Assembly (NCBI GenBank): GCA_030681795.1
Contig: JAUXRG010000044.1
Location: forward strand, 45,943 to 109,942
Direction: 5' to 3'
DNA: 64,000 nt
Source of the DNA: Rubrivivax sp.
GTDB taxonomy: Bacteria > Pseudomonadota > Gammaproteobacteria > Burkholderiales > Burkholderiaceae_C
The stretch's first letter is position 1. Every line of letters begins with the position of its first letter. Shown here piece after piece: positions 1 to 64,000 of the stretch. The translations under genes and the position numbers were made by a program. The notes beneath the pieces were generated by a model. It did no database searches. It was not told the origin of the DNA and saw only the letters and a list, made by a program, of their open reading frames with translations.

Positions 1-639
1 CAGGCGTTGGTGCTCGGCGTTGATCGCATCCCATTCGCCGTCGGCCGGGTCCAACTTGTCGAGCTCGCCGATCTGCCAGGTCAGGCGCTCGCGCTCGCGC
101 GCCAGCGAATCGCGCTGGCCGCGCGCTTCCTCCAGTTGTGCCAGCGCCTGCCGCCAGGCCTGCCATGCGGCGGTGAGTGCCGTGGTGTCCGCGCCGGCCT
201 GCGCGTCGAGCAGGGCGCGCACCGCCGCCGGCCTGGCGAGGCTCTGCCAGGCATGCTGGCCGTGGATCTCGACGAGGTGATCGGCCGCTTCGCGCAGCTG
301 CGCCACCGTGGCCGGGCTGCCGTTGATCCACGCCCGGCTCTTGCCCTGGGCGTCGACCGTGCGGCGCAGCAGCAGCAAGTCGTCGCTCGCGAAGCCGGCC
401 TCTTCCAGCCAAGGGCGCAGCGACGCCGGGGTGTCGAACTCGGCACTGACCTCGGCGCGCGCTGCCGCCTCGCGCACCAGCGTGGCCTCGGCGCGGCTGC
501 CCAGAGCCAGTTGCAGGGCGTCGACGAGGATGGACTTGCCCGCGCCGGTCTCGCCAGTCAGCACGGTGAAACCGGCGCCGAGGTCCACCTCCAGCTCGGC
601 GACGATGGCGACATCGCGCAGAGACAGACGGCGCAACAT
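1..639 (-). CDS. recN: DNA repair protein RecN (5' part only)
   Basis: The window edge cuts this gene, so only its first 213 codons are present and the ORF track misses it. Read from the ATG at 639 on the minus strand it begins MLRRLSLRDVAIVAELEVDL and soon gives the P-loop segment TGETGAGKSILVDAL, the N-terminal signature of RecN. RecN is an SMC-like cytosolic ATPase that helps hold and repair double-strand breaks by recombination. The C-terminal half of the ATPase (signature and Walker B motifs) lies outside the window. nadK sits just upstream on the same strand, 116 bp away, the usual Burkholderiales arrangement. The family call is firm. Confidence 0.93.
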   Translation of the reverse strand, partial: MLRRLSLRDVAIVAELEVDLGAGFTVLTGETGAGKSILVDALQLALGSRAEATLVREAAARAEVSAEFDTPASLRPWLEEAGFASDDLLLLRRTVDAQGKSRAWINGSPATVAQLREAADHLVEIHGQHAWQSLARPAAVRALLDAQAGADTTALTAAWQAWRQALAQLEEARGQRDSLARERERLTWQIGELDKLDPADGEWDAINAEHQRL

Positions 640-682
640 TCAAACGCTCCGAGGGTCGTGGCGCGGCCGAGCGAACGCCGCG

Positions 683-750
683 GAACCGGCTTCGCCGGGC
701 CGCTGGCGTTGCCCCCCTGGGGGGGAGGCGGACGAAGTCCGCTTCGGGGG
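683..750. repeat. Compound palindromic intergenic element (REP-like)
   Basis: The 116 bp between recN and nadK hold three hairpins in a row: CCGGC-TTC-GCCGG, CCCCCC-T-GGGGGG and GCGGAC-GAA-GTCCGC, followed by another G-run. Similar strings with purine-loop hairpins between C-runs and G-runs recur between genes in Comamonadaceae as I remember them, so a dispersed REP-type repeat is likely. It could also end or attenuate nadK-recN transcription. I saw no second copy in this window. Confidence 0.5.
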
Positions 751-755
751 GGGAC

Positions 756-1631
756 TCACACCACGCCTTCGTACCAGCGCAGCTTGCGCCGCAGCGTGGC
801 GTAGTAGCTCCAGCCACGGGGGTGCAGGAAGCGCACCTTGAACGCCGAACGCCGCACGTGGACCTGGTCACCGTGCAGCAGGCTGGCCAGGTTTTGCATG
901 TCGAAATTGGCCGAAACGTCCTTGCCGCCGACGATGCGAATGCGCACCTCGGCCTGGTCGGGCAGCACGATGGGGCGGTTCGACAGCATGTGGCTGGCGA
1001 TGGGCACCATCACCCAGCCGCTGATGCCAGGGTGCAGGATGGGGCCGCCGGCCGACAGTGCATAGGCCGTGCTGCCCGTGGGGGTGGCCACGATGAGCCC
1101 GTCGGCGCGCAGGTTGGCGACGAAGTCGTCGTCCACGTCCACGCGCAACTCCACCATGCTGGCCGAGGCGCCGCGGCTGACCACCACGTCGTTGAGCGAG
1201 AGGGCCGAGAAGATGCACTGGCCGTCGCGCCAGACCTCGCCCTCGAGCATGGCGCGCTGCTCTTCTTCGTAGTCGCCGGTGATGATGGGCGCCAGTGCTT
1301 CCTTGTACTGGCCGTCGGGGATGTCGGTGATGAAGCCCAGGCGTCCCTGGTTGATGCCCACCAGCGGGATGTCCCAGCGCGACAGTTCGCGCGCGATGCC
1401 CAGCATGGTGCCGTCGCCGCCGACCACGACGGCAATGTCGCAACGCTGGCCGAGCGCCTGCGGGTCCAGGGCCTCGAAATCGGTCACGCCGGTGTTGAGC
1501 GCGGTTTCGCGCTCGAACGAAACTTCCAGTCCCAGACCCACCAGAAAATGGGCGACGTCCTCCAGCACCGGGCGAATGCCCCGCGCCTGATACTTGCCCA
1601 CGATTGCTGCATGACGAAAGCCCGACGGCAT
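756..1631 (-). CDS. nadK: NAD kinase
   Basis: NAD kinase phosphorylates NAD+ with ATP to make NADP+ in the cytosol. The product carries the family signature GGDGTML, then [14 protein letters not shown] and the nucleotide-binding stretch [16 protein letters not shown], all in the expected order. The ORF extends up to 1733, but the residues before [16 protein letters not shown] do not look like NadK. I therefore start at the ATG at 1631, giving 291 residues, normal for the family; an ATG at 1640 is also possible. It is divergent from hrcA, with about 70 bp between the starts, and upstream of recN on the same strand. Confidence 0.95.
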
Positions 1632-1701
1632 GCGTCCCATTACACCATAGGGTTGCGGGACAGCCGGCCTGCGCAGGCCTGGGCTACCTACAATCCACAG
1701 C

Positions 1702-2730
1702 ATGCTGGACGACCGTGCCCGAACGCTGCTCAAGACGCTGGTCGAGCGCTATATCGCCGACGGCACGCCCGTCGGGTCGCGCACGCTGTCGCGCACCTCG
1801 GGGCTGGACCTCTCGCCGGCCACCATCCGCAACGTCATGGCCGACCTGGAGGACCTGGGGCTCATCGCCAGCCCGCACACCAGTTCCGGGCGCGTGCCCA
1901 CGGCGCGCGGCTATCGCCTCTTCGTGGACACCATGCTCACGGCGCGCCCGCTGGACCTGGCGCATGTGTCGTCCGAGGTGGCGGCCGCACGCGAGCAACT
2001 CCACCCCGACCAGCCGCAGCGCGTGATCGCACAGGCGGCGTCCCTGCTGTCGAGCCTATCGAGTTTCGTCGGCGTGGTCACCGCGCCGCGCAAGGCCAGC
2101 GTGTTCCACCACATCGAGTTCCTGCGCCTGGGCGAGCGGCGCGTGCTGGTGATCCTGGTGGCGCCCGACGGCGATGTGCAAAACCGCGTCATCTTCACCG
2201 CGCGCGACTACCAGCAGGCCGAGCTCGCGGAAGCCACGACTTTCCTCAACGCGCACTATGCGGGCCTGTCCATCGAAGAGGTGCGCGAAAGGCTCAAGCA
2301 CGAAATCGACGCGCTGCGGGTCGAGATTGCCGCGCTGATGCAAGCCGCGGTGCAGGCCGGCACCGAGGTGCTGGCCGAAAGCACCGACAACGTCGTCGTC
2401 TCGGGCGAGCGCAACCTGCTGGCCGTGCAGGACTTCGGTCACGACATGTCGGGCCTGCGCCGCCTGTTCGATGTCTTCGAGCACAAGACAGAGCTGATGC
2501 GGCTGCTCGACGTGAGCAGCCGCGCCGAGGGCGTGCGCATCTACATCGGCGGCGAGAGCCGTGTCGTGCCCTTCGAGGAGCTCTCGGTGGTCACCGCGCC
2601 CTACGTCGTGGACGGTCGCATCGTCGGCACGCTGGGGGTCATAGGCCCCACGCGGATGGCCTACGAGCGGATGATTCAAATCGTCGACATCACGGCGCGG
2701 TTGCTGGGCAATGCGCTGTCGGTGAAGTAG
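1702..2730 (+). CDS. hrcA: Heat-inducible transcription repressor HrcA
   Basis: HrcA represses class I heat-shock operons (groESL, dnaK) by binding CIRCE elements, with GroEL acting as its co-factor. The 342-residue product starts [20 protein letters not shown]. It has an N-terminal winged helix (about residues 1-75, with [20 protein letters not shown]), followed by the GAF-like dimer domain and the C-terminal segment [20 protein letters not shown]. Length and order are normal. It is divergent from nadK and followed by a tRNA gene. I found no CIRCE palindrome in its own upstream gap, so autoregulation is not evident. Confidence 0.96.
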
Positions 2731-2814
2731 GCGCGTGCCACCCGATGCGATGTCGTTCGAGCGGCGGCCACCGGGCGCCGTGCCACCCGGCGCCGTGGCC
2801 GTCGGCGCGGCCCC

Positions 2815-2820
2815 TAGAAT
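2815..2820 (+). promoter_or_regulatory. Candidate -10 box of the tRNA gene
   Basis: TAGAAT lies 14 bases before the 5' end of the mature tRNA, the distance expected for a short leader. No clear -35 box is seen in the GC-rich DNA before it, so this is a weak call. Confidence 0.35.
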
Positions 2821-2833
2821 GCCCGTTCTCGGA

Positions 2834-2910
2834 GGGCCGTTAGCTCAGCTGGTCAGAGCAGAGGACTCATAATCCTTTGGTCGTTGGTTCAAGTCCAACA
2901 CGGCCTACCA
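2834..2910 (+). tRNA. tRNA with CAT anticodon (Met elongator or Ile2)
   Basis: The 77 bases fold as a full cloverleaf: acceptor GGGCCGT with ACGGCCT (first pair G-U), D stem GCTC/GAGC, anticodon stem GAGGA/TCCTT around CTCATAA, T stem GTTGG/CCAAC with loop TTCAAGT, discriminator A and an encoded CCA. The anticodon CAT is at 2868-2870. It lacks the three G-C pairs of the initiator anticodon stem. It is either elongator tRNA-Met or the minor tRNA-Ile whose C34 is turned into lysidine by TilS. The TTGGTC-stem-TTCAAGTCC part and acceptor C4-G69 and C5-G68 pairs resemble E. coli Ile2 as I recall it, so I leave both open. Confidence 0.93.
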
Positions 2911-2970
2911 GTCTGAATGTTCTCTTCCCGGTGGCCGTGGCCTGATGCGCGCGGGCCGGCGCGTAAGTGC

Positions 2971-4875
2971 CTAGCGCGGCAGCGCAATCACCGTGCCCTC
3001 GCGCCGCTGGTCGGCGCCACCGTATTGCTTGCCAGTATGCAGGTCGATGATGACCCCCTGCACCGAGCCGATGTTGGCGGTGCAGCCGTCGCTGCCCAAG
3101 GCCCCCAGGCTGGTGTGGCCCAGCGCGCGCAGCGCATCCTGCGTGGCCACGCTGATGCGCGGCTGCATGAAGCTGCCCGTGCCTTCGCACGAGACGCTGC
3201 CGGCCGCGCTGGTGACCGACAGGCGCGGCGCGTCGATGGCCTGTTGGATCGTCATGCCATGGTCGATCAGGTTGAGCGTGGTGTTGAGCACCGAGTTGAT
3301 GATCGTCGAGCCGCCGGGCGAGCCATAGGCCGCAAAGGGCTTGCCGTCGCGCAAGACGATGGTCGGCGACATGCTGCTGCGCGGGCGCTTGAACGGTGCC
3401 ACGTCGTTGGCACCGGGGTTGCCCGTGGCGGCGTTGAAGGTGGGCGCGAAGTTGAAGTCGGTGAGCTCGTTGTTGAGCAGGAAGCCATAGCCCGGCACGG
3501 TGAGGCCGGTGCCCCCGGTGTTCTCGATCGTGGTCGTGTACGACACCACGTTGCCCCATTTGTCGACCACCGAGAAGTGCGTCGTGTGCACGCCCTTCTC
3601 TTCCTCCGACGGAATCGCCGCGAGCTGGATCGGCGCGTGGTTCATGGCGACGTCGAACGGCCGCGGGTCGCCGGCGGCCGGCGTGGCCATGCGCGCGCCC
3701 AGGTCGATCAGGCCGCCCCGCGCGGCGACATAGGTCGGGTCGAGCAGGCCCTTCTTGGGAACGTAGGAAAAGTCTTCGTCGCCCATCCAGACCGCGCGGT
3801 CGGCGAAGGCCAGCCGCATCGACTCGATCATGGCGTGCAGCGTCAGCGGTGAGCCGAAGCCGAACTGGCCGATCGGGAAGCGTTCCAGCATCTTCAGCAT
3901 CTGCACCAGGGTCAGGCCGCCGGACGACGGTGGCGACATCGACGCCACCTGCCAGCCGCGGTATTCGCCGGTGATGGGCTCGCGGATCTTCGCCTCGTAG
4001 CCGCGCAAGTCAGCCAGTGTCATGCGGCCCACGCCCTCGCTGAGCACGGGCGAGCGCGAGCGCTGCTGCGCGCTGACGATGGCCGGCGCGATCTCGCCGC
4101 GGTAGAACACCTCGGCACCCTGTTGGGCGATCAGCCTGAAGGTCTTGGCCAGATCCTTCTGCACCAGCAGGTCGCCTTCGACCAGCTTCACGCCACCCGG
4201 CTGGAAGATCGCCTGGGTCTCGGGCTGGAAGCTGGTGCGCCCGCCGTCGCTGGCGATGTTGGCGGCGAGAAATCGGTTGATGCGAAAGCCGTTCTCGGCC
4301 AGCGCAATGGCCGGCTGCAGCGCCTGCGCCAGCGTCGTCGTGCCCCAGCTCTTCAAGGCCAGGTCGACCGCGGCCAGGGTGCCGGGCACGCCGACCGAGA
4401 GGCCGCTGGACGAGGTCGGTACGAATAGCTGGTTCGGCGACACGCCGGTGAACAGAAACATCGTCGGCGTGGCCGCGGCCGGCGCCGTCTCGCGCCCGTC
4501 GATGGCGAAGGTGCGCCCGCTCTTGGCCAGGTGCACCATCATGAAGCCGCCGCCGCCGATGCCCGAGAACTGCGGCTCGACGACGTTGAGAACGAACTGG
4601 ATCGCCGCGGCGGCATCGATGGCATTGCCGCCCCGCTCGAGCGCGCGCGCCCCGGCTTCGGCCGCGGCGGGGTGCGATACCGCCACCACGCCTTTGTGCG
4701 CGGCCTTGCCGGCCCACGACGGCGGCTTGCCCTGGGCCTGCGGGGGCAGCGTCGGGCCGGGTGGAACGCCGGGGGTGTCGACGCTGCTGTCGGCCCAGGC
4801 GGCGGGGCCGCACAGCAGCGTGGCGAGCAGGACAGCCGCGGCAGTGTGGCGCGGCAACAGGGCGGTCGGCTTCAT
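2971..4875 (-). CDS. ggt: Gamma-glutamyltransferase (glutathione hydrolase)
   Basis: This periplasmic N-terminal nucleophile hydrolase removes the gamma-glutamyl group of glutathione and related peptides. The 634-residue precursor has a signal peptide (MKPTALLPRHTAAAVLLATL to about AWA). It has the large-subunit motif PSSGGLTLVQMLKM and the autoprocessing site GVHTTHFSVVDKWGN, where the second Thr becomes the small-subunit N-terminus and nucleophile, and then GSPGGSTIINSVLN. I start at ATG 4875 with GGAG upstream, rather than the TTG at 4890. It stands alone between a tRNA and a divergent hydrolase, in a gap of about 270 bp in which I see no other gene. Confidence 0.95.
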   Translation of the reverse strand: MKPTALLPRHTAAAVLLATLLCGPAAWADSSVDTPGVPPGPTLPPQAQGKPPSWAGKAAHKGVVAVSHPAAAEAGARALERGGNAIDAAAAIQFVLNVVEPQFSGIGGGGFMMVHLAKSGRTFAIDGRETAPAAATPTMFLFTGVSPNQLFVPTSSSGLSVGVPGTLAAVDLALKSWGTTTLAQALQPAIALAENGFRINRFLAANIASDGGRTSFQPETQAIFQPGGVKLVEGDLLVQKDLAKTFRLIAQQGAEVFYRGEIAPAIVSAQQRSRSPVLSEGVGRMTLADLRGYEAKIREPITGEYRGWQVASMSPPSSGGLTLVQMLKMLERFPIGQFGFGSPLTLHAMIESMRLAFADRAVWMGDEDFSYVPKKGLLDPTYVAARGGLIDLGARMATPAAGDPRPFDVAMNHAPIQLAAIPSEEEKGVHTTHFSVVDKWGNVVSYTTTIENTGGTGLTVPGYGFLLNNELTDFNFAPTFNAATGNPGANDVAPFKRPRSSMSPTIVLRDGKPFAAYGSPGGSTIINSVLNTTLNLIDHGMTIQQAIDAPRLSVTSAAGSVSCEGTGSFMQPRISVATQDALRALGHTSLGALGSDGCTANIGSVQGVIIDLHTGKQYGGADQRREGTVIALPR

Positions 4876-5149
4876 GGTGATCGGCTCCAAGGCAGCGGTG
4901 ACGAAAGGGGCCGATTCTTTGCCGCTCGGCGGCGCCGGTGCTTAGGGCTTTCCCGCTTCCACGCGCGCGTAAGGGTCTTGAGCCGGTGGCGCTGGCGTAG
5001 GGGGTTGGTCGGCTTGCGGCCCATCAGGCAGTGCAGCACCTCGGCCCAGTCTCGGCCGACATCGGCGCAGACAAGTTCGCTCGGCATCCGCACCGGCTCT
5101 GGGGTCTATTCTTGTGCCTGCGCCAAGGCAATGCCGGAGGAGTGAACCA

Positions 5150-5821
5150 ATGAATTGGAAGACCGCCCATCGCTCCTTCTACTATGAAACTGCGCCGGAT
5201 CCAGAAGACCTGCAGCTGCCAGCAGCCCAGACGGCCATGCTTTCGATCGACGTGCAGAACACCTACCTGTTGCCCCGCGACGACCCGCTGCAGCAGGCGC
5301 GATGGGCGCCGTTCCAGCGCCGCATGCGCGAGACCGTGATTCCGACCACGCAGTCACTGCAGCAGGCCTTCAGATCCAAGGGCATCGACGTGATCCATGC
5401 CCGCATCGCCTGCCTGCTCGAGGACGGCCGCGACCGCTCACTGAGTCAGAAAAAACCCGGCTGGAACTACCTTCTGCTGCCCAAGGATTCGGTAGACGCG
5501 CAGATCGTCTGCGAACTGGCACCCAAGCCGGGCGAAATCGTGGTCACCAAGACCACCGACAGCGCATTGACCGGCACCAACCTGCGCCTGATCCTGGCCA
5601 ACATGGGCATCCGCAACGTCGTTCTGACCGGCATCTTCACCGACCAGTGCATTTCGTCGACGGTGCGCAGCCTGGCCGACGAGAGTTTCAACGTCATCGT
5701 GGTCGAAGACTGCTGCGCGGCAGCCACCGACGAACTGCACCGCCGCGAGCTGGAAATCATCAACATGATCTACTGCCACGTGGTGTCGTGCGCCGAACTG
5801 CGCGACATCATGCAACTGTAG
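5150..5821 (+). CDS. Cysteine hydrolase of the isochorismatase family
   Basis: The 223-residue product has the isochorismatase-like hydrolase fold. Its catalytic Asp is in MLSIDVQNTYLLP, its Lys in VVTKTTDSALTGTNL and its Cys in GIFTDQCISSTVRSLADE. Such enzymes hydrolyse amides, for example nicotinamide, N-carbamoyl compounds, biuret or ureidoacrylate. The family alone does not give the substrate. I use ATG 5150, since GGAGGAG lies 9 bases upstream and the family N-terminus follows; the ORF-track start 36 bases earlier is not needed. It converges on the ABC binding protein with only 18 bp between stops. A joint role in uptake and breakdown of an amide is an inference from this closeness. Confidence 0.85.
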   Translation: MNWKTAHRSFYYETAPDPEDLQLPAAQTAMLSIDVQNTYLLPRDDPLQQARWAPFQRRMRETVIPTTQSLQQAFRSKGIDVIHARIACLLEDGRDRSLSQKKPGWNYLLLPKDSVDAQIVCELAPKPGEIVVTKTTDSALTGTNLRLILANMGIRNVVLTGIFTDQCISSTVRSLADESFNVIVVEDCCAAATDELHRRELEIINMIYCHVVSCAELRDIMQL

Positions 5822-5839
5822 TCAGGCAGCACAAGCCGG

Positions 5840-7423
5840 TCAGTCGGCGATGCGTACGGTCTTCGCTGAGATCAGGTTGTCTGCGCGATGCTTGGCGGTG
5901 ACCTTGGCGCTGCTCGCCATCGGAATCATCAGGTGGTAGAGCGGGATGTGGCCGACTTCGCTGTTGTGGATCTGATGCGCTTCGCGAATGAACGCGCGCC
6001 GCTTTTCAGCGTCGGTCTCGCGTTCGACCAGGCCGACCAGTTCGTCGACGCGCGGGTTCGAGTAGTGGCCGAAATTCCAGCTCGCGCTGCCGAATTTCTC
6101 CTGGGACATCATGATGGCGCGCATCGTGTAGAGCGCGTCGAAGGTCGGCACGCCCCAGGTCAGGCCATAGAAGCTGGTGTCTTCGCGCTGGATCTTCTGG
6201 AAGAACAGCGTCGTCGGCATCACGTTGACCTGCACCTCGACATTGATCTGTGCCAGCATCGCTGCGATGGCCAGGCACACTCCCTCGTAGGCGCCGACCG
6301 GGCAATCGAGCGTCACCCGGAAGCCCTCGCGGTAACCCGCTTCGGCAAGCAGCCGTCGCGCCTGCTCGCGATCGACAGCAGGCCGCTGGTCGATACTGGC
6401 GGACCACCCGTTGACATACTGGGTCCACATCGAGCCCGAGGGAACGCCCTGCCCACGAAGCGTGGCGCGCTTGATTGCCTCGACGTCGATGGCCAGCGCG
6501 ACGGCCCGGCGAACGCGCACGTCCTTGAACGGATTGCGGCCCTTGATGTTCGAGTACAGCAATTCGTCACGGCTCTGGTCCATTCCCAGCCACAGCGTGC
6601 GGTTCTCCTGGCCTTCCAGCACCTTGAGGCGCGGGTCCGAGCGCAGTCGGGGGATGTCCTGCACTGGGAGCACGTGGACGAAGTCGACATCGCCGGATAT
6701 CAGCGCCGACACGCGGGTGCTGTCCGACGCGATGATCACGTGGTGATACTCGGTCACGTTGCCCGACACCTTGCTCCACCAAGCGGGGTTCAGCGCCAGG
6801 ACGGTGCGCACGTCGAGCTGCCGCGAACGCAGCACATACGGCCCGGTGCCATTCGTGTTGCGCGCTGCGAACAGATCTTCCTTCTCGCGGAAGTTCTGCG
6901 GCTTCTCCGAGCGGTTGGCCACCGACCAGTCCTTGTCCATGATGAAGATGCGGGTCATCTTGTCCGGGATCACGGCGTCCGCGACGCGGGTGATGACATC
7001 GACCGTCATGGCGTCGACCTTGACGACATCAGCCACCGTATCGACGAACACGCCGTAATTGGAGGTCGGCGCCTTGGCTCGCTGTATGGAGAAGACGACA
7101 TCGTCGGCATCGAATGCGCTGCCGTTGTGGAACTTCACTCCAGGGCGCAAATGGAAACGCCAGCGCGTGGGCTCCGGCTGCTCCCAGCGCACGGCGAGGC
7201 AGGGTTCAAGCTTTAGATCGTCGTCGCGGCAGATCAAGGGCTCGTAGATTTGCTGGAGAACCAGCACGTTGATGAACGCGTTGTTGGCATGGGGGTCGAG
7301 CGTGGCCGCGTCAGACGTCGTGGCAAGGCGAAACGTCTTAGCGCCTGCTGGCGCGATGGCGAATGTCAGGCACGCCAAGGTGGCGACGAACGAGCACAGT
7401 CTGGTCATAGCGTTCTGATCCAT
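5840..7423 (-). CDS. ABC transporter substrate-binding protein, family 5 (DppA/OppA type)
   Basis: This 527-residue periplasmic protein binds peptides, opines or similar solutes for an ABC importer. A signal peptide (MTRLCSFVATLACLTFAIAP, cut after AGA) is followed by the SBP_bac_5 start FRLATTSDAATLDPHANNA. Further family features are RWRFHLRPGVKFHNGSAFDA, DVVFSIQRAK and FKDVRVRRAVALAIDV. ATG 7423 has GAGG 5 bases upstream; ATG 7408 would give a more typical signal peptide. No permease or ATPase gene is near, so it is an orphan that must share a transporter encoded elsewhere. Its GC looks lower than the neighbours, which may mark acquisition. A 5-bp tandem repeat lies directly upstream. Confidence 0.9.
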   Translation of the reverse strand: MDQNAMTRLCSFVATLACLTFAIAPAGAKTFRLATTSDAATLDPHANNAFINVLVLQQIYEPLICRDDDLKLEPCLAVRWEQPEPTRWRFHLRPGVKFHNGSAFDADDVVFSIQRAKAPTSNYGVFVDTVADVVKVDAMTVDVITRVADAVIPDKMTRIFIMDKDWSVANRSEKPQNFREKEDLFAARNTNGTGPYVLRSRQLDVRTVLALNPAWWSKVSGNVTEYHHVIIASDSTRVSALISGDVDFVHVLPVQDIPRLRSDPRLKVLEGQENRTLWLGMDQSRDELLYSNIKGRNPFKDVRVRRAVALAIDVEAIKRATLRGQGVPSGSMWTQYVNGWSASIDQRPAVDREQARRLLAEAGYREGFRVTLDCPVGAYEGVCLAIAAMLAQINVEVQVNVMPTTLFFQKIQREDTSFYGLTWGVPTFDALYTMRAIMMSQEKFGSASWNFGHYSNPRVDELVGLVERETDAEKRRAFIREAHQIHNSEVGHIPLYHLMIPMASSAKVTAKHRADNLISAKTVRIAD

Positions 7424-7439
7424 GAAGCCTCACTGGGTT

Positions 7440-7468
7440 GGTCTGGTCTGGTCTGGTCTGGTCTGGTC
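7440..7468. repeat. Pentanucleotide tandem repeat (GGTCT)n
   Basis: Five full GGTCT units plus a partial GGTC run without error, 17 to 45 bases upstream of the start of the minus-strand ABC binding-protein gene. Simple repeats at such a place can change copy number by slippage and alter promoter spacing or leader structure. The 5-bp unit also shifts frame in any upstream reading frame. Confidence 0.9.
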
Positions 7469-7676
7469 GCCGGGGCTGCGCTTGTTCGGGCGCCTACGGG
7501 CTCAACTGTCGGGTCCCGTTCGGCCACTCGTTCGGGCTTCCTCGGAGCCGCGGAGAATACACGCCGAGAAAATGACGCGGTAGGGGATTCGGCTGGCTGT
7601 GAACATGCTCCGGTGCACCTCAAGCGTCGAGGGGCCCGCTGTGGCGCCGGCCCCCCTCGGTCGACCACCGACCCTT

Positions 7677-9539
7677 TCAGCGGGAGGCGCCCGCCTCGCG
7701 CAAGTGGCGGTATACGGTGGTGCGAGAAATGCCCAGGCTGCGTGCGGTCTGGCTCACGCTGCAGCTGCGCGCGAAGTCGCGCCGCACGACCTCGGTGGCG
7801 TTGAGTTGCAACGCCGAAGCCGGCCCGGTTGCAGCCACCGGCAGCACAGGCTCGACATCGGCCACCTCAAGCCGGCCGGCACCGCGCAGCAGGGCCCGCG
7901 TCAGCAGCGAGCGCAGCTCGCGGAAATTGCCCGGCCAGCGGTGCTGCGCCAGGCGCTCGATGGCCTGGTCGCTGATCGACGCGCGGCGGTCCAGCGCCGC
8001 CAGCACGCTGCGCACGGCGGGGGCGAAGTCGCGCCGCAGCCGCAGCGGCGGCAGGTCCACGCACACGGTGTTCAGCCGGTACAGCAGGTCAGCGCGGAAA
8101 CGGCGCGCCGCCACCTCTTCTTCCAGATCGGCATGCGTGGCGGCCAGCAACTGCACATCAACGCGGCGGCTCGTGGTGCCGCCCACCGGGCGCACGCTCT
8201 GGTCGTCCAGGAAACGCAGCAAGGCGGCCTGCAGATGCAGCGGCAGCTCGCGCACTTCGTCGAGCAGCAGCGTGCCGCCGTCGGCACTGACGATGAGGCC
8301 GATGCTGCCTTCGCGCCGGGCACCGCTGAAGGCGCCGCCGGCGTAGCCGAAGAGTTCGGCTTCGATCAGCTCGTCGGGCAGCGCGCCGCAGTTCACGGCC
8401 ACGAAGGCGCCGCTGCGGCCGCTGCAGCGGTGGGCATGGCGCGCGAGCACCTCCTTGCCGCTGCCGGTTTCGCCGCGGATCAGGATAGGCGCCTGCATGC
8501 GCACCGCCGCCTCCACCAGGGCGAAGGCTTCGGCCACGGCGGGGTCCTCGGCAACAAACTCGGGCGCCGCGGGCAGGGCCAGCCGGCGCGGCGAGAAGGC
8601 CGGCGCCGGCGCAGCCAGGCGACGCAGCGGCGGCCGGGCGATGCAGCTGGCCACAAGTGCGCTGCCCAGCGCGTCACGCAGGCGCAATTCACCCTCGCGC
8701 TGCAGGCGTGCCATCACGATCTCGAAGGACTCGCCGAACAAGGCCTCGAAGGACGTGCCGGGCGCCGCGTCCAGGCCCTGCAGCAGCTGCGACCCGCGCG
8801 CGTTCAGGGCCAGCAGCCGGCCGCCCTCGTCGAAGGCCAGCAAGCCGGCGCTGAGCGTGCCCAGGAACTCCGGCCGCGGGTGCACCGCCAGCAGCCACTG
8901 CGTGCGCATCTGGTGCTTCAGCAGGCCGTTTTCGATGTGCGTGGCAGCCATTTGCACCAGCGCCTGGGTGTGACGCTGACGCGATTCGAAGTAGCTCGAT
9001 GCGTCGAGCACGCCCACCACTTCGCCCCGTGCATCACGCACCGGCGCCGCGGTGCAGGAGACGTCGCCGAGCTGCAGGAAGTAGTGTTCGAGTCCCGTGA
9101 CGGCCGCCGCTCGCCCGGTGGCCAGCGCCGTGCCCAGGCCGTTGGTGCCGCACAGTGCCTCGCTCCAGCAGCTGCCGGCCACGATGCCGGCGTCGGAGCC
9201 GCTCATCGAAAAACGGTTGTCCGTATACAGGTCAAGGATCACGCCCTCGCGGTCGGCAAAGGCGAGCAGGAAGTTCGAGCCGGCGATTTGCCGCGACAGC
9301 GTTTCCAGCTCGGCCTGCGCCAGCCGGCGCACGACCTCGGCGCTTTCGCGGCGCCGCCGCAGCTCACCGGCTTCAACCACCGGCACCGACAGCGGCGCGG
9401 CGCTGTCCAGACCGGCCTGCATGCAGCGCACCCAGCTGTCCAGCACTTCGGGTGCGGGCAGGCCCTCGGGCGGCATGGCGATGCCGCGCGCGCTCACGGC
9501 CTGCGCGCGGGCCACCTGTGGGTCGGGGATCGGACTCAT
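7677..9539 (-). CDS. Sigma-54-dependent activator, AcoR-like (GAF, AAA+, Fis HTH)
   Basis: This 620-residue enhancer-binding protein drives sigma-54 promoters. It has an N-terminal AcoR-type segment with a GAF-like sensor (SGSDAGIVAGSCWSEALCGT, about residues 80-210). The AAA+ domain has Walker A GETGSGKE, ELFGYAGGAFSGARREG and Walker B GGTLLLDEVRELPL. A Fis-type helix-turn-helix closes it (SVSQTARSLGISRTTVYRHL). The loop that touches sigma-54 is GAFSGA, not the usual GAFTGA. The ORF runs to 10247, but ATG 9539, preceded by CAGGAGGCAGG, starts the recognisable protein. It is divergent from the PQQ dehydrogenase operon and probably controls it. The effector is unknown. Confidence 0.9.
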   Translation of the reverse strand: MSPIPDPQVARAQAVSARGIAMPPEGLPAPEVLDSWVRCMQAGLDSAAPLSVPVVEAGELRRRRESAEVVRRLAQAELETLSRQIAGSNFLLAFADREGVILDLYTDNRFSMSGSDAGIVAGSCWSEALCGTNGLGTALATGRAAAVTGLEHYFLQLGDVSCTAAPVRDARGEVVGVLDASSYFESRQRHTQALVQMAATHIENGLLKHQMRTQWLLAVHPRPEFLGTLSAGLLAFDEGGRLLALNARGSQLLQGLDAAPGTSFEALFGESFEIVMARLQREGELRLRDALGSALVASCIARPPLRRLAAPAPAFSPRRLALPAAPEFVAEDPAVAEAFALVEAAVRMQAPILIRGETGSGKEVLARHAHRCSGRSGAFVAVNCGALPDELIEAELFGYAGGAFSGARREGSIGLIVSADGGTLLLDEVRELPLHLQAALLRFLDDQSVRPVGGTTSRRVDVQLLAATHADLEEEVAARRFRADLLYRLNTVCVDLPPLRLRRDFAPAVRSVLAALDRRASISDQAIERLAQHRWPGNFRELRSLLTRALLRGAGRLEVADVEPVLPVAATGPASALQLNATEVVRRDFARSCSVSQTARSLGISRTTVYRHLREAGASR

Positions 9540-9603
9540 CCTGCCTCCTGGCGCCGGTCCACGCCGGCTTTGGGTCGCGCACGGTAGCAGGACGCAAAGC
9601 CCG

Positions 9604-9636
9604 GGACAACCGCACAGTTTCTGGACAGTTGTCCAG
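9604..9636. promoter_or_regulatory. Palindromic upstream activator site
   Basis: CTGGACAGTTGTCCAG (9621-9636) is a perfect inverted repeat of CTGGACA around GT. A further half-site GGACAAC at 9604-9610 is complementary to GTTGTCC at 9628-9634. The array is about 80-110 bp upstream of the -24/-12 promoter at 9716, the range used by sigma-54 activators, and it lies beside the activator gene. Binding by that activator is inferred. Confidence 0.6.
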
Positions 9637-9715
9637 GTCACTTGCGACAGAGCTGCACGGGCAGTGGCCGCTGCCTCCCTGGGCAGCGCGCCCGCGCTGC
9701 AGGGTGTACCCGCGG

Positions 9716-9731
9716 TGGTATGGGCATTGCA
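9716..9731 (+). promoter_or_regulatory. Sigma-54 (-24/-12) promoter of the PQQ dehydrogenase operon
   Basis: TGGTATGGGCATTGCA matches the TGGCACG-N4-TTGCA consensus with GG and GC at the exact required spacing. Transcription would start near 9742, about 50 bases before the dehydrogenase ATG at 9793. The divergent sigma-54 activator and the palindrome upstream support the call. Confidence 0.7.
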
Positions 9732-9792
9732 TTCTCTTGCCGCTGCGCCGGCCGCCGCGCGCAGTTCCCATCGACAACTCCTGGAGACGATC

Positions 9793-11067
9793 ATGCCCCT
9801 CATACCGACACAGTCTTTGCATGTGCTGGCCGCCGCGGCCCTGTTCGGCGCCATGGCGCTGCCGGCCGCCGCGCAACAGAACATCGACAAACTCAAGCAG
9901 ATGAAGGTCGCGACCACCGACCTCAACATCCCGGTGGTGCCGCAGACCGGTCGCAATGCCGATGCGATCAAGGCCAACCTCAAGCGTGTCAAGCTGCCGC
10001 CAGGTTTTGCAATCGACCTCTTCGCCGTCGTGCCCGACGCGCGCCACATGGCCGTGGCGCCCAACACCAACATGCTGTTCGTGGGCACGCGCAAGACCAG
10101 CGTCTGGGCCGTGACCGACCGCAACAGCGACGGCGTCGCCGACGAGGTCAAGTCTTTCGCGCCGAGCCTGAAGTTCACCAACCCGAACGGCGTGTGCTGG
10201 ACCAAGGATGGCTTCCTGATCGTGGCCGAGCACAACCGCATCCTCAACTTCCCGGCGGCCGAGTTTTTCTACGAAGGCCCGGACGTTGCCGTGATCGAGG
10301 TCGTGGGCCAGGGCAAACTGATCCCGCCGGAGGAAGAGTCGTACAACCACGGCTCGCGCGTGTGCAGGATCGGTCCCGACGGCATGCTGTACGTCAGCCT
10401 GGGCCAGCCGCACAACGTGCAGCCGCGCGACAAGATCAAGCTCTACAACGAGGTCGGCATCGGCGGCATGGTGCGCATGAACGCCTTCGACGGCAGCAAG
10501 CGCGAGGTCTACGCCACCGGCATCCGCAACTCGGTGGGCCATGACTTCAACCCGAAGGACGGCACGCTCTGGTTCACCGACAACCAGACCGACGGCATGG
10601 GTGACGACATCCCCCTGGGTGAGATCAACCGCATCACCAAGGCCGGCCAGTTCTTTGGCTACCCGTGGAAGCAGGGCAAGACCCGCATCACCGATCACGG
10701 CTATGACAAGGACCCGCTGCCGGCCAACATCACCGACCCGCAGGTCTACACGGTGGCGCACGCGGCCGACCTGGGCATGAGCTTCTATGTCGGCAAGATG
10801 TTCCCGGCCAAGTACCAGGGCGGCTTCTTCTCGGCCCAGCACGGCTCGTGGAACCGCACCAAGCCGGTGGGTGCCCAGGTGCTCTTCACCTCGCTGAAGG
10901 CCGACGGCAGCGCCGACAAGACCGAGGTCTTCGCCGAGGGTTGGCTGGACGAGAACGGCATCTACCGTGGCCGACCGGTCGACGTGGCGGTGATGAAGGA
11001 CGGTTCGCTGCTCATCAGCGACGACTTCGCCGGCGCGATCTACCGCGTGACCTACAGCGCGCCGTAA
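9793..11067 (+). CDS. PQQ-dependent sugar/sorbosone-type dehydrogenase
   Basis: The 424-residue precursor has a signal peptide (MPLIPTQSLHVLAAAALFGA, cut after AAA). It then has a six-bladed propeller of the soluble PQQ glucose/sorbosone dehydrogenase family (YliI-like): LPPGFAIDLFAVVPDARHMA, SYNHGSRVCRIGPDGMLYVS, YATGIRNSVGHDFNPKDGTL and FSAQHGSWNRTKPVG. Such enzymes oxidise an aldose or other alcohol in the periplasm and pass electrons to a carrier. ATG 9793 follows CTGGAGACGATC and keeps the signal peptide; the longer ORF start is not credible. It is the first gene of a sigma-54 operon with a cytochrome c and a PqqU-like receptor. The substrate cannot be read from the sequence. Confidence 0.88.
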   Translation: MPLIPTQSLHVLAAAALFGAMALPAAAQQNIDKLKQMKVATTDLNIPVVPQTGRNADAIKANLKRVKLPPGFAIDLFAVVPDARHMAVAPNTNMLFVGTRKTSVWAVTDRNSDGVADEVKSFAPSLKFTNPNGVCWTKDGFLIVAEHNRILNFPAAEFFYEGPDVAVIEVVGQGKLIPPEEESYNHGSRVCRIGPDGMLYVSLGQPHNVQPRDKIKLYNEVGIGGMVRMNAFDGSKREVYATGIRNSVGHDFNPKDGTLWFTDNQTDGMGDDIPLGEINRITKAGQFFGYPWKQGKTRITDHGYDKDPLPANITDPQVYTVAHAADLGMSFYVGKMFPAKYQGGFFSAQHGSWNRTKPVGAQVLFTSLKADGSADKTEVFAEGWLDENGIYRGRPVDVAVMKDGSLLISDDFAGAIYRVTYSAP

Positions 11068-11403
11068 GTGGCCGCGGCGACCCTGCGCGCGGCTTCGGTG
11101 CTGGCCGCGGCGGCTGCCCTTTGCGGGGCGGCCGGCCCGGCCGCTGCCCAGGACGCCGGCGCCGGCCGTGCCAAGGCGCAGGCCTGCACGGTGTGCCACG
11201 GCGCCGTGGGCCTGTCGACCGCGCCCGACGCGCCCCATCTCGCCGGCCAGCCGGCGATCTACCTGGCTGCACAGTTGCGCGCTTATCGCAGCGGCGAGCG
11301 CAAACACGAAGTGATGGCCGTGGTGGCCAAACCCCTGAGCGATGACGACATACGAAACCTGGCCGCCTGGTTCAACTCGATCCGGATCGAAGCGACGCCT
11401 TGA
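11068..11403 (+). CDS. Periplasmic monohaem cytochrome c
   Basis: The 111-residue product has a signal peptide (MAAATLRAASVLAAAAALCG, cut near AAA-QDA), one haem site CTVCHGAVGLS and the distal Met region HEVMAVVAKPLSDDDIRNLA, typical of class I cytochrome c553. It starts at GTG 11068, directly after the TAA of the dehydrogenase, so the two are translationally linked. Its likely job is to take electrons from the PQQ enzyme and feed the respiratory chain. That role rests on operon context. Confidence 0.85.
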   Translation: MAAATLRAASVLAAAAALCGAAGPAAAQDAGAGRAKAQACTVCHGAVGLSTAPDAPHLAGQPAIYLAAQLRAYRSGERKHEVMAVVAKPLSDDDIRNLAAWFNSIRIEATP

Positions 11404-13552
11404 CGGCGTCTGTCTGGCTGCGCTGGCCGCCCTGGCGCTGCCGGCCGCAGCCCAGGCGCTGCCCGCCTCGGCGCCCCCGGAGACCATCGTCGTGATCGGC
11501 AGCGGTGCCGAGCAGCGCGTATTCGACACGCCCTACGCGGTGGGCGTGGTCGACGCGGCGGCGCTGCGCAGTGCCGGGCCGATGGTCAACCTGTCCGAGG
11601 CCCTGGCCCGCGTGCCGGGCCTGGTGGTGAACCTGCGCAACAACTACGCGCAGGACCTGCAGATCAGTTCGCGCGGCTTTGGCGCCCGCGCCAGCTTCGG
11701 TGTGCGCGGCATGCGGCTGTACAGCGACGGCATCCCGGCCGCCGGGCCCGACGGCCAGGGCCAGGTCTCGCACTTCGACCTCGCTGGCGCGGAGCGCGTG
11801 GAAGTGCTGCGTGGCCCGTTCTCGGCGCTGTATGGCAATGGCTCCGGCGGCGTGATCTCGGTGCTCAGCAGCGCGCCCAAGCAACGCGCCTTCTCGGTCG
11901 GCGCGGACGCCGGCAGCGCCGGGCTGCGCCAAGTGCGCGTGGGCATCGACGCCCCTTTCGACAATGGCGTCAGCCTGCGCGCTTCGCTCAGCGGCTTTCT
12001 GGTCGATGGTTTCCGACCGCAGAGCGAAGCGCGGCGCACGCTGGGCAACGTGCGCCTGGGCTACGAGGGCGAGCGCGACCGCGTCGTCGCGGTGCTCAAT
12101 ACGCTCGACGCGCCGGCGCAGGACCCGCTGGGCCTGACGCGCGCACAGTTCGAGGCCGACCCCGACCAGACCACGCCGCAGGCCAAGCAGTTCGACACGC
12201 GCAAGAACACCCGGCAGAGCCAGGCCGGCGCCCACTGGCGCCACCGCTACGCCGACGCCGGCGCCTTGCGCGAGAGCCAACTCACCGTCTACCAGGGCCA
12301 GCGCTCGGTGACGCAATGGCAGGCGATCCCGGTCGCCACCCAGCTCAACCCCGTCGACCCGGCGCTCAGCGAACGCCAGCCCGGCGGCGTCATCGACTTC
12401 GACCGCGAATACCGGGGTGTGGACGCGCGCTTGGTCTGGCGCTGGGCGCTGGGCGCCGAGCGCAGCGCGCAGCTGGTGGCGGGTGCCGCCTACGACGACA
12501 GCCGCGAGGACAGGCGCGGCTTTGAGAACTTCGTCGGCAGCGGCGCCACGCAGGTGTTGGGCGTGACCGGCCGGCTGCGCCGCGACGAGCGCAACCGTGT
12601 CGAGGCGAAGAGTGCTTACGCGCAGGGCGAGTTCCAGCTCACCCCCCGTTGGGCGGCCACGCTGGGCGTGCGCAGCGGCCGTGTCGACTTCCGCTCGGTC
12701 GACCGCTACATCGTCGGCGGCAACCTCGATGATTCCGGCGCCCTGGCCTACCGCTACACCAACCCCGTGGCCGCCGTGCAGTGGCGCGCCAGCGACGAGC
12801 TCAAGGTCTACCTGAGTGCAGGCCGCGGCTTCGAGTCGCCGACCTTCAACGAGCTGGCCTACCGGCCCGACGGCAGCGCCGGCTTCAACACCGAACTCAA
12901 GGGGCAGCGCAGCACGCAGGTTGAGCTGGGTGCCAAGTGGCGCGCTGCGGCGCTGGGCCTGGCCCTCGATGCGGCCGTGTTCGACGCCCGCACCGACGAC
13001 GAGATCGGCGTCGCCACCAACCGGGGCGGCCGCGCGACCTTCCGCAATGTCGACCGCACGCAGCGCCGCGGCGCCGAGATCGACCTGCGCTGGCGCATCG
13101 CCGACGCCTGGCGCGCGCAACTCGCCGCCACCTGGCTGTCGGCGACCTATGCCAACGGCTTTTTCGTCTGCCGCGCCGTGCCCTGCCTGGTGCCGGATCT
13201 GCCGGTGCCGGCCGGCAACCGCATCGCCGGCACGGTGGCGCGCAGCGCCTACGTCGAAGGCGTGTGGGCGCCGGGCGCAGCCGAATTCGGCATCGAAGCA
13301 CGCGCCCAGGGTCGGCAACCGGTGAACGAGACCCACAGCGATTTCGCCAGCGGCTACGGCCTGCTCGCGCTGCGCGCGCTGTGGCGCCTGGACCTCGGCC
13401 CGGGAACACTTGAGCTGCTGGGCCGCGCCGACAACCTGGCCGACCGCCGCGTCGCCGGCAGCGTCATCGTCAACGAGGCCAACCAGCGCTTCTTCGAGCC
13501 GGCGGCGGGGCGCAACTTCCTGCTCAGCGCGCGCTGGAGCCAGCCCTTTTAG
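11342..13552 (+). CDS. pqqU: TonB-dependent receptor, YncD/PqqU-like (PQQ uptake)
   Basis: This outer-membrane beta-barrel has a TonB box region (PPETIVVIGSG), a plug (VNLSEALARVPGLVV, NYAQDLQISSRGFGARASFG, PDGQGQVSHFDLAGAERVEV) and a barrel ending GSVIVNEANQRFFEPAAGRN. These stretches match E. coli YncD, now named PqqU, almost residue for residue as I recall it, including the QFDTRKN and GRGFESPTFNELAYRPDG regions. PqqU takes up pyrroloquinoline quinone with high affinity. Its place in an operon with a PQQ enzyme fits. The start is awkward: ATG 11342 overlaps the cytochrome gene by 62 bp and gives a long n-region (GSKRR) before the signal core LDGVCLAALAALALPAAAQA. No better start codon exists. 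Confidence 0.86.
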   Translation: MTTYETWPPGSTRSGSKRRLDGVCLAALAALALPAAAQALPASAPPETIVVIGSGAEQRVFDTPYAVGVVDAAALRSAGPMVNLSEALARVPGLVVNLRNNYAQDLQISSRGFGARASFGVRGMRLYSDGIPAAGPDGQGQVSHFDLAGAERVEVLRGPFSALYGNGSGGVISVLSSAPKQRAFSVGADAGSAGLRQVRVGIDAPFDNGVSLRASLSGFLVDGFRPQSEARRTLGNVRLGYEGERDRVVAVLNTLDAPAQDPLGLTRAQFEADPDQTTPQAKQFDTRKNTRQSQAGAHWRHRYADAGALRESQLTVYQGQRSVTQWQAIPVATQLNPVDPALSERQPGGVIDFDREYRGVDARLVWRWALGAERSAQLVAGAAYDDSREDRRGFENFVGSGATQVLGVTGRLRRDERNRVEAKSAYAQGEFQLTPRWAATLGVRSGRVDFRSVDRYIVGGNLDDSGALAYRYTNPVAAVQWRASDELKVYLSAGRGFESPTFNELAYRPDGSAGFNTELKGQRSTQVELGAKWRAAALGLALDAAVFDARTDDEIGVATNRGGRATFRNVDRTQRRGAEIDLRWRIADAWRAQLAATWLSATYANGFFVCRAVPCLVPDLPVPAGNRIAGTVARSAYVEGVWAPGAAEFGIEARAQGRQPVNETHSDFASGYGLLALRALWRLDLGPGTLELLGRADNLADRRVAGSVIVNEANQRFFEPAAGRNFLLSARWSQPF

Positions 13553-13569
13553 CTTTCAGCGCCCGGGCC

Positions 13570-13608
13570 CGCGACCCAGCCCTGTTCCACGATCCACGAC
13601 GGGTCGCG
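13570..13608. terminator. Inverted repeat between convergent genes
   Basis: CGCGACCC and GGGTCGCG form an 8-bp perfect stem with a 23-base loop in the 78 bp between the convergent receptor and amidase genes. No T-run follows, so a bidirectional terminator is possible but weakly supported. Confidence 0.3.
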
Positions 13609-13630
13609 CTGGCGGGGCGGCCGGCTGGCT

Positions 13631-14965
13631 TCACGGCTTGCCCTGAACCGGAATCCAGGCGGGGAAGGGCAGGCGTTCTTCGCACCAACGGGCGGCCGAC
13701 AGCACCCGGTCGTCCTGTCCCTCGGCCCCGACAAGCTGCAAACCCAGCGGCAACCCGCAGGGTCCCAAGCCGGTCGGAAGGGTGAGCGCCGGCACACCGC
13801 ACAGGCTCCAGATGGAGCAAAAGGCAGCGTTGCCGGTCTGTTCCAGGGTGGCCGGCGCCTCACCCGTCGTGGGCAGCGTGATGAGGGCGTCGTATCGCGA
13901 AAGAAACCGGCGCAACTCATCCCGAAGTCGCTGACGCAATGCAAGGGCCTGCTGATAGGCCACGGCGCCGACTCTCGTTCCGTCGGCGATGAAGTCCCGC
14001 AAGGTGGCGCTCAAGAGCCGGGCCTGGTTGAGTGCCAGGGTTTCCAGATTGAATGCGGCCTCGGCGAGCATGACCGTTCTGATGGCCCCATGAGCGAGGC
14101 TGAAGAGATCCGGCAATTCGCGCTCTTCGACTTCGGCGCCACCGGCTCGCAATATTTCTATCGTGCGAGCGAAGTTCTGTTTGGCGTATTCCTGCGCTTG
14201 TTCCCAGACGGGCGTCTTGACGGCGACAAGAACCGGCGGCTTGCCACGCTCAACGAGGGTCGGTGAGATGCTTCCGCCCTCGGGCGACAGGGCCGCTGCG
14301 AACCAGGCGGCGTCTTTGGTATGGCGCGTGAAGACCCCCGGTTGATCCAGCGTGTGGCTGAACGTCAACGCCCCTTCGATGGGGATGATCCCCTGGGTGG
14401 GTTTGAACCCGACCACGCCGCAAAACGCGGCCGGGCGTATGACCGAGCCGTTGGTCTGTGTGCCCAGGGCTGCCGGGACGAACCCCGCTGCGACCGCCGC
14501 CGCCGATCCACTGGAAGAACCTCCCGGCGTATGCAGGCGGTTCCAGGGGTTGCGGGTCTTGCCGGGGGAAATGAAGGCGCATTCCGTGGTGACTGTCTTG
14601 CCCATCACGTAGGCCCCCTGCCCACGGAGCCTGTCGATGACCCGGGCCGAACGGTCCGGAATATTCCCGGCGAAGGCCGCAGAGCCCATTTCCGTGGGCA
14701 CACCGGCGGTGGCGTAGATATCCTTCACCCCGACGGGAATTCCGAGCAGCGGGCCGCAGGCCTCTCCCGACTCGAGGCGCTGGTCGCAAAGGCGGGCCTC
14801 CCGCAGAGCCACCGCCGGATCGAGCCAGGCCCAGGCCTGGATGTCGCCGTCGTGCGCGGCAATCCTCTCGAGCAGGGCCCGTGCGTACTGCTCGGCGGTG
14901 AAGCGCCGGCCTTGGATCCCCTTGGTGGCGGCTATCAGACCCAGGGCATGCAGCGGTTCAGCCAC
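13631..14965 (-). CDS. Amidase of the amidase-signature family
   Basis: The 444-residue cytosolic protein has the Ser-cisSer-Lys triad of amidase-signature enzymes. The Lys is in GIPVGVKDIYATAGVPTEMG, the Ser-rich loop is HTPGGSSSGSAAAVAAGFVP and the nucleophile region is TQTNGSVIRPAAFCGVVGFK. Family members hydrolyse amides, ureas or aryl-acylamides, and some are GatA-like; the substrate is not predictable here. It is shorter than GatA (about 480-490) and has no gatB or gatC partner, so it is not the tRNA amidotransferase. Its ATG lies inside the end of the upstream dehydrogenase gene (8-bp overlap), so the two are co-translated. Confidence 0.88.
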   Translation of the reverse strand: MAEPLHALGLIAATKGIQGRRFTAEQYARALLERIAAHDGDIQAWAWLDPAVALREARLCDQRLESGEACGPLLGIPVGVKDIYATAGVPTEMGSAAFAGNIPDRSARVIDRLRGQGAYVMGKTVTTECAFISPGKTRNPWNRLHTPGGSSSGSAAAVAAGFVPAALGTQTNGSVIRPAAFCGVVGFKPTQGIIPIEGALTFSHTLDQPGVFTRHTKDAAWFAAALSPEGGSISPTLVERGKPPVLVAVKTPVWEQAQEYAKQNFARTIEILRAGGAEVEERELPDLFSLAHGAIRTVMLAEAAFNLETLALNQARLLSATLRDFIADGTRVGAVAYQQALALRQRLRDELRRFLSRYDALITLPTTGEAPATLEQTGNAAFCSIWSLCGVPALTLPTGLGPCGLPLGLQLVGAEGQDDRVLSAARWCEERLPFPAWIPVQGKP

Positions 14966-15935
14966 GGTTCACGCCAGGATTCAGCAGGTCGGGTGGCTGC
15001 CCGGTGGTCAGCGCAGCGACGAGGTTTTCCGCGGCCTTCATCGCCATCTTGAACCGGGTATTCCTGGAGGCACTGGCGATATGGGGCGAGAGCACCACGT
15101 TGGCCAGTTCCTTGAATCCAGGATGAAGCGCGGGTTCGCGTTCGAAGACATCGAGCCCGGCGCCGGCAATGACGCCCGATCGCAGCGCCTCGACCAGGGC
15201 GTCGTCATCGACCACCCCGCCGCGGGCGGTATTGATGAGGATGGCGGATTTCTTCATCAGCGAGATCTCTTGCGCGCCCATCAGGTGGTGGGTCTGCGGG
15301 CTGTAGGGCACATGCAGGCTGACGATGTCCGACTTGCCCAGGAGTTCTTCCCTGGACACGAATCGCGCCCGGCAGGCGGATTCGATCTCGGGAGCAACGC
15401 GGCTCTGGTCGTGGTACAGAACCTCCATGTCGAAACCGAGCGCCCGCCGCGCCACGGCCTGGCCGATTCTTCCCATGCCCATGATGCCCAGCGTCGCATG
15501 GTGGACGTCGAGTCCGAGCAGCTGTTTGAGCTCCCACTTCTTCCATTTCCCGTCGCGCAGGTAGCGCTCGGCTTCGGTGAGGCGGCGGGCGGTGGCGAGG
15601 ATCAAGGTCCAGGCGAAATCGGCGGTCGTATCGTCCAGCACGCCGGGCGTATTGGTCGCCATGACACCGTGGGCGTTGCAGGCCGCGAGATCGATATTGT
15701 TGTAGCCCACGGCGATATTGCAGACCGCCCGCAAATGGGCGCAGCGGCTCAGGAGCGCTTCGTCGATGCGTTCGGTGAGGGCGACCATGGCGCCCTCCTT
15801 GTCGGAAAGAGCGCTGGCCAGCTCTTCGGCAGTGAGCACCGCATCCGCCTGGTTGGAATGGACTTCGAAATGAGTCGCGAGAAAGTCCAGCACTTCTTCG
15901 AAGATCTCCCGCGAGACAAATATTTTCTTGTTCAT
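14958..15935 (-). CDS. D-2-hydroxyacid dehydrogenase (glyoxylate/hydroxypyruvate reductase type)
   Basis: This 325-residue NAD(P)-dependent enzyme interconverts 2-keto acids and D-2-hydroxy acids. The Rossmann motif GIMGMGRIGQAVARRALGFD is central. The catalytic Arg is in INTARGGVVDDDALVEAL, the Glu in AGAGLDVFEREPAL and the His in VVLSPHIASASRNTRF. It resembles GhrB/TkrA. The start at ATG 15935 follows AAAGAGGAAG and gives MNKKIFVSREIFEEVLDFLA; the longer ORF start lacks support. It overlaps the amidase by 8 bp, which suggests the pair converts an amide to an acid that is then reduced or oxidised. This pathway is inference. Confidence 0.9.
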   Translation of the reverse strand: MNKKIFVSREIFEEVLDFLATHFEVHSNQADAVLTAEELASALSDKEGAMVALTERIDEALLSRCAHLRAVCNIAVGYNNIDLAACNAHGVMATNTPGVLDDTTADFAWTLILATARRLTEAERYLRDGKWKKWELKQLLGLDVHHATLGIMGMGRIGQAVARRALGFDMEVLYHDQSRVAPEIESACRARFVSREELLGKSDIVSLHVPYSPQTHHLMGAQEISLMKKSAILINTARGGVVDDDALVEALRSGVIAGAGLDVFEREPALHPGFKELANVVLSPHIASASRNTRFKMAMKAAENLVAALTTGQPPDLLNPGVNRG

Positions 15936-16111
15936 GCCTTCTTCCTCTTTCGGTGGTGGCGAAATCAAGTGATGGACCCTGCAGGGGCGCGCACCAGGAT
16001 CTTGCCACGCGAGCCGCTGGGGCCAAGGCACCCGGCCCGGCCGATCGTCGGCTGTGTGGTTCGGTCGGGAACCGGCGCCCTGTGTCTCGTGCGGGCTTAC
16101 AGTCGGCGCCC

Positions 16112-17179
16112 ATGAAGCTCTATCGCATTGCCACGATTCCCGGCGACGGCATCGGCAAGGAAGTGATTCCCGCCGGCCAGCAGGTGCTGCAGGCGCTGGC
16201 CAATTCCAGTGGCGCGTTCGGCCTCGAGTTCGAGAACTTCGGCTGGGGCGGCGACTGGTACCGCGCCCACGGCGTGATGATGCCCGCCGACGGGCTGGAC
16301 GCGCTGCGCGGCAAGGACGCCATCCTGTTCGGCTCGGCCGGCGACCCGCAGATCCCCGACCATGTCACGCTGTGGGGCCTGCGGCTGAAGATCTGCCAGG
16401 GCTTCGACCAATACGCCAACGTGAGGCCCACGCGCATCCTGCCCGGCATCGACGCGCCGCTGAAACGCTGCCGGCCACAGGACCTGGACTGGGTCATCGT
16501 GCGCGAGAACTCCGAAGGCGAATATGCCGGCGTGGGGGGCCGCGCCCACCAGGGCCACCCGATCGAGGTCGCCACCGACGTGTCGATCATGACGCGCGTG
16601 GGCGTCGAACGCATCATGCGTTTCGCTTTCCGGCTCGCCGCCGCACGGCCGCGCAAGCAGCTCACGGTGGTGACCAAGAGCAACGCGCAGCGCCATGCGA
16701 TGGTGATGTGGGACGAGATCGCCGCTCAGGTGGCGAGCGAGTTTCCGGACGTGAAGTGGGACAAGGAACTGGTGGACGCGATGACCGCGCGCATGGTCAA
16801 CCGGCCGGCCAGCATAGACACCGTGGTGGCCACGAACCTGCATGCCGATGTCCTGTCCGACCTGGCTGCGGCGCTGGCCGGCAGCCTGGGCATCGCACCC
16901 ACCGGCAATATCGACCCCGAACGCCGCTACCCGAGCATGTTCGAGCCGATCCACGGCTCGGCCTTCGACATCATGGGTCTGGGCCTGGCCAACCCGGTGG
17001 GCACCTTCTGGTCCTGCGTGATGCTGCTGCAGCACCTGGGCGAGGACGCTGCCGCCGCGCGCCTGATGGCGGCCATCGAGGCGGTCACGGCCGACACCGC
17101 ATTGCACACCCGCGACCTCGGTGGCCGCGCCACCACGGCGCAGGTGACCGCCGCGGTGTGCAGCCACTTGGGCCATTGA
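16112..17179 (+). CDS. Tartrate / D-malate dehydrogenase type enzyme (TtuC/DmlA family)
   Basis: The 355-residue product is a beta-decarboxylating dehydrogenase of the isocitrate/isopropylmalate superfamily. It starts MKLYRIATIPGDGIGKEVIP and has VRENSEGEYAGVGGRAHQG, VTKSNAQRHAMVMWDEIAAQ and the metal-binding stretch ATNLHADVLSDLAAALAGSL. The ENSEGEYAGVGG form is typical of the tartrate dehydrogenase/D-malate dehydrogenase branch rather than LeuB or Icd. It oxidises tartrate, D-malate or a related 2-hydroxy-dicarboxylate with NAD and divalent metal. ATG 16112 is preferred over the long upstream ORF. It is divergent from the hydroxyacid dehydrogenase-amidase pair and 45 bp upstream of a Bug binding protein, which probably supplies the substrate. 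Confidence 0.87.
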   Translation: MKLYRIATIPGDGIGKEVIPAGQQVLQALANSSGAFGLEFENFGWGGDWYRAHGVMMPADGLDALRGKDAILFGSAGDPQIPDHVTLWGLRLKICQGFDQYANVRPTRILPGIDAPLKRCRPQDLDWVIVRENSEGEYAGVGGRAHQGHPIEVATDVSIMTRVGVERIMRFAFRLAAARPRKQLTVVTKSNAQRHAMVMWDEIAAQVASEFPDVKWDKELVDAMTARMVNRPASIDTVVATNLHADVLSDLAAALAGSLGIAPTGNIDPERRYPSMFEPIHGSAFDIMGLGLANPVGTFWSCVMLLQHLGEDAAAARLMAAIEAVTADTALHTRDLGGRATTAQVTAAVCSHLGH

Positions 17180-17224
17180 AGGCGGCATCCGACAAGTTCA
17201 ATCCACCGACGAGGAGACACGAAC

Positions 17225-18181
17225 ATGGTGACGAGACTCATGAGAACCCTGGCGCTGGGCCTGGCCGCACTGGCCTCGCTGCCGGCAGGGGCCCAACCCT
17301 GCCCTGAGAAGAACCTGATGTACTGGCAGGCCTTCCCGCCCGGCGGCGAGAGCGACCTCTCGGCGCGCCACCAACAGGTCGTGCTGAAGAAGAAGTGCCC
17401 CGCCATCGAAACCATCATTCAGTACAAGACCGGTGCGGGGGGCGCACTGATGTGGAGCCAGATGAATGCGCTGCCGGGCGATGGCGTGAACATCGTGGGC
17501 ATCAACCTGCCGCACACCGTGCTGCAGCCGATGGAAGGTGTCGTGCAGTACAAGACCGAGGACATCACCCCGGTGTTCTGGTTCCACTACACGCCCGACA
17601 TCCTGGTCGTTCCGCAGGACAGCCCGATCAAGAATTTCGCCGATTTCGTGAAGACGGCCAAGGCCGATCCGGGCAAGCTCAACCTGGGCGGATCGGGCCT
17701 GAATTCGGCCAACCACGCGGCGCACGAGCGCATGAACAATTTCTTCGGCGTGAAGACGACCTACGTGCCGTTCAAGGGCACGGGCGACATGACCATGGCC
17801 GTGCTCGGCAGCCACGTCCACGGCGCGATGACCTACACCGCCTTCGCCATCAACCAGAAGGGCAAGGTGCGTGGCCTGGCCGTGGCGATGGACAAACGCC
17901 ACCCGCTGATGCCCGACGTGCCCACCTTCAGGGAACTCGGCATCGACTGGGTGGACGGTGCCTTCCGCGGCATCGGTGTGCCCAAGAGCACGCCGCCCGA
18001 GGCGCGCAAACGCCTGGCCGAGCTGTGGGCCGCGCTGAACGCCGACCCGGAGATGCAGCAGTTGGCCGCCAAGAGCGGTTTCGAGTTGATCAATATCGGC
18101 CCCGACCGCATGGATGCCTTCATGAAGGAGAAGATCAAGGTCTATACCGACGTGGGCAAGCAGATGGGCCTGGGCAAATAG
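17225..18181 (+). CDS. Bug-family (TctC) periplasmic substrate-binding protein
   Basis: The 318-residue precursor has a signal peptide (MVTRLMRTLALGLAALASLP, cut at GAQ) and the Bug-family fold. Characteristic parts are PFKGTGDMTMAVLGSHVHGA, MPDVPTFRELGIDW and the C-terminal helical region LWAALNADPEMQQLAAKSG. These proteins deliver carboxylates to tripartite tricarboxylate transporters, and most are orphans, greatly expanded in Burkholderiales. GAGGAG lies 10 bases before the ATG. It follows the tartrate-dehydrogenase-like gene, so tartrate, malate or another dicarboxylate is a reasonable guess for its ligand. No TctA or TctB gene is in the window. Confidence 0.9.
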   Translation: MVTRLMRTLALGLAALASLPAGAQPCPEKNLMYWQAFPPGGESDLSARHQQVVLKKKCPAIETIIQYKTGAGGALMWSQMNALPGDGVNIVGINLPHTVLQPMEGVVQYKTEDITPVFWFHYTPDILVVPQDSPIKNFADFVKTAKADPGKLNLGGSGLNSANHAAHERMNNFFGVKTTYVPFKGTGDMTMAVLGSHVHGAMTYTAFAINQKGKVRGLAVAMDKRHPLMPDVPTFRELGIDWVDGAFRGIGVPKSTPPEARKRLAELWAALNADPEMQQLAAKSGFELINIGPDRMDAFMKEKIKVYTDVGKQMGLGK

Positions 18182-18221
18182 TCCATGTTTGACCTGCCGG
18201 GCGGGCCAGTTTCTCGCTCGC

Positions 18222-19805
18222 CTACATCTGTTTGAAGCGCGGTCCCTCACCGCCTTCAGGCGGGGTCCAGAGAATGTTTTCATGCGGGCACTTGACCTGG
18301 CATGAGCAGTCGTGCATGCAGTTCGACGGGCTCAATATGATTTCGTCGCCCTTGACTCGATAAACCTCACCCGGGCAGAAGAACGTGCAGGGTGCGCCGT
18401 ACAGCCTGGTGCACTCTATGCACAACTTGCTGTCGATGATCTTGATGTGGCTGGGTTCGTCTTCGCGATGGGCGGCGCCCGACAGACTGACAAACTGCGC
18501 GCGGTCCATTCCGGGTTGAACTTCCCGCTCCAGCCGCGCACCCTTTTCAATAGCCAGGTTGTCCCGTTCGATACTGACCCGGCTCGGCAGAAGCTGCTGG
18601 AATCGTGAGATCAAGGCGCCTGGAAACAGGCCGAACTTGAACACCTGGCGGAAGTTCCGGGCGCGGAAGAGATCCCGGAAAATCCCGCGCTCTTTCAGTT
18701 TTGTCTTGTAGTGCGCGAGCCCGGCGCGCGAGTAGTCCCCGCTGGGCAGCGCATCCATGAGTGCGTCGGCGGCGCAGATTCCAGAAAATATCGCGTAGTG
18801 AATGCCCTTGATCTTCTGCATATTCACGAAACCGGCGGCATCGCCCAGCACCATGGCCCCGTCGGTACAAAGCCCTGGCAACGAATAGTAGCCGCCCTCC
18901 GGGATGGTCTTGACACCGGAGATCAAAACCTGGCCGTCTTTCAGAAGTTCATGAATGAACGGTTGTGACTTGAAGGCTTCGAGCTCTTGCTGGGGGTTGA
19001 GGTCTTGATACTTCCAATCCAGCCCGAGAATGAGTCCCACGGCGACCACGTCGTTGCCCATGCTGTAGAGAAACCCGCCTCCGAAAACATCGCTGCGGTT
19101 GGGATAGCCTATGGTATGAATCGTTCGATTGTTTCCGAAGGTATTATTCGGAGGGAGCTTTATGAGCTGCTTGACCCCAAGTGAATAGACCTGCGGGTTC
19201 TTGCCCTTGCCAATGATCTCTATCAGTTGGCGCGAAGCCACGCCACGGGCGCCGTCTGCCAAAAGGGTGACGCTGGCGCGCAGCTCTTCCCCGGGCAGGA
19301 AGTTGGACTTCGGTGTGGCGTGCGTATCGAGCCCCTGATCCACCAGCTTCACACCCAGGACTTTGCCGTTTTCATGGAGCAGTGCGCCTACGGAAAATCC
19401 GGTGCAGATCTCGACGCCCTCCTTTTCAGCCAGTTTTCCGAGCCATTCAACCATCCGACCCAGCGAAACCGTATAGTCGTTGAGATGGCAAAGATCCCGT
19501 GGAATGAAAACAGGTGGTATTTTGAAGGCGCGGCGCCCGCTCAAATAGTAAAGCTCATCGCGTTCCACCTTCACCAGGCTTTTGACGAAGGCGTCATCGG
19601 ACTCTCGCCAGCCAGGAACGAGTTCGTCAAGGCAAGCCGGCTCGAAGACTGCCCCGGAGAGGGTGTGATAACCGAGCGTCGGCGCCTTTTCGACCACCAC
19701 GACCGAATCATTCCGCCCCATCTCTTTCAATTTACGCTTCAGGCGCAGTGCCGCGGCAAGGCCCGCGGGGCCTGCTCCCACAATCAAAAAATCGATCGAA
19801 CTCAT
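18222..19805 (-). CDS. Electron transfer flavoprotein-ubiquinone oxidoreductase
   Basis: This 527-residue membrane-associated FAD/[4Fe-4S] protein passes electrons from reduced ETF to ubiquinone. It has the N-terminal FAD site DFLIVGAGPAGLAAALRLKR, then LADGARGVASRQLIE and the C-terminal ending WTPPEGGEGPRFKQM typical of ETFDH. The ferredoxin-like tail has two cysteine groups, LCIECTRLYGAPCTFFCPGE and NCMHDCSCQVKCPHEN, more cysteines than the four of the mitochondrial type and reminiscent of FixX. Its ATG overlaps the stop of the EtfBA fusion gene (ATGA), so the two are co-translated. The region is AT-richer than the neighbours (29 of 60 G+C at 19081-19140), which suggests transfer. Confidence 0.93.
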   Translation of the reverse strand: MSSIDFLIVGAGPAGLAAALRLKRKLKEMGRNDSVVVVEKAPTLGYHTLSGAVFEPACLDELVPGWRESDDAFVKSLVKVERDELYYLSGRRAFKIPPVFIPRDLCHLNDYTVSLGRMVEWLGKLAEKEGVEICTGFSVGALLHENGKVLGVKLVDQGLDTHATPKSNFLPGEELRASVTLLADGARGVASRQLIEIIGKGKNPQVYSLGVKQLIKLPPNNTFGNNRTIHTIGYPNRSDVFGGGFLYSMGNDVVAVGLILGLDWKYQDLNPQQELEAFKSQPFIHELLKDGQVLISGVKTIPEGGYYSLPGLCTDGAMVLGDAAGFVNMQKIKGIHYAIFSGICAADALMDALPSGDYSRAGLAHYKTKLKERGIFRDLFRARNFRQVFKFGLFPGALISRFQQLLPSRVSIERDNLAIEKGARLEREVQPGMDRAQFVSLSGAAHREDEPSHIKIIDSKLCIECTRLYGAPCTFFCPGEVYRVKGDEIILSPSNCMHDCSCQVKCPHENILWTPPEGGEGPRFKQM

Positions 19806-21718
19806 TGATTTTTTCTCGCTTCAATCAGACCCACCAGCTCTGGCACAATGGTTTCGTAGTCGCCAACCATGCCGAGATCGGCGTAGTCGAATATACGTGC
19901 CTTCGGATCCTTGTTGATGGCGATGACCACTTCCGAGTTCTGCATTCCGGAGAGGTGCTGCACGGCGCCCGAGATACCAACGGCGATATACATTCGCGGC
20001 TGCACGGTCTGCCCGGTCTGGCCCACCTGGGACTCATGCCCGGCCATTCCCTCCTCGACTGCGGCACGCGACGCGCCCACGTCCACGCGCGCCGACAGCA
20101 CGGTCTGTAACGCCGAGGCCAGGCCCCTCACATGACGGTCGTAATTTGCCTTGCTCCCCAGCGCCCGCCCGCCGGAGACCAGGATCTGCGCGTCGGTGAG
20201 CTTGGTTTTTTCTGGAATGGGCTCACTCGATAGCACCTGCGTGCGAATATCTTTCGCCTCGATTTCGATCGGCTGGGAAACCACGACGCCTTCGCGTGAG
20301 GGATCCGGAATCTCCGCTTTCATGACGCCCGGACGCACAGAGGCCATCTGAATCTGCGAATCCCGCGTCATGATGGTGGCCATGATATTTCCGCCCAGCG
20401 CCGGCCGGGTTTGCTTGAGCGCCGCAGTGACCGAGATGTTTCCTTTGTGAATATCGTCGATGTCCAGCTTGGTGCAATCGGCAGTCAACCCGGCATTGCT
20501 GTGGTACGCGACCCGTGGGGCCAGCTCTCGGCCCAGCGGCGTGGCGCCGAAAAGCACGATCTGCGGTTTCTCGCGCTCCACCCACGCGCAAACCGCCTTC
20601 TTGTACGGCATGGGAAGAAACCGCGCCAGAGCCGGGTGCTCGGTGAGGTAAACCTTGTCGGCCCCCTGCGCAATCAGTGTGGGGGCGAGTCCCGCCACCT
20701 GATGCCCCACAAGCACGGCTCCGACCTTCTGGTTCAATGAATCGGCGAGCTCGCGGGCCTTGCTGATGAGTTCCAGGGAGACAGATTCGATCTTTCCATG
20801 GGTCTGCTCCACATAGACCCACACCTCGCCGGTGTACGTGGGAGTCTTCCCGTCCACGGAGTAGGGTTCGGCTTCCACCACGGCGCTGCGGGTGGGCGGG
20901 TTTCGGTACAAGGACTCGATCTGCTGCAGCATTTCATCGACCGTCTTCGGAAAGACGCAGCGTTTTTGCTGGTCCTCGCTGGGCGAGAAAATTCTAAATA
21001 CCTGCGTTCGCGATCCCTTCGCGCCGATGTGCGCCGGGTCGGTCTTCAACGCGGCCGCATTCCATTCGCTGATCTTGTGTGTACGCGCATCCCTCGCGCG
21101 GTGAAAGGATCGGTACAAGGGTTCGGTACAGGCCGTGGCGGTCAGCAACACCGGATAAACAAGTGGGGAAACGCTTTCGACGCCCCCCGGGCCTATGCGT
21201 TTTACGATCAGACGCTGGGCACCTTCGAGTTCCTTGTACTCAAAGGACTGCACATACGAAATGTGTTCAATATTCAGTTCCTCTGCAATCTGCCCCGGAA
21301 CCTGAGCGGTATCCCCGTCGACAGATTGCATCCCTGAAAGAATAATGTAATCCTGTGACTTCAATACTTCCTGCTCAATCTTTCGAATCGCCTGGGCCAA
21401 TGTATACGCCGTGGCGATCGTGTCGGCACCTGAAAACGCGACATCGGTGAGCAGCACGCCTTCGTCCGCGCCTCGAGACATGGCGTCGAGCAAGACTTCC
21501 CGGGCTTGAGGGGGCCCCATGCTCAGAGCGATGATTCTCGCCTGCGGATCGGCAAGCTGCTCTTTCATGCGGTAGGCCAAAGTCAGGGCATGCAAGTCCA
21601 ATGGGTTGAGCACATTGTCGAGCAACGCTCTCTTCAAGGTTCCTTTCTTGCGATCCCAGGCGGTTTCAGGAATTCGGGAAACATCAGGCACCTGTTTGAC
21701 TAAAACGATTAAATGCAT
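19802..21718 (-). CDS. EtfB-EtfA fusion: electron transfer flavoprotein in one chain
   Basis: The 638-residue product is a complete ETF beta subunit (about residues 1-265) joined in frame to a complete alpha subunit (about 285-638). The beta part has MHLIVLVKQVPDVS, SMGPPQAREVLLDAMSRGAD, AFSGADTIATAYTLAQAI and the nucleotide site SVDGDTAQVPGQIAEELN. The alpha part has EVWVYVEQTHGKIESVSLEL, NAGLTADCTKLDID, QMASVRPGVMKAE and the FAD site GASRAAVEEGMAGHESQVGQ to GISGAVQHLSGM. The MGPPQA/GADT and GLTADCT/MASVRPGVM strings are those I associate with bifurcating-type ETFs rather than the mitochondrial type. The start ATG 21718 has GGA 12 bases upstream. No acyl-CoA dehydrogenase is adjacent, so the donor is unknown. 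Confidence 0.92.
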   Translation of the reverse strand: MHLIVLVKQVPDVSRIPETAWDRKKGTLKRALLDNVLNPLDLHALTLAYRMKEQLADPQARIIALSMGPPQAREVLLDAMSRGADEGVLLTDVAFSGADTIATAYTLAQAIRKIEQEVLKSQDYIILSGMQSVDGDTAQVPGQIAEELNIEHISYVQSFEYKELEGAQRLIVKRIGPGGVESVSPLVYPVLLTATACTEPLYRSFHRARDARTHKISEWNAAALKTDPAHIGAKGSRTQVFRIFSPSEDQQKRCVFPKTVDEMLQQIESLYRNPPTRSAVVEAEPYSVDGKTPTYTGEVWVYVEQTHGKIESVSLELISKARELADSLNQKVGAVLVGHQVAGLAPTLIAQGADKVYLTEHPALARFLPMPYKKAVCAWVEREKPQIVLFGATPLGRELAPRVAYHSNAGLTADCTKLDIDDIHKGNISVTAALKQTRPALGGNIMATIMTRDSQIQMASVRPGVMKAEIPDPSREGVVVSQPIEIEAKDIRTQVLSSEPIPEKTKLTDAQILVSGGRALGSKANYDRHVRGLASALQTVLSARVDVGASRAAVEEGMAGHESQVGQTGQTVQPRMYIAVGISGAVQHLSGMQNSEVVIAINKDPKARIFDYADLGMVGDYETIVPELVGLIEARKNQ

Positions 21719-21735
21719 TGAGGTTGTTCCATAAA

Positions 21736-21749
21736 ATGATCCAGATCAC
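21736..21749. promoter_or_regulatory. FNR/CRP-like box upstream of etfBA
   Basis: ATGATCCAGATCAC contains TGAT-N4-ATCA, the core of FNR/ANR/DNR sites (TTGAT-N4-ATCAA), with the outermost bases mismatched. It lies only about 20 bases upstream of the etfBA start, so it could act as a repressor site or belong to a promoter I cannot place. Confidence 0.35.
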
Positions 21750-21763
21750 CTCCATTGGGCAAT

Positions 21764-21835
21764 CTTTCCTCGCGCCGCCGGCAGTTTACGAGGAAAGAGC
21801 CGACATAGGCCGCTGACCCTGACCGATTAGTCAGG
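21764..21835. repeat. Two inverted repeats between etfBA and the small membrane gene
   Basis: CTTTCCTCG (21764-21772) and CGAGGAAAG (21789-21797) are a perfect 9-bp inverted repeat. CCTGAC (21818-21823) and GTCAGG (21830-21835) form a second hairpin. The second lies about 85 bp beyond the stop of the minus-strand small gene and could end its transcript. The first could be an operator or a terminator. No T-runs are seen. Confidence 0.4.
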
Positions 21836-21919
21836 TTTGCCGAATTCCAATGCGGTGCGCGGTGGCCCTGGGCGGACCAGCGAGGGCGTGGCCGCAGCGT
21901 CTATGAGCGCGACTCGGGG

Positions 21920-22255
21920 TCAGTGGCTCTCTGGCTCGGCCAGCGGCGCCAGGGACACCATGGGGCGCGTCTCGATCCAGGCACGGCTGGAGGAGGGTGG
22001 CGCGGGCTCCCGCGGGCCGCTGACCATTCGATCCAGGGTGGCGCCGAGTGTGGAGACGCGCGCGTGGCGATCGCCCGCGGGTACCTCGGGGAGCGCGTCC
22101 AGGTCGACGTCGACGCTCGTTGCCCGCGGCGAGCCGGGCCAGGGCGGGGGTGGCGGGCGCGAGCCTTGTCGCCACTGCTCCCAGCAGACGATGAAGACGG
22201 CGAGCGCCAGCAGCGCGCCGCCGGTCCAGGCGAGTATTTGGAGGAGACCGAGCAT
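21920..22255 (-). CDS. Small single-pass membrane protein, unknown
   Basis: The 111-residue product has one N-terminal membrane helix ([28 protein letters not shown]), then a proline-rich linker (RPPPPPWPG) and an acidic then neutral cytosolic or periplasmic tail ([15 protein letters not shown]). I recognise no domain. The hydrophobic start followed by polar sequence makes it more credible than the overlapping longer minus-strand ORF (21901..23940), which runs antisense to ygiQ. It is divergent from ygiQ. A role is not predictable. Confidence 0.55.
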
Positions 22256-22401
22256 GGCTGGTTATCGGTCGCCGCGGGGGGCGCTTGAGCGCAGCAGGTC
22301 GCCCCAGGCATGCCCCCGCAGCGGCTACGGCCCGGCCCCAGGGCCGACAATCGCGTCTTCGCCTCCTCCTGGCCGCCCTCGCCGGCCGCACCGCCCCCAA
22401 C

Positions 22402-24735
22402 GTGCCAGCCCTCGCCCCCCACCCGAAGCGCGCCGAACCAGGCGCCCCGGCCAAGCCGATCACCAGCTACCGCCCGTTCTGGGCCAAGCGCCTGGGCACG
22501 GCGCCGTTCCTGCCCATGAGCCGCGCCGAAATGGAGGCGCTGGGCTGGGACAGTTGCGACATCGTCATCGTCACCGGCGATGCGTATGTCGACCACCCCA
22601 GCTTCGGCATGGCCGTGATCGGCCGCGTGCTCGAGGCGCAGGGCTTTCGCGTCGGCATCATCGCCCAGCCCGACTGGCACAGCGCAGATGCCTTCAGGGC
22701 TCTCGGCAAGCCGAACCTGTTCTTCGGCGTCGCCGCCGGGAATATGGATTCGATGATCAACCGCTACACCGCCGACCGCAAGATCCGCAGCGACGACGCC
22801 TACACGCCGGGCGGTGAAGGGGGCGGGCGCCCCGACCGCGCCACGCTGGTCTACACCCAGCGCTGCAAGGAGGCCTGGAGCGACGTGCCGGTGGTCATCG
22901 GTGGCATCGAGGCTTCCCTGCGACGCATCGCCCATTACGACTACTGGCAGGACAAGGTGCGCCGCAGCATCCTCGTCGACAGCAAGGCCGACCTGCTGCT
23001 CTACGGCAATGCCGAGCGCGCCATCATCGAAGTGGCGCACCGGCTGGCCGCGCGCAAGCCCATCGAGACGATCACCGACGTGCGCGGCACCGCCTTCATG
23101 GTGAAAAGCGCGCCGGGCCTGGCGCCGCAGGGCTTCATGGAGATCGACAGCACCGAGGTCGACCGCCCGGGCCGCATCGACGAGCACATCAGCCCCTACC
23201 TGACGACCAGCGAGGCCGCGGCCTCGGTGGGCGAGAGCTGCGCCAGGGACGAAGGCCGCGGCGAGGTGCTGCCGGCGGTGGCGACGGTCGCGCTTCCCGT
23301 CAGCCGCAAGTCGGGCGCGCTGACGATGCCGCCGCGCGACAAGACCGTGCTGCGCCTGCCCGCCTACGAGCAGGTGAAGAGCGACGCCGTGCTCTACGCC
23401 CACGCCAACCGCGTGCTGCACCTGGAGACCAACCCCGGCAATGCGCGCGCGATGGTGCAGCGGCATGGCACCGGCGCCGCTGCGCGCGACCTGTGGATCA
23501 CGCCGCCGCCGATTCCGCTGACCACGGCCGAGATGGACGCGGTCTTCGACCTGCCCTATGCGCGTAGCCCGCACCCGAGTTACGCCGACGGCAGCGGCAG
23601 CTTCGATGCCGCCACCAAGATCCCCGCGTGGGAGATGATCCGCTTCAGCGTCAATATCATGCGCGGCTGCTTCGGCGGCTGCACCTTCTGCAGCATCACC
23701 GAGCACGAAGGCCGCATCATCCAGAGCCGCAGCGAAGACTCGGTGATCCGCGAGATCGAGGAGATCCGCGACAAGGTCAAGGGCTTCACCGGCGTCATCA
23801 GCGACCTCGGCGGCCCCACGGCCAACATGTGGCGCATCGGCTGCAAGAGCCACGAGATCGAAGCCGCCTGCCGCAAGCCGAGCTGCGTCTACCCCGGCAT
23901 CTGCCCCAACCTGAATACCGACCACGGGCCGCTGGTCCACATGTACCGGCGCGCGCGCGCGCTGCGTGGCGTCAAGAAGATCCTCATCGGTTCCGGCCTG
24001 CGCTACGACCTGGCGGTGCAGTCACCCGAGTACGTGAAGGAACTGGTCACCCATCACGTCGGCGGTTATCTGAAGATCGCGCCGGAGCACACCGAAGGTG
24101 GCCCGCTGTCGAAGATGATGAAGCCGGGCATCGGCAGCTACGACCGCTTCAAGCAGATGTTCGAGAAGTTCAGCGCCGAGGCGGGCAAGAAGCAGTACCT
24201 CATCCCTTACTTCATCGCCGCCCACCCGGGCACGAGCGACGAAGACATGATGAACTTGGCGATCTGGCTGAAGCGCAACGGCTTCAAGGCCGACCAGGTG
24301 CAGACCTTCTATCCGTCACCGATGGCCACCGCCACGGCGATGTACCACACCGATCTCAACCCGCTCAAGGGCATCAGCCGCGACCCGGCGCGGGCAGAGA
24401 AGGTGGATATCGTGCGCGGCGAGAAGCGCCGGCGCCTGCACAAGGCCTTCCTGCGCTGGCACGACCCGAACAACTGGCCGCTGCTGCGCGAGGCGCTCAA
24501 ATCCATGGGCCGGGCCGACCTCATCGGCAACGGCAAGCACCAGCTCATTCCCAGCTTCCAGCCGCTGACCGATGGCGGCTACACCAGCGCCCGGCGCAAG
24601 AATTCCACCGCACCGGCCGGGCGTGCACAACCCAGCCCGGGCGTCGCCCTCACCCAGCACACCGGGCTGCCGCCGCGCGCCGGCGTGGAGTCGTCGGCCA
24701 CCAGCCCTAGACGCCGGCGGCCGCCAGCGCGCTGA
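22402..24735 (+). CDS. ygiQ: YgiQ family radical SAM protein
   Basis: The 777-residue protein is a YgiQ radical SAM enzyme of unknown reaction. It has the N-terminal B12-binding-like part ([40 protein letters not shown]), the cluster motif [19 protein letters not shown] (CxxxCxxC) and a long C-terminal domain ([20 protein letters not shown]). The track starts it at a TTG (22285), but the extra residues look non-coding. GTG 22402 gives a short lead into [20 protein letters not shown], as in relatives, so I prefer it; the true start is uncertain. Its 3' end overlaps the convergent aminotransferase gene by 29 bp. Confidence 0.9.
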
Positions 24736-25861
24736 CCAGCGCGTCGAGCTCGGCCGGGGTGTTGTAGGCCTGCACGGACAGGCGCACGAAGCGGCGCCCG
24801 CCGTGCTGGGTGATGGGCACCTCGATGCGGTGCTGTTCGAAAAGCCATTGCCGCAGCTTCTCGGGCGCTGCCGTGGCGACCGGGATGGGCACCATCTGCG
24901 CGAAATCCGCGTCCGGCGCGATCGGCGCCAGGCCGTTGCGCGCAAGCACCCGGCGCTGCGTGGCGCAGGCCAGGTCATGGCACTGCGCTCGCCGGGCGGG
25001 CCAGCCGTGGCGTTGCTGGAAATCGATGGCCGCGGGCACGGCCAGAAAGGCCGCGATATCGCGCGTGCCTTGCCACTGCAGCCGGCGCTCGAATAGCGTG
25101 CGGCCGGTGTAGGCGTCGAAGCCGGTATGACCGGCGCCGCTGGCCGCGTAACCCCAGCTCACCACGGTGGCGTCGATCTCCGCCTGGCGTTCGGGCCGGG
25201 CATGCAGGAAGGCCGCGCCCTTGGGCGCGCACAGCCACTTGTGGCAGTTGCCGGTGTAGAAGTCGGCGCCGATGGCGTCGAGATTCAGCGCCACCTGGCC
25301 CGGCGCATGGGCGCCGTCGACGAGCGTGGCGATGCCGCGCTCGCGCGCCGCGGCACACAGCTCGGCCACCGGGAAGACCAGCGCCGTGGTCGAGCTGATG
25401 TGGCTGGCGAAGATCAGCCGCGTGCGCGGCGTGGCGGCGGCCAGCAGGCGCGGTGCCCAGGTGTCGCGCTCGAAGGGCAGCGGCACTTCCACGCGCCGGT
25501 AGCTCGCGCCGCGCTGCGCGCAGGCGAATTGCCAGGCGGCGTCGCAGGCGCCGTATTCATGGTCGGTGCCCAGCACCTCGTCGCCCGGCTGCAGCGCCAG
25601 CGAGCGCGCGACGATATTCACGCCGGTGGTGGCATTGGCCACGAAGACCAGGTCCTGGCCGCTTGCGCCGAGGTACTGGCCCAGGCGCTGGCGCGCATCG
25701 GCGAGCAGGCCCGCCGAGCGCCGGCCCAGGAACTCCACCGGGTTGCGCTCCAGCGCCAGCTGCCAGCCCTGGTAGGCGTCGAAGACCTCGCGCGGGCAGG
25801 CGCCGAAAGAGCCGTGGTTGAGGAAGACGAGGTCGGGGGCGAGCAGGAAGGCGTCGCGCAT
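24707..25861 (-). CDS. Class V aminotransferase (isopenicillin N epimerase-like)
   Basis: The 384-residue PLP enzyme belongs to the aminotransferase class V/NifS fold. It starts [20 protein letters not shown] and has [17 protein letters not shown], the cofactor Asp in [20 protein letters not shown] and the PLP Lys in [19 protein letters not shown]. The NHGSFGA start and [10 protein letters not shown] are typical of the isopenicillin-N-epimerase-like branch, whose members are mostly of unknown substrate (epimerases, desulfurases or lyases). It overlaps the end of ygiQ tail to tail and is followed on its upstream side by the FKBP gene in the same direction. Operon membership with FKBP is possible, with a 75-bp gap. 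Confidence 0.87.
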
Positions 25862-25936
25862 GGGCGGGCGGGCTGCGCTGGGTCGGCGAGGGTCTGCGCG
25901 GGTTTGCGCGGGTTTGTGCTGAGGGGGCCTGAGCGG

Positions 25937-26401
25937 CTATTTGCCTTCGATGCCCAACAACTCCACTTCGAACTGCAGCGTCGCATTCGGCGGGATCGTG
26001 CCGCCGGCCCCACGCTCGCCGTAGGCAATGGCCGCCGGGCAGGTGAGCTTGGCCTTGCCGCCCACCTTCATGCGCTGCACGCCTTCGGTCCAGCATTTGA
26101 TGACGCGGTTCAGCGGAAAGCTCGCCGGCTTGCCGCGCGAGTAGGAGCTGTCGAACTCGCGGCCGTCGGCGAAGGTGCCGCGGTATTGCACGCTCACGGT
26201 GTCGGTGGCTGCGGGGCTCGCGCCCTTGCCTTCGCGCAACGAGCGAAAGACCAGGCCGCTCTCGGTGACCAGCGCACCGGCCTCGGCGGAAGCGGCGCGG
26301 GCCAGGGGGTCGCCCTGCGCGAGCGCGCCGGCGGGCAGCGCCAGGGCAAGGGGAAGGGCGAGGGCAAGGCAGGCGCTGGCGCGCAGAAAGGGCAAGTGCA
26401 T
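25937..26401 (-). CDS. Periplasmic FKBP-type peptidyl-prolyl isomerase
   Basis: The 154-residue precursor has a signal peptide (MHLPFLRASACLALALPLAL, cut near LAQ) and one FKBP domain: SVQYRGTFADGREFDSSYSR, FPLNRVIKCWTEGVQRMKVG, IAYGERGAGGTIPPNATLQF and the C-terminal EVELLGIEG. It catalyses cis-trans isomerisation of prolyl bonds and helps fold exported proteins. The ORF begins far upstream at 26629, but ATG 26401 restores the signal peptide. It lies 77 bp downstream of glnS on the same strand. The call is firm; clients are unknown. Confidence 0.92.
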   Translation of the reverse strand: MHLPFLRASACLALALPLALALPAGALAQGDPLARAASAEAGALVTESGLVFRSLREGKGASPAATDTVSVQYRGTFADGREFDSSYSRGKPASFPLNRVIKCWTEGVQRMKVGGKAKLTCPAAIAYGERGAGGTIPPNATLQFEVELLGIEGK

Positions 26402-26478
26402 GGGGGGTCTCCGTGGAGCGGGTGGCGAGGGGGTCCGGTGCAGCGGGGCCAGGCTCGCGCGTGGCGAGCCCCGCCACG

Positions 26479-28299
<1,821 letters not shown>

Positions 28300-28404
28300 C
28301 GGGTGCGTTGATGCAGCGGTCAGTGCGGCGGTTGCCGGGGCTGCCGCCATTCTAGAAGGCGGCCCTTCGGTGCGTCGGTGGCGGGCGCCGGGCGACCCGT
28401 CTGA

Positions 28405-29094
28405 TCAGCGCCATCTGCGAAAGGCTCGCTCCAATGAGGGCGGGACCGGCCAGTTGGTTCCCGGCCAGCGCAGCGACGCCATCGCCACCGCAGCCCCCAG
28501 TGCGACGCCCGCCAGCACGTCCAGCGCCACATGCTGGCGCACCGCCATCGTCGAGTAGGCGATGGCGACGAACCACAGGGCGTTGGCGGCATGCAACCAG
28601 GCCGGCACCCTGGTCATGCGCAGAACGTGGCCGAGCCGGATGGCGGTGAACATCGCGGTGGCCACGTGCATCGACGGGCAGGCATTGCCGGCGGCGTCCA
28701 CGCCGCGCAGGACGGCAAAGGCCGGGAACTGTGCCAGGTCCATCGTCTGCGGCGGTACGGCCGTGGGCCAGAAGTAGAAGGTGCCCAGGCCCAACGAGCA
28801 AAGGACGATCGCCCAGACCCCGTACATGAGCAACGCGCGCAGCGAGAACAGGAGCCCCGGCGCGATGCCCACGTAGAACCACAAGGACAGGTAGATCCAC
28901 AGCGCGGCCGGCTCGAATGGCAGCACCTGGTCCAGCCAGATCAGTGGCATCTGGGTCACGGCGCGGGCCGGGTGGCGCAGCAGTTCGAAGTAGGCAATGA
29001 AGAAGAGCCCCACGAAGGCCGTGATGCCCACCGCCTTCACAAGGAAGTAGCGCCTGAAGCGGCTCCACAGTCGCACACGCCAGGTCGACGACAT
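28405..29094 (-). CDS. PAP2-family membrane phosphatase
   Basis: The 229-residue protein has about six membrane segments and the PAP2 phosphatase core: GNACPSMHVATAMFTAIRLG (motif 2 SxxHxA) and MAVRQHVALDVLAGVALG (motif 3, where RQHVALD supplies the catalytic His and Asp). The first Lys/Arg-rich motif is weak, as in the inositol-phosphorylceramide-synthase-like branch. Such enzymes dephosphorylate lipid phosphates or transfer head groups at the inner membrane. ATG 29094 (MSSTWRVRLWSRFRRYF) is preferred to 29205. It is divergent from the pigment cluster and may serve its lipid part, since aryl polyenes are anchored on lipids, but this is inference. Confidence 0.8.
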   Translation of the reverse strand: MSSTWRVRLWSRFRRYFLVKAVGITAFVGLFFIAYFELLRHPARAVTQMPLIWLDQVLPFEPAALWIYLSLWFYVGIAPGLLFSLRALLMYGVWAIVLCSLGLGTFYFWPTAVPPQTMDLAQFPAFAVLRGVDAAGNACPSMHVATAMFTAIRLGHVLRMTRVPAWLHAANALWFVAIAYSTMAVRQHVALDVLAGVALGAAVAMASLRWPGTNWPVPPSLERAFRRWR

Positions 29095-29401
29095 GCCGGA
29101 GTGCGGTGGTGCAGGCCATGGGAACGCGGGTGGCATCGGGGTCCGGGTCGGGGCGTCGCGGGTCGGCGCACACGCCGTTGCAGCGTCGTGTCGCGAAACG
29201 CCCAAGGGGCCGCAGCGGGCCGAAGGCTACCACCGACCGTCCGGCAGCGGCGGCAAGGGGCTGGCTGCGCCGGGGGCGTGGTACCCGCTGGGGCATAATT
29301 TGCTCCGCATTCGTTCGAATGCATCGAGCGTGCAGGAAGTCTTCGATCGCCCTCGAACAGGCCTGTGGTGCCAGGCGCCGCTCATGAATGGGACCTTCCT
29401 G

Positions 29402-30742
29402 ATGAAACCCTCCGACGCACCCGAGGCCGGCCATTGCGACGTGCTCGTCGTCGGCGGCGGCCCGGCCGGCTCCACCATCGCCACCTTGCTGGCGCGCGAG
29501 GGCCGGCATGTGGTGATGCTGGAAAAGGCGCGCCACCCGCGTTTCCACGTGGGCGAATCGCTATTGCCGGCCAGTGGGCCGTTGTTCTACCAGCTCGGCG
29601 TGCGCGAGGAGGTCGAGCGCATCGGCATGACCAAGTGGGGCGCCGAATTCGTCTCGCCGGCGCACAGCCACAGCAGCATCGTCGAGTTCGCGGAGGCCTG
29701 GGACAAGTCCATGCCCTACGCCTGGCAGGTGCGCCGCTCGGTGCTCGACGAGATCCTGTTTCGCAATGCCGAGAAGAACGGCGCGCAGACGCTCGAAGGC
29801 TGGCAGGTCCGCGCGGTCGACTTCGACGCCGACGGCGCCGAGGTGCGCGCCACGGGCCCCGGCGGTGCGCAGCGCAGATGGCGCGCAAAGTACGTCGTCG
29901 ACGCTTCCGGCCGCGACACCTTCATCGACAACAAGCTGGGCACCAAGCGCAAGAACCCCAAGCACAACAGCGCAGCGCTGTTCGGTCACTTCCGCGGTGC
30001 GCGCCGGCTGGAAGGCAAGCTCGAAGGCCACATCACGATCTTCTGGTTCGAGCATGGCTGGTTTTGGTTCATCCCGCTGTCCGACGGCACCACCAGCATC
30101 GGCGCGGTGTGCTGGCCCTACTACCTGAAGTCGCGCGACCAACCCTTGAAGGAGTTCTTCCTGGCGACGATTGCGCAATGCCCACGGCTGGCCGAGCGCC
30201 TGGCGGACGCGGAACTGGTGGACGACGCGGTGCACGCCACCGGCAACTACAGCTACCTGGGCACGCACGCCGCGGGCGAGCGCCACGTGCTGCTGGGCGA
30301 TGCCTATGCCTTCATCGACCCGGTCTTCTCGTCCGGCGTGCACCTGGCCATGGTCAGTGCCTTCGAAGGTGCCCGGCTGGTGGCCACGACGCTGGACCAT
30401 CCGGCCCAGGCGGCCGCGGCACGCCGCAGGTACGAGGCCGTCCTGCGCAAGGGCCCGCGCGAGTTCTCCTGGTTCATCTACCGCATGACGAATCCGGCGT
30501 TGCGCGAGCTGTTCATGTACCCGGCCAATCCGTTGCGGGTGAAAGAGGCGCTGATGTCGCTGCTGGCGGGCGATATCTTCGGCGACACGCCGATCTGGCG
30601 CTCGCTGGCCGTGCTCAAGGGCATCTACTACCTCGGCGCGATGGCCTCGTGGCGGCGCGCGTGGGCCGCCTGGCGCATGCGGCGCAGGAGCATCCGCGAC
30701 CTCGGCGCTGTGCCGGGCGAAAACGTGGTCGTCGAATCGTGA
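29402..30742 (+). CDS. Flavin-dependent halogenase-like oxidoreductase of the aryl-polyene cluster
   Basis: The 446-residue FAD enzyme begins with the Rossmann motif CDVLVVGGGPAGSTIATLLA, then FHVGESLLPASGPLFYQLG. It has the flavin-halogenase signature WxWxIP as HGWFWFIPLSDGTTSIGAV, followed by GDAYAFIDPVFSSGVHLAM. The WFWFIP motif fits halogenation of an aryl group. Xanthomonadin- and flexirubin-type pigments carry such halogens. Monooxygenase activity is the alternative, since related enzymes without halogenase activity exist. ATG 29402 follows GGGA by about 10 bases; ATG 29384 is also possible. It opens the plus-strand half of the cluster. Confidence 0.82.
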   Translation: MKPSDAPEAGHCDVLVVGGGPAGSTIATLLAREGRHVVMLEKARHPRFHVGESLLPASGPLFYQLGVREEVERIGMTKWGAEFVSPAHSHSSIVEFAEAWDKSMPYAWQVRRSVLDEILFRNAEKNGAQTLEGWQVRAVDFDADGAEVRATGPGGAQRRWRAKYVVDASGRDTFIDNKLGTKRKNPKHNSAALFGHFRGARRLEGKLEGHITIFWFEHGWFWFIPLSDGTTSIGAVCWPYYLKSRDQPLKEFFLATIAQCPRLAERLADAELVDDAVHATGNYSYLGTHAAGERHVLLGDAYAFIDPVFSSGVHLAMVSAFEGARLVATTLDHPAQAAAARRRYEAVLRKGPREFSWFIYRMTNPALRELFMYPANPLRVKEALMSLLAGDIFGDTPIWRSLAVLKGIYYLGAMASWRRAWAAWRMRRRSIRDLGAVPGENVVVES

Positions 30743-30806
30743 GCGCCCCGGACGCGGCGCCCCGCCTGCTCGGCCATATCGGGCCGGCCTTCGCCACGCT
30801 CGCGGC

Positions 30807-31652
30807 ATGAGTCGTGCCGCGTCGACCTCGCGCCGCGCGCGATCAGGGGCCTGCGCATGGCTGGTAGGCCTCGCCGCGACCTCGGCGGCGGCGCAGGATC
30901 TGCCGCTGTGGGAGATCGGCGCCGGCGTCGGCGGCCTGCTCATGCCGCATTACCGCGGCGCCGCGCAGTCGCAGGCCTGGGTGCTGCCGCTGCCCTGGTT
31001 CGTGTACCGCGGCGAGATCCTGCGCGCCGACCGCGACGGCGCACGGGCCCGGCTGGCCGGTGGCGAGCGCTGGGATGTCGACCTCAGCCTGTCTGCCGCG
31101 CCGCCGACACGCAGCAAGGACAACGACGCCCGCAGCGGCATGGCCGACCTGCCCGCGACGCTGGAGCTGGGCCCCAACCTCAACGCCCGCCTGGCCCAGG
31201 GGGCGGGGTGGAAGATGGACCTTCGGCTGCCGCTGCGCGCTGCGTTCACGCTGGAGCGCAATCCGCGCGCGGTGGGCTGGGTCGCTCATCCGCACCTGAA
31301 CGTGGACCATGTCGTGCACGGATGGAACCTGGGTGTCATGTGGGGCCCGGTGTTCGGCAACCGGCGCTACCACGCGCACTTCTACGACGTCGGCGCCGCC
31401 GAGGCCACGGACACGCGCCCCGTGTACAGCGCGCGCGGCGGCGCGGCGGGATGGCAGGGCACGCTGGCGTTGTCGCGCCGTTTCGACCGGCACTGGCTGG
31501 GCATGTTCGTGCGTGCGGACAGCGTCGCCGGCGCGGTCTTCGAGCCCAGTCCGCTCGTGCGCCAGCGCACGACCGTGGCCTATGGTCTGGCCTGGAGCTG
31601 GGTCTGGACGCAGTCCGACCAGCGCGTGTCGGACCCGGATGCCCGACGCTGA
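30807..31652 (+). CDS. MipA/OmpV family outer-membrane protein
   Basis: The 281-residue precursor has a twin-Arg-rich start and a signal core (GACAWLVGLAATSAAAQD), then the MipA/OmpV beta-barrel: LWEIGAGVGGLLMPHYRGAA, LPWFVYRGEILRADRDGARA and the C-terminal strand TTVAYGLAWSWVWTQSD. It is an outer-membrane protein that in E. coli scaffolds murein enzymes; other members are porin-like. In this cluster it may help export or place the pigment, which is inference. Its TGA overlaps the ATG of the acyltransferase. Confidence 0.85.
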   Translation: MSRAASTSRRARSGACAWLVGLAATSAAAQDLPLWEIGAGVGGLLMPHYRGAAQSQAWVLPLPWFVYRGEILRADRDGARARLAGGERWDVDLSLSAAPPTRSKDNDARSGMADLPATLELGPNLNARLAQGAGWKMDLRLPLRAAFTLERNPRAVGWVAHPHLNVDHVVHGWNLGVMWGPVFGNRRYHAHFYDVGAAEATDTRPVYSARGGAAGWQGTLALSRRFDRHWLGMFVRADSVAGAVFEPSPLVRQRTTVAYGLAWSWVWTQSDQRVSDPDARR

Positions 31653-32401
31653 TGCGCCTGCTGCTCTACCCCTTCACCTGGCTCATGCTGCAGGCCATGC
31701 TGCTGGTGCTGGGCCTCTTCTCGATCGCCTGGAACCTGGCGGCCGTCGTGGCCTATCCGCTACTTTCGCGTGAACGCGGAAGGCACTTCGGCCGCGCGGG
31801 CATTGCGCGGGGCTACCGCTGGTTCTGGCGCATTGCCGGATGGTCGGGCCTGCTGCGCATGGATGCCCGCGCGCTCGACGCGATGAGCCACGAGCCAGGA
31901 TTGATCGTCATCGCCAATCACCCCAGCATGCTCGACGCCGTGATGCTGGTGGCGCGCCTGCCGCGCAGCTTCTGCGTGATGAAGGCCGGGCTCGCGCGAA
32001 ACCCGCTGCTGGGCCCGGCCGCACGGCTTGCGCGCTACATCCGTAACGACTCGGCCGTGGGCATGGTGCGGCGGGCGGTGTCGGAATTGAAGGCAGGGGG
32101 GCAACTCGTCATGTTCCCGGAAGGCACGCGCACCACGGTGCCGCCGATCAACGCCTTCCGCCCGGGGGTCACGCTGATCGCCAAGCTCGCCCAGGCACCG
32201 ATCCAGGCCGTGTTCATCGATACCGAGTCGCCGTACCTCGGCAAGGGCTGGCCCTTGTGGCGGTTGCCGCCGTTGCCCATCGTCTTCAAGGTGCGGCTGG
32301 GTGAACGCTTTGCGCCCGAACCCGATACGCAGGCCCTGTTGACGCGCATCGAGGCGTACTTTGCGCAGCAGGTGAGGGTGGCCTCGCGACCCGGCCGATG
32401 A
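31652..32401 (+). CDS. 1-acyl-sn-glycerol-3-phosphate-type acyltransferase
   Basis: The 249-residue membrane protein has two N-terminal membrane helices (LLLYPFTWLMLQAMLLVLGL FSIAWNLA) and a PlsC domain. The HxxxxD box is in IVIANHPSMLDAVMLVA and the glycerol-phosphate motif is QLVMFPEGTRTTVPP. It transfers an acyl or polyenoyl group onto a lipid acceptor. The ATG at 31652 shares bases with the MipA stop and its end overlaps the glycosyltransferase start (ATGA). In aryl-polyene clusters an acyltransferase of this type is thought to attach the polyene to its glycolipid anchor. Confidence 0.87.
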   Translation: MRLLLYPFTWLMLQAMLLVLGLFSIAWNLAAVVAYPLLSRERGRHFGRAGIARGYRWFWRIAGWSGLLRMDARALDAMSHEPGLIVIANHPSMLDAVMLVARLPRSFCVMKAGLARNPLLGPAARLARYIRNDSAVGMVRRAVSELKAGGQLVMFPEGTRTTVPPINAFRPGVTLIAKLAQAPIQAVFIDTESPYLGKGWPLWRLPPLPIVFKVRLGERFAPEPDTQALLTRIEAYFAQQVRVASRPGR

Positions 32402-33180
32402 GCGACATGACACCCTCTTCGACCCACCTGGTGCTGATCCCCAGCTACAACACCGGCCCCAAGGTCTACGAGACCGTGGCGGCTGCACGGGCGGAATGGA
32501 ACCCCGTATGGGTGGTCGTCGACGGCAGCGACGACGGCACGGCGCAGGGGCTGCTGGCGATGCAGGCCCAGGACCCGGGGCTGCGCGTGTGGGTGCTGCC
32601 GCACAACCAGGGCAAGGGTGCGGCCGTGCTGCATGGCCTGCACGAAGCGCAGCGCGCGGGTTTCACGCATGCGCTGACGATGGACTCCGACGGCCAGCAC
32701 CCCGCCGCACTCATTCCGTCGTTCATGCAGGCGTCCGCGGAGCGGCCGGAAGCGATGATCCTCGGCCGCCCGATCTTCGACGCCAGCGCGCCGCTGCTGC
32801 GCGTGCGCGGCCGGCGCGTGTCGAACGGGTGGACCCACCTCGAAACCCTCGGCGCCGGGGTGGCCGACTCGCTGTACGGCTTCCGCGTCTACCCCTGCCA
32901 GGCGCTGATATCGGTGATGCGGCGCCAACCCTGGATGCGGCGCTTCGACTTCGACACCGAGGCCGTCGTGCGCCTGGCCTGGCGTGGCGTCAAGCCGATC
33001 AACCTGGATGCCCCGGTGAAATATTTCAGCGCCGACGAGGGCGGCGTCTCGCATTTCCGCTACGGCCGCGACAACCTGCTGCTGACCTGGATGCACACCC
33101 GGCTCATGGTCGAGTTCGTGCTGCGCCTGCCGCTGCTGCTGTGGCGCCGACTGCGTCGCCAGCCCCCGTTCCAGACCTGA
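32398..33180 (+). CDS. Glycosyltransferase family 2
   Basis: The 260-residue protein is a GT-A glycosyltransferase. It has HLVLIPSYNTGPKVYETVAA, VVDGSDDGTAQGLLAMQAQD, NQGKGAAVLHGLHEAQRAGF and the metal-binding ALTMDSDGQHPAALIPSF, and ends with a hydrophobic, basic tail (FVLRLPLLLWRRLRRQ) that may touch the membrane. It resembles dolichol-phosphate-sugar-synthase-like enzymes and the glycosyltransferase found in aryl-polyene clusters. It is the last gene of the plus half, in 4-bp overlap with the acyltransferase, and ends 9 bp from the convergent ketoreductase. Confidence 0.88.
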   Translation: MSDMTPSSTHLVLIPSYNTGPKVYETVAAARAEWNPVWVVVDGSDDGTAQGLLAMQAQDPGLRVWVLPHNQGKGAAVLHGLHEAQRAGFTHALTMDSDGQHPAALIPSFMQASAERPEAMILGRPIFDASAPLLRVRGRRVSNGWTHLETLGAGVADSLYGFRVYPCQALISVMRRQPWMRRFDFDTEAVVRLAWRGVKPINLDAPVKYFSADEGGVSHFRYGRDNLLLTWMHTRLMVEFVLRLPLLLWRRLRRQPPFQT

Positions 33181-33189
33181 CAGCGAAAC

Positions 33190-33921
33190 TCAGCACAAAC
33201 CGCCGTTGACCGAGATCACCTGACCCGTGATGTACCCCGCGTCCGCGCTGGCCAGGAAGCCGGCCAGTGCCGCCACGTCCCTGGGTGTGCCCGCACGCTT
33301 GGCGGGCACCAGGCGTGCAATCGACTCGGCGTCGAAAGCGCCGTCGGCCATCGGCGATGCAATGATGCCTGGCGCGATGGCGTTCACAGTGACGCCGCGG
33401 CTGGCCACTTCGAGCGACAAGGCCTTGGTGGCGCTGTTCAACGCGCCCTTGGCCGCCGCGTAGTTGACCTGGCCGCGGTTGCCGATCAGCGCGGCGACGG
33501 ACGACACGTTGATCACGCGCCCCCAGCGGGTGCGCAGCATGGGCAGCAGCAGCGGCTGCGTGACGCGAAAGAAGCCGTGCAGCGACACGTCGATCACGCC
33601 GTGCCACTGTGCGGCGCGCATGGCGGGGAACACGGCATCGTCGTGGATGCCGGCGTTGTTGACGATGATCTGCACCGCACCGGCTTCGAGCAGGCGCGCG
33701 CAGGCGGTGGCGGTGGACTCGTCGCTGGTGATATCGAACAGGCAGATCTCCGCCTGGCCGCCGGCGGCCACGATCTCGTCGGCCAGCGCGTGCAGGACCT
33801 CGGGGCGCGAGTGACCATGCAGGATGACCCTGGCGCCATCGGCCGCCAGCCGGCGCGCAATCTCGCTGCCCAGCGCCCCGCTGGCGCCGGTGACGAGGGC
33901 GCGTTTGCCGATCAGGGTCAT
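33190..33921 (-). CDS. 3-oxoacyl-ACP reductase (FabG-like) of the aryl-polyene cluster
   Basis: The 243-residue short-chain dehydrogenase has the cofactor motif RALVTGASGALGSEIARRLA, NNAGIHDDAVFPAMRAAQW, the catalytic Ser in RVINVSSVAALIGNRGQ, Tyr and Lys in VNYAAAKGALNSATKALS, and the C-terminal YITGQVISVNGGL. It reduces the beta-keto group in each round of polyene extension with NADPH. It is the last gene of the minus operon and its ATG overlaps the stop of the dehydratase gene. The cluster makes pigment synthesis a better role than primary fatty-acid synthesis. Confidence 0.92.
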   Translation of the reverse strand: MTLIGKRALVTGASGALGSEIARRLAADGARVILHGHSRPEVLHALADEIVAAGGQAEICLFDITSDESTATACARLLEAGAVQIIVNNAGIHDDAVFPAMRAAQWHGVIDVSLHGFFRVTQPLLLPMLRTRWGRVINVSSVAALIGNRGQVNYAAAKGALNSATKALSLEVASRGVTVNAIAPGIIASPMADGAFDAESIARLVPAKRAGTPRDVAALAGFLASADAGYITGQVISVNGGLC

Positions 33922-34373
33922 GGTCGGTCGGCCTCGGTGACGAGCGGGCTGTCCAGGACGACGGCGGCGCGGCCATCCACGAGAAGACGGTCATCGGCGT
34001 CGCGCAGTTCGAATCGGTACAACGCCTGGCCGCCGTCAGCGGCCAACTGCGTGGCCGTGACCATCAGCGGGCCCGGCCAGATGTCGAGACGCGGCACATG
34101 CAGCGTCACACCGCGTGCGCTGGCCAGGAACCCGGGTTGCGGCGCGTGGCCTGGCGGTTGGCACAGCGCGCCGTGCAAGGCCATGGCCTGCGCGGCGTAC
34201 TCGATTGCGCAGGGCGCCAGCAGGCCGTCTGCACAGCGCAGCGGGTGCACCGCATCGGCGTGGTTGACGATGCGGCAGCGAATATCGTGCGCCGACCAGC
34301 CCAGCACGGCGTCGAGCAGGCACATCGACCCGGCGTGCGGGATGCGCGCGGCGATGCCGGCGTGGTCGATCAT
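33918..34373 (-). CDS. 3-hydroxyacyl-ACP dehydratase-like hotdog protein (ApeP type)
   Basis: The 151-residue protein has the ApeP-like hotdog fold: IPHAGSMCLLDAVLGWSAHD near the start, then CAIEYAAQAMALHGALC and FLASARGVTLHVPRLD. The IPHAGxMCLLD opening supplies the active-site His of this dehydratase group. It removes water from the beta-hydroxyacyl-ACP intermediate to create the conjugated double bonds. It overlaps the ketosynthase-like gene upstream and the ketoreductase downstream by 4 bp each, in an operon with strict translational coupling. Confidence 0.85.
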   Translation of the reverse strand: MIDHAGIAARIPHAGSMCLLDAVLGWSAHDIRCRIVNHADAVHPLRCADGLLAPCAIEYAAQAMALHGALCQPPGHAPQPGFLASARGVTLHVPRLDIWPGPLMVTATQLAADGGQALYRFELRDADDRLLVDGRAAVVLDSPLVTEADRP

Positions 34374-35197
34374 GGCGGGGTGCCCCGTGCAGGCGCGACG
34401 TCCAGTCGCAAGGACAGTCCGGGCGGCCCTTCGAGCACCATCGTGACCGGGGCCTGCCGGGCCAGCGCCTGCATCAGCGGCAAACTGCGTGCGGCCGGTA
34501 TCGTGCGGCGCAATTCCTCGAAGCGCGCATCGTCGCAGGCGGTGTCCGGCGCCGCACCTTGCAGCCTCAACTGCAGCGCCGAGCAGCCGCCACCACCGCC
34601 ACCGACGGGCTGCAGCAGCAGGGCCACGGCAAACACGTCAGCGACATGGCGCAAGGCGTTCAGCGGCTCGGGGTACGGGCTATCACAGGCCACCAGCAGG
34701 ACAGGCCGCTGGCCCGACTGGCACTGCGCTGCCGCTTCCAGCAGGCCTGCCGCGAAGCTCGCATCGAATCCGCACAGGCTGGTTGAAGCCTGCATCGAGT
34801 GCGTGGCGATGTGCCAGTAGCCGGCCGCGGCGTTGTGCACCGAGTTCGTGAAGCGCGTGGGCGACACCAGGCGCTCGGCCGTGGCAAGGGCTTCGCAAAG
34901 CGCATGGCAGTTCGCCGGCTCTCCCGAGGACGACGCGAACACGGTCGCCATCGAGGCCGGGTCGACGCCCGCGTGGCGGCAGGCCGCGTCGGCCACGGCA
35001 ATGGAAGCCTTCACTACCGAGCCGGCTCGTCGGCGCTCCGTCGGCGGCAGCAAGTCCGACTGCGGGACCACCGTGGCTTGTCGCTGCCAGGTGCCAGGGG
35101 CGAGCAGGCAGGCGCGCGCGGCCGCCCAATCGGGCAGGCCGGGGCCGAGCGCACCGATGCCGGCGACATGGACGGTCAGCGTGCCCTGCGTGCTCAT
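34370..35197 (-). CDS. Ketosynthase-like chain length factor (Ketoacyl-synt_2)
   Basis: The 275-residue product is the short ketosynthase homologue of aryl-polyene clusters: LTVHVAGIGALGPGLPDWAA at the start, VFASSSGEPANCHALCEALA, SPTRFTNSVHNAAAGYWHIA and STSLCGFDASFAAGLLEAAA. It lacks the C-terminal half of a full ketosynthase and the usual His residues. It most likely pairs with the complete ketosynthase next to it as a chain length factor. ATG 35197 is chosen over the upstream ORF start 35467, which lies inside the neighbouring gene. It overlaps that gene by 4 bp. Confidence 0.84.
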   Translation of the reverse strand: MSTQGTLTVHVAGIGALGPGLPDWAAARACLLAPGTWQRQATVVPQSDLLPPTERRRAGSVVKASIAVADAACRHAGVDPASMATVFASSSGEPANCHALCEALATAERLVSPTRFTNSVHNAAAGYWHIATHSMQASTSLCGFDASFAAGLLEAAAQCQSGQRPVLLVACDSPYPEPLNALRHVADVFAVALLLQPVGGGGGGCSALQLRLQGAAPDTACDDARFEELRRTIPAARSLPLMQALARQAPVTMVLEGPPGLSLRLDVAPARGTPP

Positions 35198-36375
35198 CGG
35201 GCGGCGCCGAAGACGAGGCAGGCATTGCTGCCGCCGAAGCCGAAGGAGTTGCTCGCCACCACCGACAGCTCTTGCTGCAACGGCTGGCGCAGGTAGTTCG
35301 CGTGCAGGGCGGGGTCGGGCTGCTCGCAATTCAGGCCGGCCGGGAGCAGGTCGTGTTGCAGCGCCAGCATGGAGATGGCGGCTTCGACGCCGCCCGCCGC
35401 ACCCAGCGTGTGGCCGGTGTAGCCCTTGGTCGAACTGCAGGGCAGCTCGCGGCCGAATACGCTGCACACCGCCTTGTCCTCGGCGGCGTCGTTGTTGGGT
35501 GTGCCGGTGCCGTGCAGGTTGAGATAGTCGACGTCGCCCGGTCGCAACTCGGACTGCGCGAGCGCCTCGCGCATGGCCATCATGGCGCCGGCACCTTCCG
35601 GGTGCGGGGCGCTCATGTGATGGCCATCGCTGCTTTCACCGGTGCCCAGCAGCAAGGCCTGCGGCGATGCGGCATCGCGCTCGAGCAACGCGAAGGCGGC
35701 GCCTTCGCCCAGCGAGAGCCCGCGCCGGCGCGCGTCCCACGGCCGGCAGATGTCGGTCGAGAGAAGTTCCAGCGAATGAAAGCCGTGCAGCGTGGTCATG
35801 CACAGGGTGTCCACGCCGCCGACCACCGCGGCATCCACCAGGCCGAGTGCCAGCATGCGTGCGGCCGACGCAAAGACCTTGGCGCTGGAGGAGCAGGCCG
35901 TGGAAACCACGAACGCCGGACCGGCCAGGTTCAGCGCCTGGCGCACATAGCCGGCCAGCGAATAGGTGTTGTGCGTCGCGGCGTAATGCAGGCCCGCAGG
36001 CAATGCACCGTTCGCCTGGCGATGTCGGTAGGCGATTTCGGTGCTCAGGATGCCCGAGGTGCTGGTGCCCAGGAAGACGCCGACGCGCTGCGTCCCGACG
36101 CGTTGGGCCACCGTGCGAACCTGGTCAGCGAAGCCGTCGGTGCGCAGCCCGAGCGCCGCCAGGCGGTTGTTGCGGCAGTCGTACTCACCCAACCCCGCGC
36201 CCGCATCCGGGGCGTCCAGCCCGTCGACGATGCCGAGCCAGGTGTCCAGGCACGCGGTCTCGAATCCGCCTTGCACCAGTCCGCCGCGCGAAGCCCGCAG
36301 GGCCTCGAGCGTCGCCGCACGACCGGCGCCCAGCGCGGTGACCAGCGTGTAGGCCGTGATGGCAACGGGCCTCAC
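35194..36375 (-). CDS. Beta-ketoacyl-ACP synthase (aryl-polyene elongating KS)
   Basis: The 393-residue condensing enzyme has the full Cys-His-His triad: AFVVSTACSSSAKVFASAAR, LNLHGTGTPNNDAAEDKAVC and STKGYTGHTLGAAGGVEAAI, and ends SVVASNSFGFGGSNACLVFG. It adds malonyl units to the growing aryl polyene on ACP. The start is GTG 36375 (MRPVAITAYTLVTALGAGRA); the ORF track begins at 36519 inside the deacetylase. The GTG overlaps the stop of a 26-codon mini-ORF. Only one full KS is present, whereas described clusters usually have a second. Confidence 0.92.
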   Translation of the reverse strand: MRPVAITAYTLVTALGAGRAATLEALRASRGGLVQGGFETACLDTWLGIVDGLDAPDAGAGLGEYDCRNNRLAALGLRTDGFADQVRTVAQRVGTQRVGVFLGTSTSGILSTEIAYRHRQANGALPAGLHYAATHNTYSLAGYVRQALNLAGPAFVVSTACSSSAKVFASAARMLALGLVDAAVVGGVDTLCMTTLHGFHSLELLSTDICRPWDARRRGLSLGEGAAFALLERDAASPQALLLGTGESSDGHHMSAPHPEGAGAMMAMREALAQSELRPGDVDYLNLHGTGTPNNDAAEDKAVCSVFGRELPCSSTKGYTGHTLGAAGGVEAAISMLALQHDLLPAGLNCEQPDPALHANYLRQPLQQELSVVASNSFGFGGSNACLVFGAAR

Positions 36376-36452
36376 TGCCGGGCCCCCCCGAGCGCCACGT
36401 CGCGCGGCGCCGGTTCGATGCCGGTGCGGCGAGCCTGCGCCGGCGAAGTCAT
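36372..36452 (-). CDS. Possible 26-residue mini-ORF linking two operon genes
   Basis: ATG at 36452 overlaps the TGA of the deacetylase gene (ATGA). The frame reads MTSPAQARRTGIEPAPRDVA and six more residues before a TGA that overlaps the GTG of the ketosynthase. Being coupled at both ends in an operon where all other junctions overlap, it may be a real tiny peptide or only a ribosome bridge. I know no family. The residue make-up (Arg, Pro, Ala) is also what random GC-rich DNA gives, so this is uncertain. Confidence 0.3.
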   Translation of the reverse strand: MTSPAQARRTGIEPAPRDVALGGARQ

Positions 36453-37291
36453 GACGCGAGGCCACCGTGGCGCGGAGCCACGGCCTGGCGCAAGGTCTCG
36501 GCGTGCAACCCGAGCGCATGGCAGCGCGCCACCAGCGGTGGCAGCAGGTTCAGCACCAGCGCCTTGCCGGCCGCCGTGCGCCCGGCGTGGCCGTCATGCA
36601 TCTGGAGGACGTCGCCGGCCGCAAGGCCGCAGGCCAGGCGCTCGAGCACGGGCGCCACGGGGCCATCGCGCGTGTCGAACCCGCGCCGCGTCCAACTGAC
36701 CAGATGCAGGCCGTGGCGGTGCAGCACGGGGTCCAGGAAGGGGTTGCGCAAGCCTGCAGGTGCGCGAAAACAATGCGGCACCTGGTCTGTGATGTCGGCC
36801 AGGATCGTCTGCGCCTGGGTCACTTCACGCTCGATGCCTCGCGGACCCAGCAGTGAAAAGTGGTGCCGGTGGCTGTGGCTGTGGTTCTGGATGTCATGTC
36901 CGCGACGCGCGATGTCACGTGCCAGGCCGGGCTGGCGGCGCACCTGCTCGGCGATCAGGAAGAAGCTGGCCCGCACACCCAGTTCATCCAGCAGGTCCAG
37001 GAGATGTGGGGTCACCTTCCGATCCGGCCCGTCATCGATGGTCAGCGCATAGGCCTGGCGCGCCGTGGCAGCAGGCGGCAGGCGGCTGAGGTTGGGTCCC
37101 AGCCAGCGGCTGCGCGGCCACAGGCCCGCACCCGCCAGGGCACCGTGATTCAGCATCACCGCACCCATTGCCCAGGCCGCGGTCTCCGGCATCCACACGG
37201 CTGTGCCCGCCGCCAGCGCGTGCAGGCCGACGCTGGCGGTCACGAGGGGCGGTGTGGCCCAGCGCTTGGCGCTGGCGTGGGAGGGGTTCAT
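36449..37291 (-). CDS. Polysaccharide deacetylase (NodB domain)
   Basis: The 280-residue protein has N-terminal hydrophobic segments (VTASVGLHALAAGTAVWMPE TAAWAMGAVMLNHGALAGAG) and a NodB deacetylase domain. Its metal-binding parts are YALTIDDGPDRKVTPHLLDL and DIQNHSHSHRHHFSLLG, then HCFRAPAGLRNP and GDVLQMHDGHAGRT. It removes acetyl groups from an amino-sugar glycan or glycolipid at the membrane. Its place between the MMPL exporter and the ketosynthase suggests it trims the sugar of the pigment's anchor, which is inference. I do not recall it as a core gene of described aryl-polyene clusters. It is 71 bp downstream of the MMPL gene. Confidence 0.87.
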   Translation of the reverse strand: MNPSHASAKRWATPPLVTASVGLHALAAGTAVWMPETAAWAMGAVMLNHGALAGAGLWPRSRWLGPNLSRLPPAATARQAYALTIDDGPDRKVTPHLLDLLDELGVRASFFLIAEQVRRQPGLARDIARRGHDIQNHSHSHRHHFSLLGPRGIEREVTQAQTILADITDQVPHCFRAPAGLRNPFLDPVLHRHGLHLVSWTRRGFDTRDGPVAPVLERLACGLAAGDVLQMHDGHAGRTAAGKALVLNLLPPLVARCHALGLHAETLRQAVAPRHGGLAS

Positions 37292-37362
37292 GCGAGGCGC
37301 GCGAGGCGATGGAACGTCCGCAGGTCAGGTTGGAGATCGCGCGGAAAACGATGTGGCGATTT

Positions 37363-39747
37363 TCACACGGCATCGGCGGCGGCTGGCGCACCGGAGCGCG
37401 CGCCGCGGTGCCGCGCAAAGGCGGCGGAGAGCAGCAGCGCCAGTAGCGCGCCGGGCGCCACGACGCGGCCGATCGCCGACAGCGCCGGGATGCCGGACAG
37501 GGCGATCAGCCCGAAGGACAGCACGGTGGTCAGGTTGGCCAGCAGCAGCGAGGCCAGCATGTCGTCCCGTGGCGGGCCTTCGGCCTGCGCGAGGTCGAAG
37601 AACAGCGCGTAGTTCGAGCCGACGGCCACCACCAGCAGCAGGCCCACCAGGTGCAGGATGCCCAGCGGCACCTGCAGCAGGTACAGCCCGGCCATCGTCA
37701 ATACGACGGCCAGGGCGAGCGGTAGACAAACCGCCAGCAGGCGCGGCAGCGAGCGCAGCCGCCAGGCGATCAGCAGCACGACGGCGACGGCCCCGACGAG
37801 AGCCTGCACCTGCGCTTCCTGCAGGTAGTGCCGGTACAGGCGCCGCAGTTCCACTGGGACATCCAACACCTGCGCGCCGGGCTGGCCAGCCGCAGCCTGT
37901 TGCACGGCGGCCAGGTCGAGCGTGCCCGTGGGAGTCGGATCCAGGGTCAGGAGGGCCGCCCAGGAGCCATCGGCGCGGCGCAGCAGCAGGTTGCCCACCA
38001 GCGGGGCGGCGGGCGTGCCGCGGATCGACTGCAGCGTCAGCGGCGCGGTGCCACGGGCCGCAGCCACGTCAGCCAGGAAGGGTGCCAGCCGCCCGGGGGC
38101 GAGCGGCCCGCCGGCGGTGGCCTGCGCCAATGCCGCCGCCAGATCGTCGGCCTGGGGCAGCGCGGCCAGGCGCTGCTGCTGCGTGGCCACGCTGGGCAGC
38201 AGCCGGGTCGGGCTGCGGTAGCCGCCGATCAGGCCCCTGTCGACCAGGGCATCGAGCCGTGCGCCGACACTCTCGGCGGCCTGCAGCACGGCCTGCACAT
38301 CGGCCGCCTGCACGACGACGACGGCGCCGCCGTCGCGGTCGCCCAGATCGGCACGCAGGCTGGCGTCCAGCGCCAGGGCCCGGGCCGGCACCGGGCTCAG
38401 CGACGACAGATCGGCGGCCCACAGGCGGTCGTGCTTCCACACCAGCAGCGCCAGGCTGGCCAGGCCGAGCGCGGCGACGACACGGCGCACACGCGGCATC
38501 GCGCGCACGATCGCCGAGGCGATGCTCGCCAGGCGCTGCCGCGCACCGGTGCCACGCGCCCCGTGGGGCACCAGCACCGGCAGCACGAAACGCGTGGTCA
38601 GGGCGGCGGCCACGAGCCCCGCGATCGAGAACACCCCCAGCTGCGACAGCCCCGGAAACCCCGACAGGGCCAACGCCGCGAATCCGCACACCGACGTCAG
38701 CAGGCCCAGGCGCACGGTGGGCCAGCTCTCGCGCAACCAGGCGCGCCAGCCTGCGGCGCCGAGGCCGGTGGCATGGGCCTGGATCAGGTAGTAGATGCCG
38801 TAGTCCACGGCCTCCCCGATGAGCGTGGAGCCGAAGCCCAGCGTGACGCCGTGCACCGTGCCGAAGACCAGGCTCACGGCGGCAATGCCGGCCACGACGC
38901 CGCTGGCCACCGGCAGCGCGGCCGCACCCAGCGCCGCGGGCGAGCCGAAGGCCAAGAGCAGCAGCGCACCCATCAACACCGTGCCGGCGATGGCCAGGCG
39001 TTGCACTTCGGACTCGATCTGGGCGCGGCTGTCGACCGAGAACTTCGGCGCGCCGCTGAGCTGCAGCACCAGGCCCTGCGCCCCCTGCGGCGCGAAGGCG
39101 GTGCGGATCTGCGCCATCGCCGCGGCTTGCGCGTCCAGGTCGGCGCCGGCCGCCGCCGTCACCGCCACCAGCATCGCGCGCTGGCCGTCGCGCGATACCC
39201 AGACGCCGTCGAGCGTGCGCGGGCCGCTCCCGGGCAGGCTGGCCGCGGCGATCTCCTGGGTCTCGCCCGTGGGGTCGCGCTCCAGCAGCGGCTTGACCAG
39301 CCTGCCCGCGGGGGTGCCGAGCAGCGACAGGGTGTCGTCGATCGCATCGCGCAGGCCGGCGGGAGTGAAGCGCTGGGCGTCGACCGCCGGGCTCAGGAGG
39401 TAGCGGTGTTGCACGACCCAGGCGCCGACATCGGCCCAGGCCGACTGTTCGCCGTTGTGCACCTGTTCGAAGCGCTTGTCCTGGCGCAGCGCAGCGGCCA
39501 CGGCGCGCGAGGCGGCCGCACGCTGGGCCGGCTGGCCGCCTTCGATGCCCAACATGAAGGTGCGCGCCGACATGCCGCTGCGCAACTGCTCGATGAGCAC
39601 GCGCTGACGCGCGTCCGGCGCCGCCGGCAGGAAGGCCGACAGGTCGGTGCTGACCTGCATGCGCAGGATCACCAGCATGCCGGCTGCCAGCAGGCCCAGC
39701 CAGGCCAGCAACGTGGTGGCGCTGCGCCAGGGCGGGTGGGCCGTCAC
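37363..39747 (-). CDS. MMPL/RND-family exporter of the aryl-polyene cluster
   Basis: The 794-residue inner-membrane protein has the twofold MMPL layout: one membrane helix, a periplasmic domain, a block of five to six helices, and the whole repeated. Membrane parts include LLAWLGLLAAGMLVILRMQV, FGSTLIGEAVDYGIYYLIQA and LLQVPLGILHLVGLLLVVAV. GxxxDYGxY- and NYALFFD-type helix-4 motifs carry the proton-relay Asp residues. It is the expected transporter that moves the polyene lipid out of the inner membrane. It overlaps the LolA-like gene upstream by 4 bp. Substrate assignment comes from cluster context. Confidence 0.9.
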   Translation of the reverse strand: MTAHPPWRSATTLLAWLGLLAAGMLVILRMQVSTDLSAFLPAAPDARQRVLIEQLRSGMSARTFMLGIEGGQPAQRAAASRAVAAALRQDKRFEQVHNGEQSAWADVGAWVVQHRYLLSPAVDAQRFTPAGLRDAIDDTLSLLGTPAGRLVKPLLERDPTGETQEIAAASLPGSGPRTLDGVWVSRDGQRAMLVAVTAAAGADLDAQAAAMAQIRTAFAPQGAQGLVLQLSGAPKFSVDSRAQIESEVQRLAIAGTVLMGALLLLAFGSPAALGAAALPVASGVVAGIAAVSLVFGTVHGVTLGFGSTLIGEAVDYGIYYLIQAHATGLGAAGWRAWLRESWPTVRLGLLTSVCGFAALALSGFPGLSQLGVFSIAGLVAAALTTRFVLPVLVPHGARGTGARQRLASIASAIVRAMPRVRRVVAALGLASLALLVWKHDRLWAADLSSLSPVPARALALDASLRADLGDRDGGAVVVVQAADVQAVLQAAESVGARLDALVDRGLIGGYRSPTRLLPSVATQQQRLAALPQADDLAAALAQATAGGPLAPGRLAPFLADVAAARGTAPLTLQSIRGTPAAPLVGNLLLRRADGSWAALLTLDPTPTGTLDLAAVQQAAAGQPGAQVLDVPVELRRLYRHYLQEAQVQALVGAVAVVLLIAWRLRSLPRLLAVCLPLALAVVLTMAGLYLLQVPLGILHLVGLLLVVAVGSNYALFFDLAQAEGPPRDDMLASLLLANLTTVLSFGLIALSGIPALSAIGRVVAPGALLALLLSAAFARHRGARSGAPAAADAV

Positions 39748-40358
39748 GGCGCGGCGGCGCGCGGTGGCGCGGCTTGCGCCTGCGCCTCGATGGTCATCAC
39801 GGAGCGGTCGCCGTCGGCCAGCTGCACTTCCACGCGGCGCATCTCGGATTGCCGGCCGTCGATGCGCATCTGCTTGATGACCGAGAGCAGGCGCTGCTCA
39901 CGGGGCGTCAGCGTCAGCGTCCATGCCGCGGCGTTGCCGATGACAGCCGGCACGAATGACTCGCGCAGGGCGTCGGCGTTGCCGGTCAGCGTGCCGCGCA
40001 CCGCCGTGATGATGGCGCCCATCTCGGGCACGGCGTCAAGCGAGAACTGGCGCGCACGGCCGGCGCGTTCCACCGTCACCGATGCGCCCTCCACCGTCAT
40101 GGACTCCAGGCGCGGCTTCAGGGTGGTGCGCGCAAAGCGGTTGGGGGCCGTGAAGCTGATTTGCCCGCTGGAAGCCAGCGGTTTGTCCAGGCCCTGCACG
40201 AACCTCTCTTCGGTGAAGTGGGCCTCGCCGCTGCGCCGCTGGGCGAGCAGGTCCATGAGCTCGGGCAGGTTGAAGGCCAGGGCCTGCAGCGGCGCCGCCG
40301 CCATCCAGGCGATCGGCAAGGCGAGCAGCAGGCGACGGCCCCAGTCAATGCTTGCCAT
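39744..40358 (-). CDS. LolA-like outer-membrane lipoprotein carrier
   Basis: The 204-residue precursor has a signal peptide (MASIDWGRRLLLALPIAWMA to LQALA) and a LolA-like half-barrel: ELMDLLAQRRSGEAHFTEER, SSGQISFTAPNRFARTTLKP and SVTVERAGRARQFSLDAVPE. LolA-like proteins of aryl-polyene clusters are thought to carry the hydrophobic product across the periplasm. The start at 40358 lies 14 bases inside the end of the acyltransferase gene, and the track's longer ORF is spurious. It stands directly before the MMPL exporter. Confidence 0.88.
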   Translation of the reverse strand: MASIDWGRRLLLALPIAWMAAAPLQALAFNLPELMDLLAQRRSGEAHFTEERFVQGLDKPLASSGQISFTAPNRFARTTLKPRLESMTVEGASVTVERAGRARQFSLDAVPEMGAIITAVRGTLTGNADALRESFVPAVIGNAAAWTLTLTPREQRLLSVIKQMRIDGRQSEMRRVEVQLADGDRSVMTIEAQAQAAPPRAAAP

Positions 40359-41304
40359 CCGGATTCCAGAAGTCATGGAAGTTGAACCAGTTGTAGGGTG
40401 CCTCGCGGCACACCGCCTCCAAACGCGCGACATAGGCTCGCAGTGCGCCGTGCACCTGCTCGGCCCCGCCCGCGGCGCTCGGCGCACCCGGCCTGAAGTC
40501 GACCAGGGGCTCGAAGCGTAGTTCATATTGCGCGCCGCCCCGGTACAGCGCGGCCATGAAGTACACGCGCTGGCGCAACAGCAGGGCCAGGCGCAGCGGA
40601 CCCTCGGAGAACGGTGCGTCCTGGCCCAGGAAGGGGAGGTCGACCAGACCCGCGCGCCCGGGTTCGGCGGCGAGGTAGCGGTCGCCCAGCATGCCGGCGA
40701 TGCCGCCGCCCGCCAGCCAGTCGCGGATGGCCAGGGTGGAGCCATGGCGGCCGATCGGGATGACGTCCAGGTGGGTCTGCGGCGCGATCGTCGCGAGCAC
40801 GCTGTGGATCATGCGCGCGTTGTCCGGGTACATCACCATCGCCACGCGCAACCCCGGTCGGCTGGCCCCGACGGCGTGGAGTGCCTCGAAGCTGCCGATA
40901 TGCGCCCCCACCAGCACGGCGCCGCGGCCGTCGGAGACCGCGGCCTCGAGTTCGTCGGTGCCTTGGTGGCGAATGTCGAAGGCGCCCAGTTCCCCGCGTG
41001 CGAAATACACGCGGTCGAGCACGGTCGAGGCAAAGGCATGGAAGTGGCGGTAAAGGTCGGACCAGCGCACGCGCCGGCCCAGCACACGCGCCAGGTAGCG
41101 CTTCGATTGCCGGCGCGGCCCCGGCGCGAAGAGCAGGAAGTAGATCGTGATCGGCACCAGCACGGCCCGCGCGACGCGGCGCCCCACTGTGATGGCGATC
41201 CACGCCATCAGGCGCAGCGCCGGCAGGCTGCTGCGTTCGCGGGCCTGGGCCCAGTCGGCCCGCTGCGCGGCGGGGTCGGACGGCGTGGGCCGAGGCGCAG
41301 TCAT
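40345..41304 (-). CDS. LpxL/HtrB-like acyltransferase
   Basis: The 319-residue protein belongs to the lysophospholipid/lipid A late acyltransferase family (LpxL/M). It has an N-terminal membrane segment (VARAVLVPITIYFLLFAPGP), the HxxxxxE active site in VLVGAHIGSFEALHAVGA, VIPIGRHGSTLAIRDWLAGG, GGIAGMLGDRYLA and a C-terminal YNWFNFHDFWNPD. It probably attaches the aryl polyene or a fatty acyl chain to a lipid head group. It is coupled with the LolA-like gene (overlap) and overlaps the small dehydratase gene by 4 bp. Confidence 0.88.
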   Translation of the reverse strand: MTAPRPTPSDPAAQRADWAQARERSSLPALRLMAWIAITVGRRVARAVLVPITIYFLLFAPGPRRQSKRYLARVLGRRVRWSDLYRHFHAFASTVLDRVYFARGELGAFDIRHQGTDELEAAVSDGRGAVLVGAHIGSFEALHAVGASRPGLRVAMVMYPDNARMIHSVLATIAPQTHLDVIPIGRHGSTLAIRDWLAGGGIAGMLGDRYLAAEPGRAGLVDLPFLGQDAPFSEGPLRLALLLRQRVYFMAALYRGGAQYELRFEPLVDFRPGAPSAAGGAEQVHGALRAYVARLEAVCREAPYNWFNFHDFWNPDGKH

Positions 41305-41627
41305 GGGCGCATGGCCGCGGACAGCCTGCCGCGCGCCACCGTGGTGGTGCCGCGCTGGATCTCGAAACCGACACCGTGCTCACGCGCCGTCAAGCCGATG
41401 CGCAAGGCCGTGCCCGGGCCCACGGGCGCGAGGAACTTCAATTCATCGATGCGGGGCGTCGGGCCGAGCCGCCCGGACATGCCCGCGTCCCGGGCGATGG
41501 CTTGCATCACCAACGAGGCCAGCACCACGCCCGGCAGCACCGGGGCGCGCGGAAAGTGCCCGGCGAAGCTGGGGTGGTCGACCGGGATGGCCACGTCGAC
41601 CCAGCGGGTGTCCGGCGCAGGGGTCAT
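41301..41627 (-). CDS. ApeI-like 3-hydroxyacyl-ACP dehydratase (short hotdog)
   Basis: The 108-residue hotdog protein has the FabA/FabZ-like box SFAGHFPRAPVLPGVVLASL with the active His, followed by IDELKFLAPVGPGTALRIGL. It is the second dehydratase of the pigment pathway. The track lists only a longer ORF (41301..42098) antisense in character upstream; ATG 41627 overlaps the stop of the ligase gene and starts MTPAPDTRWVDVAIPVDHPS, which is the sensible start. Confidence 0.85.
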   Translation of the reverse strand: MTPAPDTRWVDVAIPVDHPSFAGHFPRAPVLPGVVLASLVMQAIARDAGMSGRLGPTPRIDELKFLAPVGPGTALRIGLTAREHGVGFEIQRGTTTVARGRLSAAMRP

Positions 41628-42991
41628 TTCGCGCCTCGCGCCAGCGTGTCGAGCGCGAACTGGCGCCACTCGGCCGCCGGGAGCTTGCCGGTGGCCGCGC
41701 GCGGCAGCTCGGCCACATGCACCACGCGGCGCGGCACGAAGGCCGGCTCCAGGTGCTTGCGCAGCGCCGCGACGATGCGGCGCGCCTCCAGCCCGGGCGC
41801 GACGACGAAGGCGACGGGTCGCACGACGCCATCGGCCACGTCGTCCGGCAGCCAGAATGCACCGTCCTCGATGCCGGCTATGCGGTTGAGCTGGAAGTCG
41901 AGGTGCGCCAGCGAACTGCGCTTGCCGGCCACGTGGATGATGTCGCCCGTGCGGCCGAGGAGGCGGAAGCGGCGTTCGTCCAGCAGTTCGAGCACGTCGC
42001 CCAGCGGCGTGGGCTCCAGCACATGCCCGCCGCTGACGATGGTGCGTTCGCCGTCGGCGGTGTCCTGCACCTGCAGGCGCAGGTCGCCCAGGGTGCACCA
42101 GACCTCACCCTCGGTGGTGCGGCGCGTGGCCACCTGGCCGGCTTCGGTGCAGCCGTAGATCTCCACCAGCCGGCAGCCCAGGGCTTGCTCGGCCTGCGCC
42201 GCCAGTTGCGGCGACAACGGGGCCGTGGCCGACAGCACCAGGTCCACCGGGGGCAGCGCCAGCTTGGCGGCGAGCAAGGTCTTGAGGTGAAAGGGCGTGG
42301 TCACCAGCGCACGTGGGCGCGGCATGCGCCGCAGGCTGTCGGCCACGTCGGCCGGGTAGTAGGGTCGGCCGGCATCGAAAGCGGCGCCGGCCAGCAGCGC
42401 CAGCAGCACGCTCGATTCGAAGCCGTAGGCGTGCTGCGGCGGCACGGTGGCCACGATCCCCAGCCCGGCGATCGACGACCAGCCCATCAGTTCGGCCAGC
42501 CGTTCGGCTTCGGCGGCGATATTGACCTGCAACGCACCCCAACGCTTGCGGTGCGGCTGCGGCGTCCCAGTGGAACCAGAGGTCAACAGGCACACCGCGT
42601 CCTGTTCGGCGTCCACCAGGGGCTGCACCGTCACGGCGTCGCGCCCGCCGTCGCGCGTCAGCTGCACAACCTGCAGCCCGCCGGCGTCCAGGTCGGGGGT
42701 GTCGGCGAGCACATAAGGGTCGAACCCGGGCTGGTGCAGATGCTGCAAGGTCTGCGGCATGCTGTTCGGCGGCATCAGACTGGCTTGGCCCCGCAGCAAG
42801 GCGGCCACGGTGCCGACGGCGAAGAGGTAGCGGTCGGTGCACAGGTTGACCGCCTGGCCGCGGGGGGGCAGGCGCTCGGCCAGGGCCACGGCGTCGGCCA
42901 GGAACTCGCCGGCCGTGATGGCCACGCCGGCGCGCCAGGCCACTGGGCTGGCCAGGTCACGCAGGCCGAGGGCAGGCACCCGGCGCGTCAT
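41624..42991 (-). CDS. AMP-dependent acyl/aryl ligase of the aryl-polyene cluster
   Basis: The 455-residue ANL-family enzyme adenylates a carboxylate. It has the phosphate loop CLLTSGSTGTPQPHRKRWGA, YGFESSVLLALLAGAAFDAG, EIYGCTEAGQVATRRTTEGE and the hinge region LLGRTGDIIHVAGKRSSLAH, with the C-terminal Lys in LPRAATGKLPAAEWRQ. It most likely activates the 4-hydroxybenzoate-type starter for loading onto ACP. ATG 42991 (MTRRVPALGLRDLASPVAWR) is chosen because it overlaps the preceding gene's stop; the ORF's earlier start at 43363 is inside that gene. Confidence 0.88.
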   Translation of the reverse strand: MTRRVPALGLRDLASPVAWRAGVAITAGEFLADAVALAERLPPRGQAVNLCTDRYLFAVGTVAALLRGQASLMPPNSMPQTLQHLHQPGFDPYVLADTPDLDAGGLQVVQLTRDGGRDAVTVQPLVDAEQDAVCLLTSGSTGTPQPHRKRWGALQVNIAAEAERLAELMGWSSIAGLGIVATVPPQHAYGFESSVLLALLAGAAFDAGRPYYPADVADSLRRMPRPRALVTTPFHLKTLLAAKLALPPVDLVLSATAPLSPQLAAQAEQALGCRLVEIYGCTEAGQVATRRTTEGEVWCTLGDLRLQVQDTADGERTIVSGGHVLEPTPLGDVLELLDERRFRLLGRTGDIIHVAGKRSSLAHLDFQLNRIAGIEDGAFWLPDDVADGVVRPVAFVVAPGLEARRIVAALRKHLEPAFVPRRVVHVAELPRAATGKLPAAEWRQFALDTLARGAK

Positions 42992-43647
42992 CTGGGGCCG
43001 CGCCCGGCCTTGGCGGCATGCTCCTGCCGGGCATGGGCGTGCCAGGCGCGCCATGCATCGGTGATCGACGCGCGCTCGAACTCGGGGTGGCGCAGGTGGC
43101 GGAATACCTGCTCGCCGGCGAACAGCGCCACCACCGCTGCGGGCGTCACCAGGTTGGCGAACAGCGACCACCAGGACCACGGCGCCCAGGCAAACAAGGC
43201 GACCGAGGCCACCGCCATGACGACGAAATAGGCCGCCCAGAGTGCCGTCAGCCGGCGTGTATAGGCCTGCAGGGCCGGTGTGAAGTCGCGGTGCACATGG
43301 GCGGCCAGGCGGGTGATCAAGGCGGTCGATCCCTTGCGCAGCGTGCTGGCAAACACGGTGCACATCGCCACGTTGATGCCCACGTACTGCAGCACGTACA
43401 GGCGTTGCACATTCTCGGCGCCGCCCAGCGCCAGCGCGCCAGCGATGAGTGCCAGTGCCGCGCCGCAGCCGGCGAGCGACAGCACATCACGGCGGGCCAG
43501 TGCCGTGCCGACCAGGCCCAGCACGATCGGCCCCAGGATCACCGCCGCAGCCCAGGGGGCGCCCGGGGCGTGAAGCATCAACCCATGCGACAGCAGCCCG
43601 TAGGCCGCCACGGCGGCCGCACCGGCCAGCGGGCCGCGCATGGACAT
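42988..43647 (-). CDS. Multi-pass membrane protein of the aryl-polyene cluster (COG4648-like)
   Basis: The 219-residue protein has about six membrane segments: PLAGAAAVAAYGLLSHGLML, AAVILGPIVLGLVGTALARR, LAGCGAALALIAGALALGGA, YVLQYVGINVAMCTVFASTL and two more (WAAYFVVMAVASVALFAWAP). This matches the conserved membrane protein found next to the acyl ligase in aryl-polyene clusters. Its function is unknown. It ends in 4-bp overlap with the ligase gene and starts 19 bp after the ACP gene. Confidence 0.82.
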   Translation of the reverse strand: MSMRGPLAGAAAVAAYGLLSHGLMLHAPGAPWAAAVILGPIVLGLVGTALARRDVLSLAGCGAALALIAGALALGGAENVQRLYVLQYVGINVAMCTVFASTLRKGSTALITRLAAHVHRDFTPALQAYTRRLTALWAAYFVVMAVASVALFAWAPWSWWSLFANLVTPAAVVALFAGEQVFRHLRHPEFERASITDAWRAWHAHARQEHAAKAGRGPR

Positions 43648-43666
43648 GGTTCAGGTCCCGGACGGG

Positions 43667-43972
43667 CTAGATCGTGCGGTGCTTGGCCACGTGGGCGGCC
43701 AGGCTGCGCAGGGACTGGAGAATGTGCTCGTTGTCCGCGTCGTCCGAGCGCAACTGGAATCCGTAGCGCCGCGAAACTTCGAGTGCGAGTTCGAGGATGT
43801 CGATCGAGTCCAGCCCCAGGCCCTCGCCGTAAATCGGCGCCGTCGGGTCCACCGTGGCCGGGTCCACTTCGAGGTTCAGCGCATTCACGAGGAGCACGGT
43901 CAGCTCGCGCTCCAGGGCCTGCTGGTCGGGGGACACGCCTGCGACGGGCGTGGTGGTGACGTTGACTGACAT
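43667..43972 (-). CDS. Acyl carrier protein of the aryl-polyene cluster
   Basis: The 101-residue product is an ACP with the phosphopantetheine Ser in YGEGLGLDSIDILELALEVS and an acidic four-helix make-up. It has an N-terminal extension (MSVNVTTTPVAGVSPDQQAL) longer than primary-metabolism ACP. It carries the aryl starter and growing polyene. It is the first gene of the long minus-strand operon and the only ACP here, whereas described aryl-polyene clusters generally have two. No phosphopantetheinyl transferase gene is nearby, so activation depends on one elsewhere. Confidence 0.92.
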   Translation of the reverse strand: MSVNVTTTPVAGVSPDQQALERELTVLLVNALNLEVDPATVDPTAPIYGEGLGLDSIDILELALEVSRRYGFQLRSDDADNEHILQSLRSLAAHVAKHRTI

Positions 43973-44011
43973 GTTCTCCCCAGGGGGCTAGGTTCGAGCC
44001 AAAAACCCGCA

Positions 44012-44017
44012 ATTTTA
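44012..44017 (-). promoter_or_regulatory. Candidate -10 box of the aryl-polyene minus operon
   Basis: On the minus strand CCGGTAAAATTGCGGGTTTTT gives TAAAAT about 40 bases upstream of the ACP ATG, in a setting common for betaproteobacterial promoters. No good -35 hexamer is seen at the right distance. The ACP gene has GGGGAGAAC just before its ATG as a strong ribosome site. Confidence 0.4.
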
Positions 44018-44133
44018 CCGGAGCAGGCTTCCCACCCCCGTCTGCTGCCGTGGCGCCGTTGTGCACGGGCCTCACGGGCCTGACGGGCCGGCGCCGACCT
44101 GCATGCCCTTGAAGCGGTCGACGTGGAGCCGGC

Positions 44134-45705
44134 TCAACGCCGCCGCGAGCCCCCCAGCAGCGAGCCCAGCACGCCGCGGATGATCTCGCGGCCCACGGCT
44201 GAGCCGATGCTGCGCACGGCTGAAGTGGCCGCCTTTTCGGCCAGGCCTTCGCGGCGCCCGCCGCGCGGGCCGGTGCTGCCGAAGAGCGCGTCCTTCAGGC
44301 CACCCATCAGGCCGCCGCCTTCATCGGCCGCGGGGGCCGGGCCCGCGCCGCCGGGCAGGCCGGCGGGCAGGCGGGGCGCCCCCGCCGCCGAACCGGCCCC
44401 GCCGGCTGCGGGGGGGGCCTCGCCACCCACGGCGCGGCCCTTGATCCGCTCGTAGGCCGATTCGCGGTCCGCGACCTTTTCGTAGGCGCCGGCGACCAGC
44501 GAGCCGGCGATCAAGGCTTGCCGCTGCTCTGGCTTGATGGGGCCGATCTGGCTGCCCGGCGGCAGCACGAAAACGCGCTCGGTCACGCTCGGTCGGCCCT
44601 TGGCGTCGAGAAAGCTCACCAGCGCCTCGCCGACCTGCAGGTCCATGATCGCCGCGGCCATGTCGCCCAGCGCCGGGTTGGGGCGCATCGTCTCGGCGGC
44701 AGCCTTCACCGCCTTCTGGTCGCGCGGCGTGAAGGCGCGCAGCGCGTGCTGCACGCGGTTGCCCAGCTGCGCGAGCACGGTGTCGGGGACGTCCAGCGGG
44801 TTCTGCGTCACGAAGTACACGCCCACGCCCTTGCTGCGCACCAGGCGTACGACGAGCTCGATGCGTTCCACCAGCGCCGCGGGGGCGTCCTTGAAGAGCA
44901 GGTGCGCTTCGTCGAAGAAGAATACGAGCTTGGGCTTTTCGAGATCGCCCACCTCGGGCAGCGTCTCGAACAGTTCACTCAGCATCCAGAGCAGGAAGGT
45001 GGCGTACAGCCGCGGCGCGTTCATCAGCTGGTCGGCGGCGAGGATGTTGATGACGCCCTTGCCGTCGACGGTCTGCATGAAGTCGCTGATGTCGAGCATG
45101 GGCTCGCCGAAGAACTTGTCGCCGCCTTGCTCTTCGATCTGCAGCAGCCCGCGCTGGATGGCGCCCACGCTGGCCGCGCTGATATTGCCGTACTCGGTGG
45201 TGAACTGGGCGGCGTTCTCGCCCACGTATTGCAACGCGGCGCGCAGGTCCTTCATGTCCAGCAGCAGCAGGCCGTTGTCGTCGCAGATCTTGAATACCAG
45301 GCTCAGCACGCCGGCCTGGGTTTCGTTGAGCGCCAGCATGCGCGTGAGCAGCAGCGGCCCCATGTCCGACACGGTGGCGCGCACGGGGTGGCCTTGCCTG
45401 CCGAAGACGTCCCACAGCGTGGCCGGGCAGGTCACGGGCTCGGGCGGGGGCAGGCCGCGTTCCTTCAGCACCGCGGCCAGCTTGGGGCTGAGGCTGCCGG
45501 GCTGGCTGATGCCGGTGAGGTCGCCCTTCACGTCGGCCATGAATACCGGCACGCCGAGCTTGCTGAAATTCTCAGCCAGCGTCTGCAGCGTGATCGTCTT
45601 GCCGGTGCCGGTGGCGCCGGTGATCAGCCCGTGGCGGTTGGCCAGCGCGGGCAGCAGGTGGCATTCGATGTCGCCGTGCCGGGCGACGAGGATGGGGTCG
45701 GGCAT
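44134..45705 (-). CDS. HerA-like helicase/ATPase of the YjgR (DUF853) family
   Basis: The 523-residue cytosolic protein starts [20 protein letters not shown]. It has Walker A in [40 protein letters not shown], Walker B in [20 protein letters not shown] and [20 protein letters not shown]. This is the YjgR/DUF853 branch of the HerA-FtsK ATPases, a widespread bacterial family of unknown role. A Gly/Pro/Ala-rich linker ([17 protein letters not shown]) precedes the C-terminal [18 protein letters not shown]. It stands alone, and its upstream gap to the protease gene (about 220 bp) shows no further gene. Confidence 0.92.
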
Positions 45706-45926
45706 CGCGCTTACTCCTTGAGCCTTGCAGCGCCGGCGAGTCTATCCGGGCGGCCGCGGTGGGTGCGTTCTCGCTCCGCCGCCCAAGGCACCCGCCGGAT
45801 TGGGGGGTGCGTCTTGCGGTTGAGGGTTTTTCCGCTTCACTTTGCCGCCGCGTTCAAGCCTGATGCGCAGCCTCGTGGCCGCCGGCCCTTTCCGGCGGTC
45901 TGTGAACGTTCAATCCTGGAGACGTG

Positions 45927-47267
45927 ATGACCATCCTGAAGAGTTTTCGCCTGAGCGCCCTGGCGCTCGCCTGCGGCGCGACCCTGTCGGCGCACGCCGC
46001 CGACTATGTGCTGCAAGCCGCTTCATGGGGCGCCAAGCAGGACGCCGCGGTGGCCGCGGCCGGCGGCGCCGTGCGTTTCAGCCACGCCTCAGGCCTGGCC
46101 GTCGTGTCGTCCGACAAGGCCGACTTCCTGGCCCAGGCGCTGCGCGGCGGTGCCATCAACAGCGGCGCGGCCGATGCCGTGATCACGCAGGCGCCGGTGC
46201 GCGTGGTCGATGCCGATGCCTCGCAAGCCGTCAGTGGCACGCCCAACGACACCTTCTACCCCTTCGTCCAGTGGGCGCCGCAGTCGGTGAGCGCGCCGGC
46301 CGCCTGGGTTGCGGGCTACACCGGGCGCGGCGTGCGCGTGGCCGTCATCGACGGCGGGGTGTACGGTGCGCACCCGGATCTGGTGGCCAATATCGACGCC
46401 GCAGCGGCGCGCTCCTTCGCCACCGGCAGTGTCTGCGCCACACAGTGGAACTGCGACACGGGTACGTTCTGGCATGGCACCCACGTGTCGGGCATCATCG
46501 CCGCGCCGGCCAACGGCATCGGTGTGGTCGGCATCGCGCCGGAGGCGACCGTCGTGCCGGTGAAGGCCCTGCACAACGGCGGCGGCAGCTTCGGCTCGGT
46601 CATCCAGTCCATCATGTACGCGGCGACGGAAGGGCGCGCGGACATCATCAATATGAGCCTGGGCGCGGTATTCAATCGTGGCGGCCGCGATGCTGCCGAG
46701 CTGACCTCGGCGCTCAACCGCGCGGTGAACTTCGCCAGCGCTCAGGGCACGCTGGTCATCTCTTCGGCGGGCAACGACGGGTGGGATATCGACCACACCG
46801 GCAACGTCATCGTCACCCCGGCGCAGAGCGGCAACGGACTGGCGGTTTCCGCAACCGGGCCTTACGGGTTCGGCTACGGGGCAGACAATTTCTCGCGCTT
46901 CGCGAGCTACAGCAACTGGGGCAACTCGCTGGTGTCGCTGGCCGGGCCGGGCGGGGACTTCGCCTGGCCGACCAACGAGAACTGCACCAAGACGACGGCG
47001 ACCGGCGCCCCCATCACCCGGCCCTGCTGGGTCTTCGACATGGTGTTGTCGACGTCGCGTGCCGGCTACAGCTGGGCGGCGGGCACCTCGATGTCCGCCC
47101 CGGCCGTCGCCGCCGTCGCCGCACTCATCAAGCAGAAGAACCCCGGCATCTCGGTGGGTGCGCTGAAGAACAAGCTGATGAACTCGGCCGTCGACACCGG
47201 CAAGCCCGGCCACGACCCGTACTACGGCCGCGGCTACGTCAACGCCGCGCAGGCCATCGCCGACTGA
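45927..47267 (+). CDS. Secreted subtilisin-like serine protease (S8)
   Basis: The 446-residue precursor has a signal peptide (MTILKSFRLSALALACGATL, cut after AHA) and a short propeptide-like region (about residues 25-110). The S8 catalytic domain has Asp in VRVAVIDGGVYGAHPDL, His in FWHGTHVSGIIAAPANG and Ser in SWAAGTSMSAPAVAAVAAL, with the oxyanion region VISSAGNDGWDIDHTG. It is exported and degrades protein outside the cell or in the periplasm. No C-terminal anchor or autotransporter part is present. A GTG precedes the chosen ATG by one codon. A TTCG hairpin follows its stop. Confidence 0.93.
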   Translation: MTILKSFRLSALALACGATLSAHAADYVLQAASWGAKQDAAVAAAGGAVRFSHASGLAVVSSDKADFLAQALRGGAINSGAADAVITQAPVRVVDADASQAVSGTPNDTFYPFVQWAPQSVSAPAAWVAGYTGRGVRVAVIDGGVYGAHPDLVANIDAAAARSFATGSVCATQWNCDTGTFWHGTHVSGIIAAPANGIGVVGIAPEATVVPVKALHNGGGSFGSVIQSIMYAATEGRADIINMSLGAVFNRGGRDAAELTSALNRAVNFASAQGTLVISSAGNDGWDIDHTGNVIVTPAQSGNGLAVSATGPYGFGYGADNFSRFASYSNWGNSLVSLAGPGGDFAWPTNENCTKTTATGAPITRPCWVFDMVLSTSRAGYSWAAGTSMSAPAVAAVAALIKQKNPGISVGALKNKLMNSAVDTGKPGHDPYYGRGYVNAAQAIAD

Positions 47268-47287
47268 CCGCGGGGCAAAGCCCCTCC

Positions 47288-47311
47288 CGACGGCGGCTTC
47301 GGCCGCCGTCG
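47288..47311. terminator. UUCG-loop hairpin between convergent genes
   Basis: CGACGGCGGC-TTCG-GCCGCCGTCG is a perfect 10-bp stem with a very stable UUCG loop, 20 bases after the protease stop and just before the convergent helical-repeat fragment. It lacks a T-run but is well placed to end transcription from both sides. Confidence 0.6.
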
Positions 47312-47316
47312 TCGCT

Positions 47317-47470
47317 TCAGGTCTCGGCCGCGAGCTGGTCCAGGCTGGCCTGGCACCAGCCGCGGTCGCTTTCATCCAGCGCTGCAAAGGCCTCGCGTGC
47401 CCGGGCCAGCGCCTGTGGGTGGCCGACGCTCTCGCCGGCGGCGCGCTCCGCGGTACCCATCGCCTCCCAG
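47317..47470 (-). pseudogene. C-terminal remnant of the helical-repeat protein
   Basis: The frame ending at 47317 reads AWEAMGTAERAAGESVGHPQ and ALARAREAFAALDESDRGWC, closely matching the last 50 residues of the intact gene at 51809-52687 (AWEAIGVAARAAGDSGNHQQ, ALAQAREAFQALDEADRVGC). The DNA is also similar up to CCTCCCAGGC, where homology stops right at the hicB stop codon. The rest of the gene is missing, so this is a broken duplicate rather than the 78-residue ORF in the track. Confidence 0.75.
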
Positions 47471-47473
47471 GCG

Positions 47474-47905
47474 TCAGGCCGTCTCCAAGCCGATAACCAG
47501 ACGCTGCCCCAACGCGCCAATGGCTTCGGCAATGCGGGGCAGCTTCGAGCCATAGTGTGGGTCCAGCAGGCGGCGCACTTCCTTCTCGTCGACGCCCAGC
47601 CGCTTGGCCAACTGCACCTTGGTGAAACCCGCTTCCATCATGGCCGAATGCAAGGCGGCCTTGGCCACCGTCCCGGCGGGTGGTGAAACCAGGTGTTCGC
47701 CCCGGCGCGCCTTGCTTGGCGCAGGCAGTGCCAGCCCGCCCAGCATGTAGGCCGCAAACACTTCGTCCATCGCGTCCGCCGCCTCGGCCAGCGCGTGTGC
47801 CTTGTCGTCACCCTGGGTCACCAGTTGCGGCAGATCACGACACGAGACAACGAACCCGCCTTCATCGGCCGGCGTCAAGTGAATGGCGTACTCGAATCGT
47901 TCCAT
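47474..47905 (-). CDS. hicB: HicB-type antitoxin with C-terminal HTH
   Basis: The 143-residue protein begins MERFEYAIHLTPADEGGFVV and SCRDLPQLVTQGDDKAHALA, the HicB RNase-H-like domain, and ends in a helix-turn-helix (AGFTKVQLAKRLGVDEKEVR). HicB neutralises HicA and usually represses the operon. ATG 47905 is chosen over 47953 because it gives the family N-terminus and lies 11 bp after the toxin stop. Toxin first, antitoxin second is the normal hicAB order. Confidence 0.88.
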   Translation of the reverse strand: MERFEYAIHLTPADEGGFVVSCRDLPQLVTQGDDKAHALAEAADAMDEVFAAYMLGGLALPAPSKARRGEHLVSPPAGTVAKAALHSAMMEAGFTKVQLAKRLGVDEKEVRRLLDPHYGSKLPRIAEAIGALGQRLVIGLETA

Positions 47906-47916
47906 GGGGTTTCCTT

Positions 47917-48129
47917 TCACAGGTCCGAAGCCCGGATACCGAGTTGCGCACACATGCCATGCAAGGTGCCCGTCTTCAACTCGTCCTTCAGGTTGCGAAT
48001 CACGGTGAAGGACGTGCCGTAATACAGCGTCTGGTGGCTGCCCTTGCCCCGTGAGGCATTCAGCACCACCTCGATGCCGTGCAACCTGCCCAGCGCCTTC
48101 ACCTTACGGATGAATTCGTTCCCCGTCAT
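47917..48129 (-). CDS. hicA: HicA-type mRNA interferase toxin
   Basis: The 70-residue protein has the HicA double-stranded-RNA-binding-like fold: MTGNEFIRKVKALGRLHGIE, then the catalytic His in NASRGKGSHQTLYYGTSFTV and a short C-terminal helix. It cleaves mRNA when free of HicB. It is a little longer than minimal HicA, and ATG 48129 is preferred over 48159. It is followed by hicB in the same direction. Confidence 0.86.
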   Translation of the reverse strand: MTGNEFIRKVKALGRLHGIEVVLNASRGKGSHQTLYYGTSFTVIRNLKDELKTGTLHGMCAQLGIRASDL

Positions 48130-48526
48130 GCCGTATTCTCGGGCGAAAACGTCCGACACACAATTTCACCGATGAGCCAGAAACAACGGGGCGGTGCCGG
48201 CCGCTTGGGCTGTCCTTTCAGGTAGGGATCGAGCTGCTACGCGATCGAGGGTTCGCGCACCGATACCACGCGCTCGATGTCTGCCGGGTCAACGTCGATC
48301 GCCATCACAAATAGGGGACAAGGGCTTTCCTCGATTGCCAAACAAAACCCTTGACCCATGTCGGGAAACTTGACACAAACTTTCGCGCCGCGGCGCGCCG
48401 CGCCGCGCCGCGTAAGTATTTGTTCCGAAATGACTTTTCGGCTGACCCTGGTCGCTGGCGCGAAACCTGCGTGCCGCTCCCTTGCCGTGGTCAATAGGGG
48501 CCGGCAGTAGCAACCGAGGGAATGCG
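48130..48526. other. Gene-free gap with GC palindrome and promoter-like sites
   Basis: These about 400 bp between hicA and the PEP-CTERM gene hold no convincing gene. The minus ORFs 48237..48533 and 48289..48627 look spurious, though the short stretch MAIDVDPADIERVVSVREPS before a stop at 48237 may be a remnant. At 48384-48412 a perfect palindrome CGCGCCGCGGCGCG is followed by three CCGCG units. TTGACA at 48370 could be a -35 box without a partner. A sigma-54-like site is listed separately. Confidence 0.5.
48456..48471 (+). promoter_or_regulatory. Sigma-54-like promoter of the PEP-CTERM gene
   Basis: TGGCGCGAAACCTGCG fits TGGCACG-N4-TTGC with the GG and GC elements at the correct spacing, 56 bases before the ATG. 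Sigma-54 control through PrsK/PrsR-type regulators is known for some PEP-CTERM genes. In GC-rich DNA such a match can be chance. Confidence 0.4.
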
Positions 48527-49246
48527 ATGACAAGACAAACCAAGTGGGTGGCCTGGCTGGCCACCATGGTGCTGGCGGCCGCGGTGCACGCGGCGCCAGT
48601 GAGCGGCCAGGGCACGTGGGAGACCACGCTGCAAGCGCGCGACCTGAACGGCGACAGCGTGACCGATGCCTTCTACGACACGGCGCTGAATATCACCTGG
48701 CTGCGCAACGCCAATGTCAACGGGTTGATGAACTGGCCCACCGCCAACGCCTGGGCCAACGGGCTGTCATTCGGCGGCTACACCGACTGGCGCCTGCCCA
48801 CCATGGTGGATACCGGCGCGCCGGGCTGCAACTGGACCCTCGCCGGTGGCACCGACTGCGGCTACAACGTGCAAACCGCCACCAGCGAAATGGCGCATTT
48901 GTTCTACGTCAGCCTGGGCAACAAGGCCTTTTGCGCGCCGGGCGATGCGGTCTGTGCCGTTGCGCAAGCCGGCTTTGGTTTGACCAACACCGGGGACTTC
49001 GAGAGTCTGGTGGAAGCCTTCTACTGGTCCGGGTTGGAGTACGCGCTGAATCCGAGCGATGCGTGGTACTTCCTTAACACCCGCGGCATCCAGCACTTCG
49101 ACGCGCAGAACACTTCGTTGTTTTTTGCCCTGGCTGTGCGCCCCGGCGATGTGGTGGCTGCCGCTGTGCCGGAGCCACAGGCGGTGGCGCTGGCACTGAC
49201 GGCGCTGGGCGCACTGGCGCTGGTGCGTCGCCGGCGGCCACGTTGA
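48527..49246 (+). CDS. PEP-CTERM sorted protein with DUF1566 domain
   Basis: The 239-residue precursor has a signal peptide (MTRQTKWVAWLATMVLAAAV, cut after HAA). It has a DUF1566/Lcl-type lectin-like domain (FYDTALNITWLRNANVNGLM, FGGYTDWRLPTMVDTGAPG, AWYFLNTRGIQHF) and the C-terminal sorting signal VPEPQAVALALTALGALALV RRRRPR. The tail is recognised by an exosortase (EpsH/XrtA type), which cuts at the PEP motif. The protein then goes to the cell surface or exopolysaccharide matrix. No exosortase gene is in the window. GAGGGAATGCG precedes the ATG. Confidence 0.93.
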   Translation: MTRQTKWVAWLATMVLAAAVHAAPVSGQGTWETTLQARDLNGDSVTDAFYDTALNITWLRNANVNGLMNWPTANAWANGLSFGGYTDWRLPTMVDTGAPGCNWTLAGGTDCGYNVQTATSEMAHLFYVSLGNKAFCAPGDAVCAVAQAGFGLTNTGDFESLVEAFYWSGLEYALNPSDAWYFLNTRGIQHFDAQNTSLFFALAVRPGDVVAAAVPEPQAVALALTALGALALVRRRRPR

Positions 49247-49303
49247 GGCTTTGGCGCTCCGGGCGCTTTGACCTCTTTTTCAGGGGTTTGGGGGCATAGC
49301 GGT

Positions 49304-51715
49304 TCAAGCCCCACCCCTGTCCCCAAGCCGCGCCAAGTCCTCCAGATCGGCCTGCCGCTGCCGAACCCGCGCCTCGTAGCTGGCCTGGTTCTTGGTGCAC
49401 ACCAGCACATGCGGGCTGCCTTTGCGCTCGACCGTGCAGTCCAGATCGCACTGGCCTTGCCGGATCGAGTTCATCACATGGTCTCGGTCCGCCTCCCTGG
49501 CCTTGAAGCGCCAGCCCGGCTCATCGGCGTCGAGCAGGAACAGGCGCAGGCCGCTGCAATGCGCGCAGCGACACGCCAGGTTCGCCTCGCGCCGCCAGTC
49601 GGTGGGCGCGGCAAGGTCCAGCGCCGCGCGTGCTTGCAGGTGTTGCACGGCCGCGGCGCGCAGGCGTTGGTGGGCGGTGTGCTTGCGCAGCGCGCTCTGG
49701 TCGGCCAGGCCGCGCAAGGCGGGCACGATCACGCTGTCCAGCCCGTAGGTCTTGGGCCAGGCCAGCCAATGGCTCACGGCGTGTTCGGCGAGGGTTGAAT
49801 CAATGCGGCACAGTGCGCGCAGCAGCTGGGATAGCGCGGCAGCACCCGTCTTCTCGCGGCGCCATGCGTCCCTTGCGGAAGGCGGGCGTGCGGGGTCACC
49901 CGGCAGGGCATCGAACAAGCTGCGTGCCGCCGCGCGAAGTTGCCCATGCCATTCGGCCACCGTGCTGGCGCGGGCCAGCAAGTCAGCGCAGCCACCGATG
50001 TGCAGGTCGGCGTTGGCTTGCAGCACCTGTTGCAGCAACGCGCAGGCGCGCTCTGGTGACAAGCGCCGCAGCGCAAGCACGATGGCGGCGTTGTCGCCCT
50101 GGCCGTAGTCGCCAGCCGTGGTGGCCTCGGCGCTGCCGCCAGCGCCCATGCCCGCGCCCATGCTCGCGCCCATGTTCGCGCTGATACCGGCGATGAAGGC
50201 GTCGATCTGCTCGGTGTCGTTCAACCGCGCCAGCAGGGCCAGCATTTGCGCGGCCTGGCTGCGGCCTTCGTCGCCGTGCCGGCCAGTGCCTGGCGGCCAG
50301 CCACGCAACATGTGGCCGCAGAGCTCATGCGCCTCTTGCCACGGCGCATCGCCACTGATCGTGCCCGAGGCTTTCCAACGCGCAACCAGCGCGTCCAGGT
50401 AGGGAAGCGTGACGGCCAGCCCGGCTCGGGCCAATACCTGCAAGCGTTGCTGTTGCGGCCACAGCACCAGGGCCGCGCGCTGGTAGCTGCGCTCGAAGGA
50501 CGCACCCTCGTTGCCGGTGGCCTCGTGGAAGTGCTGCTCGTCGGGCTCCATTTCGAGCAGTGCATCGCCGGGGCAGACTTCATGATCTGTGAAGGCAAAC
50601 GCGCCGAAGTTGGCCGCGCTGCCATCGGACCTTCCCCAGTGTGAAAGCGTCAGGCTGCGCTCGAAAACCTCGCCGACCTCGAACTCATCGTCGTTGCCTG
50701 CATCCTCGTCGTCATCATCATCGTGATAGCGCCGCCATCCGCGGGGCCTGTAGCCGCTGCTGTATTCGGCCGAGCCGCTTTCTTCGATCTGCATCAAGGC
50801 CACATGCAGTTCGCAGCCCGATTGCCGCGCCGCGGTGGCCAGCACCGTGGCGGCTGCCGCATCCGCACCCTTGAGCGAGCGGAACGACAGCTCCGCCGGC
50901 GTGTAGGCATGCGCCAGCGGGTAGACCAGTTTTTCGCGCGGGTCATCGCTGGCGGGTTCCTTGCCTGGGCCAGGGGGTGCGTTCCAGGCCTGGCCAGCGC
51001 ACCAGCCTTGCAGCAGCTTGGTCAGTGCGGCCGTTTCGGCGCCGTAGTCCGGTGGTTTGGGTATCCGGCCACGGCCTTTGCGCAGCAGGTTGTAGACCAG
51101 CACCAGCCGGTGGCCTGAGGTGACGGGCAGCACCTCGTGCACGCAATCGGAATAGAAGGCAGCGTAGGCGGCCTCCGAAGGGTCGCCACAGCTCAGGTCC
51201 AGCCGAACCTCGTGGCCGCGGTGGCGCACCACGAGTTCGCCACCCGCGTACACAGAGGGCAGCGCGACGATCAGCGTGGCGAACATCCCGTGGGATTTTT
51301 CGGTGTCGCGATGGCGCACGAAAAAGCCCCCGGCGTCGTAGACCAGCAGCTTGTACAGCTGGGCCACCACGCCCTTGCCCGCGGCAGCGCCCAGCCCGAC
51401 CGCGGCGCGCTCGACGATGGCCGCGAGCGTGGCCGGCCAGCGCGCGCCCTCGATTCGCACGCGGTCCGCGCCGATCTGCCAGGTGCGCCGCACCTCGGTA
51501 TCGAGCCGCGTTTCCTCGCCCCGACCGTAGGGCGCGAGTTCGGAGGCGGCGATCAACTGCTCGGCCTGGGCGGCCAACAAGGGCAGGGCGATGGGCCCGA
51601 CGCCATCGACTTGGAGTAGCGGTGTGTGCATGGCGCAGACCCCGGCCGCATGGAAATCGCCCGGCGTTATCACCGTGCCGAGCAGGTCGGCGAGCTCGTT
51701 GTTGATGAGGTTCAT
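49304..51715 (-). CDS. Large 2OG-Fe(II) oxygenase family protein
   Basis: The 803-residue protein has an N-terminal prolyl-4-hydroxylase-type double-stranded beta-helix (about residues 110-220). Its metal ligands are His and Asp in FFVRHRDTEKSHGMFATLIV and a His in YSDCVHEVLPVTSGHRLVLV, where the Arg binds 2-oxoglutarate. Then come an acidic run (YHDDDDDEDAGNDDEFE), a large helical part and a Cys-rich patch near the C-terminus (ANLACRCAHCSGLR). Length and layout resemble fungal/bacterial giant 2OG-oxygenases of unknown substrate rather than small P4H. It is 94 bp downstream of the helical-repeat gene on the same strand, so the two may work together. Confidence 0.82.
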   Translation of the reverse strand: MNLINNELADLLGTVITPGDFHAAGVCAMHTPLLQVDGVGPIALPLLAAQAEQLIAASELAPYGRGEETRLDTEVRRTWQIGADRVRIEGARWPATLAAIVERAAVGLGAAAGKGVVAQLYKLLVYDAGGFFVRHRDTEKSHGMFATLIVALPSVYAGGELVVRHRGHEVRLDLSCGDPSEAAYAAFYSDCVHEVLPVTSGHRLVLVYNLLRKGRGRIPKPPDYGAETAALTKLLQGWCAGQAWNAPPGPGKEPASDDPREKLVYPLAHAYTPAELSFRSLKGADAAAATVLATAARQSGCELHVALMQIEESGSAEYSSGYRPRGWRRYHDDDDDEDAGNDDEFEVGEVFERSLTLSHWGRSDGSAANFGAFAFTDHEVCPGDALLEMEPDEQHFHEATGNEGASFERSYQRAALVLWPQQQRLQVLARAGLAVTLPYLDALVARWKASGTISGDAPWQEAHELCGHMLRGWPPGTGRHGDEGRSQAAQMLALLARLNDTEQIDAFIAGISANMGASMGAGMGAGGSAEATTAGDYGQGDNAAIVLALRRLSPERACALLQQVLQANADLHIGGCADLLARASTVAEWHGQLRAAARSLFDALPGDPARPPSARDAWRREKTGAAALSQLLRALCRIDSTLAEHAVSHWLAWPKTYGLDSVIVPALRGLADQSALRKHTAHQRLRAAAVQHLQARAALDLAAPTDWRREANLACRCAHCSGLRLFLLDADEPGWRFKAREADRDHVMNSIRQGQCDLDCTVERKGSPHVLVCTKNQASYEARVRQRQADLEDLARLGDRGGA
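50142..50177. repeat. 12-bp tandem repeat inside the oxygenase gene
   Basis: GCGCCCATG followed by CCC, CTC or TTC is repeated three times in register. In the minus-strand gene it encodes NMGASMGAGMGAGGS, a flexible linker that could vary in length between strains. Confidence 0.7.
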
Positions 51716-51808
51716 AGGCGGTTCCTGTGCGCTGCGGTGCCGGCGGCAACCCTATCAGCGTGCGCCGCGGAAATCCACGCAGGGCGATGAGCCTCACCGC
51801 ACCCGCTT

Positions 51809-52687
51809 TCAGGGCGCCGCGGCGAGCTTGTCCAGGCTGCCTTTGCACCCGACGCGGTCGGCTTCGTCCAGCGCCTGGAAAGCCTCGCGCGCCTGCGCCA
51901 GCGCCTGCTGGTGGTTGCCGCTGTCGCCGGCCGCGCGCGCCGCCACGCCGATGGCCTCCCAGGCAAAGAAGCGTTCCAGCGCCGGCCCGTCGTTCGCCTG
52001 CACGATCTCCAGGCATTGCCCAGCGTGGTGGCGTGCCCGCGCCGGGTCGCCGGCTTGCAGCCAGCTCATCGCCAGGCGGTACTCGGCGCGCTCGGTCTCC
52101 AGCCAGGTCCCGGCCAGCGCCCAGCAGCGGCGGGCGGCTTGCGCGGCCAGGATCATCAAGTCGCGCTCGTCCGCCGTGCGCGCGGCCTTCTCTTCCAGCG
52201 TGGCCGCCAGGTTGTTGCCGGTGACGGCCAGCGCGCGAGTGCAGGGGTCGGTGCCAGGCAAGCCGGCCGTTTCGGCGTCGGCCAGCGCCTGCTGAAAGAG
52301 CACCCGCGCGCGGGCGGTGTCGCGTTCGACCAGGCTGGCCGCCGCCATTGCGGTGACGCGGATGCGGTCGGAGTCCCCCAGGTCCGCGCGCAGGTCCGCC
52401 ATGCCGCCGGCCAGCGAGAGGCTGGCGATATAGCGGCCCGCGGCTTGCGCCACGCCGGCATCGCCCCGGGCCGCGGGCAAGGCGGCCAGTTCTCGCTGCA
52501 GTGCGATGCCCTCCTGCCAGCGGCCCAGATGCTCGCCCAATACGTGGTGGGCCAGGTGGGCCAGCGCCGCCACCTGCGGGGCCTGCGCTGCCAGCACTGC
52601 GCCCGCGGTTTGCAGCCGCTCGGCCACGCCGGGTGTATCGGTGGCGTGGTCGGCCCAGGCCGCACCGAGGAAATCGTCGAATTCCAT
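51809..52687 (-). CDS. Helical-repeat (TPR-like) protein, unknown
   Basis: The 292-residue protein starts MEFDDFLGAAWADHATDTPG after AGGAGGGCAAGGGC and consists of alpha-helical pairs with TPR spacing: ALAHLAHHVLGEHLGRWQEG, ARVLFQQALADAETAGLPGT, AEYRLAMSWLQAGDPARARH and ALAQAREAFQALDEADRVGC. No signal peptide or catalytic motif is seen, so it is probably a cytosolic scaffold. The longer ORF in the track (590 aa) runs antisense to yebC and is spurious. It precedes the 2OG oxygenase in the same direction. A broken copy of its C-terminus lies at 47317. Confidence 0.7.
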   Translation of the reverse strand: MEFDDFLGAAWADHATDTPGVAERLQTAGAVLAAQAPQVAALAHLAHHVLGEHLGRWQEGIALQRELAALPAARGDAGVAQAAGRYIASLSLAGGMADLRADLGDSDRIRVTAMAAASLVERDTARARVLFQQALADAETAGLPGTDPCTRALAVTGNNLAATLEEKAARTADERDLMILAAQAARRCWALAGTWLETERAEYRLAMSWLQAGDPARARHHAGQCLEIVQANDGPALERFFAWEAIGVAARAAGDSGNHQQALAQAREAFQALDEADRVGCKGSLDKLAAAP

Positions 52688-52876
52688 GCCCTTGCCCTCC
52701 TGAAGCAGCCGCCACGGTAGCGCGAAGGCATCATCCCCACGCGCCTCCAGGGTGGCGGACCGTGCGCTGAACGCGCCCCGCGCGCGGTGCCGGCTGCGGC
52801 CGCCCCGGCGCCCGCAGCCGCCCGCAGGCGCACCGCCTACAATCTGGCGCTGTTTTCCGAGGAGCACAGCAGCCTT

Positions 52877-53602
52877 ATGGCCGGTCATTCCAAATGGGCC
52901 AACATCCAGCACCGCAAGGGCCGGCAGGATGAAAAACGCGGCAAGGCCTGGACGCGCGTGATCCGCGAGATCATGGTCGCGGCGCGCCTGGGCGGCGGCG
53001 ACGCCACGGCCAACCCGCGCCTGCGCCTGGCCATCGAGAAGGCCAAGGCGGTGAACCTGCCGGTGGAAACCGTCAAGCGCAATATCGACAAGGCCACCGG
53101 CAACCTCGAAGGCGTGAACTACGAGGAGATCCGCTACGAGGGCTACGGCATCGGTGGCGCGGCCATCATCGTGGACTGCATGACCGACAACCGCGTGCGC
53201 ACGGTGGCCGAGGTGCGCCACGCCTTTAGCAAGTACGGCGGCAACATGGGCACCGAGGGCAGCGTGGCCTTCCAGTTCAAGCATTGCGGGCAGTTGATCT
53301 TCGCGCCCGGCACGAGCGAGGACAAGGTGATGGAAGTGGCGCTGGAAGCCGGCGCCGACGACGTGCTCACCGACGAGGACGGCGCCGTCGAGGTGCTCAC
53401 CGCGCCCACCGGTTTCGAGGCCGTGAAGGCGGCGCTGGAAGCCGCCGGCCTCAAGCCGGAGGTGGCCGAGGTGACCTGGCGCGCAGAGAACGACATCGAA
53501 CTCGTCGGCGAGGACGCCGTGCGCATGCAGAAACTGCTGGACGTGATCGAGGATCTCGATGACGTCCAGGACGTGTTCCACAACGCCTTGCTGCCCGAGT
53601 GA
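52877..53602 (+). CDS. yebC: YebC/PmpR family regulator / translation factor
   Basis: The 241-residue protein starts [20 protein letters not shown], the hallmark of YebC, and continues with [40 protein letters not shown] and [20 protein letters not shown]. The family includes transcription regulators (PmpR) and factors that rescue ribosomes stalled on proline-rich stretches. Length is normal. GAGGAGCACAG lies before the ATG. The stop overlaps the GTG of purD (GTGA), so purD is coupled to it. Confidence 0.95.
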
Positions 53603-54879
53603 AGGTCCTCGTCATCGGCGGCGGCGGCCGCGAGCACGCGCTGGCGTGGAAGCTGGCGCAGAGCGAGCGCGTGCAGATGGTCTTCGTCGCCCCCGGCAAC
53701 GGCGGCACGGCGGGCGACCCTGCGCTGCGCAACGTGCCCATCACCGACATCGCCGAGCTGGCCGATTTCGCCACTGCCGAGAAAGTGGCGCTCACGGTGG
53801 TCGGCCCCGAGGCGCCGCTGGCCGCCGGCGTGGTGGACCTGTTCCGTGCCCGCGGCCTGCGCATCTTCGGCCCCACGCAGGCCGCCGCGCAGCTCGAAAG
53901 CTCCAAGGCCTACGCCAAGGACTTCATGCAGCGCCATGGCATCCCGACCGCGCTGTATGCCACCTTCACCGACGCGCAAGCGGCGCATGCCCATGTGGAC
54001 GAGCATGGCGCGCCCATCGTCGTCAAGGCCGATGGCCTGGCCGCAGGCAAGGGCGTGGTGGTGGCCCTGACTGTGGCCGAGGCGCATGCGGCCATCGACG
54101 AGATGCTGGGCATCCACCACCCGGGCGTGCAGCCGGGCCGCGGCGGCGCACGGGTGGTGATCGAGGAATTCATGGCCGGCGAGGAAGCCAGCTTCATCGT
54201 CGTGTGCGATGGCCGCCACGTGCTCACCCTGGCCACCAGCCAGGACCACAAGCGCATCTTCGACGGCGACCTCGGCCCCAACACCGGTGGCATGGGCGCC
54301 TATTCGCCGGCGCCGGTGGTCACGCCCAACGTCCATGCGCGGGTGATGCAGGAGATCATCCACCCCACCATCGCCGGCATGGCCAAGGACGGCGTGCCGT
54401 TCACCGGTTTTCTCTACGCCGGGCTGATGCTCGACGAGCAGGGCCAGCCGCGCACCGTGGAGTTCAACTGCCGCCTGGGCGACCCCGAGGCTGAAGTCAT
54501 CCTGATGCGGCTCAAGAGCGACCTCTTCGAGCTGCTGATGCGCGCCACCGACGGCACGCTGGACCAGGCCGAGCTGCAGTGGGACCGCCGCGTCGCGCTG
54601 GGCGTGGTGATGGCCGCGCACGGCTACCCGGCCGCGCCGCGCCAGGGCGATGCCATCACCGGCCTGCCGGCCAGCACGCCCGAGCTGCAGGTCTTCCACG
54701 CCGGCACCACAGTGAACGACGGCGTGCTCGCCACCCACGGCGGGCGCGTGCTGTGCGTGACGGCGCTGGGCGACTCGGTGCGCCAGGCGCAGCAGCGCGC
54801 GCTCGAAGCCGTGCAGCAGATCCGCTTCGATGGCGCGCAGTGGCGCAACGACATCGGCCACCGCGCGATCAAGCATTGA
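53599..54879 (+). CDS. purD: Phosphoribosylamine-glycine ligase
   Basis: PurD joins phosphoribosylamine and glycine with ATP in purine synthesis. The 426-residue ATP-grasp enzyme starts at GTG 53599 ([20 protein letters not shown]) and shows [19 protein letters not shown], the ATP-binding [20 protein letters not shown] and the metal site [20 protein letters not shown]. Length is normal. It is coupled to yebC by overlap and followed by hemF after 40 bp. No other purine gene is nearby. Confidence 0.97.
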
Positions 54880-54919
54880 GCACTTCCCCCTTGCGGCCGC
54901 GCGACAGGCCGAGCCCCCC

Positions 54920-55858
54920 ATGACCGACATCGCTGCCGTGCGCGACCGCCTGCTCGGCCTGCAGGGCCGCATCGTTGCGGCCCTGCAGGCCGAAGACGGC
55001 AAGGCCTTCCTCAGCGACGCCTGGCAACGGCCGCCGGGGGGGGCGCTGCAGGGCGACGGTCTGTCGCAACTCGTCGAAGAAGGCGGCCTGTTAGAGCGCG
55101 GCGGCTGCAATTTCAGCCATGTCAAGGGCGCCTGCCTGCCACCTTCGGCCACACAGCACCGCAGCGAGCTGGCCGGCGCGCCCTTCGAGGCACTGGGCGT
55201 CTCGCTGGTGATGCACCCGCGCAACCCCCATGTGCCCACGGTGCACATGAACGTGCGCCTGCTCGCGGCGTTCCCTGAAGGCCGCGAGCCCGTGACCTGG
55301 TTCGGTGGCGGCATGGACCTCACGCCCTACTACGGCTTCGATGAGGACGCGCGCCACTTCCACCGTGTTTGCGCCGACGCGCTGGCACCCTTCGGCGCCG
55401 ACAAATACCCGCGCTTCAAGGCCTGGTGCGATGAGTACTTCTTCCTCAAGCACCGCAGCGAGCCCAGAGGCATCGGTGGCATTTTCTTCGACGATTTCAA
55501 CGAGGGCGGCTTCGACGCGGGCCTGGCCATGCTGCGCGCCGTGGGCGATGCCTTCGTGCCGGCCTATCTGCCCATCGTGCAGCGCCGCCGCGACACGCCC
55601 TACGGCGAGCGCGAACGCGACTTCCAGGCCTACCGGCGCGGCCGTTACGTCGAGTTCAACCTGGTGTGGGACCGCGGCACGCATTTCGGCCTGCATGGCG
55701 GCGGGCGCACCGAGAGCATCCTGATGAGCATGCCGCCGATCGTGAAGTGGCGCTACGACTGGCACCCCGAGCCCGGCAGCCCCGAGGCGCGGTTGACCGA
55801 ATATTTCCTGCAAGCCCGCGACTGGCTTGATGAACCCCGACCCCATGCACCCGCATAG
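54920..55858 (+). CDS. hemF: Oxygen-dependent coproporphyrinogen III oxidase
   Basis: HemF decarboxylates coproporphyrinogen III with O2 in haem synthesis in the cytosol. The 312-residue product shows [60 protein letters not shown] and [20 protein letters not shown], the strongly conserved HemF blocks with the active-site His and Asp. ATG 54920 is used; the ORF extends 90 bases into purD. Its presence points to aerobic growth. nadD overlaps its end by 29 bp. Confidence 0.97.
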
Positions 55859-56459
55859 TCGCATCGGCCTGTTCGGCGGCACCTTCGACCCCGTGCACCA
55901 GGCCCATGTGGCGCTGGCGCACGCGGCGCTGGCCGCGCTGCGGCTGGACGAAGTGCGCTGGATCCCCGCGGGGCAGCCCTGGCAAAGGGAGCCCGGTGTG
56001 ACTGCCGCTGCGCACCGCGAGGCCATGGTGCGTCTGGCCATTGCCCACGAGCCGCGCTTCGTGCTCGACCGCATCGAGCTGGCGCGCAGCGGCCCGAGCT
56101 ACACACTGGACACGGTGCGTGCCCTGACGGTGGTGCAGCCCCACACGCAGTGGGTGCTCATCATCGGCCAGGACCAGTACGCCGGCCTGCACACCTGGCG
56201 TGACTGGCAGCAGCTGCTCGGCCTGGTGACACTGGCGGTGGCCAACCGCCCCGGCGTGCAGCGTGCCGTTGCACCCGAGGTGCAGGCCTTCGCCCACCGC
56301 GTCGTGCCACTGCCCATGCTGGACATCTCTGCCACCGACATCCGCCGTCGCGTGAGCGAGGGGCAAGACATTTCGCAACTGGTGCCGCCCACGGTGGCGC
56401 GCTATATTGAATCTCATGGGCTCTACCGCACCGCGGGCCGGTCTCAAACTAGGAGCTGA
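55830..56459 (+). CDS. nadD: Nicotinate-nucleotide adenylyltransferase
   Basis: NadD adenylates nicotinate mononucleotide for NAD synthesis. The 209-residue protein has the nucleotidyltransferase signature [60 protein letters not shown] and the C-terminal [20 protein letters not shown]. The start is ATG 55830 inside hemF, or ATG 55842 as alternative; the track's 55827 is a TTG. rsfS starts immediately after its stop, a common pairing. Confidence 0.95.
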
Positions 56460-57137
56460 ATGGACATCCGCAAACTGCAACGCGCCATCGTCGATGGTCT
56501 GGAAGACGTCAAGGCGCAACACATCACCGTGTTCAACACCGAGCACCTGTCGTCGATGTTCGAGCGCGTGATCATCGCCTCGGGCACCAGCAACCGCCAG
56601 ACCAAGGCCCTGGCCGCCAGCGTGCGCGACGCGGTCAAGTCGCGCGGCTTCCCGGTGCTCAGCACCGAGGGCGAGGACAACGGCGAGTGGATCATCGTGG
56701 ACTGCGGCGCCGCCGTGGCGCACATCATGCAACCCGCCATCCGCGAGTACTACCACCTGGAAGAGATCTGGGGCGGCAAGTCCGTGCGCATGAAGGTGGG
56801 TGCGGTGAACACCAAGCTCGTGAAGGCCAGCGAACCCGGGCCCGCACGCAAGACGGCCGCGGCGGGCAAGCCAGCCTTCAAGCAGCCTGCGGCCAAGGCG
56901 CCGGCTGCGAAGAAGGCTGCGGCCGGCAAGATGGCCGGCAAGAGGGCCGGCAACGCCGCTGACAAGACGGCTGCCAAGTCCTCGGGCAAGCCCCCGGTCA
57001 AGTCGCCCACGCGCAAGGCCGCAGACAAGTCGGCGGCCTACCAGCGCGTCGGTGCGCGGCGCCCCACGGGCAAGACCATGTCGACCCAGACCGTCGCCCG
57101 CAAGACCCCCGCGCGCAAGACGCCGCGCAGCGCCTGA
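56460..57137 (+). CDS. rsfS: Ribosomal silencing factor RsfS with a basic tail
   Basis: RsfS binds uL14 and blocks subunit joining when nutrients fall. Residues 1-115 are the normal domain: [59 protein letters not shown] and [12 protein letters not shown]. The protein then runs on for about 105 residues of Lys, Ala and Pro ([34 protein letters not shown]), like the histone H1-like tails of betaproteobacterial DNA- or RNA-binding proteins. Usual RsfS is about 110-130 residues. It starts right after nadD and precedes rlmH by 4 bp, so the set is co-transcribed. Confidence 0.95.
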
Positions 57138-57141
57138 GGCG

Positions 57142-57621
57142 GTGAAGCTGCGGGTGGTGGCGGTAGGCCAGCGCCAGCCGGCCTGGGCGGATGAAGCCTG
57201 GGCCGATTTCGCCAAGCGCTTTCCACCCGAGATGCGGCTGGAGCTCAAGGCGCTGAAGGCCGAGCCGCGTGGCTCGGGCGGGGGCGGCAAGACCGCCGCG
57301 CAGTGCATGGCCGCCGAAGCCCAGCGCATCGAAGCGGCCCTGCCCAAGGGCGCGCGGCGCGTGGTGCTCGATGAACAAGGCACGCGCACGACGACCGCTG
57401 CGCTGGCCGAGCGCATGCGTGCCTGGCGTGACGGTGGCTGTGACGTGGCCCTGCTCATCGGTGGGCCGGATGGCTTGGACCCCGCCCTGAAGGCAGGCGC
57501 CGACGAAACCCTGCGCCTGAGCGACCTGACCCTGCCGCACGCCTTCGCGCGCGTGCTGCTGGCCGAGGCGCTGTACCGCGCCTGGTCCGTGCTCGAAGGG
57601 CATCCCTACCACCGCGAGTGA
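57142..57621 (+). CDS. rlmH: 23S rRNA (pseudouridine1915-N3)-methyltransferase RlmH
   Basis: RlmH methylates N3 of pseudouridine 1915 in helix 69 of assembled 70S ribosomes. The 159-residue SPOUT enzyme begins at GTG 57142 ([20 protein letters not shown]), 4 bases after the rsfS stop. It shows the SAM-binding knot [20 protein letters not shown] and the C-terminal [20 protein letters not shown] with the final HPYHRE. Length is normal. The rsfS-rlmH pair is widespread. Confidence 0.95.
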
Positions 57622-57684
57622 GGCCGCCGCCCGCCGCGCCGCCCCGGCCCCGGGCCCGGGCCATGGGCGATACACAATGGCCGC

Positions 57685-58299
57685 ATGCCCCTGCACGAGT
57701 TCATCTACCTCGCCTCGCAAAGCCCGCGCCGCACGCAGCTGCTGGACCAGCTGGGCGTGGCGCACCGGCCGCTGCGGCCCGACGCCGGCGAGAACGCCGA
57801 AGACCTGGAGGCCGAACATGCTGGCGAGCTGCCGCTGGACTATGTGCGCCGCGTGACGCTGCTCAAGCTGCGCGCAGCCCGCGCGCGGCTGCGGCGGCGC
57901 GGCCTGCCGAGCGCGCCCATCCTGTGTGCCGATACCACCGTGGCGCTGGGCCGGCGCATCCTGGGCAAGCCGCGCGACGACGGCGAGGCCGCCGAGATGC
58001 TGCGCGCGCTCTCGGGCCGCACGCACCGCGTGCTGACGGCCGTGGCGGTGAGTGCCGGCGCGCGCTCGCTGCTGGCCACCAGTATTTCGCGCGTGCGTTT
58101 TGCGGAACTCCCGCAGGCGACCATCCGCCGCTATGTGACCAGCGGCGAGCCGCAAGGCAAGGCCGGCGCCTACGCCATCCAGGGCCGCATCGCGGCCTGG
58201 GTCGAACATGTCGAAGGCAGCTACAGCGGCATCATGGGCCTGCCCCTGCACGAGACCCACACCTTGCTGTCGCGCGCCCGCGTGCGGCTGGAGCTCTAG
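57685..58299 (+). CDS. Maf family nucleoside triphosphate pyrophosphatase
   Basis: The 204-residue protein has the Maf signature IYLASQSPRRTQLLDQLGVA, ILCADTTVALGRRILGKPRD with the catalytic Asp, GRTHRVLTAVAVSAG and GAYAIQGRIAAWVEHVEGSY SGIMGLPLHET. Maf proteins hydrolyse dTTP, UTP or modified nucleotides and so keep wrong bases out of nucleic acids. The YhdE-like (dTTP/UTP) branch is likely from the overall form. It lies between rlmH and rng as in many Burkholderiales. Confidence 0.93.
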   Translation: MPLHEFIYLASQSPRRTQLLDQLGVAHRPLRPDAGENAEDLEAEHAGELPLDYVRRVTLLKLRAARARLRRRGLPSAPILCADTTVALGRRILGKPRDDGEAAEMLRALSGRTHRVLTAVAVSAGARSLLATSISRVRFAELPQATIRRYVTSGEPQGKAGAYAIQGRIAAWVEHVEGSYSGIMGLPLHETHTLLSRARVRLEL

Positions 58300-58305
58300 A
58301 ACGCC

Positions 58306-59787
58306 ATGCCTACGCAGGACATCCTCATCAACTGGTCGCCGCAGGAAACGCGCGTGGCGGTGGTGGAAAACGGCGCCATCCAGGAATTGCACATCGAGCG
58401 CACGCTGGAGCGCGGCATGGTCGGCAACGTCTATCTCGGCAAGGTCGTGCGCGTGCTGCCGGGCATGCAGAGCGCATTCGTCGACATCGGCCAGGAGCGC
58501 GCGGCCTTTCTGCATGTGGCCGATCTGCATGGCGGGCCGCCCAAATTCGAAGCCCGTGCCGAGACGCCGCTGGTGCCCATAGAGCGCCAGGTCTTCGAAG
58601 GCCAGACGCTCACCGTGCAGGTCATCAAGGACGCCATAGGCAGCAAGGGCGCGCGGCTGTCCACGCAGGTCAGCATCGCCGGGCGCATGCTCGTCTTCCT
58701 GCCGCAGGACAACCACATCGGGATCAGCCAGAAGATCGGCTCGCAGGAACTGCGTGAACAGCTGCGGGCCCGCATGCTGCTGCTCGCGGGCAGTGATCCG
58801 AACAACAGCGGCGGCGGCTTCATCCTGCGCACGAATGCCGAGGAAGCCAGCGACACCGAGCTCGCCGAGGACATCGCCTACCTGCGCCGCACCTGGGCCC
58901 TGATCCGCGAGCGTGCGCAGGCCAATCCAGCGGGCACGCTGCTGCATCAGGACCTGAACCTGGCCGAGCGCGTGCTGCGCGACATGGTCAACGAATCCAC
59001 GCTCACGATCCGCATCGATTCGAAGCAGCAATGCGACGCGCTCAAGGCCTTCGGCGAAACCTACATGCCGCGCGCCGTGGACAAGCTGGAGCACTACCGC
59101 GGCGAGCGGCCGATCTTCGATCTCTTCGGCATCGAGGAAGAGATCGAGCGCGCGCTGGCCCGGCGCGTCGAGCTCAAGAGCGGGGGCTATCTGATCATCG
59201 ACCAGACCGAGGCGCTGACCACCGTGGACGTCAACACCGGTGGTTTCGTGGGCGCGCGCAACTTCGAAGACACCATCTTCAAGACCAACCTCGAGGCGGC
59301 GGGCTCGATCGCGCGGCAGATGCGGCTGCGCAACCTGGGCGGCATCATCATCGCCGACTTCATCGACATGCTGCGCGAAGACCACCAGCAGGCCGTGCTG
59401 GCCGAGCTGAAGAAGCAGCTCGCGCGCGACCGCACGCGGACCACGGTGAGCGGCTTCACGCAGCTCGGGCTGGTGGAGATGACGCGCAAACGCACGCGCG
59501 AGAGCCTGGCGCACATGCTGTGCGAACCCTGCCCCACCTGCCAGTGCCGCGGCCAGGTGAAGACCGCGCGCAGCGTGTGCTACGACATCCTGCGCGAGAT
59601 CCTGCGCGAGGCGCGCCAGTTCGCCCCCAAGGAATTCCGCGTCGTCGCCAGTGCGGCGGTGGTGGAGATGCTGCTCGACGAAGAGAGCGTGCACCTGGCG
59701 GGCCTGAGCGAATTCATCGGCCGGCCGATCTCGCTGAGCGCGGAGCCGACGATGAATCCGGAGCAGTACGACATTGTTCTGATGTAG
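58306..59787 (+). CDS. rng: Ribonuclease G
   Basis: RNase G is a single-strand-specific endonuclease that matures the 5' end of 16S rRNA and degrades mRNA. The 493-residue product (E. coli about 489) starts MPTQDILINWSPQETRVAVV. It has an S1 domain (GMVGNVYLGKVVRVLPGMQS), the catalytic region TTVDVNTGGFVGARNFEDTI with IIIADFIDMLREDHQ and the Zn-link CEPCPTCQCRGQVK. It lacks the long RNase E tail. It is 6 bp after maf and is the last gene before the integrated region. Confidence 0.96.
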   Translation: MPTQDILINWSPQETRVAVVENGAIQELHIERTLERGMVGNVYLGKVVRVLPGMQSAFVDIGQERAAFLHVADLHGGPPKFEARAETPLVPIERQVFEGQTLTVQVIKDAIGSKGARLSTQVSIAGRMLVFLPQDNHIGISQKIGSQELREQLRARMLLLAGSDPNNSGGGFILRTNAEEASDTELAEDIAYLRRTWALIRERAQANPAGTLLHQDLNLAERVLRDMVNESTLTIRIDSKQQCDALKAFGETYMPRAVDKLEHYRGERPIFDLFGIEEEIERALARRVELKSGGYLIIDQTEALTTVDVNTGGFVGARNFEDTIFKTNLEAAGSIARQMRLRNLGGIIIADFIDMLREDHQQAVLAELKKQLARDRTRTTVSGFTQLGLVEMTRKRTRESLAHMLCEPCPTCQCRGQVKTARSVCYDILREILREARQFAPKEFRVVASAAVVEMLLDEESVHLAGLSEFIGRPISLSAEPTMNPEQYDIVLM

Positions 59788-59820
59788 GGTTTCACGGCGT
59801 CTCACGCCGGCCCACTTGCC

Positions 59821-59866
59821 ACCCGCAAACCCGCATGAATGCTGGCGATTTCGGGTTTCGACGGGT
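59821..59866. repeat. Inverted repeat downstream of rng
   Basis: ACCCGCAAACCCG (59821-59833) and CGGGTTTCGACGGGT (59852-59866) can pair with one bulge around an 18-base loop, 34 bases after the rng stop. It may end the rng transcript; no T-run follows. The stretch up to 59906 shows no gene and is where the accessory region begins. Confidence 0.4.
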
Positions 59867-59906
59867 TTCTACGGCTCTTGAAGTCCCATCGTGTTCCACC
59901 AAAATC

Positions 59907-59938
59907 TGGTAGCTGGAATGGTAGCTAGCGTGGTAGCT
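59907..59938. repeat. Three TGGTAGCT repeats at 12-bp spacing (integrase arm sites?)
   Basis: TGGTAGCT occurs at 59907, 59919 and 59931, exactly 12 bp apart, just before the integrase start. Direct repeats of this sort next to a tyrosine integrase are usually arm-type binding sites, and the attachment core would lie close by. No duplicate core was found in the window. Confidence 0.6.
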
Positions 59939-59963
59939 GCGATCCGGTGCCAAGGAGGTGGAC

Positions 59964-61208
59964 ATGGCAGGAGATCGAGGTCGGTTGACGGACCTTCAGA
60001 TCCGGCACTGGGTCAGGGCTGGCGTGCCGATGGCCAAGGCTGACGGTGGCGGACTCACGTTCACGTTGTCGGCCGGCGGTGCGACAGGTTGGATCCTTCG
60101 CTACAGCCATGGTGGACGTCGACGCGAGCTCACCATCGGCCGCTATCCCGACATCAGCCTGGCCGATGCGCGCGGCATCGCCACCATCAAGCGCGCCGAG
60201 ATCATGCAGGGCCGCAACCCGGCGGCCGACAAGCAGAAGGCCAAGGCCACCGCGGCGAAGGACTGGACGGTACGCGAGCTGGTCAAGGACTACCGCGCCA
60301 AGAAGCTGGTCAGCCTGGCGCACAGCACCCAGGTCAGCTACGGCCGGCACCTCAAGCGCGTGGAGAAGAAGCTCGGCGCGCTGACCGTGCGCGAGATCGA
60401 GGCCTCCGACGTGGTCGCGCTCATCGAGGCGAGCTCGCTGACCTGGGGCGAATCGAACATGCTGCTGATCACCACCAAGTGCCTGTTCACGCACGCCTGC
60501 GGCAAGCGGTTGATCAACGTGAACCCGTGCCACGGGATCATGCTGTCGGCGTTGCTGGGCGAGCGGCCGCCGAAGCGCCAGCGGCTGATGCTGACGAGGG
60601 AGGAGCTGCACCTGCTGTTGAACGCCGGCATGCGCAGGCGTAACGCGCTGACCATCCGCATCCTGCTGGCCACCGCCGTGCGCAGCGCGGAGCTGTACCA
60701 GGCCCGGTGGGAGCACGTCGACCTGAACGAAGCGCAGTGGCACATCCCCAAGAGCAAGACCGGCGCGGCGATGGACATTCCACTCGCGCCAATCGTCGTG
60801 GACTGGTTCAAGGAGCTGCGCACGCTGGCCGGTGAGTCGGCCTATGTGCTGCCGGCCCACTCCCGTGGCCGAGCGGCACGGCGGGGCGGCGACACGCATG
60901 TCAGCAAGGACACCATTCGCGCGGCGATCGGCTACTGGCTCGATGCCGACAAGCCGGCGGTGCGCCGTTTCACGCCGCATGACCTGCGCAGCACGATGAA
61001 GTCGCACATGCGCTCGCTCGGCGTGCCGCGGGACATCTCGGAGATGTGCCTGAACCACAAGCTGTCGGGCGTGGAGGGCATCTACGACCGGCACACGTAC
61101 TTTGAGGAGCGAAAGGGCGCACTGGCGAAGTGGGCCGTTTTCCTTCTGGCGTGCGAGGTCGGCGACAACGTGACGCCCCTGATTCTGGCAAGGCGGGCCG
61201 CTGCGTGA
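59964..61208 (+). CDS. Tyrosine-type site-specific integrase
   Basis: The 414-residue recombinase has an N-terminal arm-binding domain of the DUF4102 type (GGATGWILRYSHGGRRRELT, IGRYPDISLADARGIATI), a core-binding SAM-like domain (VSYGRHLKRVEKKLGALTVR) and the catalytic domain. Its first Arg is in LLATAVRSAELYQARWEHVD, HxxR in FTPHDLRSTMKSHMRSLG, the second His in MCLNHKLSGVEG and the Tyr in IYDRHTYFEERKG. ATG 59964 has AGGAGG six bases upstream. It sits at the left edge of an accessory segment that goes on beyond the window. Confidence 0.93.
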   Translation: MAGDRGRLTDLQIRHWVRAGVPMAKADGGGLTFTLSAGGATGWILRYSHGGRRRELTIGRYPDISLADARGIATIKRAEIMQGRNPAADKQKAKATAAKDWTVRELVKDYRAKKLVSLAHSTQVSYGRHLKRVEKKLGALTVREIEASDVVALIEASSLTWGESNMLLITTKCLFTHACGKRLINVNPCHGIMLSALLGERPPKRQRLMLTREELHLLLNAGMRRRNALTIRILLATAVRSAELYQARWEHVDLNEAQWHIPKSKTGAAMDIPLAPIVVDWFKELRTLAGESAYVLPAHSRGRAARRGGDTHVSKDTIRAAIGYWLDADKPAVRRFTPHDLRSTMKSHMRSLGVPRDISEMCLNHKLSGVEGIYDRHTYFEERKGALAKWAVFLLACEVGDNVTPLILARRAAA

Positions 61209-61314
61209 GGGCAGCCGTGCGGCTATGCGCGCTATGGCGAGGTCCTGAACGAAGGAAGGGACTTGCCGGGCCCGGGGTCGGTGAGCCCAAATTGCGGCAT
61301 GGAAGGAACCTCGA

Positions 61315-61328
61315 CATTCGCACGAATG
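61315..61328. promoter_or_regulatory. Small palindrome upstream of the RloA-like gene
   Basis: CATTCG-CA-CGAATG is a perfect inverted repeat in the AT-richer 200-bp gap before the ATPase gene. Downstream TAATAT (61368-61373) could be a -10 box. An operator role is a guess. Confidence 0.3.
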
Positions 61329-61407
61329 GCGCTAAGAATATGAAAATTACGGACACCTATGCGTCTAATATGCAAGAATGGCTGAAATATTGTCCTAGGA
61401 GCCAGCC

Positions 61408-62727
61408 ATGTTGCTCGAGTTCCGAGTCCGCAACTTCCGTTCGATCCGCGACGAGCAGGCGCTGAGCCTGGTGGCTGCACCGTCCGACAAGGAACTAGCC
61501 GCCACGCACTTGGCGCCCACCGGCCTGAAGGTGCTACCGCATGCGGTTCGCTCGGCCGTGATCTACGGGCCCAACGCAAGCGGCAAGAGCACGCTGCTCT
61601 CCGCGCTGAACTACCTGCGCGCGATGGTGGCGGAGTCCGCCACGGTGGTGCAGCCGGGGCAGACCTACAACGTGCAGCCGTTCCGCCTGGATTCGCGCAC
61701 CGTGGACCAGCCCACCGAGTTCGAGATCAGCTTCCTGGTGGACGGCGTGCGCCACCAGTACAGCTTTGCCATGACGGCACAGCGCATCGTCAGCGAGCAG
61801 TTGATGGTGTGGCGCACCAGCAAGCCGACGCAGTGGTTCAGCCGGCGGCTGGACGAGAGCGGGGAGGGCTACGACTACGAGTTCAGTGCCTATCTCACGG
61901 GCCCGCGCAAGCTGTGGCAGGAGAGCACGCGCGCGAACGCCCTGTTCCTGTCGACCGCATCGCAGCTGAACAGCGAGTTGCTAGGCCCGGTCTTCCGATG
62001 GCTGGTGCAGGGCATCGTGGCGCTGCCGGCCGGTGCCATCGTCGACCATGCGTTCACCACGGCGCTGCTGGACAGCGCCGAGGGTCGCGGGGCGATCCGC
62101 GACTTCCTCGCCACCGCGGACATTTCGATCGCCGACGTGCAGGCTGTGCCGCGCAAGGGGCTGCGAGGCCAGTTCCTGTTCCAGCCCGGCGGCGTGGCGC
62201 AGGCACGGCAGGAGGAAGGCGAGTTCCTGTTTCCCGTCTTCGAGCACCGCACCGCGCACGGCGTGGCGAAGTTCGAACTGCACGAGGAATCGGAAGGGAC
62301 CCAGCGGCTCTTCAGCCTGGCTGCGCCCGTGCTCGATGTGCTGAAGCACGGCCGCGTGCTGGTTGTCGACGAGCTCGATCGCAGCCTGCACACCCTGCTG
62401 GTGCGCCGCCTGATCGGCATGTTCCATGACCCGGCGCTGAATCCAGCTGGCGCCCAGCTGATCTTCAGCACGCACGACACGTCGCTGCTGGACCACACGC
62501 TGTTCCGTCGCGACCAGGTCTGGTTCACCGAGAAGGACGAGAGCCAGGCAACGCGCCTGTATCCGCTCAGTGACTTCAGCCCGCGCAAGCACGAGGCCTG
62601 GGAGCGCGGCTATCTGATGGGCCGATACGGCGCAGTGCCGATGTTCCGCGACCTTCCGGACTCGGCGGCCTCGGTGACGGCGCCGCCCGCACCGGCACAG
62701 GTAGCAGGCTCGACGGTCGCCGCCTGA
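61408..62727 (+). CDS. RloA/AbiLi-like AAA ATPase (anti-phage)
   Basis: The 439-residue protein is an ABC-type AAA ATPase of the AAA_21/COG1106 group. It starts MLLEFRVRNFRSIRDEQALS and has Walker A in AVIYGPNASGKSTLLSALNY, the signature-like part ELHEESEGTQRLFSLAAPVL, Walker B in GRVLVVDELDRSLHTLLVRR and the His switch in LIFSTHDTSLLDHTLFR. With the RloB gene 14 bp downstream it forms the two-gene layout of RloAB/AbiL abortive-infection systems. It would sense phage and license the RloB effector. Cytosolic. Integrase linkage supports a defence role. Confidence 0.88.
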   Translation: MLLEFRVRNFRSIRDEQALSLVAAPSDKELAATHLAPTGLKVLPHAVRSAVIYGPNASGKSTLLSALNYLRAMVAESATVVQPGQTYNVQPFRLDSRTVDQPTEFEISFLVDGVRHQYSFAMTAQRIVSEQLMVWRTSKPTQWFSRRLDESGEGYDYEFSAYLTGPRKLWQESTRANALFLSTASQLNSELLGPVFRWLVQGIVALPAGAIVDHAFTTALLDSAEGRGAIRDFLATADISIADVQAVPRKGLRGQFLFQPGGVAQARQEEGEFLFPVFEHRTAHGVAKFELHEESEGTQRLFSLAAPVLDVLKHGRVLVVDELDRSLHTLLVRRLIGMFHDPALNPAGAQLIFSTHDTSLLDHTLFRRDQVWFTEKDESQATRLYPLSDFSPRKHEAWERGYLMGRYGAVPMFRDLPDSAASVTAPPAPAQVAGSTVAA

Positions 62728-62741
62728 GAGCCCCGCTCGCA

Positions 62742-63431
62742 ATGGGCAAGGACGATCAGCCCAAGCACCGGCAGGCCGCGCGGGAGTTGCGTCGCCGCGC
62801 CGCGCAGCGGCAGCCGGCGGATCGGTTGCTGATCGTCTGCGAGGGTGCGAAAACCGAGCCGTTGTATCTGGGCGAGATCAGGCAGGCGCTGCGGCTGCCG
62901 ACAGCGAACGTGCAGGTGCAGCCAGCGGCCTACGGCACGGAGCCTTTGCTCGTCGTGAACTACGCGGAAGCGTTGTTCCTGCGCGGCGACCGGGCCCTGG
63001 GCATTGCTTCCCGCAGCTTCGATCGGGTCATCGCGGTGTTCGACCGCGACGAGCACCGCACCTACCACGCGGCGCTCGAGAAGGCGGCGGCCCTGGACCG
63101 TCACATGACCAACGACGAAAAGGCGCGGGTGCCTTTCGATACGGTCGTGTCGGTGCCGTGCTTCGAGCTTTGGTTGCTGCTGCACTTCGAAGACGTGCTC
63201 GCGCCGCTGCATCGCGACGAGTCGTTGCAGAGGCTGCAAGTGCACCTCCCCGGATATGCCAAAGGGCAAAGCGGACATTGGGCAGCCACGCAGGACAGGC
63301 TCGACGCTGCGACGGCGCGCGCGTCGGCGCTGGCCGCCGCTGGCAACAACCCGCACGATGGGCAAGCGCCATTCACGGACATGCACTCGCTGATCGATCG
63401 GCTGCTGCATCTGAAGGAACAGGCGCCATGA
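62742..63431 (+). CDS. RloB-like protein (AbiLii type effector)
   Basis: The 229-residue protein shows the RloB blocks: RLLIVCEGAKTEPLYLGEIR (acidic Toprim-like start), FDRVIAVFDRDEHRTYHAAL with DxD-type metal ligands, and SVPCFELWLLLHFEDVLAPL. RloB proteins are probably nucleases of the Toprim kind, paired with an ATPase. It follows the ATPase gene by 14 bp with GGACG-type weak RBS. The pair is a predicted abortive-infection module. Confidence 0.87.
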   Translation: MGKDDQPKHRQAARELRRRAAQRQPADRLLIVCEGAKTEPLYLGEIRQALRLPTANVQVQPAAYGTEPLLVVNYAEALFLRGDRALGIASRSFDRVIAVFDRDEHRTYHAALEKAAALDRHMTNDEKARVPFDTVVSVPCFELWLLLHFEDVLAPLHRDESLQRLQVHLPGYAKGQSGHWAATQDRLDAATARASALAAAGNNPHDGQAPFTDMHSLIDRLLHLKEQAP

Positions 63432-63465
63432 GTCCGCAAGGCCAAGCCGGGAGGCTCGCAGGACG

Positions 63466-63933
63466 ATGAGTGCACGGGAGGCCGAAGGCTCACCGGCAAA
63501 CTACTTCGATGCTTTGCTCGCTCGACTGGTCGCCATCGGCCAACCCGAGTCATGCGCCCGCGCCGAGGTGTTCGAAGCCTACCTCGAGGGCAAGCCAGGC
63601 GATCGCGGCAAGAAAGCCTTCACCAGGAGGGATCGCGACGAGCTCTTCTGGTCGAGCCGCGTCGTGGGTGACTGCCCGGTCGATGAGTGGCGCAACGAGT
63701 CGATGATCCTGGCGCTCACCCCGTACCTCGGCCAGGAGAAGGTGTCGGCAGCGGGAATTCTTGGTGCAATCGCCCGATCCGTGCCAGATACGCTGATCCG
63801 CGCTGTGCGGCACTCAAGGCTCGTGCTGGCGCCGCAATCAGTTCGCCGGAGAGAAGTCGATCCCCTGATGGCCACCCAAACTCCCCCACCCCTGGCCACC
63901 TCAAATTCCCCCACCCTGACCGCGCTTCGATGA
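63466..63933 (+). CDS. Unknown protein behind rloB, C-terminus replaced by IS sequence
   Basis: The 155-residue frame starts MSAREAEGSPANYFDALLAR and has a basic, mostly helical make-up (KPGDRGKKAFTRRDRDELFW, AAGILGAIARSVPDTLIRAV). I recognise no family. From about residue 135 it reads through two near-identical repeats (ATQTPPPLATSNSPTLTALR), which are not protein-like. The true end was probably lost when a mobile element entered. It is 34 bp after the rloB stop and may have been a third gene of the defence operon. Confidence 0.5.
   Translation: MSAREAEGSPANYFDALLARLVAIGQPESCARAEVFEAYLEGKPGDRGKKAFTRRDRDELFWSSRVVGDCPVDEWRNESMILALTPYLGQEKVSAAGILGAIARSVPDTLIRAVRHSRLVLAPQSVRRREVDPLMATQTPPPLATSNSPTLTALR
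63869..63916. mobile_element. Tandem terminal-type repeats of an IS21-like element
   Basis: TGGCCACCCAAACTCCCCCA and TGGCCACCTCAAATTCCCCC, each ending in ACCC, stand one base apart as direct repeats. Multiple repeats of this TGGCCAC...CCCCAC kind are typical of the ends of IS21-family elements as I remember them. The transposase genes would lie beyond position 64000. The outer end of the element may lie a few tens of bases to the left, inside the orphan ORF. Confidence 0.45.
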
Positions 63934-64000
63934 GGTGCTGATCAGGCCGGCAAGGCCGGCTGGTCAGGGCCGAGCAGGACGTTACTTTCCACCCCCTCAA

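Follow-up and report, generated by a model that had tools for sequence, protein, structure and literature searches.

The window that we analysed, a stretch of 64,000 nucleotides from Rubrivivax sp., contains an operon that, judged from its sequence, is most probably a unit for scavenging and using PQQ. Its three genes would provide a receptor for uptake of the cofactor, a dehydrogenase that uses it and a cytochrome c that accepts the electrons, with control exerted by a divergently transcribed activator.

The operon and its products

An earlier note on this DNA had described an operon made up of a dehydrogenase, a cytochrome c and a PqqU-like receptor, and the gene calls in the window bear this out: all three genes are present on the forward strand in a nearly gapless arrangement. 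The dehydrogenase gene (P0001; 9793 to 11067, + strand) is followed directly after its stop codon by the GTG start codon of the cytochrome c gene (P0002; 11068 to 11403, + strand), and the ATG of the receptor gene (P0003; 11342 to 13552, + strand) lies inside the cytochrome gene, with an overlap of 62 bp.

The dehydrogenase has 424 amino acids from its ATG and a Sec-type signal, and is predicted to be a secreted, six-bladed, AA12-like member of the GSDH family that depends on PQQ and Ca. It matches the GSDH family PF07995 weakly, at 51 bits compared with more than 420 bits for Asd-type members. A profile of the protein recovers PQQ enzymes from the PDB, namely TrAA12 (3.7e-12), CcPDH, PaeASD and sGDH, with AA12 as the best match. 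The AlphaFold model (pLDDT 86) has the sGDH/AA12 propeller fold; its top Foldseek matches are 6jt5 and 6i1q, the AA12 enzymes CcPDH and TrAA12, and sGDH is also matched. The PQQ and Ca ligands of CcPDH and TrAA12 have been named (PMC6881789, PMC6881810), and all of those in the fungal AA12 PQQ-dehydrogenases that can be mapped are kept here, including the catalytic His. In the numbering of P0001, whose first residue is the one preceding the ATG, the PQQ ligands Arg273, His363, Arg430, Asn431, His539, His560, Trp563, Asn564 and Arg621 of CcPDH (or their TrAA12 equivalents) align with R85, H187, R246, N247, H324, H351, W354, N355 and R395, and the Ca ligand Asp451 aligns with D268. Among 23 homologues R85, H187, R246, N247, D268, H324, W354, N355 and R395 are invariant. 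The protein is thus very probably a PQQ enzyme, as had been claimed, on the strength of its profile and fold matches to AA12 enzymes. It is of the six-bladed GSDH/AA12 type and not of the eight-bladed alcohol dehydrogenase type.

The fungal AA12 enzymes share with this dehydrogenase the six-bladed propeller and the PQQ and Ca ligands, but the two are only about 17% identical in a structure alignment, and the protein described here is bacterial and lacks a fused cytochrome b, its cytochrome c being a separate protein. The bacterial PF07995 enzymes sGDH and Asd have in common with it the fold, the catalytic His, the Arg-Asn pair and the C-terminal Arg; it has no evident equivalent of their Lys377 or Arg408. 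Conversely, Arg273 and the HGSWN loop of AA12 have equivalents here and none in bacterial sGDH.

The cytochrome c (111 amino acids; PF00034, 32 bits) is of the single-haem class I type, with the haem motif CTVCH (CXXCH) and a hydrophobic N-terminus that we judged by eye to be an export signal. It is likely to be the electron acceptor of the dehydrogenase, and most linked loci in other genomes have a cytochrome c gene beside the dehydrogenase gene.

The receptor (736 amino acids), a predicted PQQ importer, matches the plug and barrel families in a Pfam profile search. Its best PDB matches, both full-length, are structures of E. coli YncD/PqqU (6v81, E 4e-143; 9c4o, E 3e-142), and the motifs on which a likeness to PqqU along plug and barrel had been proposed do align with that protein. 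At the PQQ-contact positions that we examined the receptor is identical to E. coli PqqU in 10 cases out of 11: Q104, Q141, K288, R321, Q325, Q327, R391, N503, Y507 and R564 correspond to Q84, Q121, K274, R304, Q308, Q310, R365, N477, Y481 and R536, and F119 replaces Y99. This Y99F difference is accepted by the published PqqU signature, which consists of an aromatic residue at 99 and Arg at 304 and 365 (Munder et al. 2025, PMC12124388). The receptor carries the signature as F119, R321 and R391, and each of the 99 PqqU loci in the order conforms to it too.

TonB receptors easily change ligand, and the protein could on those grounds import something else, such as the substrate of the dehydrogenase, its likeness to PqqU reflecting ancestry alone. 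Its score of 584 bits against the NCBIfam PqqU model NF041535, whose curated equivalog cut-off lies higher, at 1200 bits, points the same way. This cut-off is an annotation threshold and not a functional feature; not one genome among the 300 examined in the order reaches it while the E. coli control passes, which indicates that it marks sequences close to that of E. coli. The PQQ-contact residues are all kept despite a diverged barrel, and the receptor and E. coli PqqU fall in one supported branch of 10 rows (SH-aLRT 96) instead of in another TonB clade with changed ligand residues. A different ligand is therefore most improbable, and we take the receptor to be a probable PQQ importer. In E. 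coli, Gcd, the enzyme served by PqqU, is encoded elsewhere than pqqU, whereas here the genes for receptor, enzyme and cytochrome c form one operon.

Probable control of the operon

Positions 9540 to 9792 contain no gene and form the promoter region. On its far side a sigma-54-dependent activator (7677 to 9539, - strand) is divergently encoded; it has GAF, AAA+ and HTH domains in an AcoR-like architecture (PF00158, 194 bits; PF01590, 49 bits) and is likely, from its position and domains, to be the regulator of the operon. A candidate sigma-54 (-24/-12) promoter, TGGTATGGGCATTGCA (9716 to 9731, + strand), lies about 60 bp before the ATG of the dehydrogenase gene. Its pattern, TGGYAYN5TTGC, occurs twice in the window against an expectation of 0.57. 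Of 78 named relatives, 25 have an activator homologue in divergent orientation in front of the dehydrogenase gene, and when the scan was anchored on the match start of the dehydrogenase homologue the pattern was found upstream in 11 of these 25, compared with three of the 53 that lack the divergent activator; the chance rate is 0.0002 per upstream region. The gene overlap and the recurrence of the promoter with the divergent activator both favour the proposal that uptake and use form one regulated unit. We rejected the idea of a sigma-54 promoter common to all linked loci: in the more distant ones the promoter was not seen and no close activator homologue stands divergently before the enzyme gene, so the feature belongs to one lineage.

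The promoter region also contains a perfect palindrome, CTGGACAGTTGTCCAG (9621 to 9636, + strand), the only such palindrome in the window, where 0.14 would be expected at up to two mismatches. The identical sequence was not found in relatives; we therefore rejected it as a conserved activator site and regard it only tentatively as a possible activator site.

PQQ supply and PQQ enzymes in the genome and the order

In the source genome, a draft that is 93% complete, we found no pqqC, no match to pqqE over the cut-off and no eight-bladed quinoprotein dehydrogenase. The sole PF13360 match is BamB-like and the single GSDH gene is that of the operon, whose product is the only candidate PQQ enzyme and likely to be the only one to use PQQ. 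The bacterium seems, by its gene content, to be unable to make PQQ, in keeping with the earlier suggestion that it relies on PQQ made by others. The strain might nevertheless be a producer, with a pqq operon in the missing 7% and a receptor that only takes back cofactor lost from the cell; uptake and use would then still be joined in one operon, but the cell would not depend on others. The draft state of the genome and the presence of pqqC in 34 of the 97 PqqU genomes of the order allow for this, but pqqE is missing as well as pqqC, and in the genus pqqC is rare (6/60 genomes; 3/36 good ones) while PqqU is present in 51 of 60. We consider production by the strain unlikely and dependence on external PQQ the better reading.

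PqqU is carried by 97 of the 300 genomes of the order. A dehydrogenase of the operon's kind adjoins it in 21 of these, in nine families and in differing orientations. Both genes are held by 66 genomes, and the 21 adjacent pairs compare with an expectation, by our own estimate, of well under one under random placement, so the neighbourhood is not due to chance. Within the genus the pair is linked by coordinates in 13 of 60 genomes. Rivibacter subsaxonicus DSM 19570 and Piscinibacter sakaiensis 201-F6 are examples of culturable environmental relatives that share the gene order. In Burkholderiales the linkage is thus recurrent, though it is a minority arrangement and not universal: among named loci with a dehydrogenase homologue PqqU is adjacent in 29 of 80 and not adjacent in 51. 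Elsewhere in the class only one of 20 PqqU loci has a GSDH neighbour. The parts were already known; the recurrent PqqU-GSDH linkage appears to be unreported, as literature searches that covered few subscription papers turned up no description of a GSDH gene linked with PqqU. Clusters of xoxF3 in Acidobacteria and Gemmatimonadetes similarly place a TonB receptor, together with YncE, beside genes for a PQQ enzyme and a cytochrome c; that enzyme, in contrast to ours, is eight-bladed and lanthanide-dependent and occurs in other phyla, and in the description of these clusters we found no ligand named for the receptor (PMC10875860).

An eight-bladed enzyme or a GSDH is present in every one of the 97 PqqU genomes. 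Where both pqqC and an eight-bladed enzyme are lacking, GSDH is found in 45/45 genomes with PqqU and in 64/175 comparable genomes without it, and the co-occurrence of PqqU and GSDH among genomes of the order has a p value of 1e-20 in a test that ignores shared ancestry. For close homologues of the dehydrogenase, PqqU or pqqC is present in 22 of 23 genomes compared with 121 of 300 overall (p 9e-9, again ignoring shared ancestry). These figures bear on the possibility that the receptor imports PQQ for other enzymes or uses, as an antioxidant or nutrient, next to a GSDH that is PQQ-free or there by chance. GSDH-fold proteins do include non-enzymes such as HHIP, and a GSDH neighbour is missing from most PqqU loci; against this stand the lack of another PQQ enzyme of known family in the genome, the full set of cofactor ligands in the dehydrogenase, and the co-occurrence and the adjacency in nine families. 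Such an unconnected role is very unlikely, and service to the co-encoded enzyme is the reading that we retain.

A recent survey could assign PQQ enzymes to just 67% of PqqU carriers and proposed for the remainder either a PQQ enzyme that had escaped identification or a role that is not enzymatic; its stated search used PF01011, PF13360, PF13570 and a dehydrogenase model, and GSDH is not named (Munder et al. 2025, PMC12124388). We lean towards the view that it is mainly for enzymes of the GSDH family, and not for eight-bladed ones, that many proteobacteria lacking PQQ biosynthesis retain an importer for the cofactor, and that the linked operons mark the unrecognised PQQ enzymes of PqqU genomes reported to have none.

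A proposed path for PQQ

By analogy with E. coli PqqU, the receptor would take up PQQ from the surroundings of the cell and carry it through the outer membrane in a TonB-powered step. In the periplasm PQQ and Ca2+ would load into the co-encoded AA12/GSDH-type apo-dehydrogenase, which could then oxidise its substrate, perhaps a sugar or another alcohol or an aldehyde, with the co-encoded cytochrome c accepting the electrons and handing them on to the respiratory chain. The divergent GAF-domain activator probably turns on enzyme, acceptor and cofactor uptake jointly in response to an inducer.

The recurrence of the importer-enzyme pairing in many relatives suggests what many PQQ-scavenging bacteria use PQQ for. 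The open question about PqqU carriers that seem to lack an enzyme becomes simple to test, and AA12-like PQQ enzymes of bacteria become available as a class to characterise. An operon that ties the importer to the enzyme supports the concept that PQQ is a shared good and has consumers dedicated to it.

Operon layout and candidate promoter

The predicted importer belongs to a unit of three genes that are read in one direction from the same strand without real gaps between them: the dehydrogenase gene (9793-11067), the cytochrome c gene (11068-11403) and the receptor gene (11342-13552), whose start is supported because its relatives align from residue 1. These are the genes of the unit proposed in the earlier note, but its start at 9539 coincides with the border of a divergent regulator gene; the promoter region lies between that gene and the dehydrogenase gene (9540-9792). 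The regulator is a sigma-54 activator with GAF and AAA+ domains, and a candidate promoter between it and the operon, TGGTATGGGCATTGCA at 9716, is a good -24/-12 match. Among named relatives, the strict -24/-12 pattern (chance 0.0002 per upstream region) was found 5' of the dehydrogenase gene in 11 of the 25 that have a divergent homologue of the activator and in 3 of the 53 that do not (p 1e-4). This recurrence backs the earlier suggestion of one regulated unit, so joint induction of enzyme, acceptor and importer is probable in this lineage; at the more distant linked loci we saw neither the pattern nor a divergent activator homologue. Downstream (13631-18181) are genes for an amidase, a D-2-hydroxyacid dehydrogenase and a TctC-type binding protein, with no evident tie to PQQ.

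The host is a Rubrivivax-like Burkholderiales bacterium (nearest named loci: Rubrivivax and Paucibacter) with a draft genome of 4.18 Mb in 122 contigs. In keeping with the earlier idea that the cell relies on PQQ made by others, a whole-genome search found no pqqC and no pqqE over the cut-off in this 93% complete draft. The host genome has exactly one GSDH gene, the operon's own, no eight-bladed quinoprotein dehydrogenase was found in it, and its one PQQ_2 protein is BamB-like by length and neighbour; thus no protein other than the operon enzyme is recognisable as a user of imported PQQ. Of 60 genomes of the genus, 6 have pqqC and 51 have the receptor.

Predicted importer and enzyme

The match of the receptor to E. 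coli PqqU, first noticed along plug and barrel, spans the whole protein. In an alignment of 149 receptors (E. coli reference taken from the full-length match), eleven positions that contact PQQ in the cryo-EM structure (PMC12124388) read QFQKRQQRNYR in the window and QYQKRQQRNYR in E. coli. The published signature, Y, F or W at 99 with Arg at 304 and 365 (PMC12124388), is complete in this receptor and in all 99 of the order. Placement in another TonB clade was not borne out: in a 121-receptor tree it and E. coli PqqU belong to the same supported set of ten, within which the long end branch of the window's receptor leaves its exact place unsure. It scores below the NCBIfam PqqU equivalog cut-off, as do the matches in all 97 PqqU genomes of the order. 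Elsewhere in the class, three PqqU-like receptors (loci L152, L155, L159) have T or K instead of Arg304, and Glu at 274; from these residues, their ligand may be different or a metal-PQQ complex.

The enzyme matches Pfam GSDH at 51 bits. A profile of 23 homologues matched, best first, fungal AA12 PQQ enzymes, E. coli Asd, and archaeal and Acinetobacter sugar dehydrogenases, and the closest folds to its predicted structure (pLDDT 86) are CcPDH and TrAA12. We read the profile alignments against the residue numbers of two AA12 structure papers (PMC6881789, PMC6881810), and PQQ and Ca ligand residues of the fungal enzymes were matched in the bacterial one. TrAA12 Arg57/CcPDH Arg273 corresponds to R85, His153/His363 to H187, Arg220/Arg430 to R246, CcPDH Asn431 (Asp221 in TrAA12) to N247, the Ca ligand Asp242/Asp451 to D268, His330/His539 to H324, His350/His560 to H351, CcPDH Trp563 and Asn564 to W354 and N355, and CcPDH Arg621 to R395; owing to a gap in the CcPDH alignment, CcPDH His363, Arg430, Asn431 and Asp451 had to be placed via TrAA12. 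Of the ten bacterial residues, H351 alone varies among the 23 homologues. Arg273 and the Trp563/Asn564 loop separate AA12 from known bacterial quinoproteins, according to the CcPDH structure paper; since equivalents of both are present, this bacterial group appears, by its residues, to bind PQQ in the AA12 manner.

Linkage across the order and class

Among 300 Burkholderiales genomes, PqqU occurs in 97 and a relative of the dehydrogenase in 100, with both in 66 (32 expected). The gene order recurs, as the earlier note had proposed to check: the two genes adjoin in 21 genomes from nine families, in co-directional, divergent or convergent pairs, usually with a cytochrome c gene between or beside them. 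By profile search, PqqU loci with an adjoining GSDH rise to 28 of 99, including canonical Asd-type genes in two further groups. Explaining the linkage on the receptor tree takes no fewer than 18 changes (15 when the weakest matches are left out); gain or loss has thus been frequent. PqqU lies in 29 of 80 named loci of close dehydrogenase homologues, including those of Piscinibacter sakaiensis, Rivibacter subsaxonicus, Paucibacter and Polaromonas. In the rest of the class, a GSDH neighbour was seen at 1 of 20 PqqU loci.

Other arrangements were seen. At five loci (L120, L121, L132, L136, L161) an Asd-type GSDH gene directly adjoins PqqU (4-56 bp), a second, separate importer-enzyme pairing. In locus L131 (genome G215, 2-5888) a single PqqU gene lies between two different GSDH and cytochrome c pairs, one per subtype, the GSDH proteins sharing about 37% and 72% identity with the enzyme of the window. 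In locus L108 (genome G211) a TAA interrupts the PqqU frame and the neighbouring GSDH is a short C-terminal piece only, either a decaying operon or an assembly error. PqqU is near an eight-bladed PQQ alcohol dehydrogenase gene in several genomes (loci L051, L096, L100, L082), and by coordinates it is no more than about 8 kb from pqqC in 18 of the 34 order genomes with both (e.g. G016, G166, G222, G048, G092, G065); a 2025 survey mentions PqqU-pqq synteny for four Burkholderiales genomes (PMC12124388).

Probable PQQ use by PqqU carriers

Each of the 97 PqqU genomes of the order has an eight-bladed enzyme or a GSDH. GSDH is present in 45 of 45 PqqU genomes that lack both pqqC and an eight-bladed enzyme, against 64 of 175 comparable genomes without PqqU, a test and comparison that ignore shared ancestry. 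Of the genomes with close homologues of the window's dehydrogenase, 22 of 23 have a PQQ source, PqqU or pqqC (again ignoring ancestry). Each part of the operon belongs to a known family; what appears new within the literature searched is how the parts are arranged and the inferred use that PqqU carriers make of PQQ. With PF01011, PF13360, PF13570 and a dehydrogenase model as its search models, the 2025 survey assigned no PQQ enzyme to roughly a third of PqqU carriers (PMC12124388), and GSDH is the obvious family missing from that search.
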